A program made the position numbers and the translations under genes. From assembly GCF_028622115.1 (NCBI RefSeq), contig NZ_CP097263.1:3596001-3660000 (forward strand): a stretch of 64,000 nt of DNA, read 5' to 3'. Below the pieces are notes generated by a model. The model did no database searches. It had not been told where the DNA came from and saw nothing but the letters and a program-made list of their open reading frames with translations. Source of the DNA: Kutzneria chonburiensis (GTDB lineage Bacteria > Actinomycetota > Actinomycetes > Mycobacteriales > Pseudonocardiaceae). Positions 1 to 64,000 of this stretch are shown one piece after another (the stretch's first letter is position 1; each line of letters begins with the position of its first letter).

Positions 1-1
1 C

Positions 2-466
2 GGGCACACTTCCGGCGAGGCCGAGTGGGCCATGATCGTCACCCATGACGACGTCCTGCTGACCGTCGCCTGCGACCACACCGACCGCGATCTCGAGGTG
101 CACGGCGTCGCGTGGAGCAAGCAGGCCGCGCCGGACATCGTCGGCCGGCAGGCGTGGCGGCTGTCCGAGGTGGCCGACCGCATCGACACCCTGACCCTCA
201 CGGCGTGGGTCTGTGACGGGGAAAGCTGGGTCGAGATCCAGCGCGGCACCCTCGCCGAACTCCTCACCCCACAGTACTGGCTCGACGCGCTACGGGCCCG
301 CGATCTGCTCGCCCCCGGCACCGTCCTGCTGTCCGGCACCATTCCCATGCACCCCGGCGTGGACCAGTTCGCCACCGCCTGGCGCGTCGAGCTCGGCGAT
401 CCGGCTACCGGCAACGTGATCCGCTGCCAGTACGCCGTGCGGCGGCTGCCGGAACCGGTCGCTTAG
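2..466 (+). CDS. DUF2848 family protein, 3' part only
   Basis: The reading frame is open from the left edge, so the start lies outside the window; 154 residues are visible. The segment GHTSGEAEWA, followed by ACDHTDRDLE and AWSKQ, matches the conserved core of the DUF2848 family, which resembles fumarylacetoacetate hydrolases. In the family these conserved Glu, Asp and His residues lie in the putative active site. The ATG at 32 is internal and not the true start. The biochemical role of the family is not established. Confidence in the family is good; function is unknown. Confidence 0.75.
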   Translation, partial: GHTSGEAEWAMIVTHDDVLLTVACDHTDRDLEVHGVAWSKQAAPDIVGRQAWRLSEVADRIDTLTLTAWVCDGESWVEIQRGTLAELLTPQYWLDALRARDLLAPGTVLLSGTIPMHPGVDQFATAWRVELGDPATGNVIRCQYAVRRLPEPVA

Positions 467-548
467 CGCGTCCGTTCGGGCAGTCGCAGTACCGCGCGCC
501 CCGGCCGGTGGATCATCATCGTGGCGAACCCACGACACTGGAGCCGAG

Positions 549-833
549 ATGGATCTCAAGCGCTTCTTCTCCCGGCAGGCGCGCAAGGCCGAGGTCGGCG
601 TCTTCCACGCGGTGGAGACCAAGGTGAAGGCGGCCAGCACCACCGCATTGGTCACCAGCTTCGTGATGGACCTGGTGGCCAAGTACGTGTTCCCCAACGG
701 CGTGCCCGGCTGGGCCACCGCGGTGATCAGCGGCGCCGTGGTCGGCGGCCTCACCTTCGTCGCCGGCTGGCTGGCCAAGCACACCCCGCGCGAGCCGGCG
801 GAAACCCCGGCCGCTCCCCCGGCGGCCGCCTAG
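549..833 (+). CDS. Small holin-like membrane protein
   Basis: This 94-residue protein has a short basic N-terminus (MDLKRFFSRQARK), an amphipathic segment, and a hydrophobic hairpin at about residues 33-77, ending in AGWLAKHTPRE. The layout, with the closing AxHTPR signature and an Ala/Pro tail, resembles small actinophage holins that are also found singly in actinomycete chromosomes. A purine-rich RBS lies just before the ATG. No lysin, tail or other phage gene is nearby. It overlaps the 3' end of the convergent gene at 830 by four bases. The holin role is inference. Confidence 0.6.
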   Translation: MDLKRFFSRQARKAEVGVFHAVETKVKAASTTALVTSFVMDLVAKYVFPNGVPGWATAVISGAVVGGLTFVAGWLAKHTPREPAETPAAPPAAA

Positions 834-1426
834 CGCCCCCTGGCCTCGGCGGTCAGCACGGCCGCCAGCCAGGACGGTGGCAGCGGCGCTCGATCGCCGG
901 TCTCCAGCCACAGGCCGACCTGCCAGCGCAGCAGCCGGGTCACGGTCAGCGCCGCGCCGCGCACCGCGTTCGGGCTGGTGGCCGGATGCAGCCCGGACAA
1001 CTGCCGCAGGCCCTCGAAGGTGGTCGGGACCTGGTCGAAGTCACGGATCCAGCGCTTGGCGACCTCGTGGCGGCGGGCCAGCGTCTCCCGGAAGCTGTCC
1101 AGCGGCGAGAACACCTGCCCGGCCCACCAGGGCCCGAGATCGAGGCCCGCCGCGGTCGTCAGCAGGGTCAGAAACGCCGGCACGTCCTGGGGGTCACGGG
1201 CGGTGATGGCCCGATTCTCCAGCAGGACGAGCGCGCGGCGGGCGAGTGCCGGGTCACCGAGCAGGTCGGCCGACGAACAGGCCCACGCCCCGGTCGGCGC
1301 GCCGTCCGGGCCGACGTGCCAGATCTCGGTCCGGCCCGGTCCGAGCGCCACCACGGCACTGCCCGGCGCGGTCAGCGCGACGGGTTCCGCGACGACGACG
1401 GCGTTGTCGCCGAGCACTTCGGTCAT
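830..1426 (-). CDS. Conserved hypothetical protein
   Basis: This is a 198-residue soluble protein. The ATG at 1426 is preferred over an upstream start at 1519 because GGAGGG sits five bases before it. I do not recognise a family. It is rich in Trp, Leu and Arg in its second half, with no signal peptide or membrane segment. It is divergent from the kinase-like gene at 1560, so the roughly 130 bp between them should hold both promoters. Confidence 0.55.
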   Translation of the reverse strand: MTEVLGDNAVVVAEPVALTAPGSAVVALGPGRTEIWHVGPDGAPTGAWACSSADLLGDPALARRALVLLENRAITARDPQDVPAFLTLLTTAAGLDLGPWWAGQVFSPLDSFRETLARRHEVAKRWIRDFDQVPTTFEGLRQLSGLHPATSPNAVRGAALTVTRLLRWQVGLWLETGDRAPLPPSWLAAVLTAEARGR

Positions 1427-1559
1427 GGTCCCTCCACGATGGTCAAGATTGCTCAACCATCGCTGAGTGACACAGAGCGTTACATTCGGGACCGTGCTCA
1501 CCCGGTGGTGTTGCTCCAACCGCTAACCTCTGTCCGCGAAAGTTGACGGAGGAGCTGAC

Positions 1560-3092
1560 GTGAGGCCGTTAGGGACGTCCGACCCGGTTGCGGTGGGCCA
1601 GTACCGGAGCATCGCCCTGCTGGGGCGGGGCAGAACGGGTCGGGTGCTGCTGGGCGTCGCCCCGGACGGGACGCTGGTGGCGCTGCGGCTGCTCCATCCG
1701 GCGCTGGTGCGGGACGAGGGCTTCCGGCGCGAGGTGCTGACGGCCCGTGAGGTCAAGGTCCAGCACACTGCCCCGATCGTGGACGGGGATCTGGACGCCC
1801 CGGTGCCGTGGCTGGCGACCCCGTTCGTGGTCGGGCCGTCGCTGCGCCAGGCCGGCAAGCTGCCGGCGGACTCGATGCCCGGGCTGGCCGCGGGCCTGGC
1901 CGCCGGGCTGGCCGCGATCCACGACGCCGGCCTGCTGCACCGCAACCTCAACCCGAGCAACGTGCTGCTGGCCGAGTCCGGCCCCGTGGTGCTCGACTTC
2001 GGCATCACGCACGGCCCCGGGCTGGCCGGTTCGCCCGGCTTCGTGGCCCCGGAGCAGGCCGCCGGGCAGCCGACGACCTGGGCCAGCGACGTCTTCGCGT
2101 ACGGCACGGTCTTGTACACCGCCGCGACCGGCCGCAGCCCGTTCGCGGCGGGGACGCCGCAGCAGACGTTGGCCAACGTCATGCAGCTGGAGCCGGACCT
2201 CGGGGCCGTGCCGGACACGCTGCGCTGGATCGTCGGGCCCTGCCTGGCCAAGAACCCGGCCCAGCGGCCCACGCCGGCCCAGTTGTTGGAGGCCATCGGG
2301 CAGCCCGTCGGCCAGTGGCCTCCCGCCGTCCAGGACATGATCGCCCGCCGGCAGGCCGACGTGGCTCGCACGGTCGCCGAGCCGCCGGCCCCCGGCACCC
2401 CGCCGCCGAGCGTCGAGACCCCGGAGACGCGGCGTCGGACCGCCACGATCATCGGCGCCGTCATCGTGTTCACGGTTTTCGTGACGGCCATGGCCGGCGT
2501 GCTGTTGGCGTTCGGCGGCGGTCCCCACACCGACGCCGCGACCAGCACCCCGACCACCACGAACACGCAGCCTCTGGTGACGATCGTTCCCACGACCACC
2601 ACGACGACGACAACCACCACGACCACCACGACGAGCGCCGCCACCAGCATCCAGGCCGGCGTCTGGTACACGATCACCAACACCGCCACCGGCAAGTGCG
2701 TCGACGTCGCCGGCGGCGGCCGCAAGAACGGCACGCCGGTGATCTTGTTCAGCTGCGGTGGCAAGGACAACCAGCAGTGGCAGTTCATCCCCACCGCCAA
2801 CGGCTTCTTCCGCGTCGCCAGCCGCCGCGCCCCCGCGCTCGGCTTGGACGTGGACGGCGGGGCCGGCGCGGTCGCCAACGGCACCCGCGTGCAGCTCTGG
2901 GCTTACGGCGGCGGGGCCAACCAGCAGTGGAAGCCCGTCGACCAGGGCAACGGCACGTTCGAGCTCGTCGTCCAGCACAGCAACGCCTGCCTGGACGTGA
3001 CCGACGGTTCCAACCAGGACGGCACCCGGCTCCAGCAGTGGCAGTGCTCCGGCAGCCCCAACCAGCTGTTTTCGGTCACCCCGGCCACCTAG
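1560..3092 (+). CDS. Membrane-anchored Ser/Thr kinase-like protein with ricin-type lectin domain (possible pseudokinase)
   Basis: This 510-residue protein starts at GTG with GGAGGAG upstream. Residues 14-250 form a Hanks-type kinase fold: glycine-rich loop LGRGRTG, DFG at 146-148 and APEQ. The VAVK-type lysine is Arg (VALR, R43). The catalytic HRDLKPxN motif reads HRNLNPSN, so the catalytic Asp is Asn129 and the Lys is Asn131. A membrane helix lies at about 296-319, then a polythreonine stalk (345-358), then a beta-trefoil lectin domain (368-510) with three QQW-type repeats. The layout suggests an external sugar sensor with an internal kinase-like domain. Loss of both key residues suggests weak or no phosphotransfer. 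Confidence 0.85.
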   Translation: MRPLGTSDPVAVGQYRSIALLGRGRTGRVLLGVAPDGTLVALRLLHPALVRDEGFRREVLTAREVKVQHTAPIVDGDLDAPVPWLATPFVVGPSLRQAGKLPADSMPGLAAGLAAGLAAIHDAGLLHRNLNPSNVLLAESGPVVLDFGITHGPGLAGSPGFVAPEQAAGQPTTWASDVFAYGTVLYTAATGRSPFAAGTPQQTLANVMQLEPDLGAVPDTLRWIVGPCLAKNPAQRPTPAQLLEAIGQPVGQWPPAVQDMIARRQADVARTVAEPPAPGTPPPSVETPETRRRTATIIGAVIVFTVFVTAMAGVLLAFGGGPHTDAATSTPTTTNTQPLVTIVPTTTTTTTTTTTTTTSAATSIQAGVWYTITNTATGKCVDVAGGGRKNGTPVILFSCGGKDNQQWQFIPTANGFFRVASRRAPALGLDVDGGAGAVANGTRVQLWAYGGGANQQWKPVDQGNGTFELVVQHSNACLDVTDGSNQDGTRLQQWQCSGSPNQLFSVTPAT

Positions 3093-3119
3093 CCCCGCCC
3101 GCCCCGCACCCCATCCGAA

Positions 3120-3174
3120 TGTCACATGCGCGCCGTACTTGCCTCCCTGAGGCACGTCCGGACCGCATGTGACA
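3120..3174. repeat. Nested palindromic intergenic element / possible terminator
   Basis: Perfect 11-base arms TGTCACATGCG (3120-3130) and CGCATGTGACA (3164-3174) enclose a second hairpin, TGCCTC-CCT-GAGGCA (3140-3154). It lies 28 bases after the kinase-like stop codon. No U tract follows, so terminator function is uncertain. The nested design resembles a small repeated palindromic element. Confidence 0.6.
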
Positions 3175-3182
3175 AGAAGTGG

Positions 3183-3213
3183 GTTGACTCGCCGAAGTGT
3201 GAGTGGTTTATTA
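3183..3213 (+). promoter_or_regulatory. Probable promoter of the TetR gene
   Basis: A good -35 (TTGACT, 3183-3188) is followed by an AT-rich -10-like stretch (GTTTATT, about 3207-3213). The predicted start of transcription falls at or near the ATG at 3219, which has no Shine-Dalgarno sequence. A leaderless mRNA is therefore likely. Confidence 0.45.
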
Positions 3214-3216
3214 CTC
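3201..3216. promoter_or_regulatory. Imperfect TetR-type operator
   Basis: GAGTGGTTTATTACTC is an imperfect dyad; 12 of its 14 arm bases pair. It matches the perfect site at 3866-3883 and overlaps the -10 region of the tetR gene at 3219, as expected for autoregulation. Confidence 0.6.
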
Positions 3217-3218
3217 CT

Positions 3219-3785
3219 ATGACGTCCTCGCGGCCACGAACCCTCTCCACCTCGGAGGAGCGACGGGAGACGGTGCTCCGCACCGCCGTCGACACCTTCG
3301 CCAGTCGGGGGTACTACGGGACCACCACCACCGAGGTGGCGACCCGGGCCGGGATCTCACAGGCGTACGTGTACCGACTGTTCCCCAACAAGGAGGCCCT
3401 GTTCCTGGCCGTCGTCGCCCATGCGTACGACCTGGTCCGGGACAGCCTCGCCCGCGGCGCCGCCGCCGCGACCAGCACCGCCCCGCTCGACGTCCTGTAC
3501 GCCATGGGCGATTCGTACGCCCGGCTCATCCAGGACAAGAACCTCATGCTCATCCAGCTCCACGCCCAGGCCGCCGCCGTCGCCGAGCCCGCCGTCCGCG
3601 ACGCCGTCCGCGCCGGCTACGCCCGGGTGGTCGAGTACGTCCGCAGCGTCTCCGGCGCCACCGAACCCGAGGTCCAGCAGTTCTTCGCCACCGGACTGCT
3701 CTGCCACCTCATCGTCGCCATCGACGCCGACCACATCGACGCCCCCTGGGCCCGAGCCCTGTCCGCCGGCATCCGCCACTTCTGA
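3219..3785 (+). CDS. TetR family transcriptional regulator
   Basis: The product has 188 residues. The N-terminal helix-turn-helix spans about residues 14-58, with recognition region TEVATRAGISQAYVYRLF. The rest is an all-helical ligand and dimer domain typical of TetR. The ATG at 3219 is chosen because the extra N-terminus of a start at 3126 shows no family similarity. Related palindromes lie just upstream of this gene and of the next gene (oxidoreductase, 3903). This suggests that the protein represses itself and that oxidoreductase. The ligand is unknown, perhaps a quinone or other electrophile. Confidence 0.88.
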   Translation: MTSSRPRTLSTSEERRETVLRTAVDTFASRGYYGTTTTEVATRAGISQAYVYRLFPNKEALFLAVVAHAYDLVRDSLARGAAAATSTAPLDVLYAMGDSYARLIQDKNLMLIQLHAQAAAVAEPAVRDAVRAGYARVVEYVRSVSGATEPEVQQFFATGLLCHLIVAIDADHIDAPWARALSAGIRHF

Positions 3786-3865
3786 TTCGCCGCCGTCTGC
3801 AAGCCCGACCTCACCCACCCCCTTCCGATGCACCCCGCATACCGCCCCTTTTTTCGCCACAACAG

Positions 3866-3883
3866 TGAGTGGTCAACCACTCA
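3866..3883. promoter_or_regulatory. Perfect palindromic TetR operator upstream of the oxidoreductase
   Basis: TGAGTGGTCAACCACTCA is a perfect 18-base palindrome, 20 bases before the ATG at 3903. It shares its left half exactly with the site at 3201-3216. Only a short A/T-rich stretch separates it from the AAGGAG RBS at 3891, so it probably overlaps the oxidoreductase promoter. Confidence 0.7.
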
Positions 3884-3902
3884 TCTACCTAAGGAGATCA
3901 CC

Positions 3903-4928
3903 ATGTCCATCACCGCCACCGAGATCGTGCTGCCCGGCAAGGTGGAGCCGGAGGGCCTGGAGACGCGCGAGCGCAGCGTGCCGAACCCGGGCAAGGGCCA
4001 GGTGCTGGTCCGCATGGAAGCCACCGGGGTGTCGTTCGCGGAGCAGCAGATGCGCCGGGGCAAGTACTACGACCAGCCGGCGTTTCCGTTCGTGCCGGGC
4101 TACGACATGGTCGGCACGGTGGAGGCGACGGGCACGGACGTGGACCCGGCGCTGGTCGGCCGGCGGGTGGCAGCTCTGACGAAGATCGGGGCCTGGTCCA
4201 CGCACATGGTCCTGGACGCGAACACGGTCGTGCCGGTGCCGGAAGGGGTCGACGCCGCCGACGCGGAAACGGTGGTGGTCAACGGGATCACGGCCTGGCA
4301 GATGCTGCACCGCAGCGCCCGCGTCCGCGCCGGCCAGACGATCCTGGTGCTCGGAGCCAACGGCGGCGTGGGCTCGACGCTGGTGCAGCTGGCCCGAGCG
4401 GCGGGGATCCGCGTGATCGGCACGGCCTCGCCGCGTCACCACGACAAGGTCGCGGCGCTGGGCGCGATCCCGCTGGACTACCGCGCGGACAACCTGACTG
4501 AACAGGTCCGTGCACTCGCACCGAACGGCGTCGACGCGGTGTTCGATCACGTCGGCGGCGCGGGCATCGTGGACTCGTTCCGCCTGCTCGCCCCCGGCGG
4601 CGCGCTCGTCTCGTACGGCACGGCGGCGACCCGCGACCAGGAGGGCTCGTCCCGCCTCCCGGTGCTCAAGCTGTTCGGCCGCCTGCTGGTGTGGAACGTG
4701 CTCCCGAACCGCCGCCGCGCCTCGTTCTTCAACATCTGGACGGGCGTCCGCAATGCCGAGAAGTTTCACGCCCGCCTGCGCCAGGACCTGACCGAGGTCT
4801 TCACGCTGCTGGCCGACGGCACGCTCCGCCCGCAGGTCGCGGCCCGGATTCCGCTGGCCGACGCGGCCAAGGCGATGCGCCTGGCCGAGTCGGGCACGGT
4901 CACCGGCAAAGTGGTCCTGGTTCCGTGA
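3903..4928 (+). CDS. Medium-chain dehydrogenase/reductase, quinone-oxidoreductase type
   Basis: This 341-residue protein starts at an ATG with AAGGAG six bases upstream; an upstream ATG at 3828 lacks a good RBS. The N-terminal GroES-like part has PGYDMVGTVE, and the Rossmann NADPH-binding part has VLGANGGVGSTLVQLA. The catalytic and structural zinc ligands of alcohol dehydrogenases are absent, which places it with zinc-independent quinone oxidoreductases (QOR/Zta type). These use NADPH to reduce quinones or other enone substrates. Expression is probably controlled by the TetR encoded upstream. Confidence 0.87.
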   Translation: MSITATEIVLPGKVEPEGLETRERSVPNPGKGQVLVRMEATGVSFAEQQMRRGKYYDQPAFPFVPGYDMVGTVEATGTDVDPALVGRRVAALTKIGAWSTHMVLDANTVVPVPEGVDAADAETVVVNGITAWQMLHRSARVRAGQTILVLGANGGVGSTLVQLARAAGIRVIGTASPRHHDKVAALGAIPLDYRADNLTEQVRALAPNGVDAVFDHVGGAGIVDSFRLLAPGGALVSYGTAATRDQEGSSRLPVLKLFGRLLVWNVLPNRRRASFFNIWTGVRNAEKFHARLRQDLTEVFTLLADGTLRPQVAARIPLADAAKAMRLAESGTVTGKVVLVP

Positions 4929-4931
4929 CGG

Positions 4932-6386
4932 TCAGCAGGTCCCGTCGACGCTCGGCAGCGGCCGGCCGGTCAGATATCCCACCACGGCAGCGTCAATGCA
5001 GCTGTTCCCCAAGAAAACCCCGTGGTGATAGGCACCTTCCTGCGTCACCAGCCGCGACCCGGTCAACGCCCGGTGCATCGCCAACTGCCCCGGATAGGGC
5101 GCGACCGGATCGTTCGACGCCGCGACCAGCAGCACCGGAAGTCCATTATGGACGTCAGTCAGCGGCTCGATCGGCTGCACCGGCCAGAAAGCGCACGGTG
5201 TGATGTTCCGCGTCACCGAACCGAACACCGGCTCATCGGTCCGATGCGCCTGGATGTCACGGAAGTACGTCGCCGGATCACGCGACACCGCCCGGTCGGC
5301 ACAGAAAACGGCAGTCCCCGAGCGTGCGCCATTCTCGCCACCGCCGATGTAGATCGCGGACAGCTCCGCAGCCAGTCGATCGGTCACCTTGGGCGCGCCG
5401 TCCCGCAACTGCCGGATCTCGGTCGCGAACTCGACGTAGTCGTCGGTGGCATCGCTGCGAATCCCGTTGTACAGAAGGTAAGGCAGCACATGACTGTCCA
5501 CTGTGTACCCTCCAGCCCGCACCGGCCCCAGCCGGCGCACGGTCGTCACCACCTCGTCGGCCGTGTCACCGATCCCCTGTTTGCCCGCGGCCCATTCGGC
5601 GAAATGCCGCAGCGCGGCCTCCAGCGCCGGCCCCTGCGTGACGAAGAACCCCGCCCCGAACAACGCGGGATCGACCGAGCTGTCCAGCACGAACCGATCA
5701 GCACGGGCGCCGAACATCTGGAGGTACACCGAACCCAGATAGGTGCCGTACGAGTTGCCGTAGTACGAGATTCGCTGCTCGCCCAACGCCTTGCGAATGG
5801 CGTCCATGTCCCGCGCGACGTTCCGCGTCGACGCGTACGGCAGCTCGTCCCGGTGCCCCCGCGCGCACTGCGCCGCCAGGCCCGCCTCGAACGCCACGCT
5901 TTCCTGATAGCTGGCCAAATTCGGGCCCGCCGACTGCTGGAACGTCACGGTCCGCCACGGACACAGCACCGGCCCGCTTCGTCCGACAAAACGCGGATCG
6001 AAGCCGACCAGGTCGTATGCCGCCCCCAAGGCCGGCGCGAAGTCCCCCAGCACGGCCAGTTCCAGCCCACTGTCGCCGGGCCCACCGGGATTCATCAGCA
6101 ACACCCCGCGCCGATGCGCCGGATCCTTGGCCTTGATGCGGGAAATGGCCACGGACATGGTGCGGCCGTTCGGCTGCCGATAGTCCATCGGCACGGTGAT
6201 GTCGGCGCACTGCGCGCCCTTGCTGTCGAGCTCCTGGCCGATCGCGTCGTCCGTCCCGAGCGCGCAGCCATGCCAGGTCACCCCCGGCTGCCCCGTCCCC
6301 CCGACCGTCAGCGACGCGACCGCCGCCAGCACCAGCGCCACCCCTGATAACGACATGCCCAGGAGGGTGCCGGCGGCGGCAATCAT
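4932..6386 (-). CDS. Secreted alpha/beta-hydrolase, S33 (tripeptidyl-aminopeptidase-like) peptidase
   Basis: This 484-residue protein begins with a hydrophobic stretch (about residues 8-28) that should act as a signal peptide or anchor. The fold shows NPGGPGDSG (oxyanion region), the nucleophile elbow GNSYGTYLG, a late ASNDPVAPY carrying the probable acid, and HHGVF with the probable histidine. This is the pattern of Streptomyces tripeptidyl and prolyl aminopeptidases, which act outside the cell on peptides. The start is uncertain: there is no clear RBS at ATG 6386. It ends three bases from the convergent oxidoreductase gene. Confidence 0.83.
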   Translation of the reverse strand: MIAAAGTLLGMSLSGVALVLAAVASLTVGGTGQPGVTWHGCALGTDDAIGQELDSKGAQCADITVPMDYRQPNGRTMSVAISRIKAKDPAHRRGVLLMNPGGPGDSGLELAVLGDFAPALGAAYDLVGFDPRFVGRSGPVLCPWRTVTFQQSAGPNLASYQESVAFEAGLAAQCARGHRDELPYASTRNVARDMDAIRKALGEQRISYYGNSYGTYLGSVYLQMFGARADRFVLDSSVDPALFGAGFFVTQGPALEAALRHFAEWAAGKQGIGDTADEVVTTVRRLGPVRAGGYTVDSHVLPYLLYNGIRSDATDDYVEFATEIRQLRDGAPKVTDRLAAELSAIYIGGGENGARSGTAVFCADRAVSRDPATYFRDIQAHRTDEPVFGSVTRNITPCAFWPVQPIEPLTDVHNGLPVLLVAASNDPVAPYPGQLAMHRALTGSRLVTQEGAYHHGVFLGNSCIDAAVVGYLTGRPLPSVDGTC

Positions 6387-6454
6387 CCATCGTCGGGCCA
6401 GAAGACGACGGGCGTTTCAGCCCCGAGGCTGACGCCGTCCCGGATGTTCCCGTG

Positions 6455-7753
6455 CTACGACGGCCGATCCGTGTCCAGCGGCACGTCACCACCGCGCACC
6501 AGACCCAGTTGCACGGTCTGCCGCCCGAACACGGCGTCGACGCCCCAATCGATCAGCGTGCGAGTGCGGTTGCCAGGCATCGCCGCCAGGTGGTAACCGC
6601 GTGTCACGGCCGCCGCTGGCAGGCCGGACAACGGAATGCCCAGCGGGTTCGCCGCCGCGGCCAGCCCGCCGAGATCCACCACGAAGCCCAGGTCATGATG
6701 CTTGTACTGGGCCATGTGCCCGTTCCCGAGCGATGCCGCGATGTTCTTGCCGGCCAGCTTGCCCTACCGCATCGCGTGCTGCGCGGTCATCGCCGTCAGC
6801 TCGCCCGGTCGGGTCAGATCCGGCACCGCCGCGCAATCCCCGCACGCGAAGATCTCCGGATGCCCGGGCACCGCGAGTGTGGCATCGACGATGACGCGCC
6901 CGCGCTCCGTCGGCAGCCCGGTCGCTTCGGTCAGCGGGTCCGGCCGCACGCCGACGCACCAGGCCAACGTGCGTGTCGGCACGAACTCCCCGTTCGTCAG
7001 CCGCACGCCCTCAGCCGTCGCCTCCGCCACCGAGGTACCCATCATCACCTCGACGCCCCGCCGACGCAGCACCTTGTCCGCGGCCTTGGACAGCCGCGGA
7101 TCCAACTCCGGCAACACCTTCGGCGCGATGTCCAGCAGCAGCCACCGGATCTTCTGATCCCGCAACGCCCTGCTGCGACCGGCCACCGCCGTCGTGAACG
7201 GCGGCCCCTGCGCTGCCACCTCCGTGCCCGTATAACCGGCCCCCACCACCACAAACGTGCAGCGGGCCCGTCGTTCCTCCGGGTCGTCCGTCGCACCGGC
7301 CAGCTCGATCTGCCGGATCACGTGATCCCGCAGGTACAACGCCTCGCCGATATCCCGGAAGCCGTGCGCGTGCGCACCGACACCGGGGATCGGCAGCAGC
7401 TTGTTCACGCTCCCGGCCGCCAGCAGCAGCCGATCGTAGCTCAGCACATGCGAGCCACCCTCAGGATCCGTGTACGTCAGTTCGCGTTGATCCACCGCCA
7501 GCTTCTCCGCTGTGCCCAGTGCCAGCCGTACCTGCGGCAGCGTTTTGGTCAGCGACACCGCCACCCGGCGTGGATCCAGCGACGCCGCCGAGACCTGCGG
7601 CAGCAGCGGCAGGTACAGGAAGTAGTCGGTCTTGTTGACCAGCACCACTTCCGTGTCCGGCGGCGCCGCCCGGACCAGCGCCTTCGCCGCGTTGAACCCG
7701 GCGAACCCGCCGCCCACAATCACGATCCGGTTCGGTGTGCCCACGTTCCTCAC
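6455..7753 (-). pseudogene. Type II NADH dehydrogenase (NDH-2), interrupted by an in-frame TAG
   Basis: The gene encodes a 432-position flavoprotein that oxidises NADH and feeds the quinone pool. The FAD motif IVIVGGGFAGFNAAKAL and the NADH motif VVVGAGYTGTEVA are intact, as is FACGDCAAV. At codon 330 (6764-6766) HAMR is followed by TAG, after which the same frame continues with GKLAGKN and the normal family C-terminus. A CAG-to-TAG change, giving HAMRQGKLAGKN, would explain it. The C-terminal membrane-binding region is lost if the stop is real. GTG starts exist at 7753 and 7744; the latter has a better RBS. A sequencing error is possible. Confidence 0.8.
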
Positions 7754-7809
7754 CCGACTTCATGGTCGACAACGCCGCTGGACTACCCGGCCCTGCCGGC
7801 GGAAAACCC

Positions 7810-7836
7810 GGTCCCGCCCAGCATGCGGGCGGGACC
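7810..7836. terminator. GC-rich hairpin, possible terminator
   Basis: Ten-base perfect arms GGTCCCGCCC (7810-7819) and GGGCGGGACC (7827-7836) enclose a seven-base loop. There is no strong U tract. It lies downstream of the AhpD-like gene and upstream of NDH-2. Confidence 0.45.
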
Positions 7837-7966
7837 AGCACCGGGCAACCCGAAGCCGCCGTGCGGTGCAGCCGATTCCCGCGATCCGCCCAGCACGAAC
7901 CCGGTGAGCGATGGAGGTTTCTTGCCTCGATTCGACTACCCCAGAACCGCCACCCACCCGAAACAC

Positions 7967-7996
7967 GGGGGTCGGCCCGAACCCGGCCGACGCCCC
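7967..7996. terminator. GC-rich hairpin, possible terminator
   Basis: GTCGGCC (7971-7977) pairs with GGCCGAC (7985-7991), and flanking GGGG/CCCC extends the stem across one bulged base. It is the closer of the two hairpins to the AhpD-like gene stop. Confidence 0.4.
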
Positions 7997-8029
7997 TCCC
8001 CCTTCCCGCCTCCAGCTCAGGACTGCTAG

Positions 8030-8042
8030 CCAGACGGTCTGG
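8030..8042. promoter_or_regulatory. Short perfect palindrome
   Basis: CCAGACGGTCTGG is a 13-base dyad in the gap downstream of the AhpD-like gene. It could be a regulator site; nothing ties it to a specific gene. Confidence 0.25.
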
Positions 8043-8118
8043 TCAACTCCGCCGGATGCCCCCGCAGGCCCGCCGGAAGCATCGGGCCGGCGCGATTCGG
8101 CCGGCCCCTCCCCCAAGG

Positions 8119-8574
8119 TCAGAACTGCTCGCCGGCCGGCTGCTTGATCGTCACGTTGATGCGGTTGAAGAAGTTCGTGGTGGCGATCATCAGGATGATC
8201 GCCGACAGGCCCTTCTCGTCGAAGTGGTCGGCGGCCTCGTCCCAGACGGCGTCGGACACCGGGTCGACCTGGTCGGCCAGGCGGGTGGCGGCCTCGGTGA
8301 GGGCGAGGGCGGCCCGCTCGGCGTCGGTGAACAGGTCGCTCTCCCGCCACGCCGAGACGCGCAGCAGGCGGTCGGGGCTCTCGCCGGCCTTCTGGGCGCT
8401 GGTCACGCCGGCGTCGACGCAGTAGCCGCAGCCGTTGATCTGGCTGGCCCGCAGGTGCACGAGGTCGAGCGTCGCCTTGGGCACGCCGCCCTGATAAATG
8501 GCCTTGAACAGACCCTGCACACCGGCGACGGTGTCGGGCAGAACCTTGGCCGGGTTGGTCATTCGCGCTGCCAT
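8119..8574 (-). CDS. Carboxymuconolactone decarboxylase / AhpD-like protein
   Basis: This 151-residue protein has the AhpD-type core LVHLRASQINGCGYCVDAG, with the redox CxxC pair followed by a helical region. Such proteins act as alkylhydroperoxidases or as general CMD-fold enzymes. The ATG at 8574 is chosen because AAGGAG lies a few bases upstream; the longer frame from 8682 would overlap the LAL regulator gene. The gene lies just downstream of the LAL regulator on the same strand and could be its target or cotranscribed with it. Confidence 0.85.
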   Translation of the reverse strand: MAARMTNPAKVLPDTVAGVQGLFKAIYQGGVPKATLDLVHLRASQINGCGYCVDAGVTSAQKAGESPDRLLRVSAWRESDLFTDAERAALALTEAATRLADQVDPVSDAVWDEAADHFDEKGLSAIILMIATTNFFNRINVTIKQPAGEQF

Positions 8575-8671
8575 GATCTCGCTCCTTCGTTTGTGCTCTG
8601 TCATCTCACTGACGAGCCGGTGCGAGAGAACGTGACGGGCATCGATGTGACGGCGGACACTCGCGCCGGGG

Positions 8672-11176
8672 TCACGGTCCAAGCGCGTCCCGCAAACCGC
8701 GCCGGCCGGACACGCCGAGCTTCCGGTACACGCTGGTCAGCGCGAATTCCACGCTGCGCGTGGTGACGTACAGCTCGCGGGCTATCTCCTTGTTGGTCCG
8801 ACCGGCCGCCGCCCGCCGCGCGACGAACGACTCCCGCTCGGTGAGCAGCGCCGGATCGGCCAGCGCGAATCGGCGACGTCCCCCGGCCTGCCGCAGTTCG
8901 CGCCCGGCCCGCTCCATCAATGTCACCGAGCCGCAGCGCATCGCCATGTCGTACGCCATACGCAGCACGGAACGGGCCGCCAATTCGTTGCCGGATTCGC
9001 GCAGGCAGCGGCCCCGATCGGCGAGCGCGCGCCCGTACTCCAAACGTGCCGGCGATTCCCGCAGGATGTCGACGGCCTCCGAGAGCAGCTCGGCGTTGCC
9101 GGTCACCACGCCGGCGCCGCGCAGCGCGACACCAACCGTCGACGCCGAGCCCCAGCGCCGCGCAAGGTGCAGCTCACGCTCCACAAGGGACAGTGCACGA
9201 CCACGGTCTCCCAACTCGGCCAACAACAACGCCGCCGTCGACCGCCACGGGCACACCGCAGGGTTGAGGACGCCGCGCTGCTCAAGCCGGCGTCCGCACT
9301 CCAACAGGTCGTGCACGGCACGAATCTTGTCGCCATCAGCGGCACGAAGCCGGCCACGCTGGAACAACACGGTGTCGAACCGTGCCGAGCCCGGGATCTC
9401 GCCGTCCAGACCCTGGGCACTCAACAGCACCGCCGCGCCCTGCGGTTCGTTGACGTCGATCAGAGCACCGATCATCGGCGCGATGGCGGTGACGTGCGGA
9501 TCACGTTGCAGCAGCGTCAATCTTCGCGCCTCACGCAGATCTCCCCGCCGCAGCGCCAGATCGCTGCCCAGCGCGAGGGCCAGTCGAGTCAGCGCCGGAC
9601 GGGACCGTCCCGAGATCGCGGTCATGGCGTTCTCGCACAGTCGCTCGGCCTCGTCGAATTCGTCCATCATGGACAGCGTCGTCACGACGTGCTGCCAGGC
9701 CCGGCGATCCACCAGGTCGGAGCCGGCCGTCACGGGCAGGTTCCGTCCGGTGGCCCGCGCCAATGCGACGCCGGCCCGCACCCGATCGCCTTCCAGCGCA
9801 TGGGACACGGCCGTGATCGCATGCCAGAACCGTTGCCGGCGCGGGTTCTCCGGCAGGGCCGGCATCGACTCCACCACACTCGCGTGTTCAACGCCAATTG
9901 ACAGCGGTGCGAGCTCATCATGAACATTGACCAGCGCCCGGGCGGCATCGACCAGCTGCCCACGCTCGGCCAACTCGTAGGCCAACGTCGCGCTGCCGCC
10001 GGCTTGCGTCAGATGTTCCAGCGCCGCATCGGGATCGGTGTGCACCTCAGCCTCACCGAGCCGAGCCAGCACCGACCGGCGGTCCTCATCGGACAGTGGC
10101 TCGGAGAGCAGCCGTTGCAGGCACTCCGCCGCTCGCTCCGGTTCGCCGTCGCTCATGGCCGTGGCCGCGTGCTCGCGCAGCAGCCGGCACGTCCACTCGT
10201 CGCCGATGGGATCGGTCGCCAGCAACTGATCCACGACGTTCTCGACCGCTGCGCGGCGTCGGTGCAACGCCCGCGCCGCCCGCAGCCGCATCTCCGACGG
10301 AGTTCCCAAGCTCAATGCCACTTCGACCAGTGGAACACTGACTGTGCCGTAGTCGAGGAGTGCTCGACTTGCTGTCCCACAGTCGACGCCGGCCACCGAA
10401 GCCACCAGCGAAAGGTCCGCCGTGCCCAGGATCTCGACCGCCCGACCGACGGCCACGAGCTCCGGCCCCAACGTCGCGGCAATCGTGGCCGTCAGCTCCG
10501 GCGGCGGCTCCCGGCACAGGTCGCCGACGGACGGCCCGTCACACCGCAACAGCTCGGCCACCAGCCACGGATGTCCTCCGGTCATCCGATGAACCAGGGT
10601 GACGTCACCCGGCATCAGCGCCTGGACTGCCGCCTCGTCCAGACGGCCCAAGGGGATCCGATGCGCGTCCCGGGAAAAGTCGCCCAGCCGCCCCGGCAAC
10701 GCCGTCACGATCATCGCCACCGGCAGGTCGGCCAACCGACGGCGCAGATAGTCCAGCAGCCGGCGGGAATCGCCGTCGCCGAGGTCGAGATCGTCCACGG
10801 CGATCAGCACCGGCGCCTTCGCGGCGAGGTCCCGCAGCGCACGGAACAACTCCCGCAGCGCGGCCTGCACCGCCTTGGGGTCGTCGCCTCCGGCGATGCG
10901 GTCCACCACCGGGCCGGCGACCGGCTCGAACAGCTGCGCCGCCAACTCGTACGGGAAATCGCGTTCGACCGCGGAGCCCTGCGCAGCCAGCACCGTGAAC
11001 CCGAGCCCGGCCGCGAGCTCCACACACGCCCTGAGCAGCGTCGTCCGCCCCAGCCGCGGCCCGGCCTCGACGCACACCACGGCCGGCAGCTCGGAAAGCG
11101 CTTGCCGACAGACCGCCAGTTCGGCGTCTCGACCAACACAGGCCTGTCCCACCCGCACCCCGGTCGCTCCCTCCAC
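8672..11176 (-). CDS. LAL-type LuxR family regulator with degenerate P-loop
   Basis: This 834-residue protein has an N-terminal AAA-like ATPase domain, a long tetratricopeptide-like helical middle, and a C-terminal LuxR helix-turn-helix (LTERESFVARRAAAGRTNKEIA). The Walker A motif, normally GEAGIGK[ST], reads AGPRLGRT, so two glycines and the lysine are lost (R44). Walker B (LIAVDDLD) is kept. ATP hydrolysis may be impaired. The start is GTG 11176, or possibly GTG 11155 with GGAGGG upstream. It is divergent from the ECF sigma gene and may act on that or on the AhpD-like gene. Confidence 0.85.
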   Translation of the reverse strand: MEGATGVRVGQACVGRDAELAVCRQALSELPAVVCVEAGPRLGRTTLLRACVELAAGLGFTVLAAQGSAVERDFPYELAAQLFEPVAGPVVDRIAGGDDPKAVQAALRELFRALRDLAAKAPVLIAVDDLDLGDGDSRRLLDYLRRRLADLPVAMIVTALPGRLGDFSRDAHRIPLGRLDEAAVQALMPGDVTLVHRMTGGHPWLVAELLRCDGPSVGDLCREPPPELTATIAATLGPELVAVGRAVEILGTADLSLVASVAGVDCGTASRALLDYGTVSVPLVEVALSLGTPSEMRLRAARALHRRRAAVENVVDQLLATDPIGDEWTCRLLREHAATAMSDGEPERAAECLQRLLSEPLSDEDRRSVLARLGEAEVHTDPDAALEHLTQAGGSATLAYELAERGQLVDAARALVNVHDELAPLSIGVEHASVVESMPALPENPRRQRFWHAITAVSHALEGDRVRAGVALARATGRNLPVTAGSDLVDRRAWQHVVTTLSMMDEFDEAERLCENAMTAISGRSRPALTRLALALGSDLALRRGDLREARRLTLLQRDPHVTAIAPMIGALIDVNEPQGAAVLLSAQGLDGEIPGSARFDTVLFQRGRLRAADGDKIRAVHDLLECGRRLEQRGVLNPAVCPWRSTAALLLAELGDRGRALSLVERELHLARRWGSASTVGVALRGAGVVTGNAELLSEAVDILRESPARLEYGRALADRGRCLRESGNELAARSVLRMAYDMAMRCGSVTLMERAGRELRQAGGRRRFALADPALLTERESFVARRAAAGRTNKEIARELYVTTRSVEFALTSVYRKLGVSGRRGLRDALGP

Positions 11177-11292
11177 CGTTTCACCAAGGGGTCGTACGGG
11201 AAGTCCTCAACCCGCAAAAGAGATGGCGATCGATCACCAGGCGATCCCGGAACGTCGCCCGTGTTAACTTCCGGATCGATCTAGGGAGGGTC

Positions 11293-12186
11293 ATGACCGT
11301 CGACGAGTACGGCACCGTGCGGGCCCACGCGCTGCGGCAGTGCCTCGCCGCCGGGGCCACCGTCGAGGAGGCCGAGGACTGCGTGCACGAGGCACTGGTC
11401 GAACTGCTCGAGGTGGACGACCCGGCGTCCGTGCGCACCCCCGCCGGCTGGGTCGCGACGGTGTCCCGGCGGCGGCTGATCGACCAGCTCCGGCGGCGGT
11501 CCCGGGAACGTGTCGCCGGGCAACGGGAGCCGTCGGCCATCGCCCCGGCCGATCCCGCCGAGCTCGTGGCCGACCGCGACCTCGCACGCTGGCTGGTCCA
11601 GTCCATGACCGAGCTGCCGGTCACCACGCAGGAGGTCTGCGCGGCCATCGGCGACGGAAAGTCGGCGACCGAGGTCGCGTCGGAGCTCGGGCTCAGCGCC
11701 CGGGCCGTCGAGTCGCACCTCACCCGAGCCCGCCGCCGGCTGCGCAAGCTGCGCATCGCCATCGTGCTGCCGGTCGGTGTGTGCTGCGCGCGGGCCCTGC
11801 AACGGTTCGCCGCGCCGCTCGCCTGCGCCGCCGTTGCCGCACCGGTCGCCGCTGTGATGCTCATGCCGACGTCCCCGGTGCCGCAGCCGTCCCCGCCGCG
11901 TGCCGAAGCGCCGGTCGCGATGACCACCGCCCCCACCACGACGCCGCCACCCGCCGTCCCGTCGACAACAACTGTTGTCACAACGGTCCCTACGACAACA
12001 ACCACCGACTCGGCCCCAACACCGGCCGCCCCGCCGCCGGTCACGACCACGACGTCCCACCTCGTTGAACAGGCCCGTGCAGTGGTGCCGAACGTGGACA
12101 ACGTGGTCAAGGACGTCCTGAGCAAGCTGCCGAAGACGCTGCCGCCGCTGCCCGACCTGCCGCTCAAGCTTCCCCTGGGCAACTGA
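11293..12186 (+). CDS. ECF sigma factor with C-terminal membrane segment and Thr/Pro-rich tail
   Basis: This 297-residue protein starts at an ATG with GGGAGGG just upstream. Sigma region 2 covers about residues 8-72 and sigma region 4 about 104-152, with helix-turn-helix SATEVASELGLSARAVESHL. A hydrophobic helix follows at about 172-192, then some 100 residues rich in Thr, Pro and Ala with a final helix. The layout predicts a sigma factor anchored in the membrane with an external tail. No separate anti-sigma gene is adjacent, so the tail may play that role; this is inference. The divergent neighbour is a LAL regulator. Confidence 0.82.
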   Translation: MTVDEYGTVRAHALRQCLAAGATVEEAEDCVHEALVELLEVDDPASVRTPAGWVATVSRRRLIDQLRRRSRERVAGQREPSAIAPADPAELVADRDLARWLVQSMTELPVTTQEVCAAIGDGKSATEVASELGLSARAVESHLTRARRRLRKLRIAIVLPVGVCCARALQRFAAPLACAAVAAPVAAVMLMPTSPVPQPSPPRAEAPVAMTTAPTTTPPPAVPSTTTVVTTVPTTTTTDSAPTPAAPPPVTTTTSHLVEQARAVVPNVDNVVKDVLSKLPKTLPPLPDLPLKLPLGN

Positions 12187-12200
12187 TCTAGGGTGCGGGC

Positions 12201-13046
12201 ATGGTGAACCTACGGGAGCAGATCCTCGCCGAACTGGGTGTCAAGCCGACCGTCGAGCCCAAGGTCGAGATCCGGCAGCGGGTCGACTTCCTCAAGGACT
12301 ACTTGCGTTCCACCCCGGCCAAGGGGTTCGTGTTGGGTATCAGCGGCGGCCAGGACAGCACGCTGACCGGCAAGCTGTGCCAGCTGGCGGCCGAGGAGCT
12401 GCGGGCCGAGGGCCACGAGGCGACCTTCGTGGCGGTGCGGCTGCCGTACGGGGTGCAGGCCGACGAGGAGGACGCGCAGATCGCGCTGCGTTTCATCCAG
12501 CCGGACAGGTCGATCGCCGTGAACGTGAAGCCGAGCGCCGACGCCGTCGCCGCCGAGTCCGCACAGGGCCTGCGTGAGCTGCTGGGCGACGAGCCGAAGC
12601 TGCGGGACTTCGTGCGCGGCAACATCAAGGCCCGTGAGCGGATGGTCATCCAGTACTCCATCGCCGGGCAGCTGAACCTGCTGGTCGTGGGCACGGACCA
12701 CGCGGCAGAGGCGGTCACCGGGTTCTTCACCAAGTACGGCGACGGTGGCGTCGACGTCACGCCGCTGACCGGGCTGACCAAGCGCCAGGGCGCGGCCCTG
12801 CTGCAGGAGCTGGGCGCGCCGCCGAGCGTGTGGCAGAAGGTGCCGACCGCCGACCTGGAGGACGAGCGGCCGGCGCTGCCGGACGAGGTCGCACTGGGCC
12901 TGAAGTACGCCGAGATCGACGACTACCTGGAGAACACGGACGTCGCGCCCGAGGTCGCCGCCCGGGTGGAGTCGGTTTTTATCGCTACGCGACACAAGCG
13001 TTCAGTGCCGGTCACCCCTTTCGACAACTGGTGGCAGCAGAGCTAG
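12201..13046 (+). CDS. nadE: Ammonia-dependent NAD+ synthetase
   Basis: The enzyme amidates nicotinic acid adenine dinucleotide to NAD+ with ATP and ammonia in the cytoplasm. The 281-residue length fits the bacterial NH3-dependent type (about 275), without a glutaminase domain. The ATP pyrophosphatase P-loop SGGQDS is at residues 48-53. Other family marks are [29 protein letters not shown] and PLTGLTKRQ. It starts 15 bases after the sigma factor gene stop and may share its transcript. Confidence 0.96.
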
Positions 13047-13080
13047 ACCCCTGCCGCGGCGGCGTGCCAGGGTTGATCAC

Positions 13081-13782
13081 GTGCGCCGTCATGAGCATCC
13101 CTTCGTGCCCTACCGCCCCGCCCGGCCGTCGAACGACGACGCGCTGCGGCGGGGCGAGGACTTCTACCGTCGGCTGGACGAACGCCGCTCAGTGCGTTGG
13201 TTCTCGTCCGATCCCGTGCCACAGCAGGCAATTGAGCTTGCGGTGCGTGCGGCCAACACCGCGCCGAGCGGCGCTCACTTCCAGCCGTGGACGTTCGTCG
13301 CGACCGACGACCCCTCGTTGAAGCGCCAGGTCCGGGTCGCGGCCGAGGACGAGGAACGCCGCTTCTACCGTGAGCGTGACGCCCCGGAGTGGCATGCCGC
13401 GCTGGCCCGGCTGGAGACCGACGAGCACAAGGAGTTCTTGGAGAGCGCTCCCTGGCTGGTCGTGGCCTTCGCGCAGAAGAGCACGCCGCGGCCGGACGGC
13501 TCGCTGCGCAAGAACTACTACGTGAACGAGAGCGTCGGGATCGCCTGCGGGCTGTTCATCGCCGCCCTGCACGAGATGGGTCTGGCCACCCTCACCCACA
13601 CGCCGAATCCCATGGCATTCCTGGCCGAGCTGTTCGGCCGGCCGGCCACCGAACGGCCGTACATCCTGTTCCCGGTCGGCTATCCGGCCGACGACTGCGA
13701 GGTGCCCGACCTGCGTCGGAAACCGCTCTCCGAAGCCCTGGTGGTGATCAGCCAGAACTCGGAGAGCGCTCTCCCACGTTAG
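13081..13782 (+). CDS. Nitroreductase-family flavoprotein, iodotyrosine-deiodinase-like
   Basis: This is a 233-residue FMN enzyme. The FMN phosphate-binding RRSVRWF is at 35-41, with APSGAHFQPW at 61-70 and THTPNPMAFL later. Glu92, Tyr96 and Lys117 match, in identity and exact spacing, the substrate-anchoring Glu/Tyr/Lys triad of iodotyrosine deiodinase (E157, Y161 and K182 in human IYD). A reductive dehalogenase or halotyrosine reductase role is therefore likely. The start is GTG at 13081 with a weak RBS. The gene ends four bases into the convergent TetR gene. Confidence 0.83.
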   Translation: MRRHEHPFVPYRPARPSNDDALRRGEDFYRRLDERRSVRWFSSDPVPQQAIELAVRAANTAPSGAHFQPWTFVATDDPSLKRQVRVAAEDEERRFYRERDAPEWHAALARLETDEHKEFLESAPWLVVAFAQKSTPRPDGSLRKNYYVNESVGIACGLFIAALHEMGLATLTHTPNPMAFLAELFGRPATERPYILFPVGYPADDCEVPDLRRKPLSEALVVISQNSESALPR

Positions 13783-14387
13783 GCCCGCATCAGCCCCACG
13801 ATCGCGTCGATCAGCCCGGTTGCGGCGTCGTGCCAGCTGGACCGGGGCGTCGGGCGGTTCTCGGCCAGCGCGCGTTCCCGCTCGGCCGTCATCTGCACGA
13901 TCAGGTGCCGCGCCATGTCGTCCCGTTCGGCGCGTACCGGCTTGGGCAGGTCGGGCAGGCACCGGTTGATGCCGTCGAGCACGGCCTGGAGGCTGGGCGA
14001 GGCGAGCGCCTCGTCGACCATCACGCCGTGCAGGTCGGGATCGGTCATCACCTGGGCCGCGAACCGCGCGTACCAGGTGGGGCTGCCGAGCGCTTCGAGG
14101 TGCGCGGTCGACGGCCGGACCAGGCAGGCGACCCAGACCCGCAGGTCGATGGAGTCGACGGCTTCGTCAACCATGACTGCACGCAGCCGTTCCATCTCGG
14201 CCATGTGCCTGCGCACGATGGCCCGCACCAGGTCCGCCTTGGTGCCGAAGTGGTAGCCGACGGCGGTGTTGTTGCCCTGCCCCGCGGCTTCGCTGATCTG
14301 CCGGTTGGACACAGCGATCACGCCGTACTCGGCGAACAGCCGTTCCGCCGCCGCCAGAATCGCCTCGCGTGTCGCCTGCGCCCGCAC
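13779..14387 (-). CDS. TetR family transcriptional regulator
   Basis: The product has 202 residues, starting at GTG with GAGGAG seven bases upstream. The helix-turn-helix (about residues 6-52) includes VSNRQISEAAGQGNNTAVGYHF. The start lies 11 bases after the P450 stop, and its RBS lies in that gap, so the two genes form an operon. The likely target is the large dyad at 15625-15652 in front of the P450. Confidence 0.88.
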   Translation of the reverse strand: MRAQATREAILAAAERLFAEYGVIAVSNRQISEAAGQGNNTAVGYHFGTKADLVRAIVRRHMAEMERLRAVMVDEAVDSIDLRVWVACLVRPSTAHLEALGSPTWYARFAAQVMTDPDLHGVMVDEALASPSLQAVLDGINRCLPDLPKPVRAERDDMARHLIVQMTAERERALAENRPTPRSSWHDAATGLIDAIVGLMRA

Positions 14388-14398
14388 CGATCAGCTCC

Positions 14399-15601
14399 TC
14401 ACCATCGCACCGGCAGGGCGCTCAGCCCGCCGACCACCAAGCCTTCCACTCGACGGAGATCTTCCGCCGGCACCGCCAGCTCCAGCGAGGGGACCCGGTC
14501 CAGCAGCACGTCGAGCACCGTCTGCAACTCGATGCGGGCCAGCGCCTGGCCGAGGCAGGAGTGCGGGCCGGCGCCGAAGGTCAGGTGCGGGTTGGGCGTG
14601 CGGGCGAGATCCATCTCGTCGGCCCGGGCGAACGCCGTCTCGTCCCGGTTGGCCGCCGCCATGTCGCACAACACCGTGGTGCCGCTGGGAATCCGCTCCT
14701 CGCCGACCTCCACGTCCTCGTCGACGTAGCGGACCATGCCGAAGCCGAGGTTGGCGTCGAAGCGCAGCGCCTCTTCGACGGCCGTGCGGACCAGGGACCG
14801 GTCGGCCAGCAGCCGTTCCCAGCGGGTGCGGTCGGCCAGCAGCATGCCGGTCATCTTGGCGATCATGTTGGCCGTCGTCTCGTGCCCCGCCGCGAGCAGG
14901 CCCTGCCCGGTCGCGACCAGCACCGCGTCGGACATCGGCTGCCCTTCCGCGTCCGTCGCCCGCACCAGCTCGCTGAGCAGATCGTCCCCCGGCTCACGGC
15001 GGCGTTCCGCGACATGCTCGGCCATGTACGCCGCGAACTCGCGCATGGCCGTGTCCGTCTCCTGCTGGGTGTAGCGCGTCAGGTTGAGCATGTTGTCCGA
15101 CCAGTGCGAGAAGCGGTCGCGGTCGGTCGAGGGGACGCCGAGCAGGTCGCAGATCACCCACACCGGCAGCGGGAAGGCCAGGCCCGACTTCAGGTCCGCC
15201 GGCGTGCCCTTTGCTTGCATCTCGTCGATCAGCTGGTGGGCCATCGCCTCGATACCCGGCCGCAGCGCCATGACCCGCTTCGCCGTGAACCACTTGCTGA
15301 TCATCCGCCGCCAGCGCAGGTGGTCCGGTCCCTGCTGCGGCAGCACCGTCGACATCTCGCTGTTGAACAGCCCGCCCGACTCCGTGTCCGACAGCCGCGC
15401 CGCGTCCGGCGCATCCAGCCGCCGGCCGAACCGGTCGTCCGACAGGATCTGCCGCACGTCCGCGTACCGGGTCAGCAGCGTCGCCCCGTCCCCGCTCGGC
15501 AGCGTGACATGGGCAACCGGACACCGTTCTCGCAGCTCAGCCCACTCAGCGGGCGGTTCGAGGGCGGCCGGCCGGGGCAGCGGATAGCTCAGATTCTCCA
15601 C
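14399..15601 (-). CDS. Cytochrome P450
   Basis: This is a 400-residue soluble bacterial P450. The I-helix oxygen-activating motif is AGHETT, the K-helix ExxR is EEALR, and the haem-ligand loop is FGAGPHSCLGQALARIEL. The frame runs open to 15844, but family length and similarity begin near GTG 15601. That GTG sits at the predicted transcription start of a -35/-10 pair, so translation may be leaderless. Substrate and redox partners are unknown; no ferredoxin gene is nearby. It is cotranscribed with a TetR repressor. Confidence 0.88.
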   Translation of the reverse strand: MENLSYPLPRPAALEPPAEWAELRERCPVAHVTLPSGDGATLLTRYADVRQILSDDRFGRRLDAPDAARLSDTESGGLFNSEMSTVLPQQGPDHLRWRRMISKWFTAKRVMALRPGIEAMAHQLIDEMQAKGTPADLKSGLAFPLPVWVICDLLGVPSTDRDRFSHWSDNMLNLTRYTQQETDTAMREFAAYMAEHVAERRREPGDDLLSELVRATDAEGQPMSDAVLVATGQGLLAAGHETTANMIAKMTGMLLADRTRWERLLADRSLVRTAVEEALRFDANLGFGMVRYVDEDVEVGEERIPSGTTVLCDMAAANRDETAFARADEMDLARTPNPHLTFGAGPHSCLGQALARIELQTVLDVLLDRVPSLELAVPAEDLRRVEGLVVGGLSALPVRW

Positions 15602-15607
15602 GTTCCC

Positions 15608-15636
15608 AGTGAAGACCCGAGGTAGATTTAAGTCAA
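15608..15636 (-). promoter_or_regulatory. Probable P450 promoter
   Basis: Reading the minus strand, TTGACT (15636-15631) and TTCACT (15613-15608) are 17 bases apart. Transcription would begin near GTG 15601. The -35 lies inside the operator dyad, as expected for repression. Confidence 0.4.
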
Positions 15637-15652
15637 GCGCCTGACTTAAATC
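15625..15652. promoter_or_regulatory. Operator-like perfect inverted repeat in front of the P450
   Basis: GATTTAAGTCA (15625-15635) and TGACTTAAATC (15642-15652) are perfect 11-base arms around a six-base centre. It is AT-rich in a GC-rich setting and overlaps the P450 -35. The likely binder is the TetR at 13779-14387. Confidence 0.72.
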
Positions 15653-15710
15653 GAGGAGGGGTGGGCAGCGGGGGGATGCGCGGGCAAAGCCGGGTGGGGG
15701 GTAGGGACGA

Positions 15711-15944
15711 GTGGCAGAGCCGGTGGACCGGGGGACCCAAGCGGAGCCGGGCGGCCCGGCGCCGGGGCAGAGGGCCGCCAGGTCCGCCCATCTGATCAGC
15801 GAACTGGTCGAAGCCGCGGATGACCGGGCGCTCTCGCGGATCATCGGCCGCTACGCCCGGCTGAACCTGTTGCTGTTGGATGAGCTGGGCTACGTCCAGA
15901 TCGGCGTTTGGCGACCCACGACTTCACCGCACACATCCCGGTAA
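15711..15944 (+). pseudogene. Remnant of an IS21-family istB helper ATPase
   Basis: The segment encoding HLISELVEAADDRALSRII and RYARLNLLLLDELGYVQI (about 15783-15905) matches the middle of IstB, the AAA+ helper of IS21 transposases, including the Walker B region LLLLDELGY. Similarity stops abruptly at both ends. The P-loop and the C-terminal part are missing, and no istA is nearby. It is a decayed insertion-sequence fragment. Confidence 0.7.
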
Positions 15945-16019
15945 CCGGTACCCAATCCTGCCGGCTACGCACCAGTAAACCGCTCGCCGCAAGCGCGCGA
16001 GCTGGGGGATGCTCAGCGG

Positions 16020-16286
16020 ATGGCGATCTGGGAGCACGACGGGCAGATGTTCGAGTACATCTCGACCTACTGCCTTCCGGAGGACGCATGGCACCACGAA
16101 GTGACCGGCCTGTCCGCGTCGGCCTACATCTGCCTCGTGATCCCGGACCTCACGCCCGACGGCCCATTCACACCAGCGCCGCCTGACAACGCCACGCTCC
16201 GCTTCTTCGACAGCACGATTCCCTGGCCGATCTGGACCAAGTTCATGACCGCTGTTCAGGATTCACGACACTTTGCGGAGGGATAG
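16020..16286 (+). CDS. Small conserved hypothetical protein
   Basis: This is an 88-residue acidic soluble protein, rich in Trp and Pro, ending FFDSTIPWPIWTKFMTAV. The pattern (a short antiparallel-looking domain with VIPDLTPDGPFTPAPP) resembles a small family of actinomycete hypothetical proteins. The RBS is weak (GGGGGA about ten bases upstream). It precedes a strong hairpin. Function unknown. Confidence 0.5.
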   Translation: MAIWEHDGQMFEYISTYCLPEDAWHHEVTGLSASAYICLVIPDLTPDGPFTPAPPDNATLRFFDSTIPWPIWTKFMTAVQDSRHFAEG

Positions 16287-16329
16287 CGGAGCGGTGGGTG
16301 GGTTGCGAGGCTGCGGGCGACGAAAGCAA

Positions 16330-16358
16330 GAGGGGTCGGCCTGGGTGGCCGACCCCTC
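16330..16358. terminator. Bidirectional hairpin terminator
   Basis: Perfect 12-base arms (16330-16341 and 16347-16358, core GGGGTCGGCC/GGCCGACCCC) enclose a five-base loop, between the convergent ends of the 88-residue gene and the subtilase gene. It is the strongest simple stem in the window. Confidence 0.75.
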
Positions 16359-16376
16359 CCCTTCACCGCCCTGCGG

Positions 16377-19300
16377 CTAGCTCGGCCTCAGCGGGATGGC
16401 CCAGCGCTGCTGGGGCGTGCCGACGAAGTCGTAGATCTGCAAAGGGTTGCCGTTGGTGAGCACGCCGGACTGGTCGTCGAGGACCCGGCCGGCGTAGGTG
16501 TTGACGATGGCGCCGTCGGGGCGGAAAGCCCACTGCTGACTGCCGGAACCGCAAGTGGTGACGCCGATGGGGGTGCCGTTGGCGACGCTGCGGATGTCGA
16601 TGCAGTTGGCCATGGACTGAAGACGCCCATCGCCCCACGTGGTCCACTGCTCACCGGAAGAGCCGTAGCAGTCCCAAAGCCAGACGGTGGAGTTCGCGGG
16701 GTTCTCGCCCTTGATGTCGGCGCACTTGCCGCCGACGCCGACGATTGCCCCGGTCCACAGAGCCTGGGCGCTCATGCGCCACTGCTGCAAAGCGGTGCCG
16801 GTGCAGTCCTGGATGGTGAAGACGGCGCCGAGGGTGTCGGACGCGCCGGTCAGGCAACGGCCGGAGTTGGGGTTGAGGACAGTGCCATCGGGCCGGGAAG
16901 CCCACTGCTGGCCGGCGTCACCGGGGTTGCACTGCCACAACATCACAGCAGTGCCGGCGGTGGTGGCGGCGTTGTTGACGGTAAGGCACTTGCCCTCGGC
17001 GTGGAGGGTACCGTCGCCGGGGGTGATCCAACTCTGGGCCTGGTTGTGGTAACAATCCCAGACCTGCACGGCATTGAGCCGGGGATCGCCGTTCTTGACG
17101 TCGAGGCACTTGCCGCCGGGATCGGTCAGCTGATTGTTCTGACCATGCTGATCGGGCGCCCGCCACACCTGGTCGGACCGGCCGGTGCAGTCCTGCAACT
17201 GCAACACGGCCTGGTTGCTGGTGGACGCGGGCGTCAAACAGCGCCCGGACCGCGGGTTGACGATGGTGCCGTTGCCACGGATCACCCACACCTGGTTGCT
17301 GGCCTGCGGCACACACGGTGCGAGCACTTCTTGTGTACCGGCAGCGGTGCCGTTGTTCAACGCGGTCAAACACTTGCCGGCATTGGTCAGCGCGCCGTCG
17401 GCGGTCTGCGCCCACACCTGTGCACTGGTGGGGTTGCAGTCGAACATCTGGATGCCGTTGGTGGTGCCGGTGGAGTCCGGGCTGGCGTTGTACAGATCCA
17501 GGCACCGACCATTGGCCCCGACGAACTGCCCGACCCGGATCGGCTGGTCGCGCTTGACCCTGACATCCCGGAAGTGCACGCCGGCCGGGGCATTGGCCAG
17601 GCCGATGTACTGACCGTAGAGCCGGCTGCCGTCGGTGCTGTACTGGTTGACCTGGGTGCCGTTGAGCTTCACCGTGACGGTCCGCCAGTCCACCGAGATC
17701 TCGTAGGTGTTCCACTGCCCGGCCGCCTTCTGCGCGGCGGCCTTGGCGCTGCCGTCCACGAACGGCAGGATCGAACCGGTCATGGACGTCCCGGAGGCCG
17801 ACGTGAGTCCGATGTGGACACCTACGCCGGTCTTGAGCGGCGAAGTGGCATCCGTGCCGGGGTCGGCGAAGCCGATCAGCACATCGGCGCCGTCGCCCTC
17901 ACCGTCCTGCCTGTAGTCCAGCTTGACGGTGTAGCTCTCGCCCATCATGCGCGCGCCGTACCAGGACACGCCCGTGCCGTCCGAGGTGGACAGTGTGCAG
18001 CCGTCGTCGGTGAGGCCCTTGGCGCCCAAGGTGCGCCACCCGACCGAATTGGACTCGAGCCGGCCGTCGTAGACCGCGGTGAAACCGGCCTCGTTGAGCG
18101 GCCCTGCACAGTCGGTGTTACCGGCATTGAACGCCGGTCCGCCGACGAAGTAGCCGGCCACGTCCAGCGCGACCTGGGCCTGCCCGCGGTCGTTGCGCAC
18201 GCCGACCTTGCCGCTGGCGCCCAACGGCACGAACGCGGTCGAGGACATCTTCTCCCGCTGCCGCATGGTCTGCGTGGTGTCCTTGAGCGAACCAGCCTCC
18301 TGCGGGAACACCGACAGGTCGGTGCCGAGGGTGTCCTCCTCGCCGCTGGCCCGCAGCACCACGCCGGTGGCCGACCGCGGAATCCCGGACAGACCGGCGA
18401 TCTGGAAGTTGGCCGTCTCGCCCTGGCCGATGGCAGTGGTGCGCTCGCCGGTTCCCGTTGCGGTGTCGGCGATCCGGGTGGCCTCGGGCAGTGCGACGAA
18501 CGACGCCGCGTTGGCGTCGGGGGTGAACGCGCCGATCACGTCCACGGTCGCCTGCACGACACCGGTGGTGCGCAGCTTGATGGTGCCGTCCGAGGCGATC
18601 GGCACGATCGAGGTGTTGGAGTGCTTCTCGTTCGGGTTGACGTTCAGCGAGGTGCCGGCGGAGTCGGTGGCGAACATGCCGAGCGCGGCACCGTTGCTGG
18701 CTTCCGAAGCGGTCAGGTTCACCAGCACGGCGGCGGCCGATGTCGGCACGCCGGCGATGCCGCGGACCGGAATCGGGTACGTCTCGTTGGCGGCCAGCGC
18801 GGTCTTGCGCGGGCTGCCGTTGAAGCCCCGCGTGTCCAGCACGCGGACCGGCTGCGGCTCGGGCAGGTAGCCGTTGGCGCCGTCGGGGCTGAAGTAGCCG
18901 AGCAGGTCGAAGTTGTCGAACACGTTGCCGGGCCCGGCCTTCAGCCGCACCGCCCGGTCGCTGGTGATCGGCGCGACGACCATGGTGGACACGAAGCCGC
19001 TGGCCGGGGAGACCCGCACGGTGGTGGCACGACTGGTCGACGTGGCCGGATCGCCGGTGTAGACGTCCATACCGCTGTCCACGTTCGGACCGGCCGACGG
19101 ATTCGTCCGTACAGCCAGGTTGAACACGACGGCAGTGGCGCCGGCCGGCACGTTCGACGCCAGCGCCACCGTGCCGACCTCGTTCGGCGCGTAGCCGCGG
19201 CCCTCGATCGCCACCGGCTTGGCCAGCGGCATGTACTTCGAGTTGTTGGACTTCGGCAGATCGGTCGGCGAGCCGAGCACCAACTGCCCGCTCCCCCACT

Positions 19301-20827
19301 GGTTGTCGTTGTGCTTGGGGAAGTCCGCGCCTGCAGTGCCGACTTGAGCTGCGACTGGTCGAGGCTGGGCACGGCCGACTTCAGCAGCGCCGCGCCGCCG
19401 GCGATGGTGGCCGAGGCGGCCGAGGTGCCGGCGAAGGTGCCGTTGGCCCAGTAGGAGGTGCTGACGTGGTCGTAGCCGGTGATGTCCGGCTTGATCCGGC
19501 CGTCGATGGTCGGGCCCTGGCTGCTGTCGGTCTCCAGCTGGCCGGACGTCGGCGTGGTCGCGCCGACCGCCATCGCGTACGGGGAGGTCGCGGGCTCGGT
19601 GATGCTGCCGGCGGCGGTGGCGTACTGGATCGGGTTGTCCTTGGCCGGGCCGGACACGAACAGGTCGAGCCGGGTGCTCGGCTGGGCGTTGACGTTCTTG
19701 ATGTACACCGAGAACGTGTTGGTGCCGCCGGTGTTGTTGGTGAAGGTCACCTCGGCCGTCGGCTCGCCGCCGCCGGGCGTGCTGGCCTGGTTGTTGGCCG
19801 CGTACGCCACGACGTTCGGGTCCGTGGGACCGGTCGGCGGCGTGGTGCCCTTGACCACGTAGAGGTCGAACTCCTGGGTGGTCTTGGGCCAGGCGTCCCA
19901 GCGCAGGCCGACCGTTGCGGTGCGGCCGTTGGCCAGCGCGAAGCCGTTGTTGGCGCCGGTGCCGCCGTCGTAGGTGACGAAGCCGTTGGCGTTGGTCGTG
20001 GCCTGGCCGGAGTAGTGCGTCTTGGCGTTGTCGCCGGCCGCGACCGACCACAGGATGCCGGCCTGGCTGGTGGTGCGCACCACGTCGGCCGGGCTGCCCG
20101 GGTCGCCGGTGCCGTCGCCGCGGCCGGAGGTGAACATGCCGATCGCGGCGGTGATCACCTGCACGCCCTGCTGCTGCAACCAGGACGCGGCCGTGCCGAA
20201 CTCCATGGAGGTGCTGGCACAGGCGATGAACAGTTGGGCGTCGGGGGCCATGGCGTGCACGACCTCCGCGACGGAGGTGCCGTGCTGCACGGTCGCCGGC
20301 GGATCAGCCTGGCAGTTGCCGTAGTTCACCGGCATCTGCGCCGGCAGCGTGCCCGCGGCCTGCGCGTCGGCCAGCCCGCCGAGGTCCGGGTCGATGATGC
20401 CGACCTTCACGCCGGCGCCCTTGATGCCGGCGTTGATCCACTGGTTGGCGCCGGACGCCGCCAGGCCCTCCGGGTCGATGTCGCCCATCGGCACGATCCG
20501 GTCCGGCGGGCGGATGGCGGCGACACCGGGCTGCTTGGCCAGGTCCGCGACCTTGGCCGCGGGCACCTTGGCCTCGACCCGGCCGTTGCGGCCCATGGCG
20601 ACGGAGCCGCCGACCGCGGCGACCGCCGCGGCGGCCTGCTGACCGTCCACATAGAGCACCAGGTTGCCCGCCTTGTCCTTGGGCACCAAGGTGTTCGGCT
20701 TGGCCGCGGTCACCGGTCCGGCAATCGCCGCCGGCTGAGATGGGGCGGCGACGGCCGGCAGTCCCAGACCGCCCACCCCCAACGCCACCCCCACGGCCAA
20801 CGCGGCCGCGCGTCTGTGTGTCGCCAT
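16377..20827 (-). pseudogene. Secreted subtilase (S8) with lectin modules, frameshifted
   Basis: The N-terminus is a signal peptide (MATHRRAAALAVGVALGVGG). The S8 domain has Asp146 (GIIDPD), His182 (QHGTS) and Ser469 (FAGTSAASA). Near 19322-19336 the frame changes: LKSALQ continues as ADFPKHNDNQWGSGQL one frame over, so one base appears missing. After that come about three beta-sandwich repeats (PVRVLDTR type), a concanavalin-like domain, and three ricin-type trefoils with many QxW repeats to the end. The full protein would have about 1480 residues. AAGDN replaces the usual AAGN at the oxyanion position. The alternative start GTG 20860 overlaps the RHS stop. A sequencing error cannot be excluded. 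Confidence 0.8.
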
Positions 20828-20856
20828 GTGCTTTCTCGTTTCTCCTTGTGCGCCGG

Positions 20857-23800
20857 TCACTTGACCACCGCGTCCCGGCAGCCCCGATAGCCGGGAATCG
20901 CGTTGGGCGAGTTGTAAATCCTGGTCTCGCAGTCGAAGTTGCGGCCCTGGGCGATGACGTCGAGGTAGTCCGGCACCAACTGGCCGTCCGGGAAGTGCGG
21001 TGTCACCCGGTAGTAGATCGGACCCTTGTTGTCCTCGATCTGCTTCCTGACCTGCTTCTCGACTGCGTGGTACATACGGGACGAGTTGGTCTTGTTCTGG
21101 TTGAGCGGCACCAGGTTCCGTGCATCATCGGCGCCGTAGAAGCACCAGGCGATCAGGTGCCCGGCCGCCTCAGCGCACGGGTTGTCCCCGTCACGGCCGT
21201 CCATCGGGTGATCCTCCTTGGGCCGGTCGCCGGTCTGGACCATCGTCAGGCAGGCCGCCGCGCCGGTGGCCCGGTTGCCGATGCCGTTGCCCTTGTCGTC
21301 GGTGACCCGTTGCAGCGGGCCGTACCAGATGGTGTGCGGCAGATCGCCGTTGAGGCAGTCATCCTCGTCGGCCCGGTAGTCGTAGTTGGCGTCGGCCTGC
21401 GGCGCGTCGAACACGCTGACCGGGCCGGACTGGGTGGTCTTGTTGTTAGCGTTGGTCAGGCCGGGCCCGGGGTCGACGATGTGGTCGGCCGGCGGGTCGA
21501 TGCGGTACTGCGGCGGACGCGGCTTGACGGTGTCACCCGGCGGCTGGCGGTGCTCCCGCTTGTGCACGTTGACGAACCACAGCGGCGGGGGCGGCGGCAG
21601 CGGGCGGTGCTTGACGACGGGACGACCGCCGCCATGACCACCGGGGCTGCCACGGGTGCCGCCCGGGCCTCCCGGGGTGCCGTGAGTGCCCGGCTTTCCG
21701 GGGCCACCACTGGGATAGCCGTCACGCGGGTTGCAGTAGTAGCTGTTCGAGTGGGCGCAACGATCATGTGCCCAGTCGTAGCGGATCTGGTCCGGGCACG
21801 CGTAGCCCTGACTGTCGCGCATCGAGTCGCCACAGCCCGAGACCGTCGCCGGCGTGCACTCCGAGGTGCCGGTGAACTGTCGGGCGATCGACTCGAGGGC
21901 CGATTCGAAGGCGTCCAGCCAGCTGTCGGGAACGTGGTCGTAGTCCGGCCCGCAGATGAGTGGCGTCCAGTGGTGGCCGTCGGGGTCGGTGCCGTCGAGC
22001 GGATCTGTGTCGCCGTAGCCGAACCGGTTGTTGGACGGGGTGTTCCAGCTGTCGCGGCTGGTGAACTGGCCACTGGCCGGGGAGTACCACCGTGCGGCCA
22101 TGTCGACCTGGCCGGTGCCGGAATCCGTCCAGCTGCCCTGGAAACCGAGCGCCGAGGTGTCGCCGCTGGACGCGGTGACGGTGCCGAACGGGTCGTAGCT
22201 GCGCAGCCCGTCGGTGGTGCCACCGATGTACCGTCCGACGACGTCCCCGTGCTGGTTGGTGAACAGGCTCTTGCCGGTGGTCGCCGTGACTGCCTTGTCC
22301 GACAACGGAGTTCCGTCCGGCAGCCGGCTGACGACCCGGTTCCCGTCGGTGACGACGTTGTTGCTCAGCCCGTCGTAGCCGAAGGCCGTTCCGTTGCGGG
22401 TGGCAACCCGGTCCAGGCTGTCGTACTGGTACTGCATCGCGCCGCTGGCGACCTGCCGGCCGAAGGCGTCGAAGGTGGAGGCGCTGGTGTTTCCGTTGGT
22501 GGTGGTGGACTTCAGGGTGCCGCGAGCGGTGTAGGAATAGGTGGTTCCGTTGCCCGACAACAGCTCGTTGCGCTCATCGTAGCCGAAGGTCTGGCCGCCG
22601 ACGGAGGTGCGGTTGCCGGCGTCGTCCCAACCGTAGAGCGTGGTCTTGTTGGTCGGGTCGGTCCACGAGCTGAGCCGCCCGGCGCCGTCGTAGCCGTAGG
22701 AGTTGTTGGCCGACTTGCCGACCGTCAGATCCGACCGGGACTTCAGGTTGTCGTCGAGGTCGTAGCCGTAGGTCTCGCCGAGCCGGGTGACCTGCGTCGA
22801 GCCGTCGGGGCTCTGCTGCAACTGGTCGGAGGCCAGCCGGCCGAGCGGGTCGTAGCCGATGACCCGCTGGGTGTTCTGGGCCACGGCCCGGTCGGTGATC
22901 GTGTTGAGCTGGCCGCCGCTGTTGTAGCCGTAGTCCATCGTGCGGCCGGTGACCGGGTCGGTGACCCAGGCGAGCCGATCGGCCTTGTCGTAGCCGTACT
23001 TGGTGGTGCCGGCAGTGTCCTTTCTGGACTCCATGGTGCCGTCGCCGTAGTACGTGTACGAACCCGAGGTCGCCGGTCCCTGATAGGTCAGGACGTTGCC
23101 ACGGTCGTCGTAGGTGTAGATGGTGTCGCCGCCGGGACCGCCGACCTTGGTGATCCGGCCGGCCAGGTCGTAGCCGATGGTCCGGTCCGAAGTGGACGCT
23201 TCGGCGCCGGCGCCGGTCTGCTTGTACACCCGGCCCTGGGCGTCGAAGCTGCTGATGCGGGTGATGCCGCCGGGCTCGGTCTGGGTGACGGCCTGCTGCG
23301 CCGCGTCGTAGATCGTGGTGCGGGTGCGGTCGGCCATGGTCGGCGCGGCGGTGGTGGCCGGGTCGATGGTCGATTCGGGCAGGCCCCAGGTGTTGTAGGT
23401 GAACTCGGTGGCGTGCCCGTCGCCGTCCACCACGTGCGCCTTGTTGCCGAGCGCGTCATAGCCGACGGTGGTGGTGATCGAGTGCGTGGCGTCGACCTTG
23501 GTCACCTGCTGCGCGACCCGGTTCAGCGAGTCGTAGCCGAAGGTGGTCAGGCGCCCCTCGGCCGAGGTGGTGCTGGCGACGTTGCCGTTGCTGTCGTAAC
23601 CGGTCGTGCTGACCCGCAGTTCCTTGCCGTTGCTGGACTGCGAGGACCGCACCGCCCGGCCGAGCAGGTCGTAGCCGGTGGTGGTGACCAGCCCGGTCGG
23701 GTCGGTCACGGTGGCCGGCCGGCCGGCGATGTCGTAGCTGGTGACCGTGCTCCGGTTGGTCGGGTCGGTGACCTTCTTGGGCATGCCGGCCGCGTCGAAC

Positions 23801-26800
23801 TCCGTCGTGGTGGTGTTGTTCTGCGGAGTCGTGACGGTGGTCGGGTTGCCGGCGTCGTCGTAGCCGGTTGTCGTTGTGTAGTACAGGGTCTGACCCGAGG
23901 ACCGGTCCACGTCGGTGGCGGTCCGCCGCTGGCCGAGGGTGTCGTACGTGAACTGCTTACGCGCTCCGGACGGGTCCGTTGTGGACAGTAGTTCGCCGGC
24001 ACGGTCGTAGCTGTTGGTGACGACGCTGGGCGTGTCACCGACCTGCGGCAGCGTCGTGGTCAGCACATTGCCGTACGGGTCATAGGTGTTGACGGTGACC
24101 CGCTTCAACGGATCCGTGACCTTCAGCGCGTTGCCGGCATGGTCGTAGTCGGTGTGCGTGGTCGCGGTGATCGGCGTGCTCGAGCCGGGCGGCGTGTAGT
24201 TGGGCAGCGTGCCGTCGGTGGCCCGGCCCAGGCCGTCACGGGCGGTCGTGGTGACGTTCCCGGCCGCGTCCTTGGACTGGGTGACCTCGCCGAAAGCGTT
24301 GCGGCCCACCGTGGTCACGCCGCGCACGTCCGGAGTGACCTTGCCGGCCTGCCACACGTCGGCGGCCGGCGTGGTGGTCGTGACCAGCTGGCCGGTGCCG
24401 TCGTAGCTGTAGAGCGTCGGCAGCTGGCGGCCGTCGTTGACGGTCGTCGGCAGCCCGCGCTCGTCGCGGATCACCGTGGTGGACACCAGGGTGTTGGCGT
24501 CGAGCCGGTCGTCCGAGCGCACGACCTGGTTGCCGGCGTCGTAGCCGAACTGGGTGAACTCGGTACGGGTCGGGTCGGCGGCCCCGGTGCGGGACACCGT
24601 CAGCTGGTTGCCGTCGAGGTCACGGGTGTAGCTGGTGGTGCGCTTGAGGCCGGCCGGGTCGAGCGTGGTCGACGCGATGTTGCCGGCCGGGTCGAAGGTG
24701 CTGGTGGTGGTGACGCCGCCGGCGGTCACGTCCTGGTTGAGGTTGCCGGCCGGGTCGTAGGACCGCTGCTCCAGCACCAGGTCCCGACTGCCGTCGTAGT
24801 TCTTGGCCGTCACGGTGGCGAGCAGGTTGTCGCCCCAGTAGCCGTAGGTTGTGGTGCGGCCCATGGCATCCGTGCTGACCGTGAGCCGACCGCCCGAGTC
24901 GTAGGCCTTGGTCGCCACGGTCAGCGAGGTGGCGTTCGGGTCCTGCGGGTCGACGCCGGCGCCACTGACCACAGTGGTCAGTTCGTGCCCGAGCTCGTCG
25001 GAGATCGTGGTCCAGTCGAAGCCCCGCACGTCCGTGGTGGTGACGCTGAGGTTGTCCGACGAGAACTTGACCTTCTCGATGCCGCCGTCCGACAGGGTTT
25101 TCTGCTGCACCCGGTCGTGAGCGTCATAGACGTAGCTGGTGATGCGCGGCGCGTCGCCGCCCTGGCTCACCGGCAGCGTGTCGCCGAGGGTGATCGACGT
25201 GACGTTGCCGTCGCCGTCGTAGCCGTAGGTGGTGATCGGCGTGTGGGTGATACCGGTGATCAGGTTCTTCACCGGTTGGCCGGTGGCCGTGGCGATCTGC
25301 GACCGGCCGTCGTAGGTGTAGGTGGTGGAAGCGAAGACCGCGCCGCCGTCGTTGAGCGTGGTGGTCTTGGTGGTGCGGCCGATGTCGTCTGTGGTGCGTG
25401 TGGTGTGCAGCTTGGTCGGCGAGATCGTCTCGGCCAGATCACCGTTGTGGTTGTAACGGTTGGTGGTCAGCTCACCGCGCGGTCCGGTGGTCGTCAGCAG
25501 TAGGCCCGCGGGCACGGTCTGGTTGTCGGCGGCCGGTTGCGTGCCGTCGGAGTAGAAGTTGACCGTGGTCGGGTGTGTGGTCTGGCCGACCGGGATCGGC
25601 TCGATGATGGTCTTCAGGCGACCGGCGGTGTCGTAGTCGAAGGTGGTGCGGTAGGTCGTGTCGGTCGGGCCGGATGACCGCGCGTCCGACTTGCTGGCGA
25701 CCTTGTTCCCCCTGGGGTCCAACGGGTTCGCCGGCGCGATGTAGGTGAAGTAGGACGTGTTGCAGGAGTTCGCCGCCCGGCAGCTCTTGCGGCTGAGCAC
25801 GTTGCCGCGCTCGTCGGTGGTCTGCTCGACGCGGATGTTGTTCTCGTCGACGGTCGCCGACAGGAAGCCGGCGGTGTTGTACTCCCGGCTGGTGTTGTGG
25901 CCGTTGTGCGAGGTGGTCATCAGGCGGCCGCCGTTGACCACGTCGTAGGTGTAGGTCCAGTCGCCGTAGCCCTGCGGCCCGTGCAGCGTGGCCGTGCGGG
26001 TCACGTTGCCCCAGTACGGATTGCCGTTCTGGTCCTTGAGCTGGGCCGAGGTGATCTTCGACGGGTCGATCGTCCACTTCAGACCATCATGGTCGACCAA
26101 AGTGGACACTCGGTCGTTGATGTCGTCGTAGGCGATCGTGGCATAGACCCGGGTGCTGTCCTGCGGCAACGTGACCGACTTCAGCTCGATGCCGGCCTGC
26201 GCGGCCCGGTAGTGGTCGGCGGCGGCCAGCGCGCCCAGCGAGTGCTGGTAGAACGCGGCCTCGTCGATGTCGCCCTGGAAATAGAAGTTGCCGTTGTTGG
26301 TGGCCGGCCAGCCCTGGCCGCGGCCGGCGCCCAGCACGGCGGTGGTCTGCGCCTTGGCGTCGATCAGGCCGGTGATCGGCGAGCCCGCCTGCTGACCGTC
26401 CAGGTACAGGTTCTGGGTGTTGATCGCCGTGGACAGGACGGCGTGGTGCCAGTTGCCGTCGTTGACCTGCTGGGTCGTCACGACCTGCCGGGCGCCGCCC
26501 GCGTCACGCATCGGGAAGCCGCCGTACAGGAAGCCGTCGGTGCCGACGTAGAGCACCGGGGTTGCCTGGGTCGGCGTGCCGGCCGGAAAAGCCTGGTTCT
26601 GCAACGACATCAGCGTGCCGCTGCCGGTGGTCTTGAACCACAGCTCGGCGGCCATGGACATGCTGGTGGTGGCCAACTTGTCCGGCAGCGTGACGTACGA
26701 GCTGGCGCCGTCGAAGGTCGCCGCGGTGTCGCCGGTGCCGCCGATCGCGCCCTGCGACCCGACGATCACGCCGTGGCCGGCGGCGCTTTCGCCGCCCTGG

Positions 26801-29748
26801 TGCCAGGTCACCGCGCTGCCGAAGGTCGCGTTGTTCTGCTCGTCCAGTCGCCAGTAGGCGGCGGGGTTGTCGTCGGCCACCGAGCTCCGGTAGTGCGAAC
26901 CCGGTTGGTACGTATAGGTTGTGCAGTTCGGGGCCGCGCCCGGCGCGCACACGGTGTTCAGCTGGTCACCGGTGTAGTTGTACTTCCACACCAGCGGTGT
27001 GCCGCCAATGCTCGGGGCCTGCGTGGCGACCGAGGTGACGTGGCTGCCGGTCCAGGTCAGCGTCAGCGTGCGGCCGCTGGTGCTGTTGGTGATCGTGCTG
27101 ACGTGGTCGTTTCCGTCGTACGTCAGGGTTTCCTGGAGCCCGGCCGGGTCGATGATCGCCACCAGGTGCTGGGCGGCGTCGAACTGCCACTGCGTGCCGG
27201 TGGAGTCCTTCAGGGTGTGGTAGGCCAGGCCGCCGCCGGTGTTGTGCACCAGCAGCGTGGACTCGCCGGCCGGCGAGCCGTAGCTGCCGTCCGGGTTCAG
27301 GCCGAAGCGCAGCTGACGGCCGGTCGGGTAGGTAAGCACCAGGTTGCCGGAGCCGTCGTTGTCCTTGGCCAGCTTCATGTCCACTCTGGACGCCCAGCCG
27401 ATGCCGAAGGCGCTGTCCCGACGGGGATCGAGGCTGTTGTAGGTGCGGCCGACGGTCAGGTCCGGGCCGACCGTGTCCACCGAGGCGTCGGTGTTCTCCA
27501 GCGTGTAGTTGCCGACCTGCGGGTCGAGGCCGGTGGCCTGGGCCGCATCGGGCACGCCGGCCAGGTGTGAGGTGATCTCCGGCTGCGGCACCTGCGGCGT
27601 CAGCTGCAACACCGTCCAGTTGGGACTGCCGTCAACGGTGTCGTTGGACTTCACGCCCCAGTAGTAGTTCTTCGTCCAGTACAGCGTGCCGGCCGGCGGC
27701 GTCCAGGTCTGCGCGCCCCACGGGGACTCCACGCAGTTCAGGGTCAGGGCCGCGTCGGTGCAGAGCCGGAACTTGTAGGTCAGGCCCTTGTTCGGCCAGT
27801 TGTCCGGGTCGATGCCCTCGGCGTACAGCGTCGGTGTCAGCGTCTGCACGGTGGCCGGGGTCGCCGGCTGCTCGTAGTTGACCGTGGGCTTCACGTTGGT
27901 CACGTCCAGGTCGAAAACCCCGTACGGAACCTGGTAGGCGACGAAGAAGTCCTGTTTGGACGGTGTCCACATGGTCAGGAAGACCTGGTAGCGCCCGGGT
28001 GGCAGGGCGTACAGCGGGATCGTCATGGTCACCGACTGGCCCGGCGCCACGTCGTTCGGCACGGCCGTGCCGTTGGAGACGTAGTTGCCCGGCTGGATGA
28101 TGTAGCCGAAGTGCCAGCCGTTGCTCGGCGTCCACGTGGTCGAGCCGCGGTTGGTGATCTTGGCGGTGACACTGCCGGTCTGGTTGGCCGTCGGCTGCAA
28201 CACATCCGTGGCCTGGAAGGCCGCGCCCTCGTCGGAGTACAGCACGTCCAGGAACGGCCGGTTGTCCGCGACCGCCGCGTTGGCCGAGGCGAAGCGCATG
28301 CCGTTGCGGTCGGACTCGTCGGCCGCGCGCAGGCTGATCCCGTTGCCCATCGCCGCGCCGTGCGTCCAGTCGGTCAGCACGTCCGCGTCGAACGGGAGTT
28401 TCTCCGCCGCCGGGCTGCTGCAGCCGGAGCCACCGTGAGCGAAGGTGCCCGACGCCAGCTGGCGGCCGACCTGCGCGCCGGGCCAGCGCTGACCGCTGTT
28501 CCAGCCGGCCGTCGCTTCGTACACGTTGACCGTGCGGGGCGAGCAGGTCGTGGTCCCGACGGCCCACAGGTTGAGCGTGCCGCCGAGGATGTACTTGTTA
28601 CCCAGGTTGCCCAGCGAGAAGTGCAGGTAGGAGCGGGCAAGCGCGCCGTCGACGTAGCCGGTCTCCAGGATCTCGCTAGTGGAGTCGACGGCCCCGTTGG
28701 ACTTCACGTACATGTCGTCGGCGGCGTTGTACTGGCCGGCCGACGGGTCGATGTCGACCGGGAAGGCCCGGTTCGGGTCGTGCAGCCAGTTCGCGTCCAG
28801 GTTCACGCCGAGCGTCCAGGCGTTGCCCGCCTGGGCCAGGGTGTAGTGGACCGTGCCGGAGGCGTTGGTGGCGTCCTTGGCCGTGCCGGCCGGGATGACG
28901 CCGATGACCTTCGTGCCGTCACGCAGTTCCACCGCGCCGTCGGCCGTGAGCTGCGGCGTCAGGTTGGTCAGCGCGAGGGTGTAGCTGTAGGAGGCGGGGG
29001 CCTGCGCGGTCGTCAGCAGCAGGTCTTCCTTCACGCCCGTGGTCGTGGCCTGGAGCTTGAGGTCGACGCCCGGCAGTGCCGCCGGGTAAGTAACGGTTGA
29101 ACCGTTAGTTTTCGCCGGGACGTTGGCCGCGTTGGCGAGGCCGTAGGCCAGGCTGTGCCTGTCGTCGAAGGCCAGTTGGACGAGCTCGGCGTCGTCGGCC
29201 TTCGTGGCCACGCTGAGCGTCTGGGCGGTGGCCTTCGGCTTGAGCCGGTCACCGGCCGGCACCAGCGTCGGGTCGATGTGCTGCCAGCTGCCGTCCGGCA
29301 TTTTCACGTTGGCCGGCTGGTCGTAGACCCGGAGGGTGTGCGTGCCGTTCGGGTTGTCGAACGTTTCCGTGGTCGCCGTGCGATCCTGGGGCCTTTCGAC
29401 CGCCTTCGGATCGATTGTCGGCGCGTTCGAATGCTGCGAGACCTTCGGCGTGACGTGCTGTCTCTGCGATTCGTTTGAGGTCGCCGGCAACGACGCCAGT
29501 TTGTCCGGCACCGCGCCCGGCGGTCTTTCGGTGTTTCTGTCGGGCGCCTTGAGTGCCGCGTTGGTCGCCTGCCCCGGCTTTCCGCCCTGCTGCTCGGGCG
29601 CGGTCAGCGACGCCCCCGACGGCAGCCGGCCGTCCGCCGTCAGCCAGGAGAAGTCCACCACCTGCGTGCACAGCGGCAGCGTCACCACTGCCGCCAAGGC
29701 CAGCGCGATCCCCACCAGGAGTGCACGGCGCGACGACACCCGAGCCAC
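20857..29748 (-). CDS. Giant RHS-repeat polymorphic toxin with C-terminal nuclease-like domain
   Basis: The 2963-residue secreted protein starts at GTG with a GGCGGAG RBS. It has a signal anchor (8-26), a DNRLRE-like domain (about 330-500), immunoglobulin-like linkers, a LamG/concanavalin domain (about 955-1185), then dozens of YDxxGR repeats forming an RHS/YD shell to about 2560. The core ends with WYSPASGQFTSRD and TDPDGH. After Gly- and Pro-rich linkers, the last 170 residues contain AEAAGHLIAWCFYGADDARN and LVPLNQNKTNSSRMYHAVE. That is the pattern of the DNA/RNA non-specific endonuclease (Endonuclea_NS_2) toxins, with the catalytic His in GHLIA. No immunity gene follows; the stop overlaps the subtilase region. 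Confidence 0.9.
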   Translation of the reverse strand: MARVSSRRALLVGIALALAAVVTLPLCTQVVDFSWLTADGRLPSGASLTAPEQQGGKPGQATNAALKAPDRNTERPPGAVPDKLASLPATSNESQRQHVTPKVSQHSNAPTIDPKAVERPQDRTATTETFDNPNGTHTLRVYDQPANVKMPDGSWQHIDPTLVPAGDRLKPKATAQTLSVATKADDAELVQLAFDDRHSLAYGLANAANVPAKTNGSTVTYPAALPGVDLKLQATTTGVKEDLLLTTAQAPASYSYTLALTNLTPQLTADGAVELRDGTKVIGVIPAGTAKDATNASGTVHYTLAQAGNAWTLGVNLDANWLHDPNRAFPVDIDPSAGQYNAADDMYVKSNGAVDSTSEILETGYVDGALARSYLHFSLGNLGNKYILGGTLNLWAVGTTTCSPRTVNVYEATAGWNSGQRWPGAQVGRQLASGTFAHGGSGCSSPAAEKLPFDADVLTDWTHGAAMGNGISLRAADESDRNGMRFASANAAVADNRPFLDVLYSDEGAAFQATDVLQPTANQTGSVTAKITNRGSTTWTPSNGWHFGYIIQPGNYVSNGTAVPNDVAPGQSVTMTIPLYALPPGRYQVFLTMWTPSKQDFFVAYQVPYGVFDLDVTNVKPTVNYEQPATPATVQTLTPTLYAEGIDPDNWPNKGLTYKFRLCTDAALTLNCVESPWGAQTWTPPAGTLYWTKNYYWGVKSNDTVDGSPNWTVLQLTPQVPQPEITSHLAGVPDAAQATGLDPQVGNYTLENTDASVDTVGPDLTVGRTYNSLDPRRDSAFGIGWASRVDMKLAKDNDGSGNLVLTYPTGRQLRFGLNPDGSYGSPAGESTLLVHNTGGGLAYHTLKDSTGTQWQFDAAQHLVAIIDPAGLQETLTYDGNDHVSTITNSTSGRTLTLTWTGSHVTSVATQAPSIGGTPLVWKYNYTGDQLNTVCAPGAAPNCTTYTYQPGSHYRSSVADDNPAAYWRLDEQNNATFGSAVTWHQGGESAAGHGVIVGSQGAIGGTGDTAATFDGASSYVTLPDKLATTSMSMAAELWFKTTGSGTLMSLQNQAFPAGTPTQATPVLYVGTDGFLYGGFPMRDAGGARQVVTTQQVNDGNWHHAVLSTAINTQNLYLDGQQAGSPITGLIDAKAQTTAVLGAGRGQGWPATNNGNFYFQGDIDEAAFYQHSLGALAAADHYRAAQAGIELKSVTLPQDSTRVYATIAYDDINDRVSTLVDHDGLKWTIDPSKITSAQLKDQNGNPYWGNVTRTATLHGPQGYGDWTYTYDVVNGGRLMTTSHNGHNTSREYNTAGFLSATVDENNIRVEQTTDERGNVLSRKSCRAANSCNTSYFTYIAPANPLDPRGNKVASKSDARSSGPTDTTYRTTFDYDTAGRLKTIIEPIPVGQTTHPTTVNFYSDGTQPAADNQTVPAGLLLTTTGPRGELTTNRYNHNGDLAETISPTKLHTTRTTDDIGRTTKTTTLNDGGAVFASTTYTYDGRSQIATATGQPVKNLITGITHTPITTYGYDGDGNVTSITLGDTLPVSQGGDAPRITSYVYDAHDRVQQKTLSDGGIEKVKFSSDNLSVTTTDVRGFDWTTISDELGHELTTVVSGAGVDPQDPNATSLTVATKAYDSGGRLTVSTDAMGRTTTYGYWGDNLLATVTAKNYDGSRDLVLEQRSYDPAGNLNQDVTAGGVTTTSTFDPAGNIASTTLDPAGLKRTTSYTRDLDGNQLTVSRTGAADPTRTEFTQFGYDAGNQVVRSDDRLDANTLVSTTVIRDERGLPTTVNDGRQLPTLYSYDGTGQLVTTTTPAADVWQAGKVTPDVRGVTTVGRNAFGEVTQSKDAAGNVTTTARDGLGRATDGTLPNYTPPGSSTPITATTHTDYDHAGNALKVTDPLKRVTVNTYDPYGNVLTTTLPQVGDTPSVVTNSYDRAGELLSTTDPSGARKQFTYDTLGQRRTATDVDRSSGQTLYYTTTTGYDDAGNPTTVTTPQNNTTTTEFDAAGMPKKVTDPTNRSTVTSYDIAGRPATVTDPTGLVTTTGYDLLGRAVRSSQSSNGKELRVSTTGYDSNGNVASTTSAEGRLTTFGYDSLNRVAQQVTKVDATHSITTTVGYDALGNKAHVVDGDGHATEFTYNTWGLPESTIDPATTAAPTMADRTRTTIYDAAQQAVTQTEPGGITRISSFDAQGRVYKQTGAGAEASTSDRTIGYDLAGRITKVGGPGGDTIYTYDDRGNVLTYQGPATSGSYTYYGDGTMESRKDTAGTTKYGYDKADRLAWVTDPVTGRTMDYGYNSGGQLNTITDRAVAQNTQRVIGYDPLGRLASDQLQQSPDGSTQVTRLGETYGYDLDDNLKSRSDLTVGKSANNSYGYDGAGRLSSWTDPTNKTTLYGWDDAGNRTSVGGQTFGYDERNELLSGNGTTYSYTARGTLKSTTTNGNTSASTFDAFGRQVASGAMQYQYDSLDRVATRNGTAFGYDGLSNNVVTDGNRVVSRLPDGTPLSDKAVTATTGKSLFTNQHGDVVGRYIGGTTDGLRSYDPFGTVTASSGDTSALGFQGSWTDSGTGQVDMAARWYSPASGQFTSRDSWNTPSNNRFGYGDTDPLDGTDPDGHHWTPLICGPDYDHVPDSWLDAFESALESIARQFTGTSECTPATVSGCGDSMRDSQGYACPDQIRYDWAHDRCAHSNSYYCNPRDGYPSGGPGKPGTHGTPGGPGGTRGSPGGHGGGRPVVKHRPLPPPPPLWFVNVHKREHRQPPGDTVKPRPPQYRIDPPADHIVDPGPGLTNANNKTTQSGPVSVFDAPQADANYDYRADEDDCLNGDLPHTIWYGPLQRVTDDKGNGIGNRATGAAACLTMVQTGDRPKEDHPMDGRDGDNPCAEAAGHLIAWCFYGADDARNLVPLNQNKTNSSRMYHAVEKQVRKQIEDNKGPIYYRVTPHFPDGQLVPDYLDVIAQGRNFDCETRIYNSPNAIPGYRGCRDAVVK

Positions 29749-29909
29749 GGCTCCGCCCCCTCACAGCCCTCGGTCGGCCGTTGTTCGGCCGCCCGTTCCA
29801 CCCCGGGTGTCTACGGGTGTTCGGGCTGTTCAGAGTCGGTGGTGCGGCGCTGGACAACTAAATCTGAACAAAGCGCTGCCCCGTTCGGATCAGCCGGCAC
29901 CGGGGCAGA

Positions 29910-30566
29910 ATGGGCGTCGTGCTGGTCACCTCGCGCTCGGCGGCCGAATACCGGGCCATGTTCTCGCTGTCACCCGGCCAGTCTTTCCTCGACTGCTGCG
30001 CCGGCGGCGCGAGCTTCTGCGCCGAGACGCCCAACGTTGTCGCCGTCGATCCCGCCTACGTGTTGGGCTACGGGGAACTGTCCCGTCTCGTGCGCACCGG
30101 GTTGATCGACGGTGACCGCATTATCGCGGAAAACGTGGACCATTTCGAATGGTCCTGGTACGGCGACGTCGATTCTCGCGCGGCCATGCGTATCGACGCC
30201 GCCGACCGGTTCCTGGCCGATCTCCGCACGCGTCCTTCTCGCTACATTGCCGCCGCCCTGCCCGATCTGCCGTTCGCCGATGATTCCTTCGACGTCGCCC
30301 TGTGTTCCCATCTGCTGTTCACGTGGGCCGAACGCTTCGACGAGAACTGGCACCGTCGGGCGCTCACCGAGCTGGTCCGGGTCGCCCGGGCCGAGGTCCG
30401 CGTCTTCCCGCTCGTCCTCCAGGGCACCGGCGCGCCGGTGCCCTTCCTCTCCCGCCTGCGTTCCGCGCTCCCGCCGTCCGAGCTCCGCGACGTCCCCTAT
30501 CGGTTCCAACGCGGTGCCCACCAGATGCTGGTCATCGACGCCAGAAACGCTCCAACACGGTGTTGA
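29910..30566 (+). CDS. Class I SAM-dependent methyltransferase
   Basis: The product has 218 residues. The SAM-binding loop is FLDCCAGGASFCAE (about residues 26-39), followed by an acidic strand end VAVDPAY. PFADDSFDVALCSHLLF is the standard post-IV motif of class I methyltransferases. It carries no signal peptide. The ATG is preceded by CGGGGCAG. It is divergent from the RHS gene, and its 3' end overlaps the convergent hydrolase gene by 35 bases. The substrate is unknown. Confidence 0.75.
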   Translation: MGVVLVTSRSAAEYRAMFSLSPGQSFLDCCAGGASFCAETPNVVAVDPAYVLGYGELSRLVRTGLIDGDRIIAENVDHFEWSWYGDVDSRAAMRIDAADRFLADLRTRPSRYIAAALPDLPFADDSFDVALCSHLLFTWAERFDENWHRRALTELVRVARAEVRVFPLVLQGTGAPVPFLSRLRSALPPSELRDVPYRFQRGAHQMLVIDARNAPTRC

Positions 30567-31257
30567 ACGGCTCCCCCACGTCCGGCACCAGGTGCGCCAT
30601 CCCCTTGCACTGCACCCGTTCCGCCCCGGTCCCCTTGGCGATCGCGTCGCAGATCGCCTCGTATTCCTCCATGTGGCCGCCGCTCACCGCCAGCATCGGG
30701 AAATCCGCCTCCCGCAAGGCATCCAGCCGCGGCCGGGCCTCGTCCGGCGGCCTGGCACCGCGCAGCCGCTCTGCCCCCTGGAGCAACGTCGGGTGCACCG
30801 GATCGGTGAGCTCCACCGGCGCTCCGGCCAGGGGCAGGAACTTCCGCAGCATCTGCTCCGCCGGCTCCGTCGACGCGCACAACGCCCTGAGCTCCGCCGC
30901 CCACGCATCCACCACGGGATTGCCCAACGCCAGCCAGGTGGCCGGCGGCTCGACAACCGTCAACGACAGCACGGCATCGGGGCGCAGCAACGCGGCGTCC
31001 ATCGCCACCAGCCCGCCGTACGAGTAGCCGACGAGATGCACCGGCCGGTCCAGCACCTCGTCCGCCACCAACGCCGCCTCGGCCTCGAAGTCCTGCCGGC
31101 CAACCGCCGGCGAACGGCCGTGCCCGGGACGGTCGACGGCGTGCAGCGTCCAGCGCTCGGTCAACGGCCGCTGACCCCGCCAGGCCTCACGCCCACCGAG
31201 CACGGCCCCGTGCACAAGCACGACATCGGGCCCCTGGCCCCACTGATGAACGAACAT
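30532..31257 (-). CDS. Alpha/beta-fold hydrolase
   Basis: This 241-residue cytoplasmic protein has the oxyanion motif VHGAVLGG, the nucleophile elbow VGYSYGG and the late histidine GMAHLVP. Together these fit a Ser-His-Asp hydrolase or esterase. The ATG at 31257 is chosen because homology begins there; no strong RBS is present. It is divergent from the XRE-cupin gene, whose operator lies in the shared gap. Confidence 0.83.
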   Translation of the reverse strand: MFVHQWGQGPDVVLVHGAVLGGREAWRGQRPLTERWTLHAVDRPGHGRSPAVGRQDFEAEAALVADEVLDRPVHLVGYSYGGLVAMDAALLRPDAVLSLTVVEPPATWLALGNPVVDAWAAELRALCASTEPAEQMLRKFLPLAGAPVELTDPVHPTLLQGAERLRGARPPDEARPRLDALREADFPMLAVSGGHMEEYEAICDAIAKGTGAERVQCKGMAHLVPDVGEPFNTVLERFWRR

Positions 31258-31302
31258 GAGAGCCACGCTAGCCGTCCAAGGGCTGCCCGATCGGGCTGCA
31301 CC

Positions 31303-31330
31303 TTGCCCCACGTCCCACATCAGGGATATT
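31303..31330 (+). promoter_or_regulatory. Promoter of the XRE-cupin gene
   Basis: TTGCCC (31303-31308) and GATATT (31325-31330) are 16 bases apart. Transcription would start within a few bases of GTG 31340, giving a leaderless mRNA. Confidence 0.45.
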
Positions 31331-31347
31331 GTCCCAGATGTGGGACA
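31330..31347. promoter_or_regulatory. Operator spanning the XRE gene start
   Basis: TGTCCCA-GATG-TGGGACA is a perfect dyad with seven-base arms. It overlaps the start codon and predicted transcription start. A related half-site (GTCCCACATCAGGGA) lies just upstream. Autoregulation is likely. Confidence 0.6.
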
Positions 31348-31900
31348 CGATCTGGACGCACGGCTCGCTGACCGACTGGCCGAACTGCGGCAGCAGCGTG
31401 GCTGGTCGCTGGACGAGCTCAGCGGGCACAGCGGCCTCAGCCGATCGACGCTGTCCCGGCTGGAACGGGCCGAGATCAGTCCGACCACGACCGTGCTGAG
31501 CCAACTCTGCGCCGCCTACGGGCGAACGGCCTCGCAGCTGCTGGCCGAAGTGGAGGACGAGCCGCCACAGGTGCTGACACCGGACCAGCAACCCGTGTGG
31601 CGGGACGACGACGCGGGCTTCATCAGACGCTCGGTGTCGCCGCCACAACCGGGACTGCGCGGCGAACTCGTCGAGTGCACGCTGCAACCGGGCGCGGACA
31701 TCGTCTACGCCGTCACCCCGGTTCCCGGTCTGGAGCAACACATCTGGGTCCTCGACGGCGCGCTGGAACTCACCATCGACGGCCGCACGCACGTCCTCGA
31801 CGCCGGCGACTGCCTGCGGTTCCGGCTCTGGGGCCCGTCCCGCTTCCGTTGTCCCACCGGCGATCCCGTCCGATACGCACTAGTGGTGGTGCTGCCATGA
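31340..31900 (+). CDS. XRE family regulator with C-terminal cupin domain
   Basis: The product has 186 residues. The helix-turn-helix spans about 8-62 (WSLDELSGHSGLSRSTLSRLE). The cupin barrel at about 100-186 (HIWVLDGALELTIDGRTHVLDAGD) probably senses a small ligand. The GTG start at 31340 is preferred because the longer frame to 31256 has unrelated sequence. The stop overlaps the start of the GNAT gene (ATGA), so the two are coupled and the regulator probably controls it. Confidence 0.88.
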   Translation: MGHDLDARLADRLAELRQQRGWSLDELSGHSGLSRSTLSRLERAEISPTTTVLSQLCAAYGRTASQLLAEVEDEPPQVLTPDQQPVWRDDDAGFIRRSVSPPQPGLRGELVECTLQPGADIVYAVTPVPGLEQHIWVLDGALELTIDGRTHVLDAGDCLRFRLWGPSRFRCPTGDPVRYALVVVLP

Positions 31901-32472
31901 CCTACCGACACCGTGCCGCGACACAAGACGACCTACCGGCCATTGTGGACATCTACAACGCGGCCGTGCGCGACCGGACCAGCACGGCCGACCTGGATCC
32001 GGTCACCGTGGAGTCGCGGCGGGCCTGGTTCGCCGAGGCGAAACACCCGACCTGGGTCGGCTACCACCCGGACGATCCGGCGACCGTCACCGGTTACCTG
32101 TCCTTCGAACCGTTCCTCAATGGACGGCGCGGCTACGACGTCACCCTGGACGTGGCGATCTACCTGCACCCGTCGCACCAAGGCCGGGGCCAGGGCCGGG
32201 ATCTGCTGCGCGCGGCCATCGCCCACGCCCCGACGCTCGGCGCCCGCACCCTGGCGACGACGATCTTCGCCAGCAACGAGCCGAGCCTGCGGCTGTTCCG
32301 GGCCAACGGTTTCGAGGAGTGGGGCCGGCTGCCCGCGGTCGCCGACCTCGACGGCCTGGTGAAGGACCTGGTGATCGTCGGCCGGCCGCTTCAGATCCCG
32401 ACCCCGTCCGGCCACGTGACGGGAATCTCGGCCGAGTCGGTCAGCCGCAGCTTGCGGCGGGCCCGCTGGTAG
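31897..32472 (+). CDS. GNAT N-acetyltransferase, phosphinothricin acetyltransferase-like
   Basis: This 191-residue enzyme shows the PAT/bar-type signatures: DLPAIVDIYNAAV, TVESRRAWFAE, YLHPSHQGRGQGRDLL (acetyl-CoA pyrophosphate loop), IFASNEPSLRLFRANGFEEWG and LDGLVKDLVIVGRPL. The family acetylates phosphinothricin or, for many members, methionine derivatives or other amino acids, so the true substrate is uncertain. It overlaps the upstream regulator by four bases. The 3' 82 bases overlap the convergent NAD kinase gene; similarity ends near residue 165, so the tail may be an extension. Confidence 0.85.
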   Translation: MTYRHRAATQDDLPAIVDIYNAAVRDRTSTADLDPVTVESRRAWFAEAKHPTWVGYHPDDPATVTGYLSFEPFLNGRRGYDVTLDVAIYLHPSHQGRGQGRDLLRAAIAHAPTLGARTLATTIFASNEPSLRLFRANGFEEWGRLPAVADLDGLVKDLVIVGRPLQIPTPSGHVTGISAESVSRSLRRARW

Positions 32473-33269
32473 AACGTGGTGTGCCCCAGCCGGACCACGC
32501 GAGCGGCGCCGGGACGGGCGTGCAGGTCGATGCGGTCCCCCGGCCCGACGTAGCCGGCGACCGCGCCGTCCACCTCGACGGCCAGCCGGCCGCTGGTCGG
32601 CAGGATGTCCAGCTCCACTTCGTCGTGTACGGAAAGGACAACGCCCCGGCTCCACGCGGAATGCGGGGCGGCCGGCGTGACCAGCAGGGCTTCCACCGAC
32701 GGGCTGGTGATCGGCCCGCCGGCGGAGAAGCTGTAGGCGGTGGAACCCGTCGGCGTGGCAACGACGACCGCGTCGGCGGCATAGCTGACGAACGGCTGCC
32801 CGGCCACGCGGACCGCGACCACGGCGCTGCCGTCGCCCGGCACCCGCACGACGGCGACGTCGTTGAACGCCGTCACGGTCTTGCCGTCGAAGACGGCATC
32901 CACGGCCAGCCGGGGCTCGATGCTGAACTCGTGGTCGTCGATGGCGGTCAACGCCTCGGCCAGATCCGGCACGTCCACCTCGGCCAGAAATCCGAGCTTG
33001 CCCAGATTCACGCCCAGCACCGGCGCCCGCTGGCCGTCGGCGATGCGCATGGCCCGCAGCATGGTGCCGTCGCCGCCGAGGCTCACCACCAGGTCGGCGC
33101 GGCGGCCCAGCTCCTCAGGCGTGACCGGGATCGCGGCGCAGTTGAGACGCACGATCTCGCCCTCGATGCCGAGGATCTCGATGTCCCGCTTGGCCGCCCA
33201 ACCGAGCACCGCGGCCACGGCGTCGGCGGAGTCCCGTTGGGGGTGCAGCACAAGCCCGGCTGAATGCAT
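32391..33269 (-). CDS. NAD kinase
   Basis: The enzyme phosphorylates NAD+ to NADP+ with ATP or polyphosphate. The 292-residue protein has the family motifs SLGGDGTMLRA and ATPTGSTAYSFSAGGPI. The NE-type motif reads FNDVAV, with Asp in place of the usual Glu. A PPK2 gene lies about 5 kb away, but no direct link is shown. It is divergent from a TetR gene. Many actinomycetes carry more than one NAD kinase; whether this is the main one cannot be told. Confidence 0.93.
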   Translation of the reverse strand: MHSAGLVLHPQRDSADAVAAVLGWAAKRDIEILGIEGEIVRLNCAAIPVTPEELGRRADLVVSLGGDGTMLRAMRIADGQRAPVLGVNLGKLGFLAEVDVPDLAEALTAIDDHEFSIEPRLAVDAVFDGKTVTAFNDVAVVRVPGDGSAVVAVRVAGQPFVSYAADAVVVATPTGSTAYSFSAGGPITSPSVEALLVTPAAPHSAWSRGVVLSVHDEVELDILPTSGRLAVEVDGAVAGYVGPGDRIDLHARPGAARVVRLGHTTFYQRARRKLRLTDSAEIPVTWPDGVGI

Positions 33270-33328
33270 GGGGAAAGTCTGCCCGCTCCCGGCGGTTCCG
33301 GCGAGACCTGGACGGTATCCTGGCAGCT

Positions 33329-33958
33329 ATGAGCGCGACGACACCGGTGCGGGGACAGCGCCGCGCCGCGCTGGTCGCGGTGGCCGCGGAGATGTTCGCC
33401 CGCAAGCCGTACGACGAGATCTACATCAGCGACATCGCCAAGGAGGCGGGCGTCGCGCACGGCCTGCTCTTCTATCACTTCAAGGACAAGCGCGGCCTGT
33501 ACCTGGAAGTGCTCGAGCTGATGGCGGCCGAGATCGGCGCGCTGTACGAACGCCGTCCGGGCGAGGACACCAACCCGCTGTGGCTGCGCGGCGTGGTGCG
33601 GCGGCAGATCGAGTACCGCCGCGACCACGTCCACACGTCCATGGCGATCATGCGCTCCGGCGGGCAGGATCCCGAGGTCGACGAGGTCATCGAGCGCACA
33701 CGCCGGTCCGGGGTGTGCTTCCTGGCCAAGCTGCTCGGCCTGACCGGTGATCCGGATCCGCTGCTGCGGATCGCCATGCGCGGCAGCATGGGCGCGGTCG
33801 ACGAGATGACCATGGACTGGCTCTCGCACGGCCTCGACATGCCGCTGGACCACCTCGTCGAGCTGGCCTACGTCACCCTGCTGGCCATTCTCGGCTCCGT
33901 CTGCACCGCCGACCCCCGCGTCACCGCCGCCGTCGCCGAGCTCAAACCGGTCGGCTGA
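33329..33958 (+). CDS. TetR family transcriptional regulator
   Basis: The product has 209 residues with an N-terminal helix-turn-helix (about 10-55, YISDIAKEAGVAHGLLFYHF) and a helical effector domain. The ATG has no clear Shine-Dalgarno sequence. It is divergent from the NAD kinase gene and ends one base from the convergent azoreductase gene. It could control either; no clear dyad was seen in the 59-base gap. Confidence 0.86.
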   Translation: MSATTPVRGQRRAALVAVAAEMFARKPYDEIYISDIAKEAGVAHGLLFYHFKDKRGLYLEVLELMAAEIGALYERRPGEDTNPLWLRGVVRRQIEYRRDHVHTSMAIMRSGGQDPEVDEVIERTRRSGVCFLAKLLGLTGDPDPLLRIAMRGSMGAVDEMTMDWLSHGLDMPLDHLVELAYVTLLAILGSVCTADPRVTAAVAELKPVG

Positions 33959-34600
33959 TCAGACCGACGCGGTCGCCCACAGGCTGTCGATCTCGCGCTC
34001 GGCCTCGGCCAGGCTCTGCTCGGCCAGCGGGATCAGCTCGGCCAACGCCGGCACCACCGAGGCCAGGGTCAGCTCGGCCGTGATGAAGCGCGGCTCGAGG
34101 CCGGTCGCGGCCAGGCCGTGCGGCAGCCACGGGGTGACGTGGTCCCAGCCGTGACGGGGCGTGTCCGGGCCGTAGCCGCCGCCACGGGTGCCCAGCACGA
34201 TGAGGTCGCGGCCCTCCAGCAGGCCGGTGCCGGTGCTCGGGTCGAAGGACAGGCCCGGCGCGACCAGGTGGTCCACCCATGCCTTGACGCTGCTGGGCGC
34301 GCCGTAGTTGTAGAGCGGCAGGCCGAGCACGACGGCGTCGGCCGCACGGACCTCGTTGACCAGCTCCTCGCTCAGCTGCCACGAAGCGGCCTGGGCCGGC
34401 GTGTGCTGGTCGGGCGGCGTCTGGCGGGCCAGGCCGCCGTCGGCGTCGAGGTGCGGCACGGGGTTGCGGCCCAGGTCGCGGTAGGTGACGGTGCCGTCCG
34501 GATGGGCTGCCCGCCACGCTGCGACGGCCCGCGCCGTCAGCTTCCGGCTGACCGACTCGGTCCCCTTGATGCTCGAGTCGATGTGCAACAGGTGCGGCAT
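33959..34600 (-). CDS. azoR: FMN-dependent NADH-azoreductase / quinone reductase
   Basis: This 213-residue flavodoxin-like enzyme reduces azo dyes and quinones by two-electron transfer from NADH. It shows the FMN phosphate loop HIDSSIKGTESVSRKL, PLYNYGAPSSVKAWVD and LGTRGGGYGPD, all family marks. Two copies of an 18-base site sit just upstream and probably bind a repressor sensing electrophiles; the regulator gene is not adjacent. The start is ATG 34600 with a GGGGTGA RBS. Confidence 0.92.
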   Translation of the reverse strand: MPHLLHIDSSIKGTESVSRKLTARAVAAWRAAHPDGTVTYRDLGRNPVPHLDADGGLARQTPPDQHTPAQAASWQLSEELVNEVRAADAVVLGLPLYNYGAPSSVKAWVDHLVAPGLSFDPSTGTGLLEGRDLIVLGTRGGGYGPDTPRHGWDHVTPWLPHGLAATGLEPRFITAELTLASVVPALAELIPLAEQSLAEAEREIDSLWATASV

Positions 34601-34618
34601 GCTGGTTCACCCCTGAGT

Positions 34619-34636
34619 TGACTTGACTTCATGTCA
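34619..34636. promoter_or_regulatory. azoR operator copy 1
   Basis: TGACTTGACTTCATGTCA, containing the dyad TTGAC-TTCAT-GTCA(G). It lies 18 bases before the azoR start. Confidence 0.6.
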
Positions 34637-34659
34637 GTTGAGAGCTCAAGCATGCGGGC

Positions 34660-34677
34660 TGACTTGACTTCATGTCA
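34660..34677. promoter_or_regulatory. azoR operator copy 2
   Basis: The identical 18-base sequence repeats 41 bases further on (about four helical turns). Here the dyad is perfect, TTGAC-TTCAT-GTCAA. On the minus strand it contains TTGACA, a consensus -35. Confidence 0.6.
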
Positions 34678-34699
34678 AATACTGCGTCAGGCGTCACAC

Positions 34700-34782
34700 C
34701 CCCGCGAGTCCCGCCCACAGTCACACCGAATGCCTGAAACGGATTCGGCATTTCGGTATGACGCTAAGCGGGACTCGCGGGG
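34700..34782. repeat. 83-base nested palindrome
   Basis: Outer arms CCCCGCGAGTCCCGC (34700-34714) and GCGGGACTCGCGGGG (34768-34782) are perfect. Inner arms at 34720-34734 and 34747-34762 (ACCGAATGCC against GGCATTTCGGT) pair with one bulge. It begins one base after the stop of the gene at 34784. It could be a terminator, but the length and nesting suggest a repeated palindromic element. Confidence 0.65.
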
Positions 34783-34783
34783 T

Positions 34784-35227
34784 TCAGGAGAGCTGGTAGC
34801 AGATCTCGGTCCAGACCTTGGCCGGATCGTCGTCGTGCGGGCCGTAGACCTCCCACCGAACACCCGTCCGGGACAGATTTTCCTTGGCACACCAGGCGAT
34901 TACGGCATCGTGGGCGGCGCCGAGCTCGGCGTACGATCCATAGTGGACGGTCATGGCCACGCGGCCGGCCGGCAGGCTCGACGAGACCACATTGCCGGTG
35001 AGTGGGCACGGCTGCGTCAGCTCGACACCGACCTCGACCCGAGGCGTGTCGTCCAGGTAGAGCATGACGTTGCGGCAGCCGCGGTGGATGTCGGCGGCCC
35101 GCAGACAGGCCCAGACCTCGTCCAGCATGGGCTTCCACAGTGCCGGAAATTCCCGCCATGTCGTGGTCGCGGCGACCACGGCCGTCGGCCTGGCCTCGAC
35201 GTTGCGCACGGTCACGGCGTGCTTCAT
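34784..35227 (-). CDS. GyrI-like / effector-binding domain protein
   Basis: This 147-residue single-domain protein shows NVMLYLDDTPRVEVGVEL, SLPAGRVAMTVHYGSYAEL and VRWEVYGPHDD, followed by TEICYQL. This is the AraC effector-binding/GyrI-like fold that binds small hydrophobic or cationic ligands. Here it stands alone without a DNA-binding domain. It is divergent from the ICMT-like gene. Confidence 0.8.
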   Translation of the reverse strand: MKHAVTVRNVEARPTAVVAATTTWREFPALWKPMLDEVWACLRAADIHRGCRNVMLYLDDTPRVEVGVELTQPCPLTGNVVSSSLPAGRVAMTVHYGSYAELGAAHDAVIAWCAKENLSRTGVRWEVYGPHDDDPAKVWTEICYQLS

Positions 35228-35261
35228 GCGCCCATGCTAGGACCGGTTCTACGGTGTCGGA

Positions 35262-35831
35262 ATGGTCGTCGTGTTGTGGGTCGTCGTGGCGCTGTGGGCG
35301 CTCGGCGAAATCGGGCTCCAGCTCACCCAGCTGCTGCGGAGCAAGCGCACCAAAACGCGCGAATGGGGCAGCTACGGCGGAATCGCGGTGACCGCCGCGC
35401 TCGCGGTGGTGGCGGCGTCGCTGCTGCGCCGGACACTGCCGGCGCTGGACTTCTTCCCCGTCCGCGAACCGGGCTGGCTGGTGGCCGCCACCATCCTGAT
35501 CGCGCTCGGCGGCGGGTTCCGGCTGTGGTCGATCGCCACGCTCGGCCGGTATTTCCGGGCGGTGGTGCACATCCAGGAGGACCACCACGTGGTCCGCACC
35601 GGCCCGTACCGGGTGCTGCGGCATCCCTCGTACACCGGACTGCTGGTGGCAACGCTGGGGCTTGCGCTGCTGCTGGGCAACTACGCCTCGACGGTCGCCT
35701 TCGAGCTGCTGGTGATCGTCGGCATGCTGTACCGGATCCACGTCGAGGAGCGCATGCTGCTCGACGGGCTCGGCGAGGACTACGCCGCATACATGCGCGA
35801 GACCAGCCGACTCATCCCGGGTGTCTGGTGA
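35262..35831 (+). CDS. Isoprenylcysteine carboxyl methyltransferase (ICMT) family membrane protein
   Basis: This 189-residue integral membrane protein has four to five hydrophobic segments. The signature TGPYRVLRHPSYTG is at about 113-126, with the following RIHVEERMLL and a GEDYAAYM end. This is the ICMT/PEMT SAM-binding pattern. Bacterial members methylate unknown lipophilic substrates. The start ATG has no clear RBS; a -10-like TACGGT lies ten bases upstream, so leaderless translation is possible. Confidence 0.85.
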   Translation: MVVVLWVVVALWALGEIGLQLTQLLRSKRTKTREWGSYGGIAVTAALAVVAASLLRRTLPALDFFPVREPGWLVAATILIALGGGFRLWSIATLGRYFRAVVHIQEDHHVVRTGPYRVLRHPSYTGLLVATLGLALLLGNYASTVAFELLVIVGMLYRIHVEERMLLDGLGEDYAAYMRETSRLIPGVW

Positions 35832-35891
35832 GTTGAGGGTTTCCGCCGAGATGCCCAGCTGAATTCGGGAAAAGCCTCATAAAGGAGTTCA

Positions 35892-35942
35892 ATGACACAC
35901 TTGAAGGGTGGAAATCGACGAACTCAGCGCCCACATCACTGA
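35892..35942 (+). other. Short upstream ORF with strong RBS
   Basis: AAAGGAG (35881-35887) stands four bases before an ATG that opens a 16-residue frame (MTHLKGGNRRTQRPHH). It overlaps the GTG start of the next gene in another frame. It may be a leader ORF, or the RBS may serve the downstream gene by coupling. Confidence 0.3.
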
Positions 35943-36324
35943 CACGTACGCCGGCGTGCGCGTCCTGACGCACGCCGGCGACTCCTTCTTCCTCTACGAC
36001 CCCGACGGCGACCTGCCGCCGCAGCGGCAGCAGCCGTTCGTCACGATCGTCACCGGCGACCACTACGAGGCCGACTCGCAGCTCGACCGGGACGGCGCGT
36101 ACCGGGTCAACATCGGTCTGACCAAAGCGGGTTACGCCGCGGTGATCGGTCAGTCCACTGTGGACGACTACACGCCTCGGGACACGCTGCTGCCCCACCC
36201 GACCTACGCCGGCCAGCACTGGATTTGCGTCGTCAATCCCGGGCCGCGCACCGACGACACCGTGCGGAAGCTGATCGCCGACGCCTACGAGTTCGCCGTC
36301 CGCAAGCACACCAACCGGCGTTAG
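35908..36324 (+). CDS. DUF6194 family protein
   Basis: The product is 138 residues. FFLYDPDGDLP, FVTIVTGDHYEADSQLDRDGAYRVNIG and PHPTYAGQHWICVVNPGP match the DUF6194 pattern common in actinomycetes. No function is established. The GTG start at 35908 has no RBS at normal distance; the good RBS at 35881 feeds a short overlapping ORF instead. It is convergent with the P450 gene, one base away. Confidence 0.8.
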   Translation: MEIDELSAHITDTYAGVRVLTHAGDSFFLYDPDGDLPPQRQQPFVTIVTGDHYEADSQLDRDGAYRVNIGLTKAGYAAVIGQSTVDDYTPRDTLLPHPTYAGQHWICVVNPGPRTDDTVRKLIADAYEFAVRKHTNRR

Positions 36325-36325
36325 C

Positions 36326-37525
36326 TCACCACTGCACCGGCAGGCTCCGCAGCCCGTAGATGATGGCGGAGTTCTTGAACTCCGACAGCGGCAGCGGCGC
36401 CGACAGGCGCAGGCCCGGGATCCGGCGCAGCAGCGTGGTCAGCGCGATCTGCAACTCGATCCGGGCCAGCTGCTGGCCGAGGCACTGGTGCGGGCCGAAG
36501 CCGAACCCCAGGTGCGTGCGGGCCTGCCGGGCGAGGTCGACGCTGTCCGGCTGAGGAAACACGTCCTCGTCCCGGTTGCCCGACTGGATCGCGGCGACCA
36601 GCCACTCCCCCGCCTTCACCTCGGCCCCGGCGACCGTGACGTCCTCGGTGGCCCGCCGCAGCAGGCCGAACTGGATCACCGTCAGGTAGCGCAGCAGCTC
36701 CTCGACGGCGGTGGCCGGATCGGCCTGCAACGCGGCCAGCTGGTCCGGATTCTCCAGCAGCAGGGCCGTGCTCAGCGAGATCATGTTGGCCGTGGTCTCG
36801 TGCCCGGCGATCAGCAGCGTGGCGCCGATGGTGACCAGCTCGGCCCTGGTCAGCGGCTGGTCGGTGGCGTTGCCACGGGCGATCAGCCGGCTCAGCAGGT
36901 CGTCCGCCGGCGCGACCACCCGCTGGTCGATCAACCCGCCGATGTAGTCGGAAATCCGCTGCCACGCCTCGGCGCCGCCGCTGCGGTTGGTCTCGATCGA
37001 CAGCAGCAGCTCGCTGTCGCGCTGGAACTCGTCCCGGTCGGCGTAGGGCACGCCGAGCATCTCGCAGATCACCAGCGACGGGATCGGCAACCCGAAGTCC
37101 CGCACCAGATCGGCGCTCGTGCCCGTCAGCATGGCGTCGATGTGCTCGTCGGTGATGCGCTGGATGTAGGGGCGCAGGGCTTCCATGCGTCGCACGGTGA
37201 ACTCGCCGATCAGCAGCCGGCGCAGGCGGGCGTGGTCCTCGCCGTCCAGCTGGATGATCTGCCCCGGGTCGGGTTCGCTGAAGTCGTAGCCCGACAGCAT
37301 GTGCTGCGAGCTCGCGGCCCACGAGCTCAGCCGCCGATCCGAGAGCACCGCGCGGGCATCCTCGTACCGGCTGACCAGCACCGCGTCCACACCGGCCGGG
37401 CAGCGCACCGTCGCAACGGGCTCCTCCGCGCGCAGGCGGACGTAGGCCGGATCCGGGTCGAAGGGGCACTTCTCCGTGCGCTGGTTCGGAAAGGCGGGCA
37501 CATCGACCGGGCGAGTAGTCGTCAC
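36326..37525 (-). CDS. Cytochrome P450
   Basis: The 399-residue enzyme has the oxygen-activating AGHETTANM, the K-helix ExxR EELLR, and the haem loop FGFGPHQCLGQQLARIEL with the ligand Cys. The frame extends to 37585, but that would overlap the divergent cyclophilin start. GTG 37525 gives the usual length; TATCTC about ten bases upstream suggests leaderless translation. It belongs to the broad CYP105/107-like group used in secondary metabolism and xenobiotic oxidation. No ferredoxin gene is adjacent. Confidence 0.87.
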   Translation of the reverse strand: MTTTRPVDVPAFPNQRTEKCPFDPDPAYVRLRAEEPVATVRCPAGVDAVLVSRYEDARAVLSDRRLSSWAASSQHMLSGYDFSEPDPGQIIQLDGEDHARLRRLLIGEFTVRRMEALRPYIQRITDEHIDAMLTGTSADLVRDFGLPIPSLVICEMLGVPYADRDEFQRDSELLLSIETNRSGGAEAWQRISDYIGGLIDQRVVAPADDLLSRLIARGNATDQPLTRAELVTIGATLLIAGHETTANMISLSTALLLENPDQLAALQADPATAVEELLRYLTVIQFGLLRRATEDVTVAGAEVKAGEWLVAAIQSGNRDEDVFPQPDSVDLARQARTHLGFGFGPHQCLGQQLARIELQIALTTLLRRIPGLRLSAPLPLSEFKNSAIIYGLRSLPVQW

Positions 37526-37544
37526 GTGAGATAGCTTGCCAGCC

Positions 37545-38201
37545 ATGAAGTCACGCATCGCTGCTCTGATCGGGTCGGTGCTCATCGCCGCGCTGGTTCT
37601 GCCTGTTCAGGCAGCGGCGAGCGGTTTTCCCTTGACGCACTGCACCTTCACTCCTACGCCGGACAACCCTGCCGCCAGGCCGGTGCTGCGACCCGTGCCG
37701 ATCGCACCCACCGTCGGCACGTTCGACGTGACGTTCCACTTCAACTACGGGCCCGTGACCGTGCGGCTCAACCGGGCCGGCGCCGCCCCGTGCGCCGTGC
37801 AGAACCTGATCAGCCTGGTGGCGCAGCGGTTCTACGACCACAGCCAATGCTGGCGGCTGACCGACAGCGAGCGGCTCGGCGTGCTCCAGTGCGGCGACAT
37901 CTACGAGGTGGAGAAGGGCGGTCCGGGCTACAAGTTCCCGGACGAGACCGACGGCACCGAGACGTACGGGCGGGGCACGATCGCCATGGGCAACCAGGGG
38001 CCCGGCACCAACGGCAGCGAGTGGTTCATCGTGCACTCGTTCGCGCACATCCCGACCAACTACTCGGTGATGGGCACCGTGATCAGGGGCATGGACGTGC
38101 TGGACCGGATCGTGGCCGCCGGCATCATCCCCAGCGAGCGTGGCCCGCGCGACGGCGCGCCGGCCCAGCCCGTCAAGATCCTTCGCGGCACGCTCGGCTA
38201 G
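37545..38201 (+). CDS. Secreted cyclophilin-type peptidyl-prolyl isomerase
   Basis: The product has 218 residues, with a signal peptide (1-25, ending VQAAAS). The cyclophilin domain shows GPVTVRLNRAGAAP, RFYDHSQCWRL, GRGTIAMGNQGPGTNGSEWFI and NYSVMGTVIRGMDVLDRI. It probably assists folding of exported proteins. The equivalents of the active-site Arg and Phe are not both obvious; SQCWRL replaces the usual FHRV. The 3' end overlaps the convergent PPK2 gene by four bases. Confidence 0.9.
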   Translation: MKSRIAALIGSVLIAALVLPVQAAASGFPLTHCTFTPTPDNPAARPVLRPVPIAPTVGTFDVTFHFNYGPVTVRLNRAGAAPCAVQNLISLVAQRFYDHSQCWRLTDSERLGVLQCGDIYEVEKGGPGYKFPDETDGTETYGRGTIAMGNQGPGTNGSEWFIVHSFAHIPTNYSVMGTVIRGMDVLDRIVAAGIIPSERGPRDGAPAQPVKILRGTLG

Positions 38202-39124
38202 CGGTGGTCGGCCTCGCCCGTCTCCAGCAGGGTCGAGGCCGCACCCACCACGTTCGGATCCGGCTTGCCGACCACCTCGTGGTCCTTGTCCTCGTAGTCG
38301 ACCAGTGAGAGCACGTGGCGCATCGCCTCGACGCGGGCGCGCTTCTTGTCGTTGCTCTTCACCACGGTCCACGGCGCGTAGTCGGTGTCGGTGGCCCGGA
38401 ACATCGCCACCTTCGCCGCCGTGTAGGCGTCCCAGCGGTCCAGCGACTCCACGTCGTTCGGGCTGAGCTTCCACTGCCGGACCGGATCCACCTGGCGGAT
38501 CAGGAAACGCGTGCGCTGCTCCGCCTGGGAGACCGAGAACCACAGCTTCACCAGCGTCACGCCGTCGTCGACCAGCATCCGCTCGAACGTCGGCGCCTGG
38601 TGGATGAAGCGGCTGTACTGCTCGTCCGTGCAGTAGCCCATGACGCGTTCCACGCCGGCGCGGTTGTACCAGGAGCGGTCCAGCAGCACGATCTCGCCCG
38701 CCGTCGGCAGGTGGTTGACGTAGCGCTGGAAGTACCACTGGCCCATCTCGCGCTCGGTCGGCTTGTCCAGCGCCACCACCCTCGCCCCACGGGGGTTGAG
38801 GTGCTCGGTGAACCGCTTGATCGTGCCGCCCTTGCCCGCCGCGTCCCGCCCTTCACAGGCGATGACCATGCGGCTGCCGGTCTCCTTGATCCAGTACTGC
38901 ATCTTCAGCAGCTCGATCTGCAGCAGCCGCTTGACCAGGTCGTACTCCTCCCGGCTCAGACGGCTGTCGTACGGGTAGTTCTCCCGCCAGGTGTCCACCA
39001 CCGTGCCGTCCGGGCGGAGCAGGATCGGGTCGTCGCCGTCCTCGTACTCCACGACCATCTCGTCGTGCTGCAGTTCCGGGAACCGGGCCAGGACCTCCGG
39101 CGATTGCTGAATCACCGCCCACAC
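38198..39124 (-). CDS. ppk2: Polyphosphate kinase 2
   Basis: This 308-residue PPK2 class I enzyme moves phosphate between polyphosphate and nucleoside diphosphates. Walker A is EGRDAAGKGG, and the lid and Walker B region read PTEREMGQWYFQRYV and LLDRSWYNRAG. The start is GTG 39124, with no clear RBS. Upstream are two small dyads and an AT-rich stretch shared with the divergent LAL regulator. Confidence 0.94.
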   Translation of the reverse strand: MWAVIQQSPEVLARFPELQHDEMVVEYEDGDDPILLRPDGTVVDTWRENYPYDSRLSREEYDLVKRLLQIELLKMQYWIKETGSRMVIACEGRDAAGKGGTIKRFTEHLNPRGARVVALDKPTEREMGQWYFQRYVNHLPTAGEIVLLDRSWYNRAGVERVMGYCTDEQYSRFIHQAPTFERMLVDDGVTLVKLWFSVSQAEQRTRFLIRQVDPVRQWKLSPNDVESLDRWDAYTAAKVAMFRATDTDYAPWTVVKSNDKKRARVEAMRHVLSLVDYEDKDHEVVGKPDPNVVGAASTLLETGEADHR

Positions 39125-39165
39125 ATACGCCAGCCGAACGAACGCGGGGTTACACGGCGGTTGAT

Positions 39166-39181
39166 TTCAGTTGCCACTGAA
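39166..39181. promoter_or_regulatory. Palindrome in the ppk2-LAL divergent region
   Basis: TTCAGT-TGCC-ACTGAA, six-base perfect arms. A second dyad, TTCAC-CGAT-GTGAA, lies at 39208-39221. Both fall in the AT-rich gap between the divergent genes. Confidence 0.4.
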
Positions 39182-39207
39182 GTAATAGTGCTTTTATTCG
39201 ACATGGG

Positions 39208-39221
39208 TTCACCGATGTGAA
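39208..39221. promoter_or_regulatory. Second palindrome in the ppk2-LAL region
   Basis: TTCACCGATGTGAA has five-base perfect arms. Its binder is unknown. Confidence 0.35.
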
Positions 39222-39309
39222 TCGGCGGAGCCCCGGCGGCCCGGGCCTCGGTGCGGCTCGTGGCGGCCTGGCATAGCCTGCAAGCAGGGAAAACCGCGAG
39301 GGAGAGTTC

Positions 39310-41928
39310 GTGGCGCTGGGTGAGCGGGAGTCGGAACGCGAGCGGTTGGCCGGGCTGGTCGGGGGAATCCGCGACCGGGGCGGGGCGCTGGTGGTCCGGG
39401 GCGAGGCGGGCATCGGGAAGTCGGCGCTGCTGGCGGAGATCGAAGCGCCGGGGGTGAGGGTGCTGGCGGCGGTGGGGGTTGAGGCGGAGCACAGCCTGCC
39501 CTACGCGGGCCTGCACCAACTGCTGTTCCCGCTGCGCCAAGGGATCGACGCCCTGCCGAAGACGCAACGAGAAGCGCTGGCGACGGCACTGGGGCTGGCG
39601 GACGGCCCACGCCCGGAGATCTACCTGGTGGGCATGGCGGTGCTGAACCTGCTGGCGGAAGCGGGAGAACCGCTGCTGCTGATCGTGGACGACGCGCACT
39701 GGCTGGATCCGAACAGCCAAGACGTGCTGGCCTTCGTGGCCCGCCGACTGGAATCGGAGCCGATCGCCCTGGTGGCGGCGGTGCGTGACGGCGAGCCGTC
39801 GCGGTTGACCACGGCGAATCTGCCGACGATGACACTGGGGCCGCTGTCGGACGAAGCGGCGCGGGAATTGCTGGCGGATGTACCGCCCGGGCAACGGGAG
39901 CGGGTGCTGAAAGCGGCGCGCGGCAATCCGCTGGCGCTGAAGGAGCTGTCCCGGGGTGATGCGTCGACGAGCGTGGAGCAGACGTTCGCGAACCGGGTGC
40001 GGGCGCTGCCGGCGGGCACGAGGACGTTCCTGCTGACCGCGGCGGTGAATGACACGAATGAGCTTGCCGAAGCGCTGGACGCCACGAAAGCGGACTTGGT
40101 GGCGTTGGGGCCGGCGCTGGACGAGAACCTGATCACGATCACGCACGACACGCTGGCCTGGCGGCACCCGCTGCTGCGCACGGCGATCGTCAAGGACGCG
40201 GAGCCGCAGGAACGCCAACGGGCGCACCAGGCCCTGGCCGACACGATCACCGATCCGGACCGGCGGATCTGGCACCGTGCGGCGGCGACCACGGGCCCGG
40301 ACGAGGAGATCGCGGCCGAACTGGTGAAGTCGGCCAAGCGCACGGAACGCCGGGGTGGCGTCGACGCGACGGTGCGGCTGCTCGAACGGGCCGCGAAACT
40401 GACCAAGGATCCGGCCGGCCGCGCGGAGTTGCTACTCAAGGCGGCCGGCGGCGCCGTCGAGACGGGCAACCGGGAGCTGGCGGAACGTCTGCTGCGAGAG
40501 GCGTCGGCCGAGGACCTCACGCCGAACCAGCGAGCGGTCGCCCGCTGGCTGCCGACCAATCTCGACGACGGCCTGCGGGACGAGGTGTCCAGTCCGGGCG
40601 ACGTCGCCGACCTGGCGATCAGCGTACTGGCCGACGGCGATCTCGACCTGGCGATGCAGATCCTGTGGGGCGCGGCCATGCGCTGCTTCTGGATCGAGCC
40701 CGGCATGGCCGACCGCCGCCGCCTGACCAAAGCAGCCGACGCCATGCCGCTCGACCGCCACGACCCGCGCGTGGTCGCGATCAACGCCTACGTGACTCCG
40801 CTCGAACGCGGCGAGTCCGTGCTGGCCGATCTCACCGCGCTGGCCGGCGAGACCGACCGCGACGCGCAGGTGGACCGCTTTCTGGGCAGCGCCGCGATGC
40901 TGACCGGCGCCTTCGATCTGGCGGCCCGGTTCTCCGCCAGCGCCCAACCCGGCCTGCGGGCCCAGGGCCGTCTCGCCTTCCTGGCCCGCGCGTTGGGCGT
41001 GCAGGCGTGGAGCTGCGTCCGCCTCGGCGATCTCGCCACCGCCATGGCCGCCGCTGAAGAGGGCCAACGGCTGGCAATCGAGACGTCACAGCACTACATC
41101 CACGGCCTGACGCTCGCCACTCAAGCCGAGATCGCCGCTTTGCGCGGCGACTATGCTCTGGCCGAAAGCCTTGCCACGCAAGCGGAAAGCATCGGCCTCT
41201 CGGCCGGCGCGCGGCCGGTGCTGGCCACCGTCCAGCTGGCCCGCGGCATCGCCGCGCTGGGTGAGGGACGGCACGCCGACGCGTTCGCGAACCTCATGCG
41301 GCTCAACGATCCCGCAGACCCCGCGTACCAGGTTGCCTTGCGCTGCTATGCGATCGCCGAGCTGACCGAGGCCGCGGTGCGCTGTGATCAGCTCGGCGTG
41401 GTCCGGGAACTGGTGCAGGAGTACGAGATGCACGCGATGGCGTCGCCCTCGCCGGCGCTCCACAGTGGACTCCGCCATGCCCGCGCCGTGCTCGCGGCCG
41501 ACAACGAGGCGGAGAAGCTGTTCCGGGCCGCGCTGGACGTCGAGACCTGGCCGCTCGAACGCAGCCGAACCCAGCTCGCCTACGGGGAATGGTTGCGCCG
41601 GCAACGACGTCCCGCCGATTCGCGCCCGCACCTGCGCGCCGCCCGCGAGACGTTCGACGCGCTGGGCGTGACGGCGTGGGCCGAGCGGGCCCGCCGCGAG
41701 CTGCGCGCGGCCGGCGAGACCAGCCCGGACCAGCCCACCGACCGGGTCGGCGACCTGACACCCCATGAGCTGAACATCGCTCGGCTGGCCGCCGAGGGCT
41801 TGACGAACCGGGAGATCGGGCAGCAGCTTTATCTCTCACACCGGACCGTGAGCACGCACCTGCACCGCATCTTCCCCAAGCTCGGGATCACCTCCCGCAC
41901 CGAACTGCGAGAGGTGCTCGGGCCATGA
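39310..41928 (+). CDS. LAL-type LuxR family transcriptional regulator
   Basis: The 872-residue protein starts at GTG with GGGAGAG upstream. The ATPase domain is intact: Walker A RGEAGIGKSALL and Walker B LLLIVDDAHWLD. A long helical-repeat region follows. The C-terminal LuxR helix-turn-helix reads LTPHELNIARLAAEGLTN and REIGQQLYLSHRTVSTHLHR. Such MalT-like regulators often activate linked metabolic genes. The next gene, a Tat-exported hydrolase 96 bases on, is the nearest candidate target. Confidence 0.92.
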   Translation: MALGERESERERLAGLVGGIRDRGGALVVRGEAGIGKSALLAEIEAPGVRVLAAVGVEAEHSLPYAGLHQLLFPLRQGIDALPKTQREALATALGLADGPRPEIYLVGMAVLNLLAEAGEPLLLIVDDAHWLDPNSQDVLAFVARRLESEPIALVAAVRDGEPSRLTTANLPTMTLGPLSDEAARELLADVPPGQRERVLKAARGNPLALKELSRGDASTSVEQTFANRVRALPAGTRTFLLTAAVNDTNELAEALDATKADLVALGPALDENLITITHDTLAWRHPLLRTAIVKDAEPQERQRAHQALADTITDPDRRIWHRAAATTGPDEEIAAELVKSAKRTERRGGVDATVRLLERAAKLTKDPAGRAELLLKAAGGAVETGNRELAERLLREASAEDLTPNQRAVARWLPTNLDDGLRDEVSSPGDVADLAISVLADGDLDLAMQILWGAAMRCFWIEPGMADRRRLTKAADAMPLDRHDPRVVAINAYVTPLERGESVLADLTALAGETDRDAQVDRFLGSAAMLTGAFDLAARFSASAQPGLRAQGRLAFLARALGVQAWSCVRLGDLATAMAAAEEGQRLAIETSQHYIHGLTLATQAEIAALRGDYALAESLATQAESIGLSAGARPVLATVQLARGIAALGEGRHADAFANLMRLNDPADPAYQVALRCYAIAELTEAAVRCDQLGVVRELVQEYEMHAMASPSPALHSGLRHARAVLAADNEAEKLFRAALDVETWPLERSRTQLAYGEWLRRQRRPADSRPHLRAARETFDALGVTAWAERARRELRAAGETSPDQPTDRVGDLTPHELNIARLAAEGLTNREIGQQLYLSHRTVSTHLHRIFPKLGITSRTELREVLGP

Positions 41929-42024
41929 CGTATGCCGCGTACGTCATCTGACGGTCGCCCGCGGCCGGAGCCGGTCACTAGCGTCGACAACGCAGTGATC
42001 GCCGTTCCCGTCAGGAGTGTTCCG

Positions 42025-43041
42025 ATGATCAGCAGGAGACTGTTCGCGCAGGGCGTCGCCGGAGTCATGGCGGCGGGCACGCTCGCCGCCTGCTCCTCGG
42101 AGAAGGCCGCCGCGCCGGCCGCCGCCCCGACGACTTCGCCTGGCCACACCAAGTTCGCCGCCCTCAAGCAGATCAACGCCGGGCCGCTGAACATCGGCTA
42201 CGCCGAGGACGGGCCGGCCAACGGTCCCGTGGTGTTCCTGCTGCACGGCTGGCCGTACTCGATCCACAGCTACGTCGACGTGGCCCCCATCCTGGCCGCC
42301 GCCGGATATCGGGTCATCGTGCCGTTCCTGCGGGGCTATGGCAGCACGACGTTCCTGAGCGCCGACACCGTCCGAAATGGACAGCAGGCCGCCACCGCCT
42401 CGGACCTCATCGCCCTGATGGACGCGCTGCACGTCGACAAGGCCGTGCTCGGCGGCTACGACTGGGGCAGCCGGACCGCCGGCTGCGTCGCCGCCGTGTG
42501 GCCCGAGCGCGTCAAGGCGGCCGCGCTGGTCAGCGGCTACCTGGTGACCAACCTCAAGGCCCAGCAGCAGCCGCTCACCCCCGTCGCCGAGCGCGGCTGG
42601 TGGTACCAGTACTACTTCAGCACCGATCGCGGCGTCGCCGGCTACCGGCAGAACGTGCACGACTTCAACAAGCTGATCTGGCAGACCGCCTCGCCCGACT
42701 GGAAGTTCTCCGACGCCACGTACGACCAGAGCGCCGAGGCCTTCGCCAACGCCGACCACGTCGCCGTCGTCATCCACAACTACCGTTGGCGGCTCGGGCT
42801 GGCGCAGGGCGAGGCGCAGTACGACGCCGTCGAGCAGAAGCTCCAGGCCGCGCCGCCGATCACCGTGCCGACCATCACCATCGCCAGCGACTTCGACGGC
42901 GCCGCCATGGACGGCAAGGCCTACCGGTCCAAGTTCACCGGCAAGTACGACCACCGGATCCTCAAGGGCATCGGCCACAACGTGCCACAGGAGGACCCGC
43001 AGAGCTTCGCCAAGGCCGTGATCGACGCCGACAAGCTCTGA
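42025..43041 (+). CDS. Tat-exported lipoprotein hydrolase, epoxide-hydrolase / dehalogenase type
   Basis: The product has 338 residues. The N-terminus MISRRLFAQG carries a twin-arginine motif and continues to the lipobox LAAC (Cys23), so it should be a Tat-exported lipoprotein. The alpha/beta fold has HGWPYSIHSY, a nucleophile elbow GGYDWGS with Asp146, and a final GIGHNVPQEDP. An aspartate nucleophile points to epoxide hydrolase or haloalkane dehalogenase rather than esterase. The ATG has AGGAG at the right distance. It lies just after the LAL regulator. Confidence 0.86.
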   Translation: MISRRLFAQGVAGVMAAGTLAACSSEKAAAPAAAPTTSPGHTKFAALKQINAGPLNIGYAEDGPANGPVVFLLHGWPYSIHSYVDVAPILAAAGYRVIVPFLRGYGSTTFLSADTVRNGQQAATASDLIALMDALHVDKAVLGGYDWGSRTAGCVAAVWPERVKAAALVSGYLVTNLKAQQQPLTPVAERGWWYQYYFSTDRGVAGYRQNVHDFNKLIWQTASPDWKFSDATYDQSAEAFANADHVAVVIHNYRWRLGLAQGEAQYDAVEQKLQAAPPITVPTITIASDFDGAAMDGKAYRSKFTGKYDHRILKGIGHNVPQEDPQSFAKAVIDADKL

Positions 43042-43058
43042 GCAGACGGCTCCCCTGA

Positions 43059-43086
43059 CGCGCCGCGGCCTTCGGGTCGCGGCGCG
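43059..43086. terminator. GC-rich hairpin after the lipoprotein hydrolase
   Basis: CGCGCCGCG (43059-43067) pairs with CGCGGCGCG (43078-43086) around a ten-base loop, 17 bases after the stop codon. Confidence 0.55.
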
Positions 43087-43173
43087 CCGCGTTTCCGCCG
43101 ACCAAGCCTCGACGCCGTGCCCCGCCACCCATACCGACCGCCAAATCCCGCGACGCAAGGCCACTGCCCAAGC

Positions 43174-43281
43174 CCCGCCTCGCCCTGGCCTCCCCGCTCT
43201 GTCCCGCCTCGCCCTGGCCTCCCCGCTCTGTCCCGCCTCGCCCTGGCCTCCCCGCTCTGTCCCGCCTCGCCCTGGCCTCCC
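43174..43281. repeat. 29-base tandem repeat, about 3.7 copies
   Basis: Three identical full units (43174-43202, 43203-43231, 43232-43260) and a partial fourth are followed by CCCCT repeats. The unit begins CCCGCCTCGCCCTGGCC. There are no spacers, so it is a VNTR rather than a CRISPR. Confidence 0.85.
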
Positions 43282-43321
43282 CTCCCCTCCCCTCCCCCGC
43301 GCGGTTTTTCGAGCACTTCCT

Positions 43322-43338
43322 CAACTTTCGAATACACT
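43322..43338 (+). promoter_or_regulatory. Promoter and motif of the SMP-30 gene
   Basis: CAACTTTCGA (43322-43331) precedes a -10-like TACACT (43333-43338). The transcription start would fall at ATG 43345, so the mRNA may be leaderless. The same motif recurs at 44116-44125 (CAACTTTCGA) and 44135-44144 (CAACTTACGA), before the HisD-like gene. Confidence 0.4.
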
Positions 43339-43344
43339 GTGTCC

Positions 43345-44133
43345 ATGAAGGCACTCGAGGTATTAGCCGACGACCTGGTCTATCCGGAGTCGCCACGCTG
43401 GCACGACGGCCGCCTTTGGATCTCCGATGTGCACGCGTATCGCCTGGTCACGGTGGGTGCGACAACGGATGTTGTCTGCGAGGTGCCGGGGCGGCCGGCG
43501 GGCAGCGGCTTTCTGCCGGACGGCTCGTTGCTGCTGGCCACGGCCCTGGATCGGCGGCTGAACGTCTGGGACGGCGAGTTCCGGCCGGTGGCCGAGGTGC
43601 CGGCGACGGGTCTGCTGAACGACATGGTGGTCGGCCCGGACGGTCGGGCGTGGTTCGGAGACACCGGCTTCCGGCTGGGTGTCGAGGAGCCGCGACCGGG
43701 GCGGATCTTCACGTGGACGGCCGCGGAGGGGCCGGAGGTTGCGGCCGAAGACGTCTGGTTTCCCAACGGCATGGTCATCACGGGCAACGAACTGGTGGTC
43801 AACGAGTCGACGGCCGACCGGACTTCTGTATTCAGGATCCAGTCTGACGGAATGCTGCATCGGGACCGCGTGCTCGTGGAGGCGGGGCCGTTCCCGGACG
43901 GACTGGCGATGGACGCCGACGGCTCGTACTGGATCGCATTGTTCGGCGGGGGCAAGTTCGTGCACGTCAGCGTGGGTGGGGACGTGCTGGAAGAGATCGA
44001 CACCGGCGGCCGGATCGCGGTGGCCTGCGCCTTCGGCGAAGGGTCGCTGTACCTGTGCACGGCCGAGACGACGATGGCGGATCTGCGCGAGGGACGTAGT
44101 CGCGGCTACATTCACCAACTTTCGAATGTCTAG
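43345..44133 (+). CDS. SMP-30 / gluconolactonase family protein
   Basis: This 262-residue six-bladed beta-propeller shows YPESPRWHDGRLWISD, GLLNDMVVGPDGRAWFGD, FPNGMVITGNELVVNES and FPDGLAMDADGSYWIA. These carry the metal-binding Glu, Asn and Asp of the family. The enzyme should open a lactone in sugar or related catabolism. The ATG at 43345 lacks an RBS but sits at a predicted transcription start. It heads a group of four catabolic genes. Confidence 0.9.
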   Translation: MKALEVLADDLVYPESPRWHDGRLWISDVHAYRLVTVGATTDVVCEVPGRPAGSGFLPDGSLLLATALDRRLNVWDGEFRPVAEVPATGLLNDMVVGPDGRAWFGDTGFRLGVEEPRPGRIFTWTAAEGPEVAAEDVWFPNGMVITGNELVVNESTADRTSVFRIQSDGMLHRDRVLVEAGPFPDGLAMDADGSYWIALFGGGKFVHVSVGGDVLEEIDTGGRIAVACAFGEGSLYLCTAETTMADLREGRSRGYIHQLSNV

Positions 44134-44144
44134 CCAACTTACGA
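44116..44144 (+). promoter_or_regulatory. Two regulatory motif copies before the HisD-like gene
   Basis: CAACTTTCGA (44116-44125, within the end of the SMP-30 gene) and CAACTTACGA (44135-44144) match the motif at the SMP-30 promoter. A -10-like GAGTCT follows the second copy. This suggests a common regulator and an internal promoter. Confidence 0.4.
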
Positions 44145-44196
44145 GAGTCTGTGGCAGCATGGGCTGCACCACGCCCCCGCCGATGAGGAGCCGACC

Positions 44197-45495
44197 ATGT
44201 CCCTCGAACTGAAAAAGGCCTTGCCGACCAGCGCGGGCCGGGCCGGCTCCGACGCCGTGGCGGCCACCGTGTCCGGGGTGATCGCCGACATCCGCGACCG
44301 CGGCGACGCGGCCGTCCGCGAGTACTCGGCCCGCTTCGACAACTGGTCGCCGGCCGAGTTCCGGCTGTCGGCCGCCGAGATCGACCGCATCATCGCCACT
44401 GTGCCGGCGCAGACCATCGAAGACATCCGGACCGTGCAGGCCAACGTGCGTGGCTTCGCCGAGAAGCAGCTGGCGTCGATGCTGGAGTTCGAGGTCGAGA
44501 CGGCCCCGGGGGTTTTCCTTGGCCAGAAACACAATCCGGTCGAAGCGGTCGGCGCGTACGTGCCCGGCGGCCGGTACCCGCTGCTCGCGTCGGCGCACAT
44601 GACCGTGCTGACCGCGAAGGTCGCCGGCGTCAAGCGGGTCACCGCCTGCACGCCGCCGATCCGCGGCGAAATCCCCGCCGCCACCATCGCCGCCATGCAC
44701 CTTGCCGGCGCGGACGAGATCCTGCTGCTCGGCGGCGTGCAGGCGGTCGCGGCGATGGCCGTCGGCACCGAGACGGTCGGCAAGGTCGACATGCTGGCCG
44801 GCCCGGGCAACGCCTACGTGGCCGAGGCCAAGCGGCAGCTGTTCGGTGAGGTCGGCATCGACCTGTTCGCCGGGCCGACCGAGATCCTGATCATCGCCGA
44901 CGACACGGCCGACCCACAGCTGGTCGCCGTCGACCTGCTCAGTCAGGCTGAACACGGGCCGGACTCGCCGGCCATCCTGATCACCACCTCCGAGACCGTC
45001 GGGCGGGCGGTTCTGGACCACGTCGACCGGCTGCTGCCGGGCATGTCGACCCGTGACTTCGCGGAGCCGGCATGGCGTGATCACGGTCAGGTGCATGTTG
45101 TGTCGGGTTTAACGGAAGCGTTCAACCTGGCTGACGAGTTCGCCTCCGAGCACGTGCAGGTGCTGACCGAGAACCCGCGCCAGGCGCTGACCTCGATGAA
45201 CCACTACGGCGCGCTGTTCCTCGGCGAGGGCACATGTGTCTCCTACGGGGACAAGGTCATCGGCACCAACCACACGCTGCCGACGCGGCACGCTGCGCGG
45301 TATACCGGTGGTCTCTGGGTGGGTAAGTTCCTGCGTACCGTGACGTACCAGGAGGTCACCAACGCGGCGTCCAGCGCCGCGCTGGGCGAGCTCTGTGGAC
45401 GGGCGGCGCGGGCCGAGTTCTTCGAGGGCCATGCTCGGTCCGGCGACATCCGGGCTTCGCGGGTGCGCGGCGAGTTGCCCGCGTGGGCCAAGTGA
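44197..45495 (+). CDS. HisD-like zinc alcohol dehydrogenase, probably catabolic
   Basis: The product has 432 residues. The histidinol dehydrogenase fold is clear: DMLAGPGNAYVAEAKRQL, GIDLFAGPTEILIIAD and LLSQAEHGPDSP. Near the C-terminus IGTNHTLPTRHAARYTGGLW and VGKFLRTVTYQEV match the catabolic paralogues such as sulfopropanediol dehydrogenase (HpsN). True HisD reads differently there. It should oxidise a primary alcohol to an acid in two NAD+ steps. The ATG has GAGGAG upstream. It lies between lactonase and SDR genes, which supports catabolism rather than histidine synthesis. Confidence 0.87.
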   Translation: MSLELKKALPTSAGRAGSDAVAATVSGVIADIRDRGDAAVREYSARFDNWSPAEFRLSAAEIDRIIATVPAQTIEDIRTVQANVRGFAEKQLASMLEFEVETAPGVFLGQKHNPVEAVGAYVPGGRYPLLASAHMTVLTAKVAGVKRVTACTPPIRGEIPAATIAAMHLAGADEILLLGGVQAVAAMAVGTETVGKVDMLAGPGNAYVAEAKRQLFGEVGIDLFAGPTEILIIADDTADPQLVAVDLLSQAEHGPDSPAILITTSETVGRAVLDHVDRLLPGMSTRDFAEPAWRDHGQVHVVSGLTEAFNLADEFASEHVQVLTENPRQALTSMNHYGALFLGEGTCVSYGDKVIGTNHTLPTRHAARYTGGLWVGKFLRTVTYQEVTNAASSAALGELCGRAARAEFFEGHARSGDIRASRVRGELPAWAK

Positions 45496-46235
45496 CCACT
45501 TTGGACGGTCGGACCGCGCTCGTGACCGGGGCGGGTCGTGGTCTGGGCCGGGGTATTGGTGTGGCGCTGGCTCGTGCTGGCGCGAAGGTGGTGCTGGTCA
45601 GCCGTACGGCTGCGGAAATCGATGCCGCTGCCTCGGAAATCCGGGATGCTGGCGGTTCGGCCGTCGCTGTGACCTGTGATGTCCTTGATTTGGCCGACTT
45701 TGAGGCCGTGCTGGACGGGGTCGGTGTGGTCGACGTGTTGGTGAACAACGCCGGCACCAACGACCCGATGCCGTTCGGCGAGGTCATGCCTACGGTGTAC
45801 GACAAGATCTTCGATCTGAATGTTCGGGCCACGTATTTCGTGACCCAGGCGGTGGTCAGTCGCATGATCGCCGCTGGTCGCGGCGGCTCCGTGATCACGG
45901 TGTCGTCGCAGATGGGGCAGGTGGGCGCGGCCAACCGGTCCGTGTACTGCGCGGCCAAGCACGCCGTCGAGGGCATGACCAAGGCGTTGGCCGTCGAGCT
46001 CGGGCCGCGGGGCATCCGGGTGAACACGGTGGCCCCCGGTTACGTCGAAACCCCTTTGACCGCACCGTATTTCGCCGACGAGGAGTTCCGCGCGGACACC
46101 ATGCGCCGGATCCCGCTCGGCCGGCTCGGCCTCGTCGCCGACGTCGCCGCCGCCGTCGTGTACCTCGCCGATCCCGCCGCGACCTTCGTCACCGGCACCA
46201 GCCTGGTGATCGACGGCGGCTACACCGCCCAGTAG
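45492..46235 (+). CDS. Short-chain dehydrogenase/reductase
   Basis: This 247-residue enzyme has the cofactor loop VTGAGRGLGRGIG, VNNAG, the catalytic Ser in VSSQMGQ and the YCAAK pair. The GTG at 45492 overlaps the upstream TGA (GTGA), giving coupling; a GTG nine bases earlier is also possible. It is the usual classical SDR fold acting on a hydroxy or keto intermediate, probably in the same pathway as the HisD-like enzyme. Confidence 0.92.
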   Translation: MTTLDGRTALVTGAGRGLGRGIGVALARAGAKVVLVSRTAAEIDAAASEIRDAGGSAVAVTCDVLDLADFEAVLDGVGVVDVLVNNAGTNDPMPFGEVMPTVYDKIFDLNVRATYFVTQAVVSRMIAAGRGGSVITVSSQMGQVGAANRSVYCAAKHAVEGMTKALAVELGPRGIRVNTVAPGYVETPLTAPYFADEEFRADTMRRIPLGRLGLVADVAAAVVYLADPAATFVTGTSLVIDGGYTAQ

Positions 46236-46246
46236 AGGAGAGTCCC

Positions 46247-47785
46247 GTGTCCGAAGTGCATGACGTCGTCGTACTCGGCGCCGGCCCGGTCGGGCTGATG
46301 GCCGCCGGACTGCTCGGCCGGCTCGGTCACGACGTCGTACTGGTCGAGCGGCATCCCAACCTCTACAACCTGCCGCGAGCCGGGCACGTCGATCACGAGG
46401 TCGTGCGGGCGTTGCAGCTGCTGGACTGCACCGACACGTTCCTGGCCGACGCCATCGCCTGCGAGACCTACACGATGCGCAACGGCAAGGGCGAGGTGCT
46501 GGCCGAATTCCCTTGGGCGTCGGAGGGGATTTCCGGGTACCCGTCGGACTTCATGATGTACCAGCCGACCATGGAGGATCCGCTGCACTCCCGGCTGTGC
46601 GACGACCCCCATGTGACGCTGCGGCGGGGCTTCGAGATCACCGACGTCGTGCCGGGGGATGATTTCGTTGAGGTGTATGCTGTTCAGCCGGCTTCCGAGG
46701 CCGATGAGTACGGGCCTGCACGGGACGCGGAGTCCATTGTGGTCCATGGTCGCTATGTGATCGCCGCCGACGGCGGGCGCAGCCAGACACGTGAGCAGCT
46801 GGGCATCGAGCGCTACGATCTGGGATACTCGGAGGAGTGGCTCAACGCCGACTGCCGGCGTAAGCGGCCCGTGCAGCTTGAGCTCGACACCGGGCAGTGG
46901 TGCGATCCGGAGCGGCCTACCACGGTGCTTCCCTTGGGGCGGCGGCATCGTCGTTTCGAGTGGCGACTGCTGCCCGGGGAGACTGCCGAGGAGATGTCCG
47001 ATCCGGCTGTGGCCTGGGAGCTCCTTGGCCGTCTTGGCCTGACGTCTGAGGACCTTTCCATTGTGCGCCAGCATGTGTGGAACTTCGAGGCCAAGATCGC
47101 CGTCACATGGTCTTCCGGTCGGGTGTTTCTGGCCGGTGATGCCGCCCACACGATGCCGCCGTTCCAGGGGCAGGGCATGTGCTCGGGCATTCGGGACGTG
47201 ACGAATCTGGCCTGGAAGCTCGATCTGGTGCTTCGCGGGGTGTCCTCTCCTGCGCTGCTGGAGACCTACCAGTCCGAGCGGGAACCGAATCTCCTTGCAT
47301 GGACGCATCTCTCCATCGAGACCGGCAAGGTCACCTCCGTGTTGGACGCTGACGAGGCCGCGTTGCGGGACGAAGCTTTCCATTCCGGGAACGCCCCGGC
47401 CATGCCGGTCATTCCGCCTTTGACCGGCATGGTCCGCACTCAGCCCGGTGCCGGCGAGCTCGGTCTCCAGGCCCTGGTGCGTCGAGGTTCTGTGACGGGA
47501 CTGTTCGATGACGTCATCGGTTGCGGCTTCACAGTGGTGTCCACGATTGCGGATCCTGCCTTGTATCTGTCGCCTGCCCAGCTCAAGTTCCTGGCCGACA
47601 TCGACACTCGGGTGGTGCATGTCGGCGGCGATGTCGTTGATGTGGAAGGGAAGTATGCCGCCTGGCTCGATTCCCACGAGTGGGAGGTCGTCGTCACCCG
47701 CCCGGACTTCCACGTGTTCGGCGGCGGTTCACTGGCCGAGCTGCCCGAGATCATCGACGAGCTGGCTGGTCACCTTCAGGTATGA
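46247..47785 (+). CDS. FAD-dependent aromatic monooxygenase, MhpA-like
   Basis: The product has 512 residues, starting at GTG with AGGAGAG upstream. The FAD motif VVVLGAGPVGLMAAGLL, the DG motif VIAADGGRSQTREQLG and the GD motif VFLAGDAAHTMPPFQGQGM place it among PheA/TfdB-type hydroxylases. The overall pattern is that of 3-(3-hydroxyphenyl)propionate hydroxylase (MhpA). It uses NAD(P)H and O2 to hydroxylate a ring. The ring-cleavage genes that normally follow are absent here. Confidence 0.9.
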   Translation: MSEVHDVVVLGAGPVGLMAAGLLGRLGHDVVLVERHPNLYNLPRAGHVDHEVVRALQLLDCTDTFLADAIACETYTMRNGKGEVLAEFPWASEGISGYPSDFMMYQPTMEDPLHSRLCDDPHVTLRRGFEITDVVPGDDFVEVYAVQPASEADEYGPARDAESIVVHGRYVIAADGGRSQTREQLGIERYDLGYSEEWLNADCRRKRPVQLELDTGQWCDPERPTTVLPLGRRHRRFEWRLLPGETAEEMSDPAVAWELLGRLGLTSEDLSIVRQHVWNFEAKIAVTWSSGRVFLAGDAAHTMPPFQGQGMCSGIRDVTNLAWKLDLVLRGVSSPALLETYQSEREPNLLAWTHLSIETGKVTSVLDADEAALRDEAFHSGNAPAMPVIPPLTGMVRTQPGAGELGLQALVRRGSVTGLFDDVIGCGFTVVSTIADPALYLSPAQLKFLADIDTRVVHVGGDVVDVEGKYAAWLDSHEWEVVVTRPDFHVFGGGSLAELPEIIDELAGHLQV

Positions 47786-47855
47786 GCTCGTTGTCTCACA
47801 ACGGGTTCACTCTATCGAGCGATACTCATACGTCGAGTCGATCTTTGCGCGGGCG

Positions 47856-47861
47856 TAGAAT
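47856..47861 (+). promoter_or_regulatory. -10 element of the DUF222/HNH gene
   Basis: TAGAAT lies eight bases before ATG 47869. With no Shine-Dalgarno sequence, the gene is probably leaderless. Confidence 0.4.
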
Positions 47862-47868
47862 CGCTGGT

Positions 47869-48969
47869 ATGGACAGGAAAGTCGCTCGTATCATCGAGAT
47901 CGAGCACCAGAAACGAGCACTCGCCGCCGAGCAACTCCGCCTCACCGCCGAGATCGCCACCGACGAATACGTCGCCACCGACCTCGCCATGGCCCTACAG
48001 CTCTCGCCCTCCAACGCCGAGGACTACGTCGACTGGGCCACCCGCGTCGAGACCTACTTCCCCGACGTCATCGACGCCATGGCCGCCGGCATCATCAGCG
48101 AACGCTCCGCCCACGCCATCGTCGATCCGACGCGGTTCTATCCCGAAGAGCTCGCTCAACGGGTCGTGAGCGCCACCCTGGCGACCGCCGCCGGCCGCAC
48201 GCCGCAACAACTCCGGCGCTCATCCCTGGGCCGGCTGCAACGGGCCGACCCCGCGCTGCACTTCCTCAAACGGGAAGAAGCCCGCCGCAACCGCAAAGTC
48301 ATCATCTACGACGAAGAAGACAGCATGGCCACCCTGGCCTGCCAACAACCCGCCGAGATCGCCCAAGCGATGTACACCAAGATCGATCGGATCGCCCAAC
48401 AGGAAACGAAAAACGGGCGCACGATCGACGAGGTCCGTGCCGATGTCATGGCGGGGTTGATCCTGGAAGACCCCAAGACCGCTGGTGTGAAGCCGTTGAT
48501 TCAGGTGACTGTGCCGATCACCGCCTTGCTCGGTGTGGATGAGCGGCCGGGCCAGTTGGACGCCGGTCAGTTGATCCCCGCGCCGGTCGTCCGGGAGCTG
48601 ATGTCCCACCCGGGCACCGTGTTTCACCGGCTGCTGACCGACAAAGCCGGGCAGCTGCTGGAGTACAGCCCGGACATCTACCGGCCGAAGGCCGATGTGG
48701 ACCGGTTCATCCGGACCCGGCACAGGACGTGTGTGATGCCGTGCTGCTCGCATCCCTCGCGGTCCTGCGACATCGACCACGCCACCGCCTGGCCGGAAGG
48801 CAAGTCGACCGGGACGAATCTCGGGCCGTTGGATCGAAAGCATCATCGGTACAAGCACGCGACCAAGGCGAAGGTGACCATCGCGGACGATGGCACGACG
48901 ACGCTGGAGACCCGGTGGGGGCTGACCTACACGACCAAGCCGGAGCCTGTTGAGGAACCCCCGTTCTAG
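47869..48969 (+). CDS. DUF222 / HNH endonuclease domain protein (13E12-like)
   Basis: The product has 366 residues. The N-terminal two thirds are DUF222 (helical, LQLSPSNAEDYVDWATRV). The C-terminal HNH nuclease reads CVMPCCSHPSRSCDIDHATA, then NLGPLDRKHHRYKH, with the paired His and zinc-like Cys. Such proteins are repeated in many actinobacterial genomes and behave like mobile or selfish genes. The longer frame from 47680 overlaps the monooxygenase gene and is rejected. Confidence 0.88.
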   Translation: MDRKVARIIEIEHQKRALAAEQLRLTAEIATDEYVATDLAMALQLSPSNAEDYVDWATRVETYFPDVIDAMAAGIISERSAHAIVDPTRFYPEELAQRVVSATLATAAGRTPQQLRRSSLGRLQRADPALHFLKREEARRNRKVIIYDEEDSMATLACQQPAEIAQAMYTKIDRIAQQETKNGRTIDEVRADVMAGLILEDPKTAGVKPLIQVTVPITALLGVDERPGQLDAGQLIPAPVVRELMSHPGTVFHRLLTDKAGQLLEYSPDIYRPKADVDRFIRTRHRTCVMPCCSHPSRSCDIDHATAWPEGKSTGTNLGPLDRKHHRYKHATKAKVTIADDGTTTLETRWGLTYTTKPEPVEEPPF

Positions 48970-49366
48970 GGAGCTCTCCACGCTTTCGAGCACCAGGTGT
49001 CGGTCAGCGAGGGCCACGAGCCTGGCGGCGCCGCTGCCGCGGCCACGACGGCTAGACCACGGATGGACAGACTACGGGGCCGTCGCAGCCTTGCCCCTTG
49101 ACACCGTGGGCGCTTCGAGTGGTGGGCTGGGTCGGGTGGTTACGTTGGTTGGAGCGCTTGCGTTGGGTGGGGGTTGGGCGTCTGGGGTGGCGTGGGTGGG
49201 CCTTGCAACTGTGTTGGCATGGGCAGTACGGTTCTCATGGCGGTACCGGCCGCCTCTGGGTCCGCGGGTAGGGCTGCAAGCCCACCGGTTGAGGCATCAC
49301 CCATCGATGGCTGGTCTTTCCGGCCCGATGTCGCGGACCCGCGGGCGCTGAGGAAGGACTGCCTTG
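48970..49366. other. Non-coding gap
   Basis: About 400 bases separate the DUF222/HNH gene from the broken serine hydrolase. Frames here lack good starts and family signs. The base composition is TGG/GTG-rich on the plus strand. I see no clear promoter or hairpin. Confidence 0.4.
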
Positions 49367-50832
49367 ATGAGCCCGCATGCACCGCGTCATGAGCACGGCC
49401 GTGAGCTGCCGGAGCGGCCCGATCTACGTTTCCTCAAGGTCGAGGCGAAGCGGCGGCTCGGTGCCGGGGAATTCCCCACACTGCATGAGGCGCAGCTGGC
49501 CATTGCCCGAGAGCATGGCTACTCGAGCTGGACGAGCCTGAAGACGGCGATCGACAACGCCGGCACGATCCTCGAGCACGTCCAGTGGGTCATCGACCGC
49601 TACAAGAGGTCCGATGGCGCGGACTGGACTCCGCCGGGTGAGGACGACCTCCATGAGCACGTCACGCCCAGGTTCCTGGCGCAGATCTCGGCGGACGTGC
49701 TGGCCAAGATGTTGCAGTCGATCGCACCAAGCCTGAGGGAACCGCTGACGGTCGACGCGTCGACTGGAAAGACGCTGAGGGCGGAGATCGGTGGGCTCAG
49801 GTTGGAGGCGTCGGCGGAGGAAGAGCGGCCCCATCGGATCACGATGCTCCGGCTGTACCCGATCGCCAAGCGAGTGACCGACGAGCGGCTGGGCGAGCAG
49901 GAGAACCGAAGCACGGGAACGGTGCCGGCCAACGCGGTCACGGTCGCTGATCAATCCAAGGCGGAGCTGGGACTGCCGGGGCTGATCATGGCGGGTGACG
50001 GGTGGACGGTGTGCTCAGGGTGGCGAGATCTGGACACGCGCGACGAGCTCACCGCCGACCACCGGTTCCCGGCCTACGGGATCGCCAAGGTCATCACGGC
50101 CACCGCGGTCACGCTCCTCCTCGACGACCTTGACGTAAGGGCGAACACGATCCTGCGCGGGACCCGGCTGGACGACGACGAGATCACGGTCCGCGACCTG
50201 CTCACCCACACCTCGGGGGTCCGCAGCCCCGACGTCCAGTTCGCCCCGGAAGCTCCGGAATTCGTCTACCACGACACCATTCCCTGTAGTGGACAAGGGG
50301 TGTGCTGCTGCCGAGCAACGGGGCGTACGCGGTGCTGGGCAAGATCGTCGCCGACGTGACCGGGGTGCCCTACGCCGAGGCGATGAGAGAACTCGTCCTG
50401 ACACCGCTGGACATGCTCAGCACGGACTTCCCCACAACGTGGCCGGGAGGCGCCGTGGTCACCGGATACCACCTGGCCGAGGACGGGACGTTCGAGGAGG
50501 CGGAACGCCACGTCTCGACCATGGCGGCGGCCGGCGGTGCGTGGACCACGGCGCCAGACCTGGTGCGGTTCGGCCGCAACTGGACGACCCTGCTGCCGGC
50601 GGACAAGGTCGCGGAGGCCATCCGGCCCCAAGCGGGACCGGGATCGGCCAAGGTGGGCCTGGGCTGGCTCGTGAACCCGGCGGGTGACCTGTACGGCCAC
50701 TCCGGCGCCGGCCCGGGCGCGGGGGCGTCACTGCTGATCAGCCTGAGCGCAGGCGAGGTGACGGTGGCGGCGACCAACCGCCAGGTGCCGATGGAACCCG
50801 TCAACGCCCGCCTGCGCCGGCCCATCGCCTAG
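49367..50832 (+). pseudogene. Broken serine beta-lactamase-like hydrolase
   Basis: The first part has an N-terminal helical segment common in fused hydrolases (LRFLKVEAKRRLGAG, AIAREHGYSSWTSLK) and an ORF12-like middle, then the beta-lactamase-fold core. There the SxxK motif reads GIAK, so the nucleophile Ser is Gly, before LLTHTSG. At about 50290-50305 the frame shifts: SGQGV should lead into LLPSNGAYAVLGKI, which lies one frame over. A two-base TG duplication in GGGGTGTGCTG explains it. The second frame runs on to 50832 (GGAWTTAPDLVRFG, LGWLVNPAGDLYGHSGAGPG). Both lesions point to decay. Confidence 0.75.
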
Positions 50833-51846
50833 CTACACCCCCGGGGTGGTGGGGGTCTTGGACAGGCCCTTGCCACCGGTGCTCTTGTTGGAGGCGCCGA
50901 TGATGTTCGGCGCCTTCGACGAGGTGCACTGGCTCTGGTCGGTGGCGTTGATGCCGTAGCCGTTCTTGTTGGTCACGGTCAGCGTGTTCTTGCTGAACGT
51001 GTTGCCGCACCCCGTCTTGCCCCACACGTTGTGCAGCTGGATGGTGTCAAGATAGGCGTTCTTGGCGGTGTTGCCGGTGATTGTGTACTTGTCACCCTTG
51101 ATGTCCATTGTGGAATCGGCGTCGTGCTGGTTCTTCTCGCCGGTCCCGTCGAGGGTGTTGCCGGAGATCAGCCCGTCATGGGTGCCCTCCTTGACGTCGA
51201 TGCCCTCGGCGGCCACGTTGGGCCCGATCTTGTTGTTCAGCACCTGGGTGTAGTTGCTGGCGTCGGGCGTGCTGGGGGTGGCGCCGTAGCAGGACCAGTT
51301 GCTGTTGGCCGAACCGAGGTACACGCCCTCGCCGTAGCCGGGCTCCTCCTGGCCGGTGTTGGTCACCGTGGAGTTCTTGATCACGCCGTACGAGCTGCTC
51401 TTGCGGAAGTGCACGCCCTCGTACCCGATGTCGTGCACGCTGACACCGTCGATGGTCACGTGCGACGAGCCGTCGAGCACAATACCCTTCTTGGACTTGG
51501 TCACACTGAAACCCTTGAGGTTCCAGTAGTTCGCGCCCTGCAGCCACAGGCCGTAGCCGGTCTGGCCGGACGGGCAGTCGGTGTCGCCGAGCTTGAACTT
51601 GGGGTCGTGCAGCACGGCTTTGGCGCTGCCGACAAGGGTGATCGGCGCGGCGGCGGTGCCGGACGTGGTGGCGACGAACTGGTCGCCGTAGTCGCCGTCG
51701 GCCAGCTGGATGGTGTCGCCGGGCTTGACCGCCTTCAACGCGGCGATCAGCTGGGCGGCGGTGCTGACGTTGATCGTGGTGGCCGCGGCGGCGGGCTGCA
51801 CGAGTGCCTGAGCCGCGAGCACGGAAGCGAGAATGGCCTTCAACAC
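50833..51846 (-). CDS. Secreted right-handed beta-helix protein
   Basis: The product has 337 residues. A signal peptide (MLKAILASVLAAQALVQP) precedes a pectate-lyase-like parallel beta-helix: ALKAVKPGDTIQLADGDYGD, YGLWLQGANYWNLKGF, GVHFRKSSSYGVI and NGYGINATDQ. GTG 51846 has AAGGAT upstream. It is a close paralogue of the next gene, sharing most of its length and the ending NIIGASNKSTGGKGLSKTP. It could bind or cleave an acidic polysaccharide; the catalytic residues of pectate lyase cannot be assigned. Confidence 0.82.
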   Translation of the reverse strand: MLKAILASVLAAQALVQPAAAATTINVSTAAQLIAALKAVKPGDTIQLADGDYGDQFVATTSGTAAAPITLVGSAKAVLHDPKFKLGDTDCPSGQTGYGLWLQGANYWNLKGFSVTKSKKGIVLDGSSHVTIDGVSVHDIGYEGVHFRKSSSYGVIKNSTVTNTGQEEPGYGEGVYLGSANSNWSCYGATPSTPDASNYTQVLNNKIGPNVAAEGIDVKEGTHDGLISGNTLDGTGEKNQHDADSTMDIKGDKYTITGNTAKNAYLDTIQLHNVWGKTGCGNTFSKNTLTVTNKNGYGINATDQSQCTSSKAPNIIGASNKSTGGKGLSKTPTTPGV

Positions 51847-51926
51847 AGGGAAATCCTTTCGGCAGGGAAGCCGAGGGGGTCGGCCCGCACAGCGGCTGAT
51901 ATGCGGGACGGCCCCCTCGCCGCTAC

Positions 51927-52937
51927 TCAGGCGCCGGGCGTGACCGGGGTCTTGGACAGCCCCTTGCCGCCGGTGCTCTTGTTGGACGCGCCGATGATGT
52001 TGGGCGACTTCGACGACACGCACGAACTCTGGTTCGTGGAGTTGATGCCGTAGCCGTCCTTGTTGGTCACGGTCAGCGTGTTGTTGCTGAACGTGTTGCC
52101 ACAGCCCGTCTTCTTCCACAGGTTGTGCGTCTGGATGGCGTCGAGGAAGGCGTTTTTCACCGTGTTGTTGGTGAACTTGTAGCCGTCACCCTTGACGTCG
52201 ATCGCCGAGTCGGCCGAGTTCTCGTTCTTCTCGCCGGTCCCGTCGAACGTGTTGCCGTCGACAACGCCGCCCTTGGTGCCCTCCTTGACGTCGAGGCCCT
52301 CGGCCGCGACGTTGGGCCCGATCTTGTTGCCCAGCACCTGGACGAAGTCGCCGGCGTCCGGGTTCTTGCCCTTGTTCGTGCCGTAGCACGCCCAGTTGCT
52401 GTTGGACGAACCGATGTAGACACCTTCGCCGTAGCCGGGCTGCTCGAGACCGGTGTTGTACACGCTCGAGTTCTTGATCACACCGTAGGCGCTGCTCTTG
52501 CGGAAGTGCACGCCCTCGAAGCCGATGTCGTGCACGGAGACCGAGTCGATGGTCACGTGGGTGGCACCGTCGAGGACGATGCCCTTCTTCGACTTGGTCA
52601 CGCTGAAACCCTTGAGGTTCCAGTAACTCGCGCCGTTGAGCCACAGGCCGTAGCCGGTCAGCCCTGACGGGCAGTCGGTGTCGCTGGCCTCGAACTTCGG
52701 GTCGTGCAGCACCGCCTTGGCACTGCCGACAAGGGTGATCGGCGCGGACGCCGTGCCGGAGGTGGTGGCCACGAACTGGTCGCCGTAGTCACCGTCGGCC
52801 AGCTGGATGGTGTCGCCGGGCTTGGCCGCCTTCAGTGCGGCGATCAGCTGGGCCGCGGTGCTGACGTTGATGGTCGATGCCGCCGGCTGCACGACGAACG
52901 GCGCGACCAGCGCGAGAGCGGTCAGGGCTTTGATCAT
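51927..52937 (-). CDS. Secreted right-handed beta-helix protein, paralogue
   Basis: The 336-residue protein has a signal peptide (MIKALTALALVAPFVVQP) and the same beta-helix as the gene at 50833. The ATG at 52937 overlaps the upstream TGA (ATGA), so translation is coupled to the pectate-lyase-superfamily gene. The two beta-helix genes are a tandem duplication. Confidence 0.82.
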   Translation of the reverse strand: MIKALTALALVAPFVVQPAASTINVSTAAQLIAALKAAKPGDTIQLADGDYGDQFVATTSGTASAPITLVGSAKAVLHDPKFEASDTDCPSGLTGYGLWLNGASYWNLKGFSVTKSKKGIVLDGATHVTIDSVSVHDIGFEGVHFRKSSAYGVIKNSSVYNTGLEQPGYGEGVYIGSSNSNWACYGTNKGKNPDAGDFVQVLGNKIGPNVAAEGLDVKEGTKGGVVDGNTFDGTGEKNENSADSAIDVKGDGYKFTNNTVKNAFLDAIQTHNLWKKTGCGNTFSNNTLTVTNKDGYGINSTNQSSCVSSKSPNIIGASNKSTGGKGLSKTPVTPGA

Positions 52938-54859
52938 TTCGCCACCGTCTTCAGGAAGAGCGACGGACCCTTGTCGGTCTTCGTGTCGTCGACACCGTGA
53001 CCTCCTGTGTAGTCCTGCTGCTCGTTGTGAGCCCAGTCCACAATGGGCTGTCCGCCGACATCCAGGTGGTGGAACGCCTTGCCGTCCCAGCCGAACTGGT
53101 AGATCTTGCTGTGGTCGGGGTAGTACGGCGTGTACGCGGCGCCGTCGGTGACCTGCTTGGTCATCGTGTTGTTGAAGAAGACGTTGCGCGGACCCGAGGA
53201 ACCCGACCACTTGACCGCCTTCTGGCCGGTCGACCAGTAGATCGGGAACCACGTCGAGTCGTCCGGCCCGGAGCCGCCCTCGTCACCGCAGTGCGCGGTG
53301 CAGTTGCCGGAGCGGTGCGCGTAGGACACCTTGTTCGTGTTGTTCTCGAACAGGTTGTTGCGCTCGTAGCCGCCGTGGATGTTGAAGTCCGAGTCGATGT
53401 CGTTGCCGATCACCACGTTGCCCGACGCGGACCACTGGAAGGTGAAGTGGCGCAGGTCGCGGGTGGTGTTGCCGGCGTAGAGCGAGTCCCACACGCGGGA
53501 GCCGCGGAAGTAGCCGTTGCCGCCCTTGCCCTTGTTCCACGAGCCGTCCAACTCGTTGTTGACGATCTGGAGGTTCTTGGCCTCCTCGGTCACGATCGGG
53601 TGCGAGCCGGTCATGATCGCGTGGATGCCGGTCACCCAGTCGTTGGCCGCCCACTTGAACACGATGCCCTGCATGGCCAGCTGCGGCGCCAGGTTGCCGT
53701 AGTTGTCCTTGGCCTGCGCCTGGGTCACGCCGGGCGGGGCCACCTGGGTGTAGGAGAAGTTCTCGAAGCCGACACCGACGATCGGGTCGACGATCGGCGA
53801 GGCCTTGGACGCGTACACGGTGCCGTCGATGGGGGCCGAACCGTCCGAAGTGGAGTCGACCGGCACGTCGTACTCGAGCGGCTTGTCGATGGACACCGTG
53901 TGGTTCTTGGTGTCGATCGCGGTGATGGTGAACCACTGCTGCCGCATGTGCAGGTTCTCCAGCGGCCACGTGGTCGGGTAGGCGTTCATCGACTTGTAGA
54001 AGTTGATCGAGTTGGCCGCCCGGATGTTGATGAAGCCGCCGACCTTCATGTTGGTGGTCTTGGCGCTGGTGTCCAGGTACACCACCTTGTCGCCGGTGCG
54101 GGCGGCGTAGCCCTTGTCGTTGGGCTTGGCCCGCAGCTTGGCGCCGGCCTTCCAGTGCACGTTGATCGTGCCCTCGAACTCGTCCTTGCGGTTGGCCGGG
54201 GCCGACTTGTACTCGCTGGCGTAGCTGGGGTCGACCTGGCGGGACTGCACCCGGAACAGGCCGCGGCCCGGCCACAGCCAGCCGCCGCTGGCGTCGTCGA
54301 AGCCCATGTTGCCCTGGTCCCACTGGTCGCCGTCCGGCGTCAGCACGTCGTACTGGGTGTTCTTGTCCGGCGCGTAGACGAACTTCGTCTGGTCGGTGCC
54401 GGCGCCGCGCAGGATCAGGTAGTTGGCGTCGACGTGGATCTCGTGCGTGACGTCCAGCTGCCCGGCCGGGAAGGTGAGCAGGCTGAGCTTGTTGTAACTG
54501 CCCGTGGGCGAGCAGTTCTTGTGCAGGTAGTCGATCGCGGCCTGGATGCCGTTGGTGTCGTCGACCTTGTCGTCCGGCTTCACCTTGTACGTGCTGGCCA
54601 GCTGGGCCGGCGTGATCTGGCACTTCTTGTCGGGGTTGACGTCACCCGAGCCGGGCAGGTTCTGGCCGCCGCGGAAGCCGGCCTTGCTCCAGTCGTACAG
54701 GCCGGCCACCGGCGCCCGCCGGTTGGCCGCGGACGTGTCCAGATTGGTCAGTGCCGCACTGTCCTTCGGCGCGCCGGTGGCGACCGAGGAGGACAGCGCC
54801 AGCCCGCCGGCCACGCACAGGGTGGCCGTCACGAGCGCGACGACCCGCTTTCGCTTCAC
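52934..54859 (-). CDS. Secreted pectate-lyase-superfamily protein
   Basis: The 641-residue protein has a signal peptide (MKRKRVVALVTATLCVAGGL). The body, with DDTNGIQAAIDYLHKNC, ILRGAGTDQTKFVY and NLFENNTNKVSYAHRSGNC, is a large beta-helix of the pectate lyase 3 / glycoside hydrolase 55-like type. The GTG start has GGAGGA upstream. It is the second of four secreted proteins on this strand and overlaps the next gene by four bases. It probably acts on plant or fungal polysaccharide. Confidence 0.82.
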   Translation of the reverse strand: MKRKRVVALVTATLCVAGGLALSSSVATGAPKDSAALTNLDTSAANRRAPVAGLYDWSKAGFRGGQNLPGSGDVNPDKKCQITPAQLASTYKVKPDDKVDDTNGIQAAIDYLHKNCSPTGSYNKLSLLTFPAGQLDVTHEIHVDANYLILRGAGTDQTKFVYAPDKNTQYDVLTPDGDQWDQGNMGFDDASGGWLWPGRGLFRVQSRQVDPSYASEYKSAPANRKDEFEGTINVHWKAGAKLRAKPNDKGYAARTGDKVVYLDTSAKTTNMKVGGFINIRAANSINFYKSMNAYPTTWPLENLHMRQQWFTITAIDTKNHTVSIDKPLEYDVPVDSTSDGSAPIDGTVYASKASPIVDPIVGVGFENFSYTQVAPPGVTQAQAKDNYGNLAPQLAMQGIVFKWAANDWVTGIHAIMTGSHPIVTEEAKNLQIVNNELDGSWNKGKGGNGYFRGSRVWDSLYAGNTTRDLRHFTFQWSASGNVVIGNDIDSDFNIHGGYERNNLFENNTNKVSYAHRSGNCTAHCGDEGGSGPDDSTWFPIYWSTGQKAVKWSGSSGPRNVFFNNTMTKQVTDGAAYTPYYPDHSKIYQFGWDGKAFHHLDVGGQPIVDWAHNEQQDYTGGHGVDDTKTDKGPSLFLKTVAK

Positions 54860-55014
54860 GAGGATTCCTCCGGGATGCTTCGAGTACAACGGTGAACGGC
54901 AGTGTGTGGCGGCGACGGACGCCCCAGTCCGCCGCCGGCCCCACAGGCGAACCCTGACTCGCCTGGGGACCGGCGACGTCCCGCCCCTGCCTGGGCTTGT
55001 TGGCCTGAAAGAGA

Positions 55015-55938
55015 TCAGGCCGCGGGGAAGGTCCATTGCGCCGCCGAGCCGGAACAACTGCCCGCGGTCACCGCGGTCTTCGTCGCGCGGAAGCACTTCT
55101 TGCCGGTCTGGATGTCCGAGATGGTGCCGCTCGGGTTGGCCGACCACTGCTGTGTCGGGCCGCCGGTGCACTTCTTGAGCGCGATGTCGCCGCCCTTGGA
55201 GTCGGCGCACAGGTTGCGGATGCTCAGGAAGGTGCCGTCGAACGTGAAGTTCTGGTTGACCGTGCCGTCACAGGCCTTCACGCCGATCTTGGTGGCACTG
55301 GCCGGCGCGTCGAGGCACACCGCCGAGGCGGGGTTCTTGTACGGGCCGACCGTGATCGTCGGCTTCGCGCCGCCGTAGCACTCGCCGGTGCTCGTGTTGA
55401 AGATCGGGTCCTTGCTGACCTTCTGGTTGGCGTCCGGGTCGACGATCACCGGCTCCATGGTCGGCGTGTTGTCCTTGTTGTAGTGCGTGAGCGCGACCTC
55501 GCACTGGATGGCCTTGAACGGGTCGCCGCCCTTGCCGCCCAGCCAGAGGTCGAAGTGGGCCAGCTTGGGTCCGCCGTTGGGGCCCTTGCCGTTCCAGTCC
55601 GAATTGCACTCGTCGCAGTCGTCCTCCATGATGAAGTACTTGCCCACCCGCGGCACGTAGATCTTGCCGCCGGGCTTCACCTCCTTGGTGGACGTGGCGA
55701 AGGTGATCGGGTCGTCGAAGGTGCCGACGCCGCCGGCGGTCTTGTGCTTGACCGGGTGCGAGATGTCGCCACCGGGCGGCGTGTTGTCCCACCAACCGTA
55801 AAAAGTCAGGAAGGTCTGCTGGGACGCGTGCGGCGCGGCGGCCGACGCCGGCACAACTCCGGTGAGCACCATGGCGATGACGGCGAACGCCGCGAGCACA
55901 CCGGACGTCAGGACGGGGACGATCGCTCGTCTCCTCAT
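55015..55938 (-). CDS. Secreted protein with ricin-type lectin domain
   Basis: The product has 307 residues. The signal peptide runs to about residue 34. The first domain (TFYGWWDNTPPGGDISHP, VPRVGKYFIMEDDCDECNSDW) looks like a small beta-barrel of unknown function. The second is a beta-trefoil lectin with CLDAPASATKIG, LKKCTGGPTQQWSANP and QWTFPAA. ATG 55938 has GGAGG upstream. A TTAGGAA-type dyad lies about 80 bases before the start, so this gene may share control with the sulfur locus. Confidence 0.75.
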   Translation of the reverse strand: MRRRAIVPVLTSGVLAAFAVIAMVLTGVVPASAAAPHASQQTFLTFYGWWDNTPPGGDISHPVKHKTAGGVGTFDDPITFATSTKEVKPGGKIYVPRVGKYFIMEDDCDECNSDWNGKGPNGGPKLAHFDLWLGGKGGDPFKAIQCEVALTHYNKDNTPTMEPVIVDPDANQKVSKDPIFNTSTGECYGGAKPTITVGPYKNPASAVCLDAPASATKIGVKACDGTVNQNFTFDGTFLSIRNLCADSKGGDIALKKCTGGPTQQWSANPSGTISDIQTGKKCFRATKTAVTAGSCSGSAAQWTFPAA

Positions 55939-56018
55939 GGTTGCCTCCGTAGCTGACTGGCAGGGCGCCAGGACTCCGAAGGCGGCGGTGACACGAAGCT
56001 TACGACCCGTCACCCCAT

Positions 56019-56040
56019 TTAGTAAAGAACCCTTCCTAAC
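56019..56040. promoter_or_regulatory. TTAGGAA-type dyad, copy a
   Basis: TTAGTAAAGAACCCTTCCTAAC, on the minus strand GTTAGGAA-GGGTTC-TTTACTAA. It lies upstream of the secreted lectin gene (start 55938) and resembles the sites at 61713 and 61915. The spacing between half-sites is longer here. Confidence 0.4.
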
Positions 56041-56113
56041 AATTTCAGCCTGGGTTCCCCCGAACGGAGTGATCCGGACAGAGGTGATCCGAAACCGGTC
56101 ACGTGACTATCCA

Positions 56114-56980
56114 CTATGGACGTTTGCGGGCCAAACCGTGTGCTCGCAGCACATGCCGCTCCACCGGGGCGAACACCAGCTGGTTCACGCCGATGCCCAC
56201 CACGAGCACCAGCGCAATGGTGCCGAAGGCCAGCGCCATGTCGTTGGTGTCCTGGGCTTGTTTCAGCAACTGTCCGAGTCCGTGGCCCAGCGAGGCCGAG
56301 GTGGCGATGATCTCGGCGGCCATCAGCGAGCGCCAGGCGAAGGCCCAGCCCTGCTTCAATCCGGCGACATAGCCGGGCAGCGCCGCCGGCAGCAGCACGT
56401 GCACCACCGCAGAAAAGCCTTTCGCACCGAGGTTCCGACCCACCTTGAGGTACAGCGGCGGCACCTGGTCCAGCCCCGACACCAGGCCGTTGGCGATGGA
56501 CGGCACCGCGCCGAGCAGGATCACCGTGTAGATGGTGGCCGGCGTGACTCCGAAGAAGATGACCGCGGGCGGCACCCACGCCACCGACGGCAGGTTCTGC
56601 AGGCCGGACAGGATCGGCCCGACCGCGGTCCGCACCGGCTGACTTCGCCCGACCACGACGCCGAGCGGCGTGCCGATCAGCACCGACACGAGAAAACCCA
56701 GCGCGCCACGGGAAAGGCTGTTGCCGATGCTGGACCACACCTCGCCCCGGCCGGCCGCGGTGGCCAGCGAGTGCCATACCTCGCCCGGACCCGGCAACAC
56801 CCAGTCGGGTTGCACGCCGGCCAGATACAGGCCCTGCCAGCCCAGCAGCACCACCGCGATAGCGACCAGCGGCGGCAGCAGGAGTTGACGAAGTCTTCGC
56901 CGCGGCGCGGCCCGCGCGCCGGACAGCAGGTCGAGGCCCGCCTCCAGCCGGGCCAGTCCGTTCGGCTCAGGTCTGGCCAT
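56114..56980 (-). CDS. ssuC: ABC transporter permease, sulfonate/nitrate/taurine type
   Basis: This 288-residue inner-membrane protein has about six hydrophobic segments and the loop characteristic of SsuC/TauC permeases (SLMAAEIIATSASLGHGLGQLL, the EAA region). It pairs with the ATPase and binding protein upstream to import sulfonates or sulfate esters. The ATG at 56980 overlaps the ATPase stop by 14 bases, giving coupling. It is the last gene of the sulfur operon. The substrate is not proven; SsuC, TauC and related permeases look alike. Confidence 0.85.
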   Translation of the reverse strand: MARPEPNGLARLEAGLDLLSGARAAPRRRLRQLLLPPLVAIAVVLLGWQGLYLAGVQPDWVLPGPGEVWHSLATAAGRGEVWSSIGNSLSRGALGFLVSVLIGTPLGVVVGRSQPVRTAVGPILSGLQNLPSVAWVPPAVIFFGVTPATIYTVILLGAVPSIANGLVSGLDQVPPLYLKVGRNLGAKGFSAVVHVLLPAALPGYVAGLKQGWAFAWRSLMAAEIIATSASLGHGLGQLLKQAQDTNDMALAFGTIALVLVVGIGVNQLVFAPVERHVLRAHGLARKRP

Positions 56981-57731
56981 GTCTGCTGATCTCCTCCCGC
57001 AGATGCTCGGTGATCTCCACGGACAGCCGCGCCACCGCCGGATCCTCGATCCGCCGGGGATGCGGGATGTCCACCGTCCACTCCCGCGCGATCCGGCCCG
57101 GCAGCGAGGACAGCAGCACCACACGTTGAGCCAGCCGCACCGCCTCACGCACGTTGTGCGTGACGAACACCGTGCTGAAGCCGGCGGTCTGCCACAGCCG
57201 CACCAGCTCCTCGTGCAGCACGTCCCGGGTGATCGCGTCCAGCGCGGCGAACGGCTCGTCCATCAGCAGCACTTCGCTGCCCTGGGCCAGGGCCCGGGCC
57301 AGCGCCACCCGCTGCCGCATGCCGCCGGACAGCTCGTGGGCCCGTTTGTTTCGGGCTTGTTCCAGACGCACCAAGGACAACAACCGCCGGGCCTCGGCCT
57401 GCCGCTCCTTGCGTGGCACTCCCCGCAGGCGCAGCGCCAGCTCCACGTTGCGAGCGGCCGTCAGCCACGGGAACAGCGCCGACTCCTGGAACATCAGCGC
57501 CGCATGGCCGCCGGCCAGCTCGACGTGGCCGGCGGTGGGCGTGTCCAGACCGGCGATCAGGTTGAGCAGCGTCGACTTGCCGCAGCCGGAAGCGCCCAGC
57601 AGACAGACGAATTCGCCGGACCGGACCTCGAGTGAGATGTCCTCCAGCACCGGCGGCCCGGTGTCGAAGGACTTGCCCACGCCGTGCAGGGCGACGGCCG
57701 TACGGGTCGATCTCGGGGCTACGACGGTCAT
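56967..57731 (-). CDS. ssuB: ABC transporter ATP-binding protein, sulfonate/nitrate type
   Basis: The 254-residue ATPase has Walker A LLGASGCGKSTLLNL, signature LSGGMRQRVALARALA, Walker B EVLLMDEPFAALD and the switch THNVREAVRLA. The whole matches the SsuB/TauB/NrtD group. The start overlaps the binding-protein stop by four bases. It provides energy for uptake with the genes on either side. Confidence 0.9.
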   Translation of the reverse strand: MTVVAPRSTRTAVALHGVGKSFDTGPPVLEDISLEVRSGEFVCLLGASGCGKSTLLNLIAGLDTPTAGHVELAGGHAALMFQESALFPWLTAARNVELALRLRGVPRKERQAEARRLLSLVRLEQARNKRAHELSGGMRQRVALARALAQGSEVLLMDEPFAALDAITRDVLHEELVRLWQTAGFSTVFVTHNVREAVRLAQRVVLLSSLPGRIAREWTVDIPHPRRIEDPAVARLSVEITEHLREEISRHGQT

Positions 57732-58753
57732 TGCCTGTCCCCCAAGCCGGCGTCGTCGACCTTGACCTTGCCCGCGGCCTCGAGCTCCGCGTTCAACGGC
57801 CCGACGTCCACGATGCCGCGCAGGTCGGTCGCCGACATCAGCCCGACGCTCACCGCGTGGTCGGCCTGCACGCCGACGGTCGAGGCCAGCGGGTCCTCGG
57901 TGACCTGCTGCTCGTCCCAGGCGCGGGAGATCTCCGGCTCGGTCAGCGCCGCCCCGGTCAGCCGCCGCAACTCGGTGTTCACGGTTTTCGCGGCCTGGGC
58001 GGAATTCCCGGCAATCCAGTCGTTGGTGGCCAGTTCTCCGGCGATCAGCCGCCGCACGGTGTCCGGATGCTCGCGCAGGAATTTGGTCGACACCACCAGG
58101 TCCGTGCTGGCGAAGTGGCCGCCCGGCCACAGGTCGTTCTCGTCCACCAACACCGTCGCCCGCGCCTCGATGACCAGCCGCGATGCCCACGGCTCGGGCA
58201 GCCAGGCGCCGTCGATCTTGCCGGCGCGGAACTGGTCGAGGGTGGTGGCGTTGTCCTGCGGGCGAACCGCGACGTCACCGCCGCCGTCGGGCGTGGTCTT
58301 CATGCCGTGCTGACTGAGCCAGTAGCGCAGGGCGACGTCCTGCGTGTTGCCGAGCTGGGGCGTGGCAAGCGTTTTCCCACGCAGCTGCGCCGGCGTGTCG
58401 ATGCCCGCGCGGACAACCAGCTCGGCGCCGCCCATGGTCGCACCGGCCACGATCTTCAGGGCCTGACCGTGACTGCGGACATACCCGTTCAGCGCCGAGG
58501 ACGGGCCGACGTAGGCCGCGTCGAGCTGGCCGCCGAGCAGCGCCGTCATCTCTGCCGGCCCGGCGTTGAACACCTGCGTGGTGAGACGGGTGTCCCCCAG
58601 CGACTTCTGGAAGAACCCGTTGGCCACGCCGACCATCGCGGTGGCATGGGTGAGATTGCCCAGGTATCCCAGCCGCAGTTGATCGTCGGGAGCGGCGGCG
58701 GCGCAGCCGGCCAGCAGCAGTCCGACGGCCGCGACCGGTAAGAACCCCTTCAT
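57728..58753 (-). CDS. ssuA: ABC transporter substrate-binding lipoprotein, SsuA/TauA type
   Basis: The 341-residue protein has a lipobox (LLAGC) close to the N-terminus, so it is a lipoprotein on the outer face of the membrane. The body is an NMT1/SsuA-like two-lobe binding fold (LRLGYLGNLTHATAMVGVA, AYVGPSSALNGY, AWLPEPWASRLV). The ATG at 58753 overlaps the cysN stop (ATGA). The ligand is probably a sulfonate or sulfate, judging from its place in a cys operon. Confidence 0.85.
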   Translation of the reverse strand: MKGFLPVAAVGLLLAGCAAAAPDDQLRLGYLGNLTHATAMVGVANGFFQKSLGDTRLTTQVFNAGPAEMTALLGGQLDAAYVGPSSALNGYVRSHGQALKIVAGATMGGAELVVRAGIDTPAQLRGKTLATPQLGNTQDVALRYWLSQHGMKTTPDGGGDVAVRPQDNATTLDQFRAGKIDGAWLPEPWASRLVIEARATVLVDENDLWPGGHFASTDLVVSTKFLREHPDTVRRLIAGELATNDWIAGNSAQAAKTVNTELRRLTGAALTEPEISRAWDEQQVTEDPLASTVGVQADHAVSVGLMSATDLRGIVDVGPLNAELEAAGKVKVDDAGLGDRQ

Positions 58754-60012
58754 GGCCACCACGGCGGCACGCCCACCATTCCGGCCGTCAGCGTGTCGCC
58801 GCCGGCCTCGTCGATGAGCAGGACGGCGCCGCAGTGCCGGTTGAACTCGTAGGTGTCGACCGCGAGCGGCTCGCCCGTTCGCAGCGACACCAGTGCGATC
58901 TCGTTGGTGTACAAGGTGTCCATCGGGTTGTCGACGGTCAGGTCGTGCACGTCCAGCCGCTCCTCGACCGCTTCGACGAACGCCCGCACGGTACGGGTGG
59001 TATGCCGCACCAGCACCCGGTCCCCCACCCTCAGCGGCCGCGAAGCCAGCTGGCAGGCGACAACCGTGAGCCGGTCGGTCGGCTCCGGCATCGTCGACAC
59101 CGGAGTGATCAGGTCACCACGGGCCACATCCACGGCATCGGCCAGCCGTACCAGCACGGACTGCGGCGCGAAGGCCTCGTCCACCGCCGTGCCGCCGATC
59201 TCGATGCCGGCGATCCGGGTGCGGTGCCCGGCCGGGGACACGACCACCGGGTCACCCACTCGGAGCAGGCCGGAAGCCAGTTGTCCGGCGTAGCCACGAA
59301 AATCGGTCGCACGGATGACGTACTGCACCGGTAGTCGAGTCGCCTCCGGTTCACCCACGGTCGGCACGGACTCCAGGTGCTCCAACAGCGTCGGCCCGGC
59401 GTACCAGGGCATGTGCGAGCTCGGCGTCACCACGTTGTCCCCGCACAACGCGGACATCGGGATCGCGACGATGTCCGGCACGCCCAGTTTGCCGGCGTAG
59501 TCGCTGAACTCGGCGGCGATCGAGGCGAAGATCCGCTCGTCGTAGTCGACCAGGTCCATCTTGTTCACCGCCAACGCCACGTGCGGAACCCGCAGCAGCG
59601 CGGACACCACGGTGTGCCGGCCGGTCTGCTCGACGAAGCCGTGCCGGGCGTCGACCAGGATCACCGCCAGCTCGGCGGTCGAGGCGCCGGTGACCATGTT
59701 CCTGGTGTACTGCACGTGTCCCGGCGTGTCGGCCAGGATGAACCGCCGCTTGGCCGTGGCGAAGTAGCGGTAGGCGACGTCGATGGTGATGCCCTGTTCC
59801 CGTTCCGCGCGCAGGCCGTCGGTCAGCAGGGCCAGGTCGGCCTCGGCCAGTCCCCGGCCGAGCGAGGCCCGACGCACGGCCTCCAGCTGATCGGGCATGA
59901 CCGCGCTGGTGTCGTGCAGCAGCCGTCCGACCAGTGTGGACTTGCCGTCGTCGACACTGCCGGCGGTGGCCAGCCGGAGCAGGTCGCCGGCGGGAAGCTC
60001 GGTGGTGGTCAT
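58750..60012 (-). CDS. cysN: Sulfate adenylyltransferase GTPase subunit
   Basis: The 420-residue GTPase drives ATP sulfurylase. Its G1 loop is GSVDDGKSTLVGRLL, G3 is DTPGH, G4 is NKMD, and a C-terminal EF-Tu-like pair of barrels follows. There is no fused APS kinase (CysC) domain, which agrees with APS being reduced directly by the adjacent CysH. The start overlaps the cysD end. Confidence 0.95.
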   Translation of the reverse strand: MTTTELPAGDLLRLATAGSVDDGKSTLVGRLLHDTSAVMPDQLEAVRRASLGRGLAEADLALLTDGLRAEREQGITIDVAYRYFATAKRRFILADTPGHVQYTRNMVTGASTAELAVILVDARHGFVEQTGRHTVVSALLRVPHVALAVNKMDLVDYDERIFASIAAEFSDYAGKLGVPDIVAIPMSALCGDNVVTPSSHMPWYAGPTLLEHLESVPTVGEPEATRLPVQYVIRATDFRGYAGQLASGLLRVGDPVVVSPAGHRTRIAGIEIGGTAVDEAFAPQSVLVRLADAVDVARGDLITPVSTMPEPTDRLTVVACQLASRPLRVGDRVLVRHTTRTVRAFVEAVEERLDVHDLTVDNPMDTLYTNEIALVSLRTGEPLAVDTYEFNRHCGAVLLIDEAGGDTLTAGMVGVPPWWP

Positions 60013-60929
60013 CAGAAGTAGCCCTCCCGCTTGCGGTCCTCCATGGCGGCCTCGGACATCCGGTCGTCGGCGCGGCTGGAACCCCGTTCCGTGACACGGG
60101 ACGCGGCGATCTCGGCGATCACCTCGTCCACAGAGGACGCCGGCGAGTCGACGGCGCCGGTGCAGGACATGTCGCCGACGGTGCGGTACCGCACCATCCG
60201 GTCCTGCACCGGCTCCCCGTCACCGGGCCCGCCCCACGACCCCGGCGCGAGCCACATGCCGTCGCGGAGAAAGACGGTGCGCCGGTGGGTGAAGTAGATC
60301 TCCGGCAACTCGATGCCCTCGGCCCGGATGTAGCCCCATACGTCCAGCTCGGTCCAGTTGGACAAGGGAAAGACGCGCATGTGTTCGCCCGGCCGGTGTC
60401 GCCCGTTGTACAGCCGCCACAGCTCCGGCCGCTGCCGGCGCGGGTCCCACTGGCCGAAGTCGTCCCGCAGCGAGAAAACCCGTTCCTTGGCCCGGGCCTT
60501 CTCCTCGTCGCGGCGGCCGCCGCCGAGCACGGCGTCGAACCGGTTGGCCTCGATGGCCCGCAACAGCGGCAGGGTCTGCAGTGGATTGCGGGTCCCGTCG
60601 GGACGTTCCCTCAGCTCGCCGGCGTCGATGTAGGACTGGACATCGGCGACCAGAAGCCGCACGCGGAAGCGGGCCACCGTGCGGTCGCGGAACTCCAGTG
60701 TCTCCGGGAAATTGTGCCCGGTGTCCACATGTAACAGCGGAAACGGGATCGGCGCCGGGGCGAAGGCCTTGCGGGCCAGGTGCAGCATCACCGTCGAGTC
60801 CTTGCCGCCGGAGAACAGCAGCGCCGGGCGCTCGAACTCGGCCGCCACCTCGCGCAGGATGTGCACCGACTCGGCCTCGAGGGTGTCGAGGTGGGAGAGG
60901 ATGTGTCGTGCTCGGGTCGTCGCCCTCAC
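60012..60929 (-). CDS. cysD: Sulfate adenylyltransferase subunit 2
   Basis: With CysN it makes adenosine 5'-phosphosulfate from sulfate and ATP. The 305-residue PP-loop enzyme has LFSGGKDSTVMLHLARKAF, GGGRRDEEKARAKER and RTVFLRDG. The GTG start at 60929 follows a small hairpin (60930-60947) whose loop carries GGGG, possibly masking the RBS. Confidence 0.95.
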   Translation of the reverse strand: MRATTRARHILSHLDTLEAESVHILREVAAEFERPALLFSGGKDSTVMLHLARKAFAPAPIPFPLLHVDTGHNFPETLEFRDRTVARFRVRLLVADVQSYIDAGELRERPDGTRNPLQTLPLLRAIEANRFDAVLGGGRRDEEKARAKERVFSLRDDFGQWDPRRQRPELWRLYNGRHRPGEHMRVFPLSNWTELDVWGYIRAEGIELPEIYFTHRRTVFLRDGMWLAPGSWGGPGDGEPVQDRMVRYRTVGDMSCTGAVDSPASSVDEVIAEIAASRVTERGSSRADDRMSEAAMEDRKREGYF

Positions 60930-60947
60930 ACCGAAACCCCTTTCGGT
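60930..60947. promoter_or_regulatory. Hairpin before cysD start
   Basis: On the minus strand ACCGAAA-GGGG-TTTCGGT is a perfect stem of seven base pairs, placed directly before the cysD GTG. The loop holds the best RBS candidate, so it may tune translation within the operon. Confidence 0.4.
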
Positions 60948-60978
60948 CGCGGCGGGCGGCGGTTCCGCCGGATTGTGG

Positions 60979-61680
60979 TCACGTGCTGTGCAGGCCGCAC
61001 TCGGTCTTGGCCCGGCCGGCCCACCGGCCGCTGCGCGCGTCGGCGCCGGCCGCCACCCGCGTGGTGCACGGGCGGCAGCCGACCGACAGATAGCCGTCCG
61101 ACAGCAGCGGATTGAGCAGAACCCCGTGCCGCACAGCGTATTCCGCCATGTCGTTCGCGGTCCACGCGGCGATCGGGTTGATCTTGATCAGGCCGCGGCG
61201 GTCGTCCCAGCCGACCACCGGCGTGTCCGCCCTGGTCGGCGACTCGTCCCGGCGCATGCCGGTGACCCACGCGTCGTAGTGCCGCAGTGCCCCGTCCAGC
61301 GGGGCGACTTTGCGCAGGGCACAGCACTTGTCCGGATCGCGGGTGTACAGTCGCGGGCCGTACCACCGGTCCTGCTCGGCCACGGTCTGCTCGGGGACGA
61401 CCGTGACCAGCGTGATCGGGTAGGTCGCGGCCACCGCGTCCCGGGTCCCGATGGTCTCCGGGAAGTGGTAGCCGGTGTCGAGAAAGAGCACGTGCACACC
61501 GGGAGCGTGCCGCGCGGCCAGGTCGACCAGCACGGTGTCGGCCATCGACGAGGCGACGGCGAGCCGGTCGCCGAAGGTCCGGCCGGCCCAGCCGAGTACT
61601 TCCGCGGCGGTGGCGTCGTGCAGTTCTGCGGCGGCTCGGTCGGCGATGCGCCGGAGTTCGGCGCGCGGGCGAGCGTCCAT
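60979..61680 (-). CDS. cysH: Adenylyl-sulfate (APS) reductase
   Basis: The 233-residue enzyme reduces APS to sulfite. The Cys pair at 119-120 (DKCCALRKV), C202 and C205 (GCRPC) are the [4Fe-4S] ligands that mark APS-type rather than PAPS-type CysH. The catalytic Cys is in ECGLH (C228). The ATG has GGAGG upstream. The next genes on the operon are cysD and cysN. No sulfite reductase gene is present in the window, so the sulfite could go to the divergent SQD1-like enzyme. Confidence 0.94.
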   Translation of the reverse strand: MDARPRAELRRIADRAAAELHDATAAEVLGWAGRTFGDRLAVASSMADTVLVDLAARHAPGVHVLFLDTGYHFPETIGTRDAVAATYPITLVTVVPEQTVAEQDRWYGPRLYTRDPDKCCALRKVAPLDGALRHYDAWVTGMRRDESPTRADTPVVGWDDRRGLIKINPIAAWTANDMAEYAVRHGVLLNPLLSDGYLSVGCRPCTTRVAAGADARSGRWAGRAKTECGLHST

Positions 61681-61712
61681 GGCGGGCCCTCCTCCATGGG
61701 AGTGACCAATTT

Positions 61713-61731
61713 GTTAGGAAACTTTCCTTAC
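61713..61731. promoter_or_regulatory. TTAGGAA-type operator, copy b, at the cysH promoter
   Basis: GTTAGGAAACTTTCCTTAC is a near-perfect dyad, just downstream of the predicted cysH transcription start, a typical repressor position. Confidence 0.65.
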
Positions 61732-61741
61732 TGTGGGCCGG

Positions 61742-61771
61742 AGCGTAGGCCCGGCCCGCGCTGGCCGTCAA
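61742..61771 (-). promoter_or_regulatory. cysH operon promoter
   Basis: On the minus strand TTGACG (61771-61766) and TACGCT (61747-61742) are 18 bases apart. Transcription would begin near 61735, just before the dyad at 61713-61731. Confidence 0.5.
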
Positions 61772-61914
61772 CCCCCGCCATTAGGGTGACCCGTCGCGGC
61801 GACATGTCGCAGGTCAGAGACTGAAATCGTTTCCAGGCAACGGCTTCGCGGCCGGCCTGCGGCCGTCCGGTCGGCTTGACGGGATCCACGTATGCGAATA
61901 GTGTCCGTGACCGA

Positions 61915-61937
61915 GTTAAGAAAGTTTCCTATATAAC
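61915..61937. promoter_or_regulatory. TTAGGAA-type operator, copy c, at the SQD1-like promoter
   Basis: TTAAGAA-AGT-TTCCTAT (61916-61932) resembles copy b inverted at its centre. It overlaps a -10-like TATATA (61931-61936). Common control with cysH is likely. Confidence 0.5.
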
Positions 61938-62053
61938 TCGCTCCGGCCGGCGGACCCTGACGCTCTCTCGCCGACGTCCTCCACCGTCCGCGCGGCCCCC
62001 TGCCACCGCCGCGCCATGACGGACCCTGTACGGAACTCGAGGGGTGCATCTCG

Positions 62054-63280
62054 ATGCGTGTACTTGTTCTGGGCGGAGACGGCTTCTGCGGTTGGCCGAC
62101 GGCCCTTCACCTGTCCGACAACGGCCATGACGTCACCATTCTCGACAACCTGAGCCGGCGGGCCATCGACCTGGAACTCGAGGTCGACTCGCTGACCCCG
62201 ATCCGCCCGCTGGGCGAGCGGTTACGGGTGTGGCGCCAGCTTTCCGGGCGGGACATCGGTTTCATCCGCCTCGACCTCGCCACGGAATACGACCGCCTGG
62301 TGTCCGTGTTGACGAGACTCCGGCCGGATGCCGTGGTGCACTTCGCCGAACAGCGGGCCGCGCCGTACTCGATGCGGTCCACCGGGGCCAAGCGCTACAC
62401 CGTCGACAACAACGTGCGGGCGACGCACAACCTGCTGACCGCGCTGGTCACGACCGGCGGCGAGACCGCGCTGGTGCACCTGGGGACCATGGGCGTGTAC
62501 GGCTACGGCTGGTCCGGCTCGGCCCCGATCCCCGAGGGCTACCTCACCGTCAAGGTGCCGACCCCCGACGGCGACCTCGACCGCGAGATCCTGCACCCGG
62601 CCAACCCGGGCTCGGTCTACCACCTGACGAAGACGTTGGACCAGCTCATGTTCGCCTTCTACGCGAACAACGACGGGCTGCGCGTGACCGACCTGCACCA
62701 GGGCATCGTGTGGGGCACGCAGACGCCGCAGACCGCCCGTGACGAGCGGCTGGTCAACCGCTTCGACTACGACGGCGACTACGGCACCGTGTTGAACCGG
62801 TTCCTGATGCAGGCGGCCATCGGCCACCCGCTGACCGTGCACGGCACCGGCGGGCAGACCCGTGCGTTCATCCACCTCCGGGACACCGTGCGGTGTATAG
62901 AGATCGCGCTGAACAACCCGCCCGAGCCCGGGGCCAAGCCGACGGTGTTCAACCAGATCACCGAGACGCACCGGGTCCGCGACCTGGCCGACCTGGTCAG
63001 CGCCATGACCGGGGTCGAGGTGGCCAACCTGCCCAATCCGCGGCAGGAAGCGGTGGAGAACGACCTGGTCGTGCGCAACGACCGGTTCCTCGCGCTCGGC
63101 CTCAAGCCGACGACCCTGTCCGAGGGTTTGCTGGAGGAGTGCACGGACATCGCGGTCCGGTACGCCGACCGTGTCGACCCGTCGAAGATCGTCTGCCGGT
63201 CGGTGTGGCGCGAGGGCATGGCCGTCGCACCCGATCTGCTGACCGAACTTCCGGTGCGGCAGCCGGTGGCGGTCGACTGA
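62054..63280 (+). CDS. sqd1: UDP-sulfoquinovose synthase, SQD1/SqdB type
   Basis: The enzyme converts UDP-glucose and sulfite to UDP-sulfoquinovose, using bound NAD+. The 408-residue protein has the NAD loop LVLGGDGFCGWPTALHLS, VVHFAEQRAAPYSM, VDNNVRATHNLL, HLGTMGVYGY with Thr145, and YHLTK with Tyr189 and Lys193 (catalytic Thr/Tyr/Lys). LHQGIVWGTQTPQT, FDYDGDYGTVLNRFLMQAA and TVHGTGGQTRAFIH are strongly conserved in the family. The ATG has GAGGGG upstream. The neighbouring cysH operon can supply sulfite. It overlaps the HlyD-like gene by one base (TGATG). Confidence 0.93.
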   Translation: MRVLVLGGDGFCGWPTALHLSDNGHDVTILDNLSRRAIDLELEVDSLTPIRPLGERLRVWRQLSGRDIGFIRLDLATEYDRLVSVLTRLRPDAVVHFAEQRAAPYSMRSTGAKRYTVDNNVRATHNLLTALVTTGGETALVHLGTMGVYGYGWSGSAPIPEGYLTVKVPTPDGDLDREILHPANPGSVYHLTKTLDQLMFAFYANNDGLRVTDLHQGIVWGTQTPQTARDERLVNRFDYDGDYGTVLNRFLMQAAIGHPLTVHGTGGQTRAFIHLRDTVRCIEIALNNPPEPGAKPTVFNQITETHRVRDLADLVSAMTGVEVANLPNPRQEAVENDLVVRNDRFLALGLKPTTLSEGLLEECTDIAVRYADRVDPSKIVCRSVWREGMAVAPDLLTELPVRQPVAVD

Positions 63281-64000
63281 TGGCCCGCGGCCAGGCCCGG
63301 GTCCGCGGCATGAACGCGGCGGCCGACCTCTCCCCTTTGGTGCGCAAGGAGTTCCCGCACTCGTCGGTCCGGCAGCTGTTGGTCGCGGTGGCCATTCTGT
63401 CCGGGGGCTCGGTCCTGGCGTACTTCACCTACACCGATGTCTCGGCCCGCAGCAGCTTCGTCGGCGCGGTGCAGCCCGAGCAGTCGCTCAACCTGGACTT
63501 CACCCAGACCGGCCGGATCCAGGACGTCATGGTGCGGGCCGGTGAACACGTCAAGAAGGGCCAGCCGCTGGCCACCCAGGACCAGGCCGTGGCCAAGGCC
63601 ACGCTGGCCGACGCCAAGGCGGTTCTCGTTGCGGCACAGGCGAAGCTGGCCGCTTTGCAGTCGCCGGCGTTGACCGACACGGCCAAGCAGAACCTGGACC
63701 TCCAGGTGGCCAAGGCGAACGCACAGCTGGCCGGCGCGCAGAAGGCGTCGGGCGACGCGGCCGTGACGGCGAATGCCGAAGTGGCCCAGGCACAACAGGC
63801 CGTCACGGACGCACAGTCCACATACGACAGTGACAACAGCCAGTACAACTCGGTGTGCGCCACCAACGCGGACGCGGACAAGACATACTGCGCGAATCTC
63901 CAGGCGCAGGTGCGCAAGGACGCGTCGGCCATCAGCACGGCCAACGCGAACCTGACCCACACCAAGGCATCCACGGCCCAGCTGCGGGACACGGCCCTGA
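63280..64000 (+). CDS. HlyD/RND-type membrane fusion protein, N-terminal part
   Basis: The frame is open to the right edge; 240 residues are visible. A membrane segment lies at about 34-52 (LLVAVAILSGGSVLAYFTY). A biotinyl-lipoyl half-domain follows (GRIQDVMVRAGEHVKKGQPLATQD), then a long Ala- and Gln-rich coiled coil. This is the adaptor layout of ABC or RND exporters. The ATG overlaps the SQD1-like stop, so the two are coupled. The product may help export a sulfoquinovose-bearing molecule; the transporter lies beyond the window. Confidence 0.85.
   Translation, partial: MARGQARVRGMNAAADLSPLVRKEFPHSSVRQLLVAVAILSGGSVLAYFTYTDVSARSSFVGAVQPEQSLNLDFTQTGRIQDVMVRAGEHVKKGQPLATQDQAVAKATLADAKAVLVAAQAKLAALQSPALTDTAKQNLDLQVAKANAQLAGAQKASGDAAVTANAEVAQAQQAVTDAQSTYDSDNSQYNSVCATNADADKTYCANLQAQVRKDASAISTANANLTHTKASTAQLRDTAL

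What the first reader, a model, noticed from the sequence alone, without database searches (positions are those of the whole stretch)
56114..64000. A sulfate-to-sulfoquinovose locus in a probable non-photosynthetic actinomycete
cysH, cysD and cysN activate sulfate and reduce APS to sulfite, and a divergent gene encodes an SQD1-type UDP-sulfoquinovose synthase, which needs sulfite. The window part of the locus has neither cysC nor a sulfite reductase, and CysH has the Fe-S cysteines of an APS reductase. A one-base overlap ties sqd1 to an HlyD-like exporter adaptor. SQD1 is best known from photosynthetic membranes and from archaeal glycans. The layout suggests a dedicated route to an exported sulfonated glycolipid, glycan or natural product.
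Basis: partly seen in the sequence, partly recalled or inferred. Interest (0 to 1): 0.8.

Follow-up and report, generated by a model that had tools for sequence, protein, structure and literature searches.

The report
Sulfite-fed sulfosugar polysaccharide gene cluster
A soil actinomycete carries a second, separate set of sulfate-to-sulfite genes next to an enzyme that makes the sulfonated sugar sulfoquinovose and to a membrane machine that probably builds and exports a sulfonated polysaccharide, a product type for which I found no described bacterial pathway.

Summary
Window 56114-64000 has cysH-cysD-cysN plus an SsuABC-type transporter on the minus strand, divergent from a UDP-sulfoquinovose (UDP-SQ) synthase gene. 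Past the window end the sqdB operon continues with HlyD-like, processive GT2 and secreted PF10091 genes overlapping by 1, 4 and 4 bp. The genome (10.4 Mb, Kutzneria by its nearest relative) has two other sulfate-activation loci: sir-cysH-cysD-cysN, and cysD-cysNC for PAPS. The window copy lacks both sir and cysC. The module recurs in 4 of 6 other genomes of the genus, rearranged in Kitasatospora (GT2 inside the cys operon), and in part elsewhere. A second flavour, sqdB-BcsB-like-GT2, occurs on a Rhodococcus plasmid, in two same-order genomes and in one further genome of the class; that last one was the only hit (E up to 1e-60) of a GT2-only search of 393 other genomes. Two copies of a palindrome sit between the divergent operons; the same site lies beside chitosanase-family genes and a ROK regulator elsewhere in the genome. 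Best explanation: sulfite made on site feeds UDP-SQ into an exported, synthase-made polysaccharide. The product is unproven; a sulfonated glycolipid is the main rival.

The parts
56114..57148 (-). SsuC/TauC-like ABC permease gene, end of the cys operon (5' start not settled)
   Evidence: BPD_transp_1 8.5e-18; conserved at this place in 4 other Kutzneria and in Kitasatospora
56967..57680 (-). SsuB/TauB-like ABC ATPase gene (5' start not settled; the open frame reaches 58190)
   Evidence: ABC_tran 1.2e-32; conserved
57728..58762 (-). SsuA-like sulfonate/sulfate binding protein gene
   Evidence: NMT1_2 2.6e-34; TIGR01728 162.1 bits against cut-off 163.5
58750..60012 (-). cysN, ATP sulfurylase GTPase subunit, no fused APS kinase
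   Evidence: TIGR02034 503 bits over its cut-off; the only PF01583 match in the genome is elsewhere
60012..60929 (-). cysD, ATP sulfurylase small subunit
   Evidence: TIGR02039 447 bits over its cut-off
60979..61680 (-). cysH, APS reductase type with CC...CxxC
   Evidence: PF01507 7.5e-45; 7lhr 2.4e-81 and 2goy alignment; motif; TIGR02055 220.5 bits, just under its cut-off 235.3
61714..61730 (.). palindromic operator-like site 33 bp upstream of cysH
   Evidence: exact match TTAGGAAACTTTCCTTA, expected 0 in the window; present in all 5 Kutzneria modules
61916..61932 (.). second, weaker operator-like site upstream of sqdB
   Evidence: 2 mismatches; the only other match in 64 kb; aligned block in 5 Kutzneria, with further changes in some
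62054..63280 (+). sqdB (SQD1 family), UDP-sulfoquinovose synthase
   Evidence: SQD1 structure 6e-97; fingerprint TMG...YHLTK; 64-68% to alpha-proteobacterial genes followed by a GT8-type gene
63280..64000 (+). HlyD-like membrane fusion protein gene, cut by the window end. The operon goes on beyond it, in L002 coordinates (L002 position = window position minus 58999): HlyD-like 4281-5609; processive GT2 5606-7576 (656 aa); PF10091 glycanase-like 7573-9063 (496 aa); DUF6924 9081-9572 (membership uncertain)
   Evidence: HlyD_D23 34.4 and HlyD_3 31.9 bits, over cut-offs; GT2 Glyco_tranf_2_3 8.2e-21; PF10091 2.4e-14; PF21962 2.4e-35; overlaps of 1, 4 and 4 bp; GT2 motifs; PF10091 protein to 8wy1 3.9e-14 and 8rf9 1.5e-13; DUF6924 in 4 of 5 Kutzneria modules, own included

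Best explanation
The two divergent operons form one module. The SsuABC-like transporter brings in sulfate or a sulfonate; CysDN makes APS; CysH reduces APS to sulfite with no sulfite reductase gene next to it. SqdB adds that sulfite to UDP-glucose to give UDP-sulfoquinovose. A membrane GT2 with processive motifs polymerises or co-polymerises the sulfosugar and threads it through the membrane; the HlyD-like protein is its extracytoplasmic partner and the secreted PF10091 protein trims or releases the chain. A ROK-type repressor that also controls chitosanases probably switches both operons together. Shown by sequence: gene identities, a second cysHDN set without sir or cysC, co-conservation, palindromes before both operons. 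Inferred: reaction order, sulfite channelling, the GT2 using UDP-SQ, the polymer nature of the product, the regulator.
For: Three sulfate-activation loci in one genome, with sir at one, cysC at another and neither at this one. Full module (DUF6924 apart) in 4 of 6 other same-genus genomes. Kitasatospora: GT2 and a probably secreted protein follow ssuC in the cys operon while sqdB-HlyD stay divergent, so GT2, cys and sqdB stay together though rearranged. cysH or cysD lies in 5 of 80 sqdB loci, 0.42 expected by a rough density. Kitasatospora and the Nocardioidaceae bin each hold another, sir-linked CysH. GT2 profile: 11 of 98 loci at 564 bits or more, next 64; HlyD profile: 8 of 98. GT2-only search: 1 of 393 other class genomes at E up to 1e-60, and it sits in sqdB-BcsB-like-GT2 with a SulP-type gene near. 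Rhodococcus plasmid and two same-order genomes: sqdB-BcsB-like-GT2. SQD1 fingerprint [ST]MGxnYx3K (PMC8987622, passages) present.
Against: No chemistry. GT2 donor and product cannot be read from sequence. Catenulispora has cysD-cysN but no cysH beside sqdB. 73 of the 80 sqdB loci, many of them cut short by contig ends, show neither cysH/cysD nor a strong GT2 or HlyD match. Gene trees do not join the Kitasatospora and Catenulispora module cys copies with those of Kutzneria. G407, same genus, has one cysH only and G406 none. The palindrome is not found in Kitasatospora. G672's SqdB has TTG for TMG. The genome holds a SqdX-like GT4 (34%, 206 bits) that could make a sulfolipid.
Confidence: 0.57

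Rival explanations
1. The module makes a sulfonated glycolipid (SQDG-like): SqdB feeds a SqdX-like GT4 elsewhere, and GT2-HlyD are an unrelated envelope system that happens to be co-transcribed.
For: SqdB relatives at 64-68% sit with GT8-type genes in alpha-proteobacteria, and R. sphaeroides SqdB is needed for SQDG (PMC11346425, passages). The genome has a SqdX-like GT4 pair at 6.80 Mb (206 and 92 bits; the query is called SqdX by its place after sqdB in Prochlorococcus and from memory).
Against: sqdB overlaps the HlyD gene and GT2 follows by overlap; the one GT2 relative found without using sqdB also lies beside sqdB. Kitasatospora and the Acidimicrobiaceae bin have weak SqdX matches only (72 and 52 bits).
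Confidence: 0.24
2. GT2 adds single sulfoquinovose units to a lipid or wall polymer (capping or decoration) and is not a polymerase.
For: GT2 enzymes with QxxRW-like motifs are not all polymerases (general knowledge); the closest named models (PgaC, MftF, CelA, NodC) score far below their cut-offs.
Against: An extracytoplasmic partner (HlyD-like, or BcsB-like under its cut-off) plus a glycanase-like protein is the parts list of synthase-dependent polymers (recalled from alginate and cellulose systems).
Confidence: 0.13
3. A plain duplicate of assimilatory sulfate reduction, neighbouring sqdB by chance.
For: The housekeeping copy has the same cysHDN-ssuABC order; cys gene trees do not show one shared origin across families.
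Against: No sir in the duplicate; conserved neighbourhood; palindromes before both operons, none in the sir locus stretch; 5 of 80 sqdB loci with cysH/cysD against 0.42 expected, or about 1 if small genomes are denser (and hand arithmetic).
Confidence: 0.06

Closest known systems
SqdB/SQD1 UDP-sulfoquinovose synthases of SQDG synthesis (Rhodobacter sqdBDC, plants) and Agl3 of Sulfolobus
   Same: Fold family, fingerprint TMG...YxxxK, sulfite as substrate by family
   Different: No SqdD, SqdC or SqdX in the operon; joined to cysHDN and a GT2-HlyD pair; Val in place of Agl3 Glu147, as in 110 of 125 rows compared
Synthase-dependent exopolysaccharide systems (alginate Alg8/Alg44, cellulose BcsA/BcsB, mixed-linkage glucan BgsA/BgsB; features recalled)
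   Same: Processive GT2, extracytoplasmic HlyD- or BcsB-like partner, glycanase-like protein
   Different: Actinobacterial host; genes for a sulfonated sugar donor and its sulfite in the same module; no PilZ domain among the Pfam matches of GT2 and HlyD
Actinobacterial sulfate assimilation clusters (C. glutamicum fpr2-cysIXHDNYZ, title and start of abstract in a search listing)
   Same: cysH-cysD-cysN order, with an ABC transporter as at 9.51 Mb in this genome
   Different: sir missing, sqdB operon beside it, other regulatory site
Chitosanase operator of ROK repressor CsnR in Streptomyces (recalled, not tested)
   Same: Palindrome GGAAAGTTTCC next to GH46/GH75 genes and a ROK gene
   Different: Here it also flanks cysH and sqdB

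Membership tests
UDP-sulfoquinovose synthase (SqdB/SQD1) | Full-length similarity to SQD1 | tested here: met
   residues 2-387 of 408, E 6e-97 to 1qrr
UDP-sulfoquinovose synthase (SqdB/SQD1) | [ST]MG xn YxxxK fingerprint; Agl3 His95, Arg101, Met145 | tested here: met
   TMGVYG, HFAEQR, YHLTK (residues from PMC4388408 passages; correspondence read by eye)
UDP-sulfoquinovose synthase (SqdB/SQD1) | Agl3 Glu147 | tested here: not met
   Val here and in 110 of 125 rows including Sinorhizobium and Prochlorococcus, so not diagnostic for the SqdB branch
UDP-sulfoquinovose synthase (SqdB/SQD1) | NCBIfam NF041015 curated cut-off 575 bits | tested here: not met
   312 bits; the 9 other proteins scanned also miss it (eight at 305-344 bits, L032 at 473)
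UDP-sulfoquinovose synthase (SqdB/SQD1) | makes UDP-SQ from UDP-glucose and sulfite | not testable with these tools
   needs an assay
APS reductase (CysH with Fe-S) | CC and CxxC plus ECGLH | tested here: met
   alignment to 2goy
APS reductase (CysH with Fe-S) | TIGR02055 cut-off | tested here: not met
   220.5 against 235.3 bits; narrow miss
Processive GT2 polysaccharide synthase | D, DxD, (T/G)ED, QxxRW | tested here: met
   CDDGS, DTDCE, GEDID, QRRRW
Processive GT2 polysaccharide synthase | named synthase family cut-off (PgaC, CelA, NodC) | tested here: not met
   best 98 of 422 bits: not a member of these named families
Synthase-dependent EPS system | extracytoplasmic partner and glycanase encoded with the synthase | tested here: met
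   HlyD_D23/HlyD_3 and PF10091 over cut-offs; glycanase activity not shown
Synthase-dependent EPS system | secreted polymer | not testable with these tools
   needs chemistry
GH144 endo-beta-1,2-glucanase | match to a solved member | tested here: inconclusive
   5gzh only at E 0.22
SQDG pathway | SqdD/SqdC or SqdX in the locus | tested here: not met
   no GT8_Sm, GT8_Ma or SqdC_Ma match in the Kutzneria modules; distant SqdX-like GT4 elsewhere; SqdD not searched genome-wide
CsnR-type ROK regulon | operator bound by the ROK protein | not testable with these tools
   site beside a ROK gene and chitosanase-family genes; binding not tested

The most novel reading that the evidence does not exclude
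A new kind of biosynthetic module: sulfate is turned to sulfite by a private cysHDN set, sulfite into UDP-sulfoquinovose, and a GT2 machine polymerises it into an exported sulfonated polymer (a sulfoquinovosan or SQ-rich heteropolysaccharide). In Kutzneria it belongs to the chitosan regulon, where a polyanionic sulfonate polymer would bind or neutralise the polycation chitosan, for grip on fungal walls or protection from chitosan.
Probability: 0.3. Interest if true: 0.88.

Novelty: new variant of a known kind. Interest (0 to 1): 0.72.

Why it matters
Sulfoquinovose is known to me as a lipid head group and as an archaeal N-glycan sugar; a dedicated bacterial route to a sulfonated polysaccharide would add a new polymer class and a new source of a sulfosugar that other microbes eat. 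The genome also appears to split sulfate activation three ways: reduction, sulfation, sulfonation. That makes a testable case of metabolic partition of toxic sulfite.

Tried and rejected
AlphaFold of the PF10091 protein on 5 close sequences gave mean pLDDT 32; not used, no fold search run, second structure job left unused. First GT2/HlyD profiles were built with wrong reading frames for some loci; discarded and rebuilt. Phylogeny did not give one clade of sqdB-linked cys genes: CysD and CysN of the Kutzneria modules form strong clades (99/100, 100/100), CysH does not (68/19, with a long-branch intruder); Kitasatospora and Catenulispora copies fall elsewhere, and the sqdB-linked CysH of Kitasatospora pairs with the Catenulispora CysH of the sir contig (100/99). 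Starred branches force at least 2 changes for CysH and CysN but only 1 for CysD, so one origin is not excluded for CysD. I dropped the idea that the cys-sqdB unit moved as one block. Hits under 75% of the query length were left out; rows dropped before the trees: L147, L148, L013 (CysH), L140 (CysD), L131, L143, L002 (CysN), as fragments or duplicates. The search with the unnamed secreted family over 394 class genomes gave nothing and has no positive control. Rfam on 55-64 kb: none. Promoter scans found no sigma-70-like site in the intergenic region, although TTGACG-N17-TAGTGT can be read by eye before sqdB. Natural-product reading: no assembly-line gene was recognised among the downstream ORFs of L002 (by eye); L003, the next 20 kb, was fetched and not read.

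Literature: ten searches listed no paper on a cys-sqdB-GT2 module or a bacterial sulfoquinovose exopolysaccharide pathway; several listings were capped (for example 20 of 28, 25 of 36, 15 of 55, 15 of 58) and only open-licence papers are held. Four papers were opened, passages only.
Full report
What is there. The window is C1:3596001-3660000 of a single-contig 10.41 Mb genome. Its last 8 kb carry, on the minus strand, cysH, cysD, cysN and an SsuABC-like transporter, and on the plus strand an SQD1-family gene. I read on past the end: HlyD-like (442 aa), GT2 (656 aa), a PF10091 protein with a signal-like start (496 aa) and a DUF6924 gene follow. The first four plus-strand genes overlap by 1, 4 and 4 bases, so they are very likely one transcript. 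The nearest named genome is Kutzneria sp. 744 (96% SqdB identity), and a same-genus genome (G404) has its CysH at nearly the same coordinates as that record, so I place the window in Kutzneria by inference.

Is SqdB a UDP-SQ synthase? It aligns end to end with Arabidopsis SQD1 (6e-97) and carries the fingerprint given for SQD1/Agl3, [ST]MG...YxxxK (PMC8987622, passages), as TMGVYG...YHLTK, plus the His and Arg found important in Agl3 (PMC4388408, passages). Glu147 of Agl3 is Val here, but so it is in 110 of 125 rows, including Sinorhizobium and Prochlorococcus proteins (some rows come from one genus). Three plasmid-record relatives at 64-68% that I opened are alpha-proteobacterial genes followed by a GT8-type gene, the layout of sqdBDC, whose sqdB is needed for SQDG in R. 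sphaeroides (PMC11346425, passages). The curated NCBIfam cut-off is missed (312 of 575 bits), as it is by the nine other proteins I scanned.

Is the sulfite supply dedicated? PF01507 has five matches in the genome: cysH and cysD here, cysH and cysD at 9.51 Mb, and cysD at 3.07 Mb. A NIR_SIR frame, called sir by its place, lies directly upstream of the 9.51 Mb cysH, and the only APS kinase match is fused to the 3.07 Mb cysN; a sulfotransferase-like frame lies nearby (read by eye). So three copies, three likely fates: reduction to sulfide, PAPS, and, at the window, sulfite with no reductase beside it. A further NIR_SIR match at 8.48 Mb (88 bits) was not examined.

Conservation. Of 6 other same-genus genomes, 4 have a second cysH 84-92% like the window's; the flanks of all 4 hold the whole module (L046, L189, L190, L191), except that the DUF6924 gene is not seen in L191 and the GT2 frame of L046 is broken. 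G407 has the sir-type cysH only, G406 (4.7 Mb) none. Of these 80, cysH or cysD lies within the fetched flank in 5: Kutzneria 744, Kitasatospora MAP5-34, Catenulispora rubra, an Actinomycetota bin (L089) and a Nocardioidaceae bin (L114). A rough density from four genomes predicts 0.42 (P 8e-5). That estimate is post hoc, one of the five is the same genus, and small genomes are denser: at the density of bin G401 (2 clusters in 2.8 Mb) about 1 would be expected (hand arithmetic). In Kitasatospora the GT2 gene and a probably secreted protein gene follow ssuC inside the cys operon. Kitasatospora and the Nocardioidaceae bin each have another CysH beside sir. Against this, Catenulispora shows no cysH in its module, the CysH of L089 lacks CC...CxxC and is the only one found in that 1.2 Mb genome, and 73 of the 80 loci, many of them short, show neither cysH/cysD nor a strong HlyD or GT2 match.

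The GT2 link. A GT2 profile from 10 seeds finds 11 of 98 loci at 564 bits or more; the next hit has 64 bits. The HlyD profile (7 seeds) finds 8 of 98 and nothing else. All but one of the strong hits in each case are seeds, so the point is the gap, not the hits. Seven loci hold sqdB, GT2 and HlyD (five Kutzneria, Kitasatospora, an Acidimicrobiaceae bin); Catenulispora has sqdB-HlyD and then the fetched stretch ends. On a Rhodococcus qingshengii plasmid and in two same-order genomes (G289, G254) sqdB is followed by a BcsB-like gene (Pfam BcsB 19 bits, cut-off 21) and a GT2; in Tropicibacter a GT2 and a BcsB-like frame lie beside sqdB on the other strand. The test in the other direction: a GT2-only search of 394 class genomes at E up to 1e-60 hit the own genome and one other, G672 (1.4e-70), and there it lies in sqdB-BcsB-like-GT2, with a SulP-type gene 1.7 kb on. 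That SqdB reads TTG in place of TMG, which speaks against it as an enzyme by the Agl3 data. On plasmids, the Rhodococcus GT2 finds only itself at E up to 1e-30, and the window GT2 finds 6 records that match over about a third of its length. The ten aligned GT2s share DxD, GED and QxxRW. The glycanase-like gene differs between lineages: PF10091 in Kutzneria, an unnamed family in Kitasatospora and the Acidimicrobiaceae bin, without a Pfam family over its cut-off for the two bin members scanned or a PDB match for the Kitasatospora member.

Shared control. The 373-bp cysH/sqdB intergenic region holds two copies of the palindrome TWAGGAAASTTTCCTWA, one before each operon; they are the only matches with up to 2 mismatches in 64 kb (0 expected). 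The cysH-side copy fits the pattern in all five Kutzneria; the sqdB-side copy aligns in all five but varies. The genome has 22 such places with up to 2 mismatches against 0 for the reversed pattern. I fetched the 20 others and scanned neighbours at 17 of them (gene choice by a GC3 rule): GH75 at 3, GH9 at 2, GH46, GH8 and GH2 at 1 each, a ROK regulator at 1, an amino-acid permease at 1, metallophosphatases at 2, PGA_cap, an AAA_16 protein and an F5/8-ricin protein at 1 each, no Pfam at 2. GH75 is named chitosanase in Pfam; GH46 is so from memory. From memory this is also the operator type of the ROK repressor CsnR in Streptomyces; I could not check that. The site is absent, up to 3 mismatches, from the sir locus stretch and from the Kitasatospora locus.

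Reading. Most likely sulfite is made on site, used by SqdB, and the UDP-SQ is built into a polymer by GT2 with HlyD and trimmed by the glycanase-like protein. The chain from GT2 to polymer is inference from the parts list. The chief rival is a sulfolipid through a GT4: the genome has a SqdX-like GT4 (34%, 206 bits), while Kitasatospora and the Acidimicrobiaceae bin have only weak ones (72 and 52 bits). SqdD-like GT8 genes were not searched genome-wide. The regulon suggests a use against or on chitosan, which a polyanion would bind; this is a guess.

Sulfoquinovose in known glycans: the S. acidocaldarius surface glycoproteins carry it (PMC9549778, passages). My ten searches, with capped listings, showed no bacterial SQ polysaccharide route.

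Noticed in passing
L196 (C1:3069000-3080000): A third sulfate-activation locus, cysD-cysNC, with a sulfotransferase-like frame (L196 428-1855, read by eye) about 2.4 kb away: a PAPS module separate from the other two.
   Followed up: partly
L032-L045: A second SQD1-like subfamily (46-51% to the window protein) in 29 of 397 genomes of the order; L032 reads TMGEYG and scores 473 bits on NF041015, nearer the cut-off than the SqdB branch.
   Followed up: partly
L047 765-1679 and L090 8103-9029, 9145-10071: Probably secreted protein family beside the GT2/HlyD genes; invariant YDxExW and YADV motifs suggest an enzyme; no Pfam family over its cut-off for the two L090 members, no PDB match for the L047 member.
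   Followed up: partly
window 55015-56013: Ricin-B-lectin protein whose block TFLTFYGWWDNTPPGGDI recurs in the frame at an operator site in L233, with a similar block in L228.
   Followed up: no
window 50833-55210: Two similar tandem secreted frames that look like parallel beta-helix proteins and a third larger secreted frame next to the cys operon (by eye, not scanned).
   Followed up: no
L046 12551-14539: GT2 gene of the Kutzneria sp. 744 draft is broken between two frames; intact copies exist in four other genomes of the genus, own included.
   Followed up: no
L005 (CP090106.1): Record named pSymB of S. meliloti Ak57 is 3.7 Mb and carries ftsH, ruvAB, tol-pal here: looks like the chromosome, mislabelled.
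   Followed up: no
L192 (Kitasatospora sir locus): The regex finds no CC...CxxC in the sir-linked CysH segment (L140) while the sqdB-linked one has it: possibly PAPS- and APS-type reductases in one cell.
   Followed up: no
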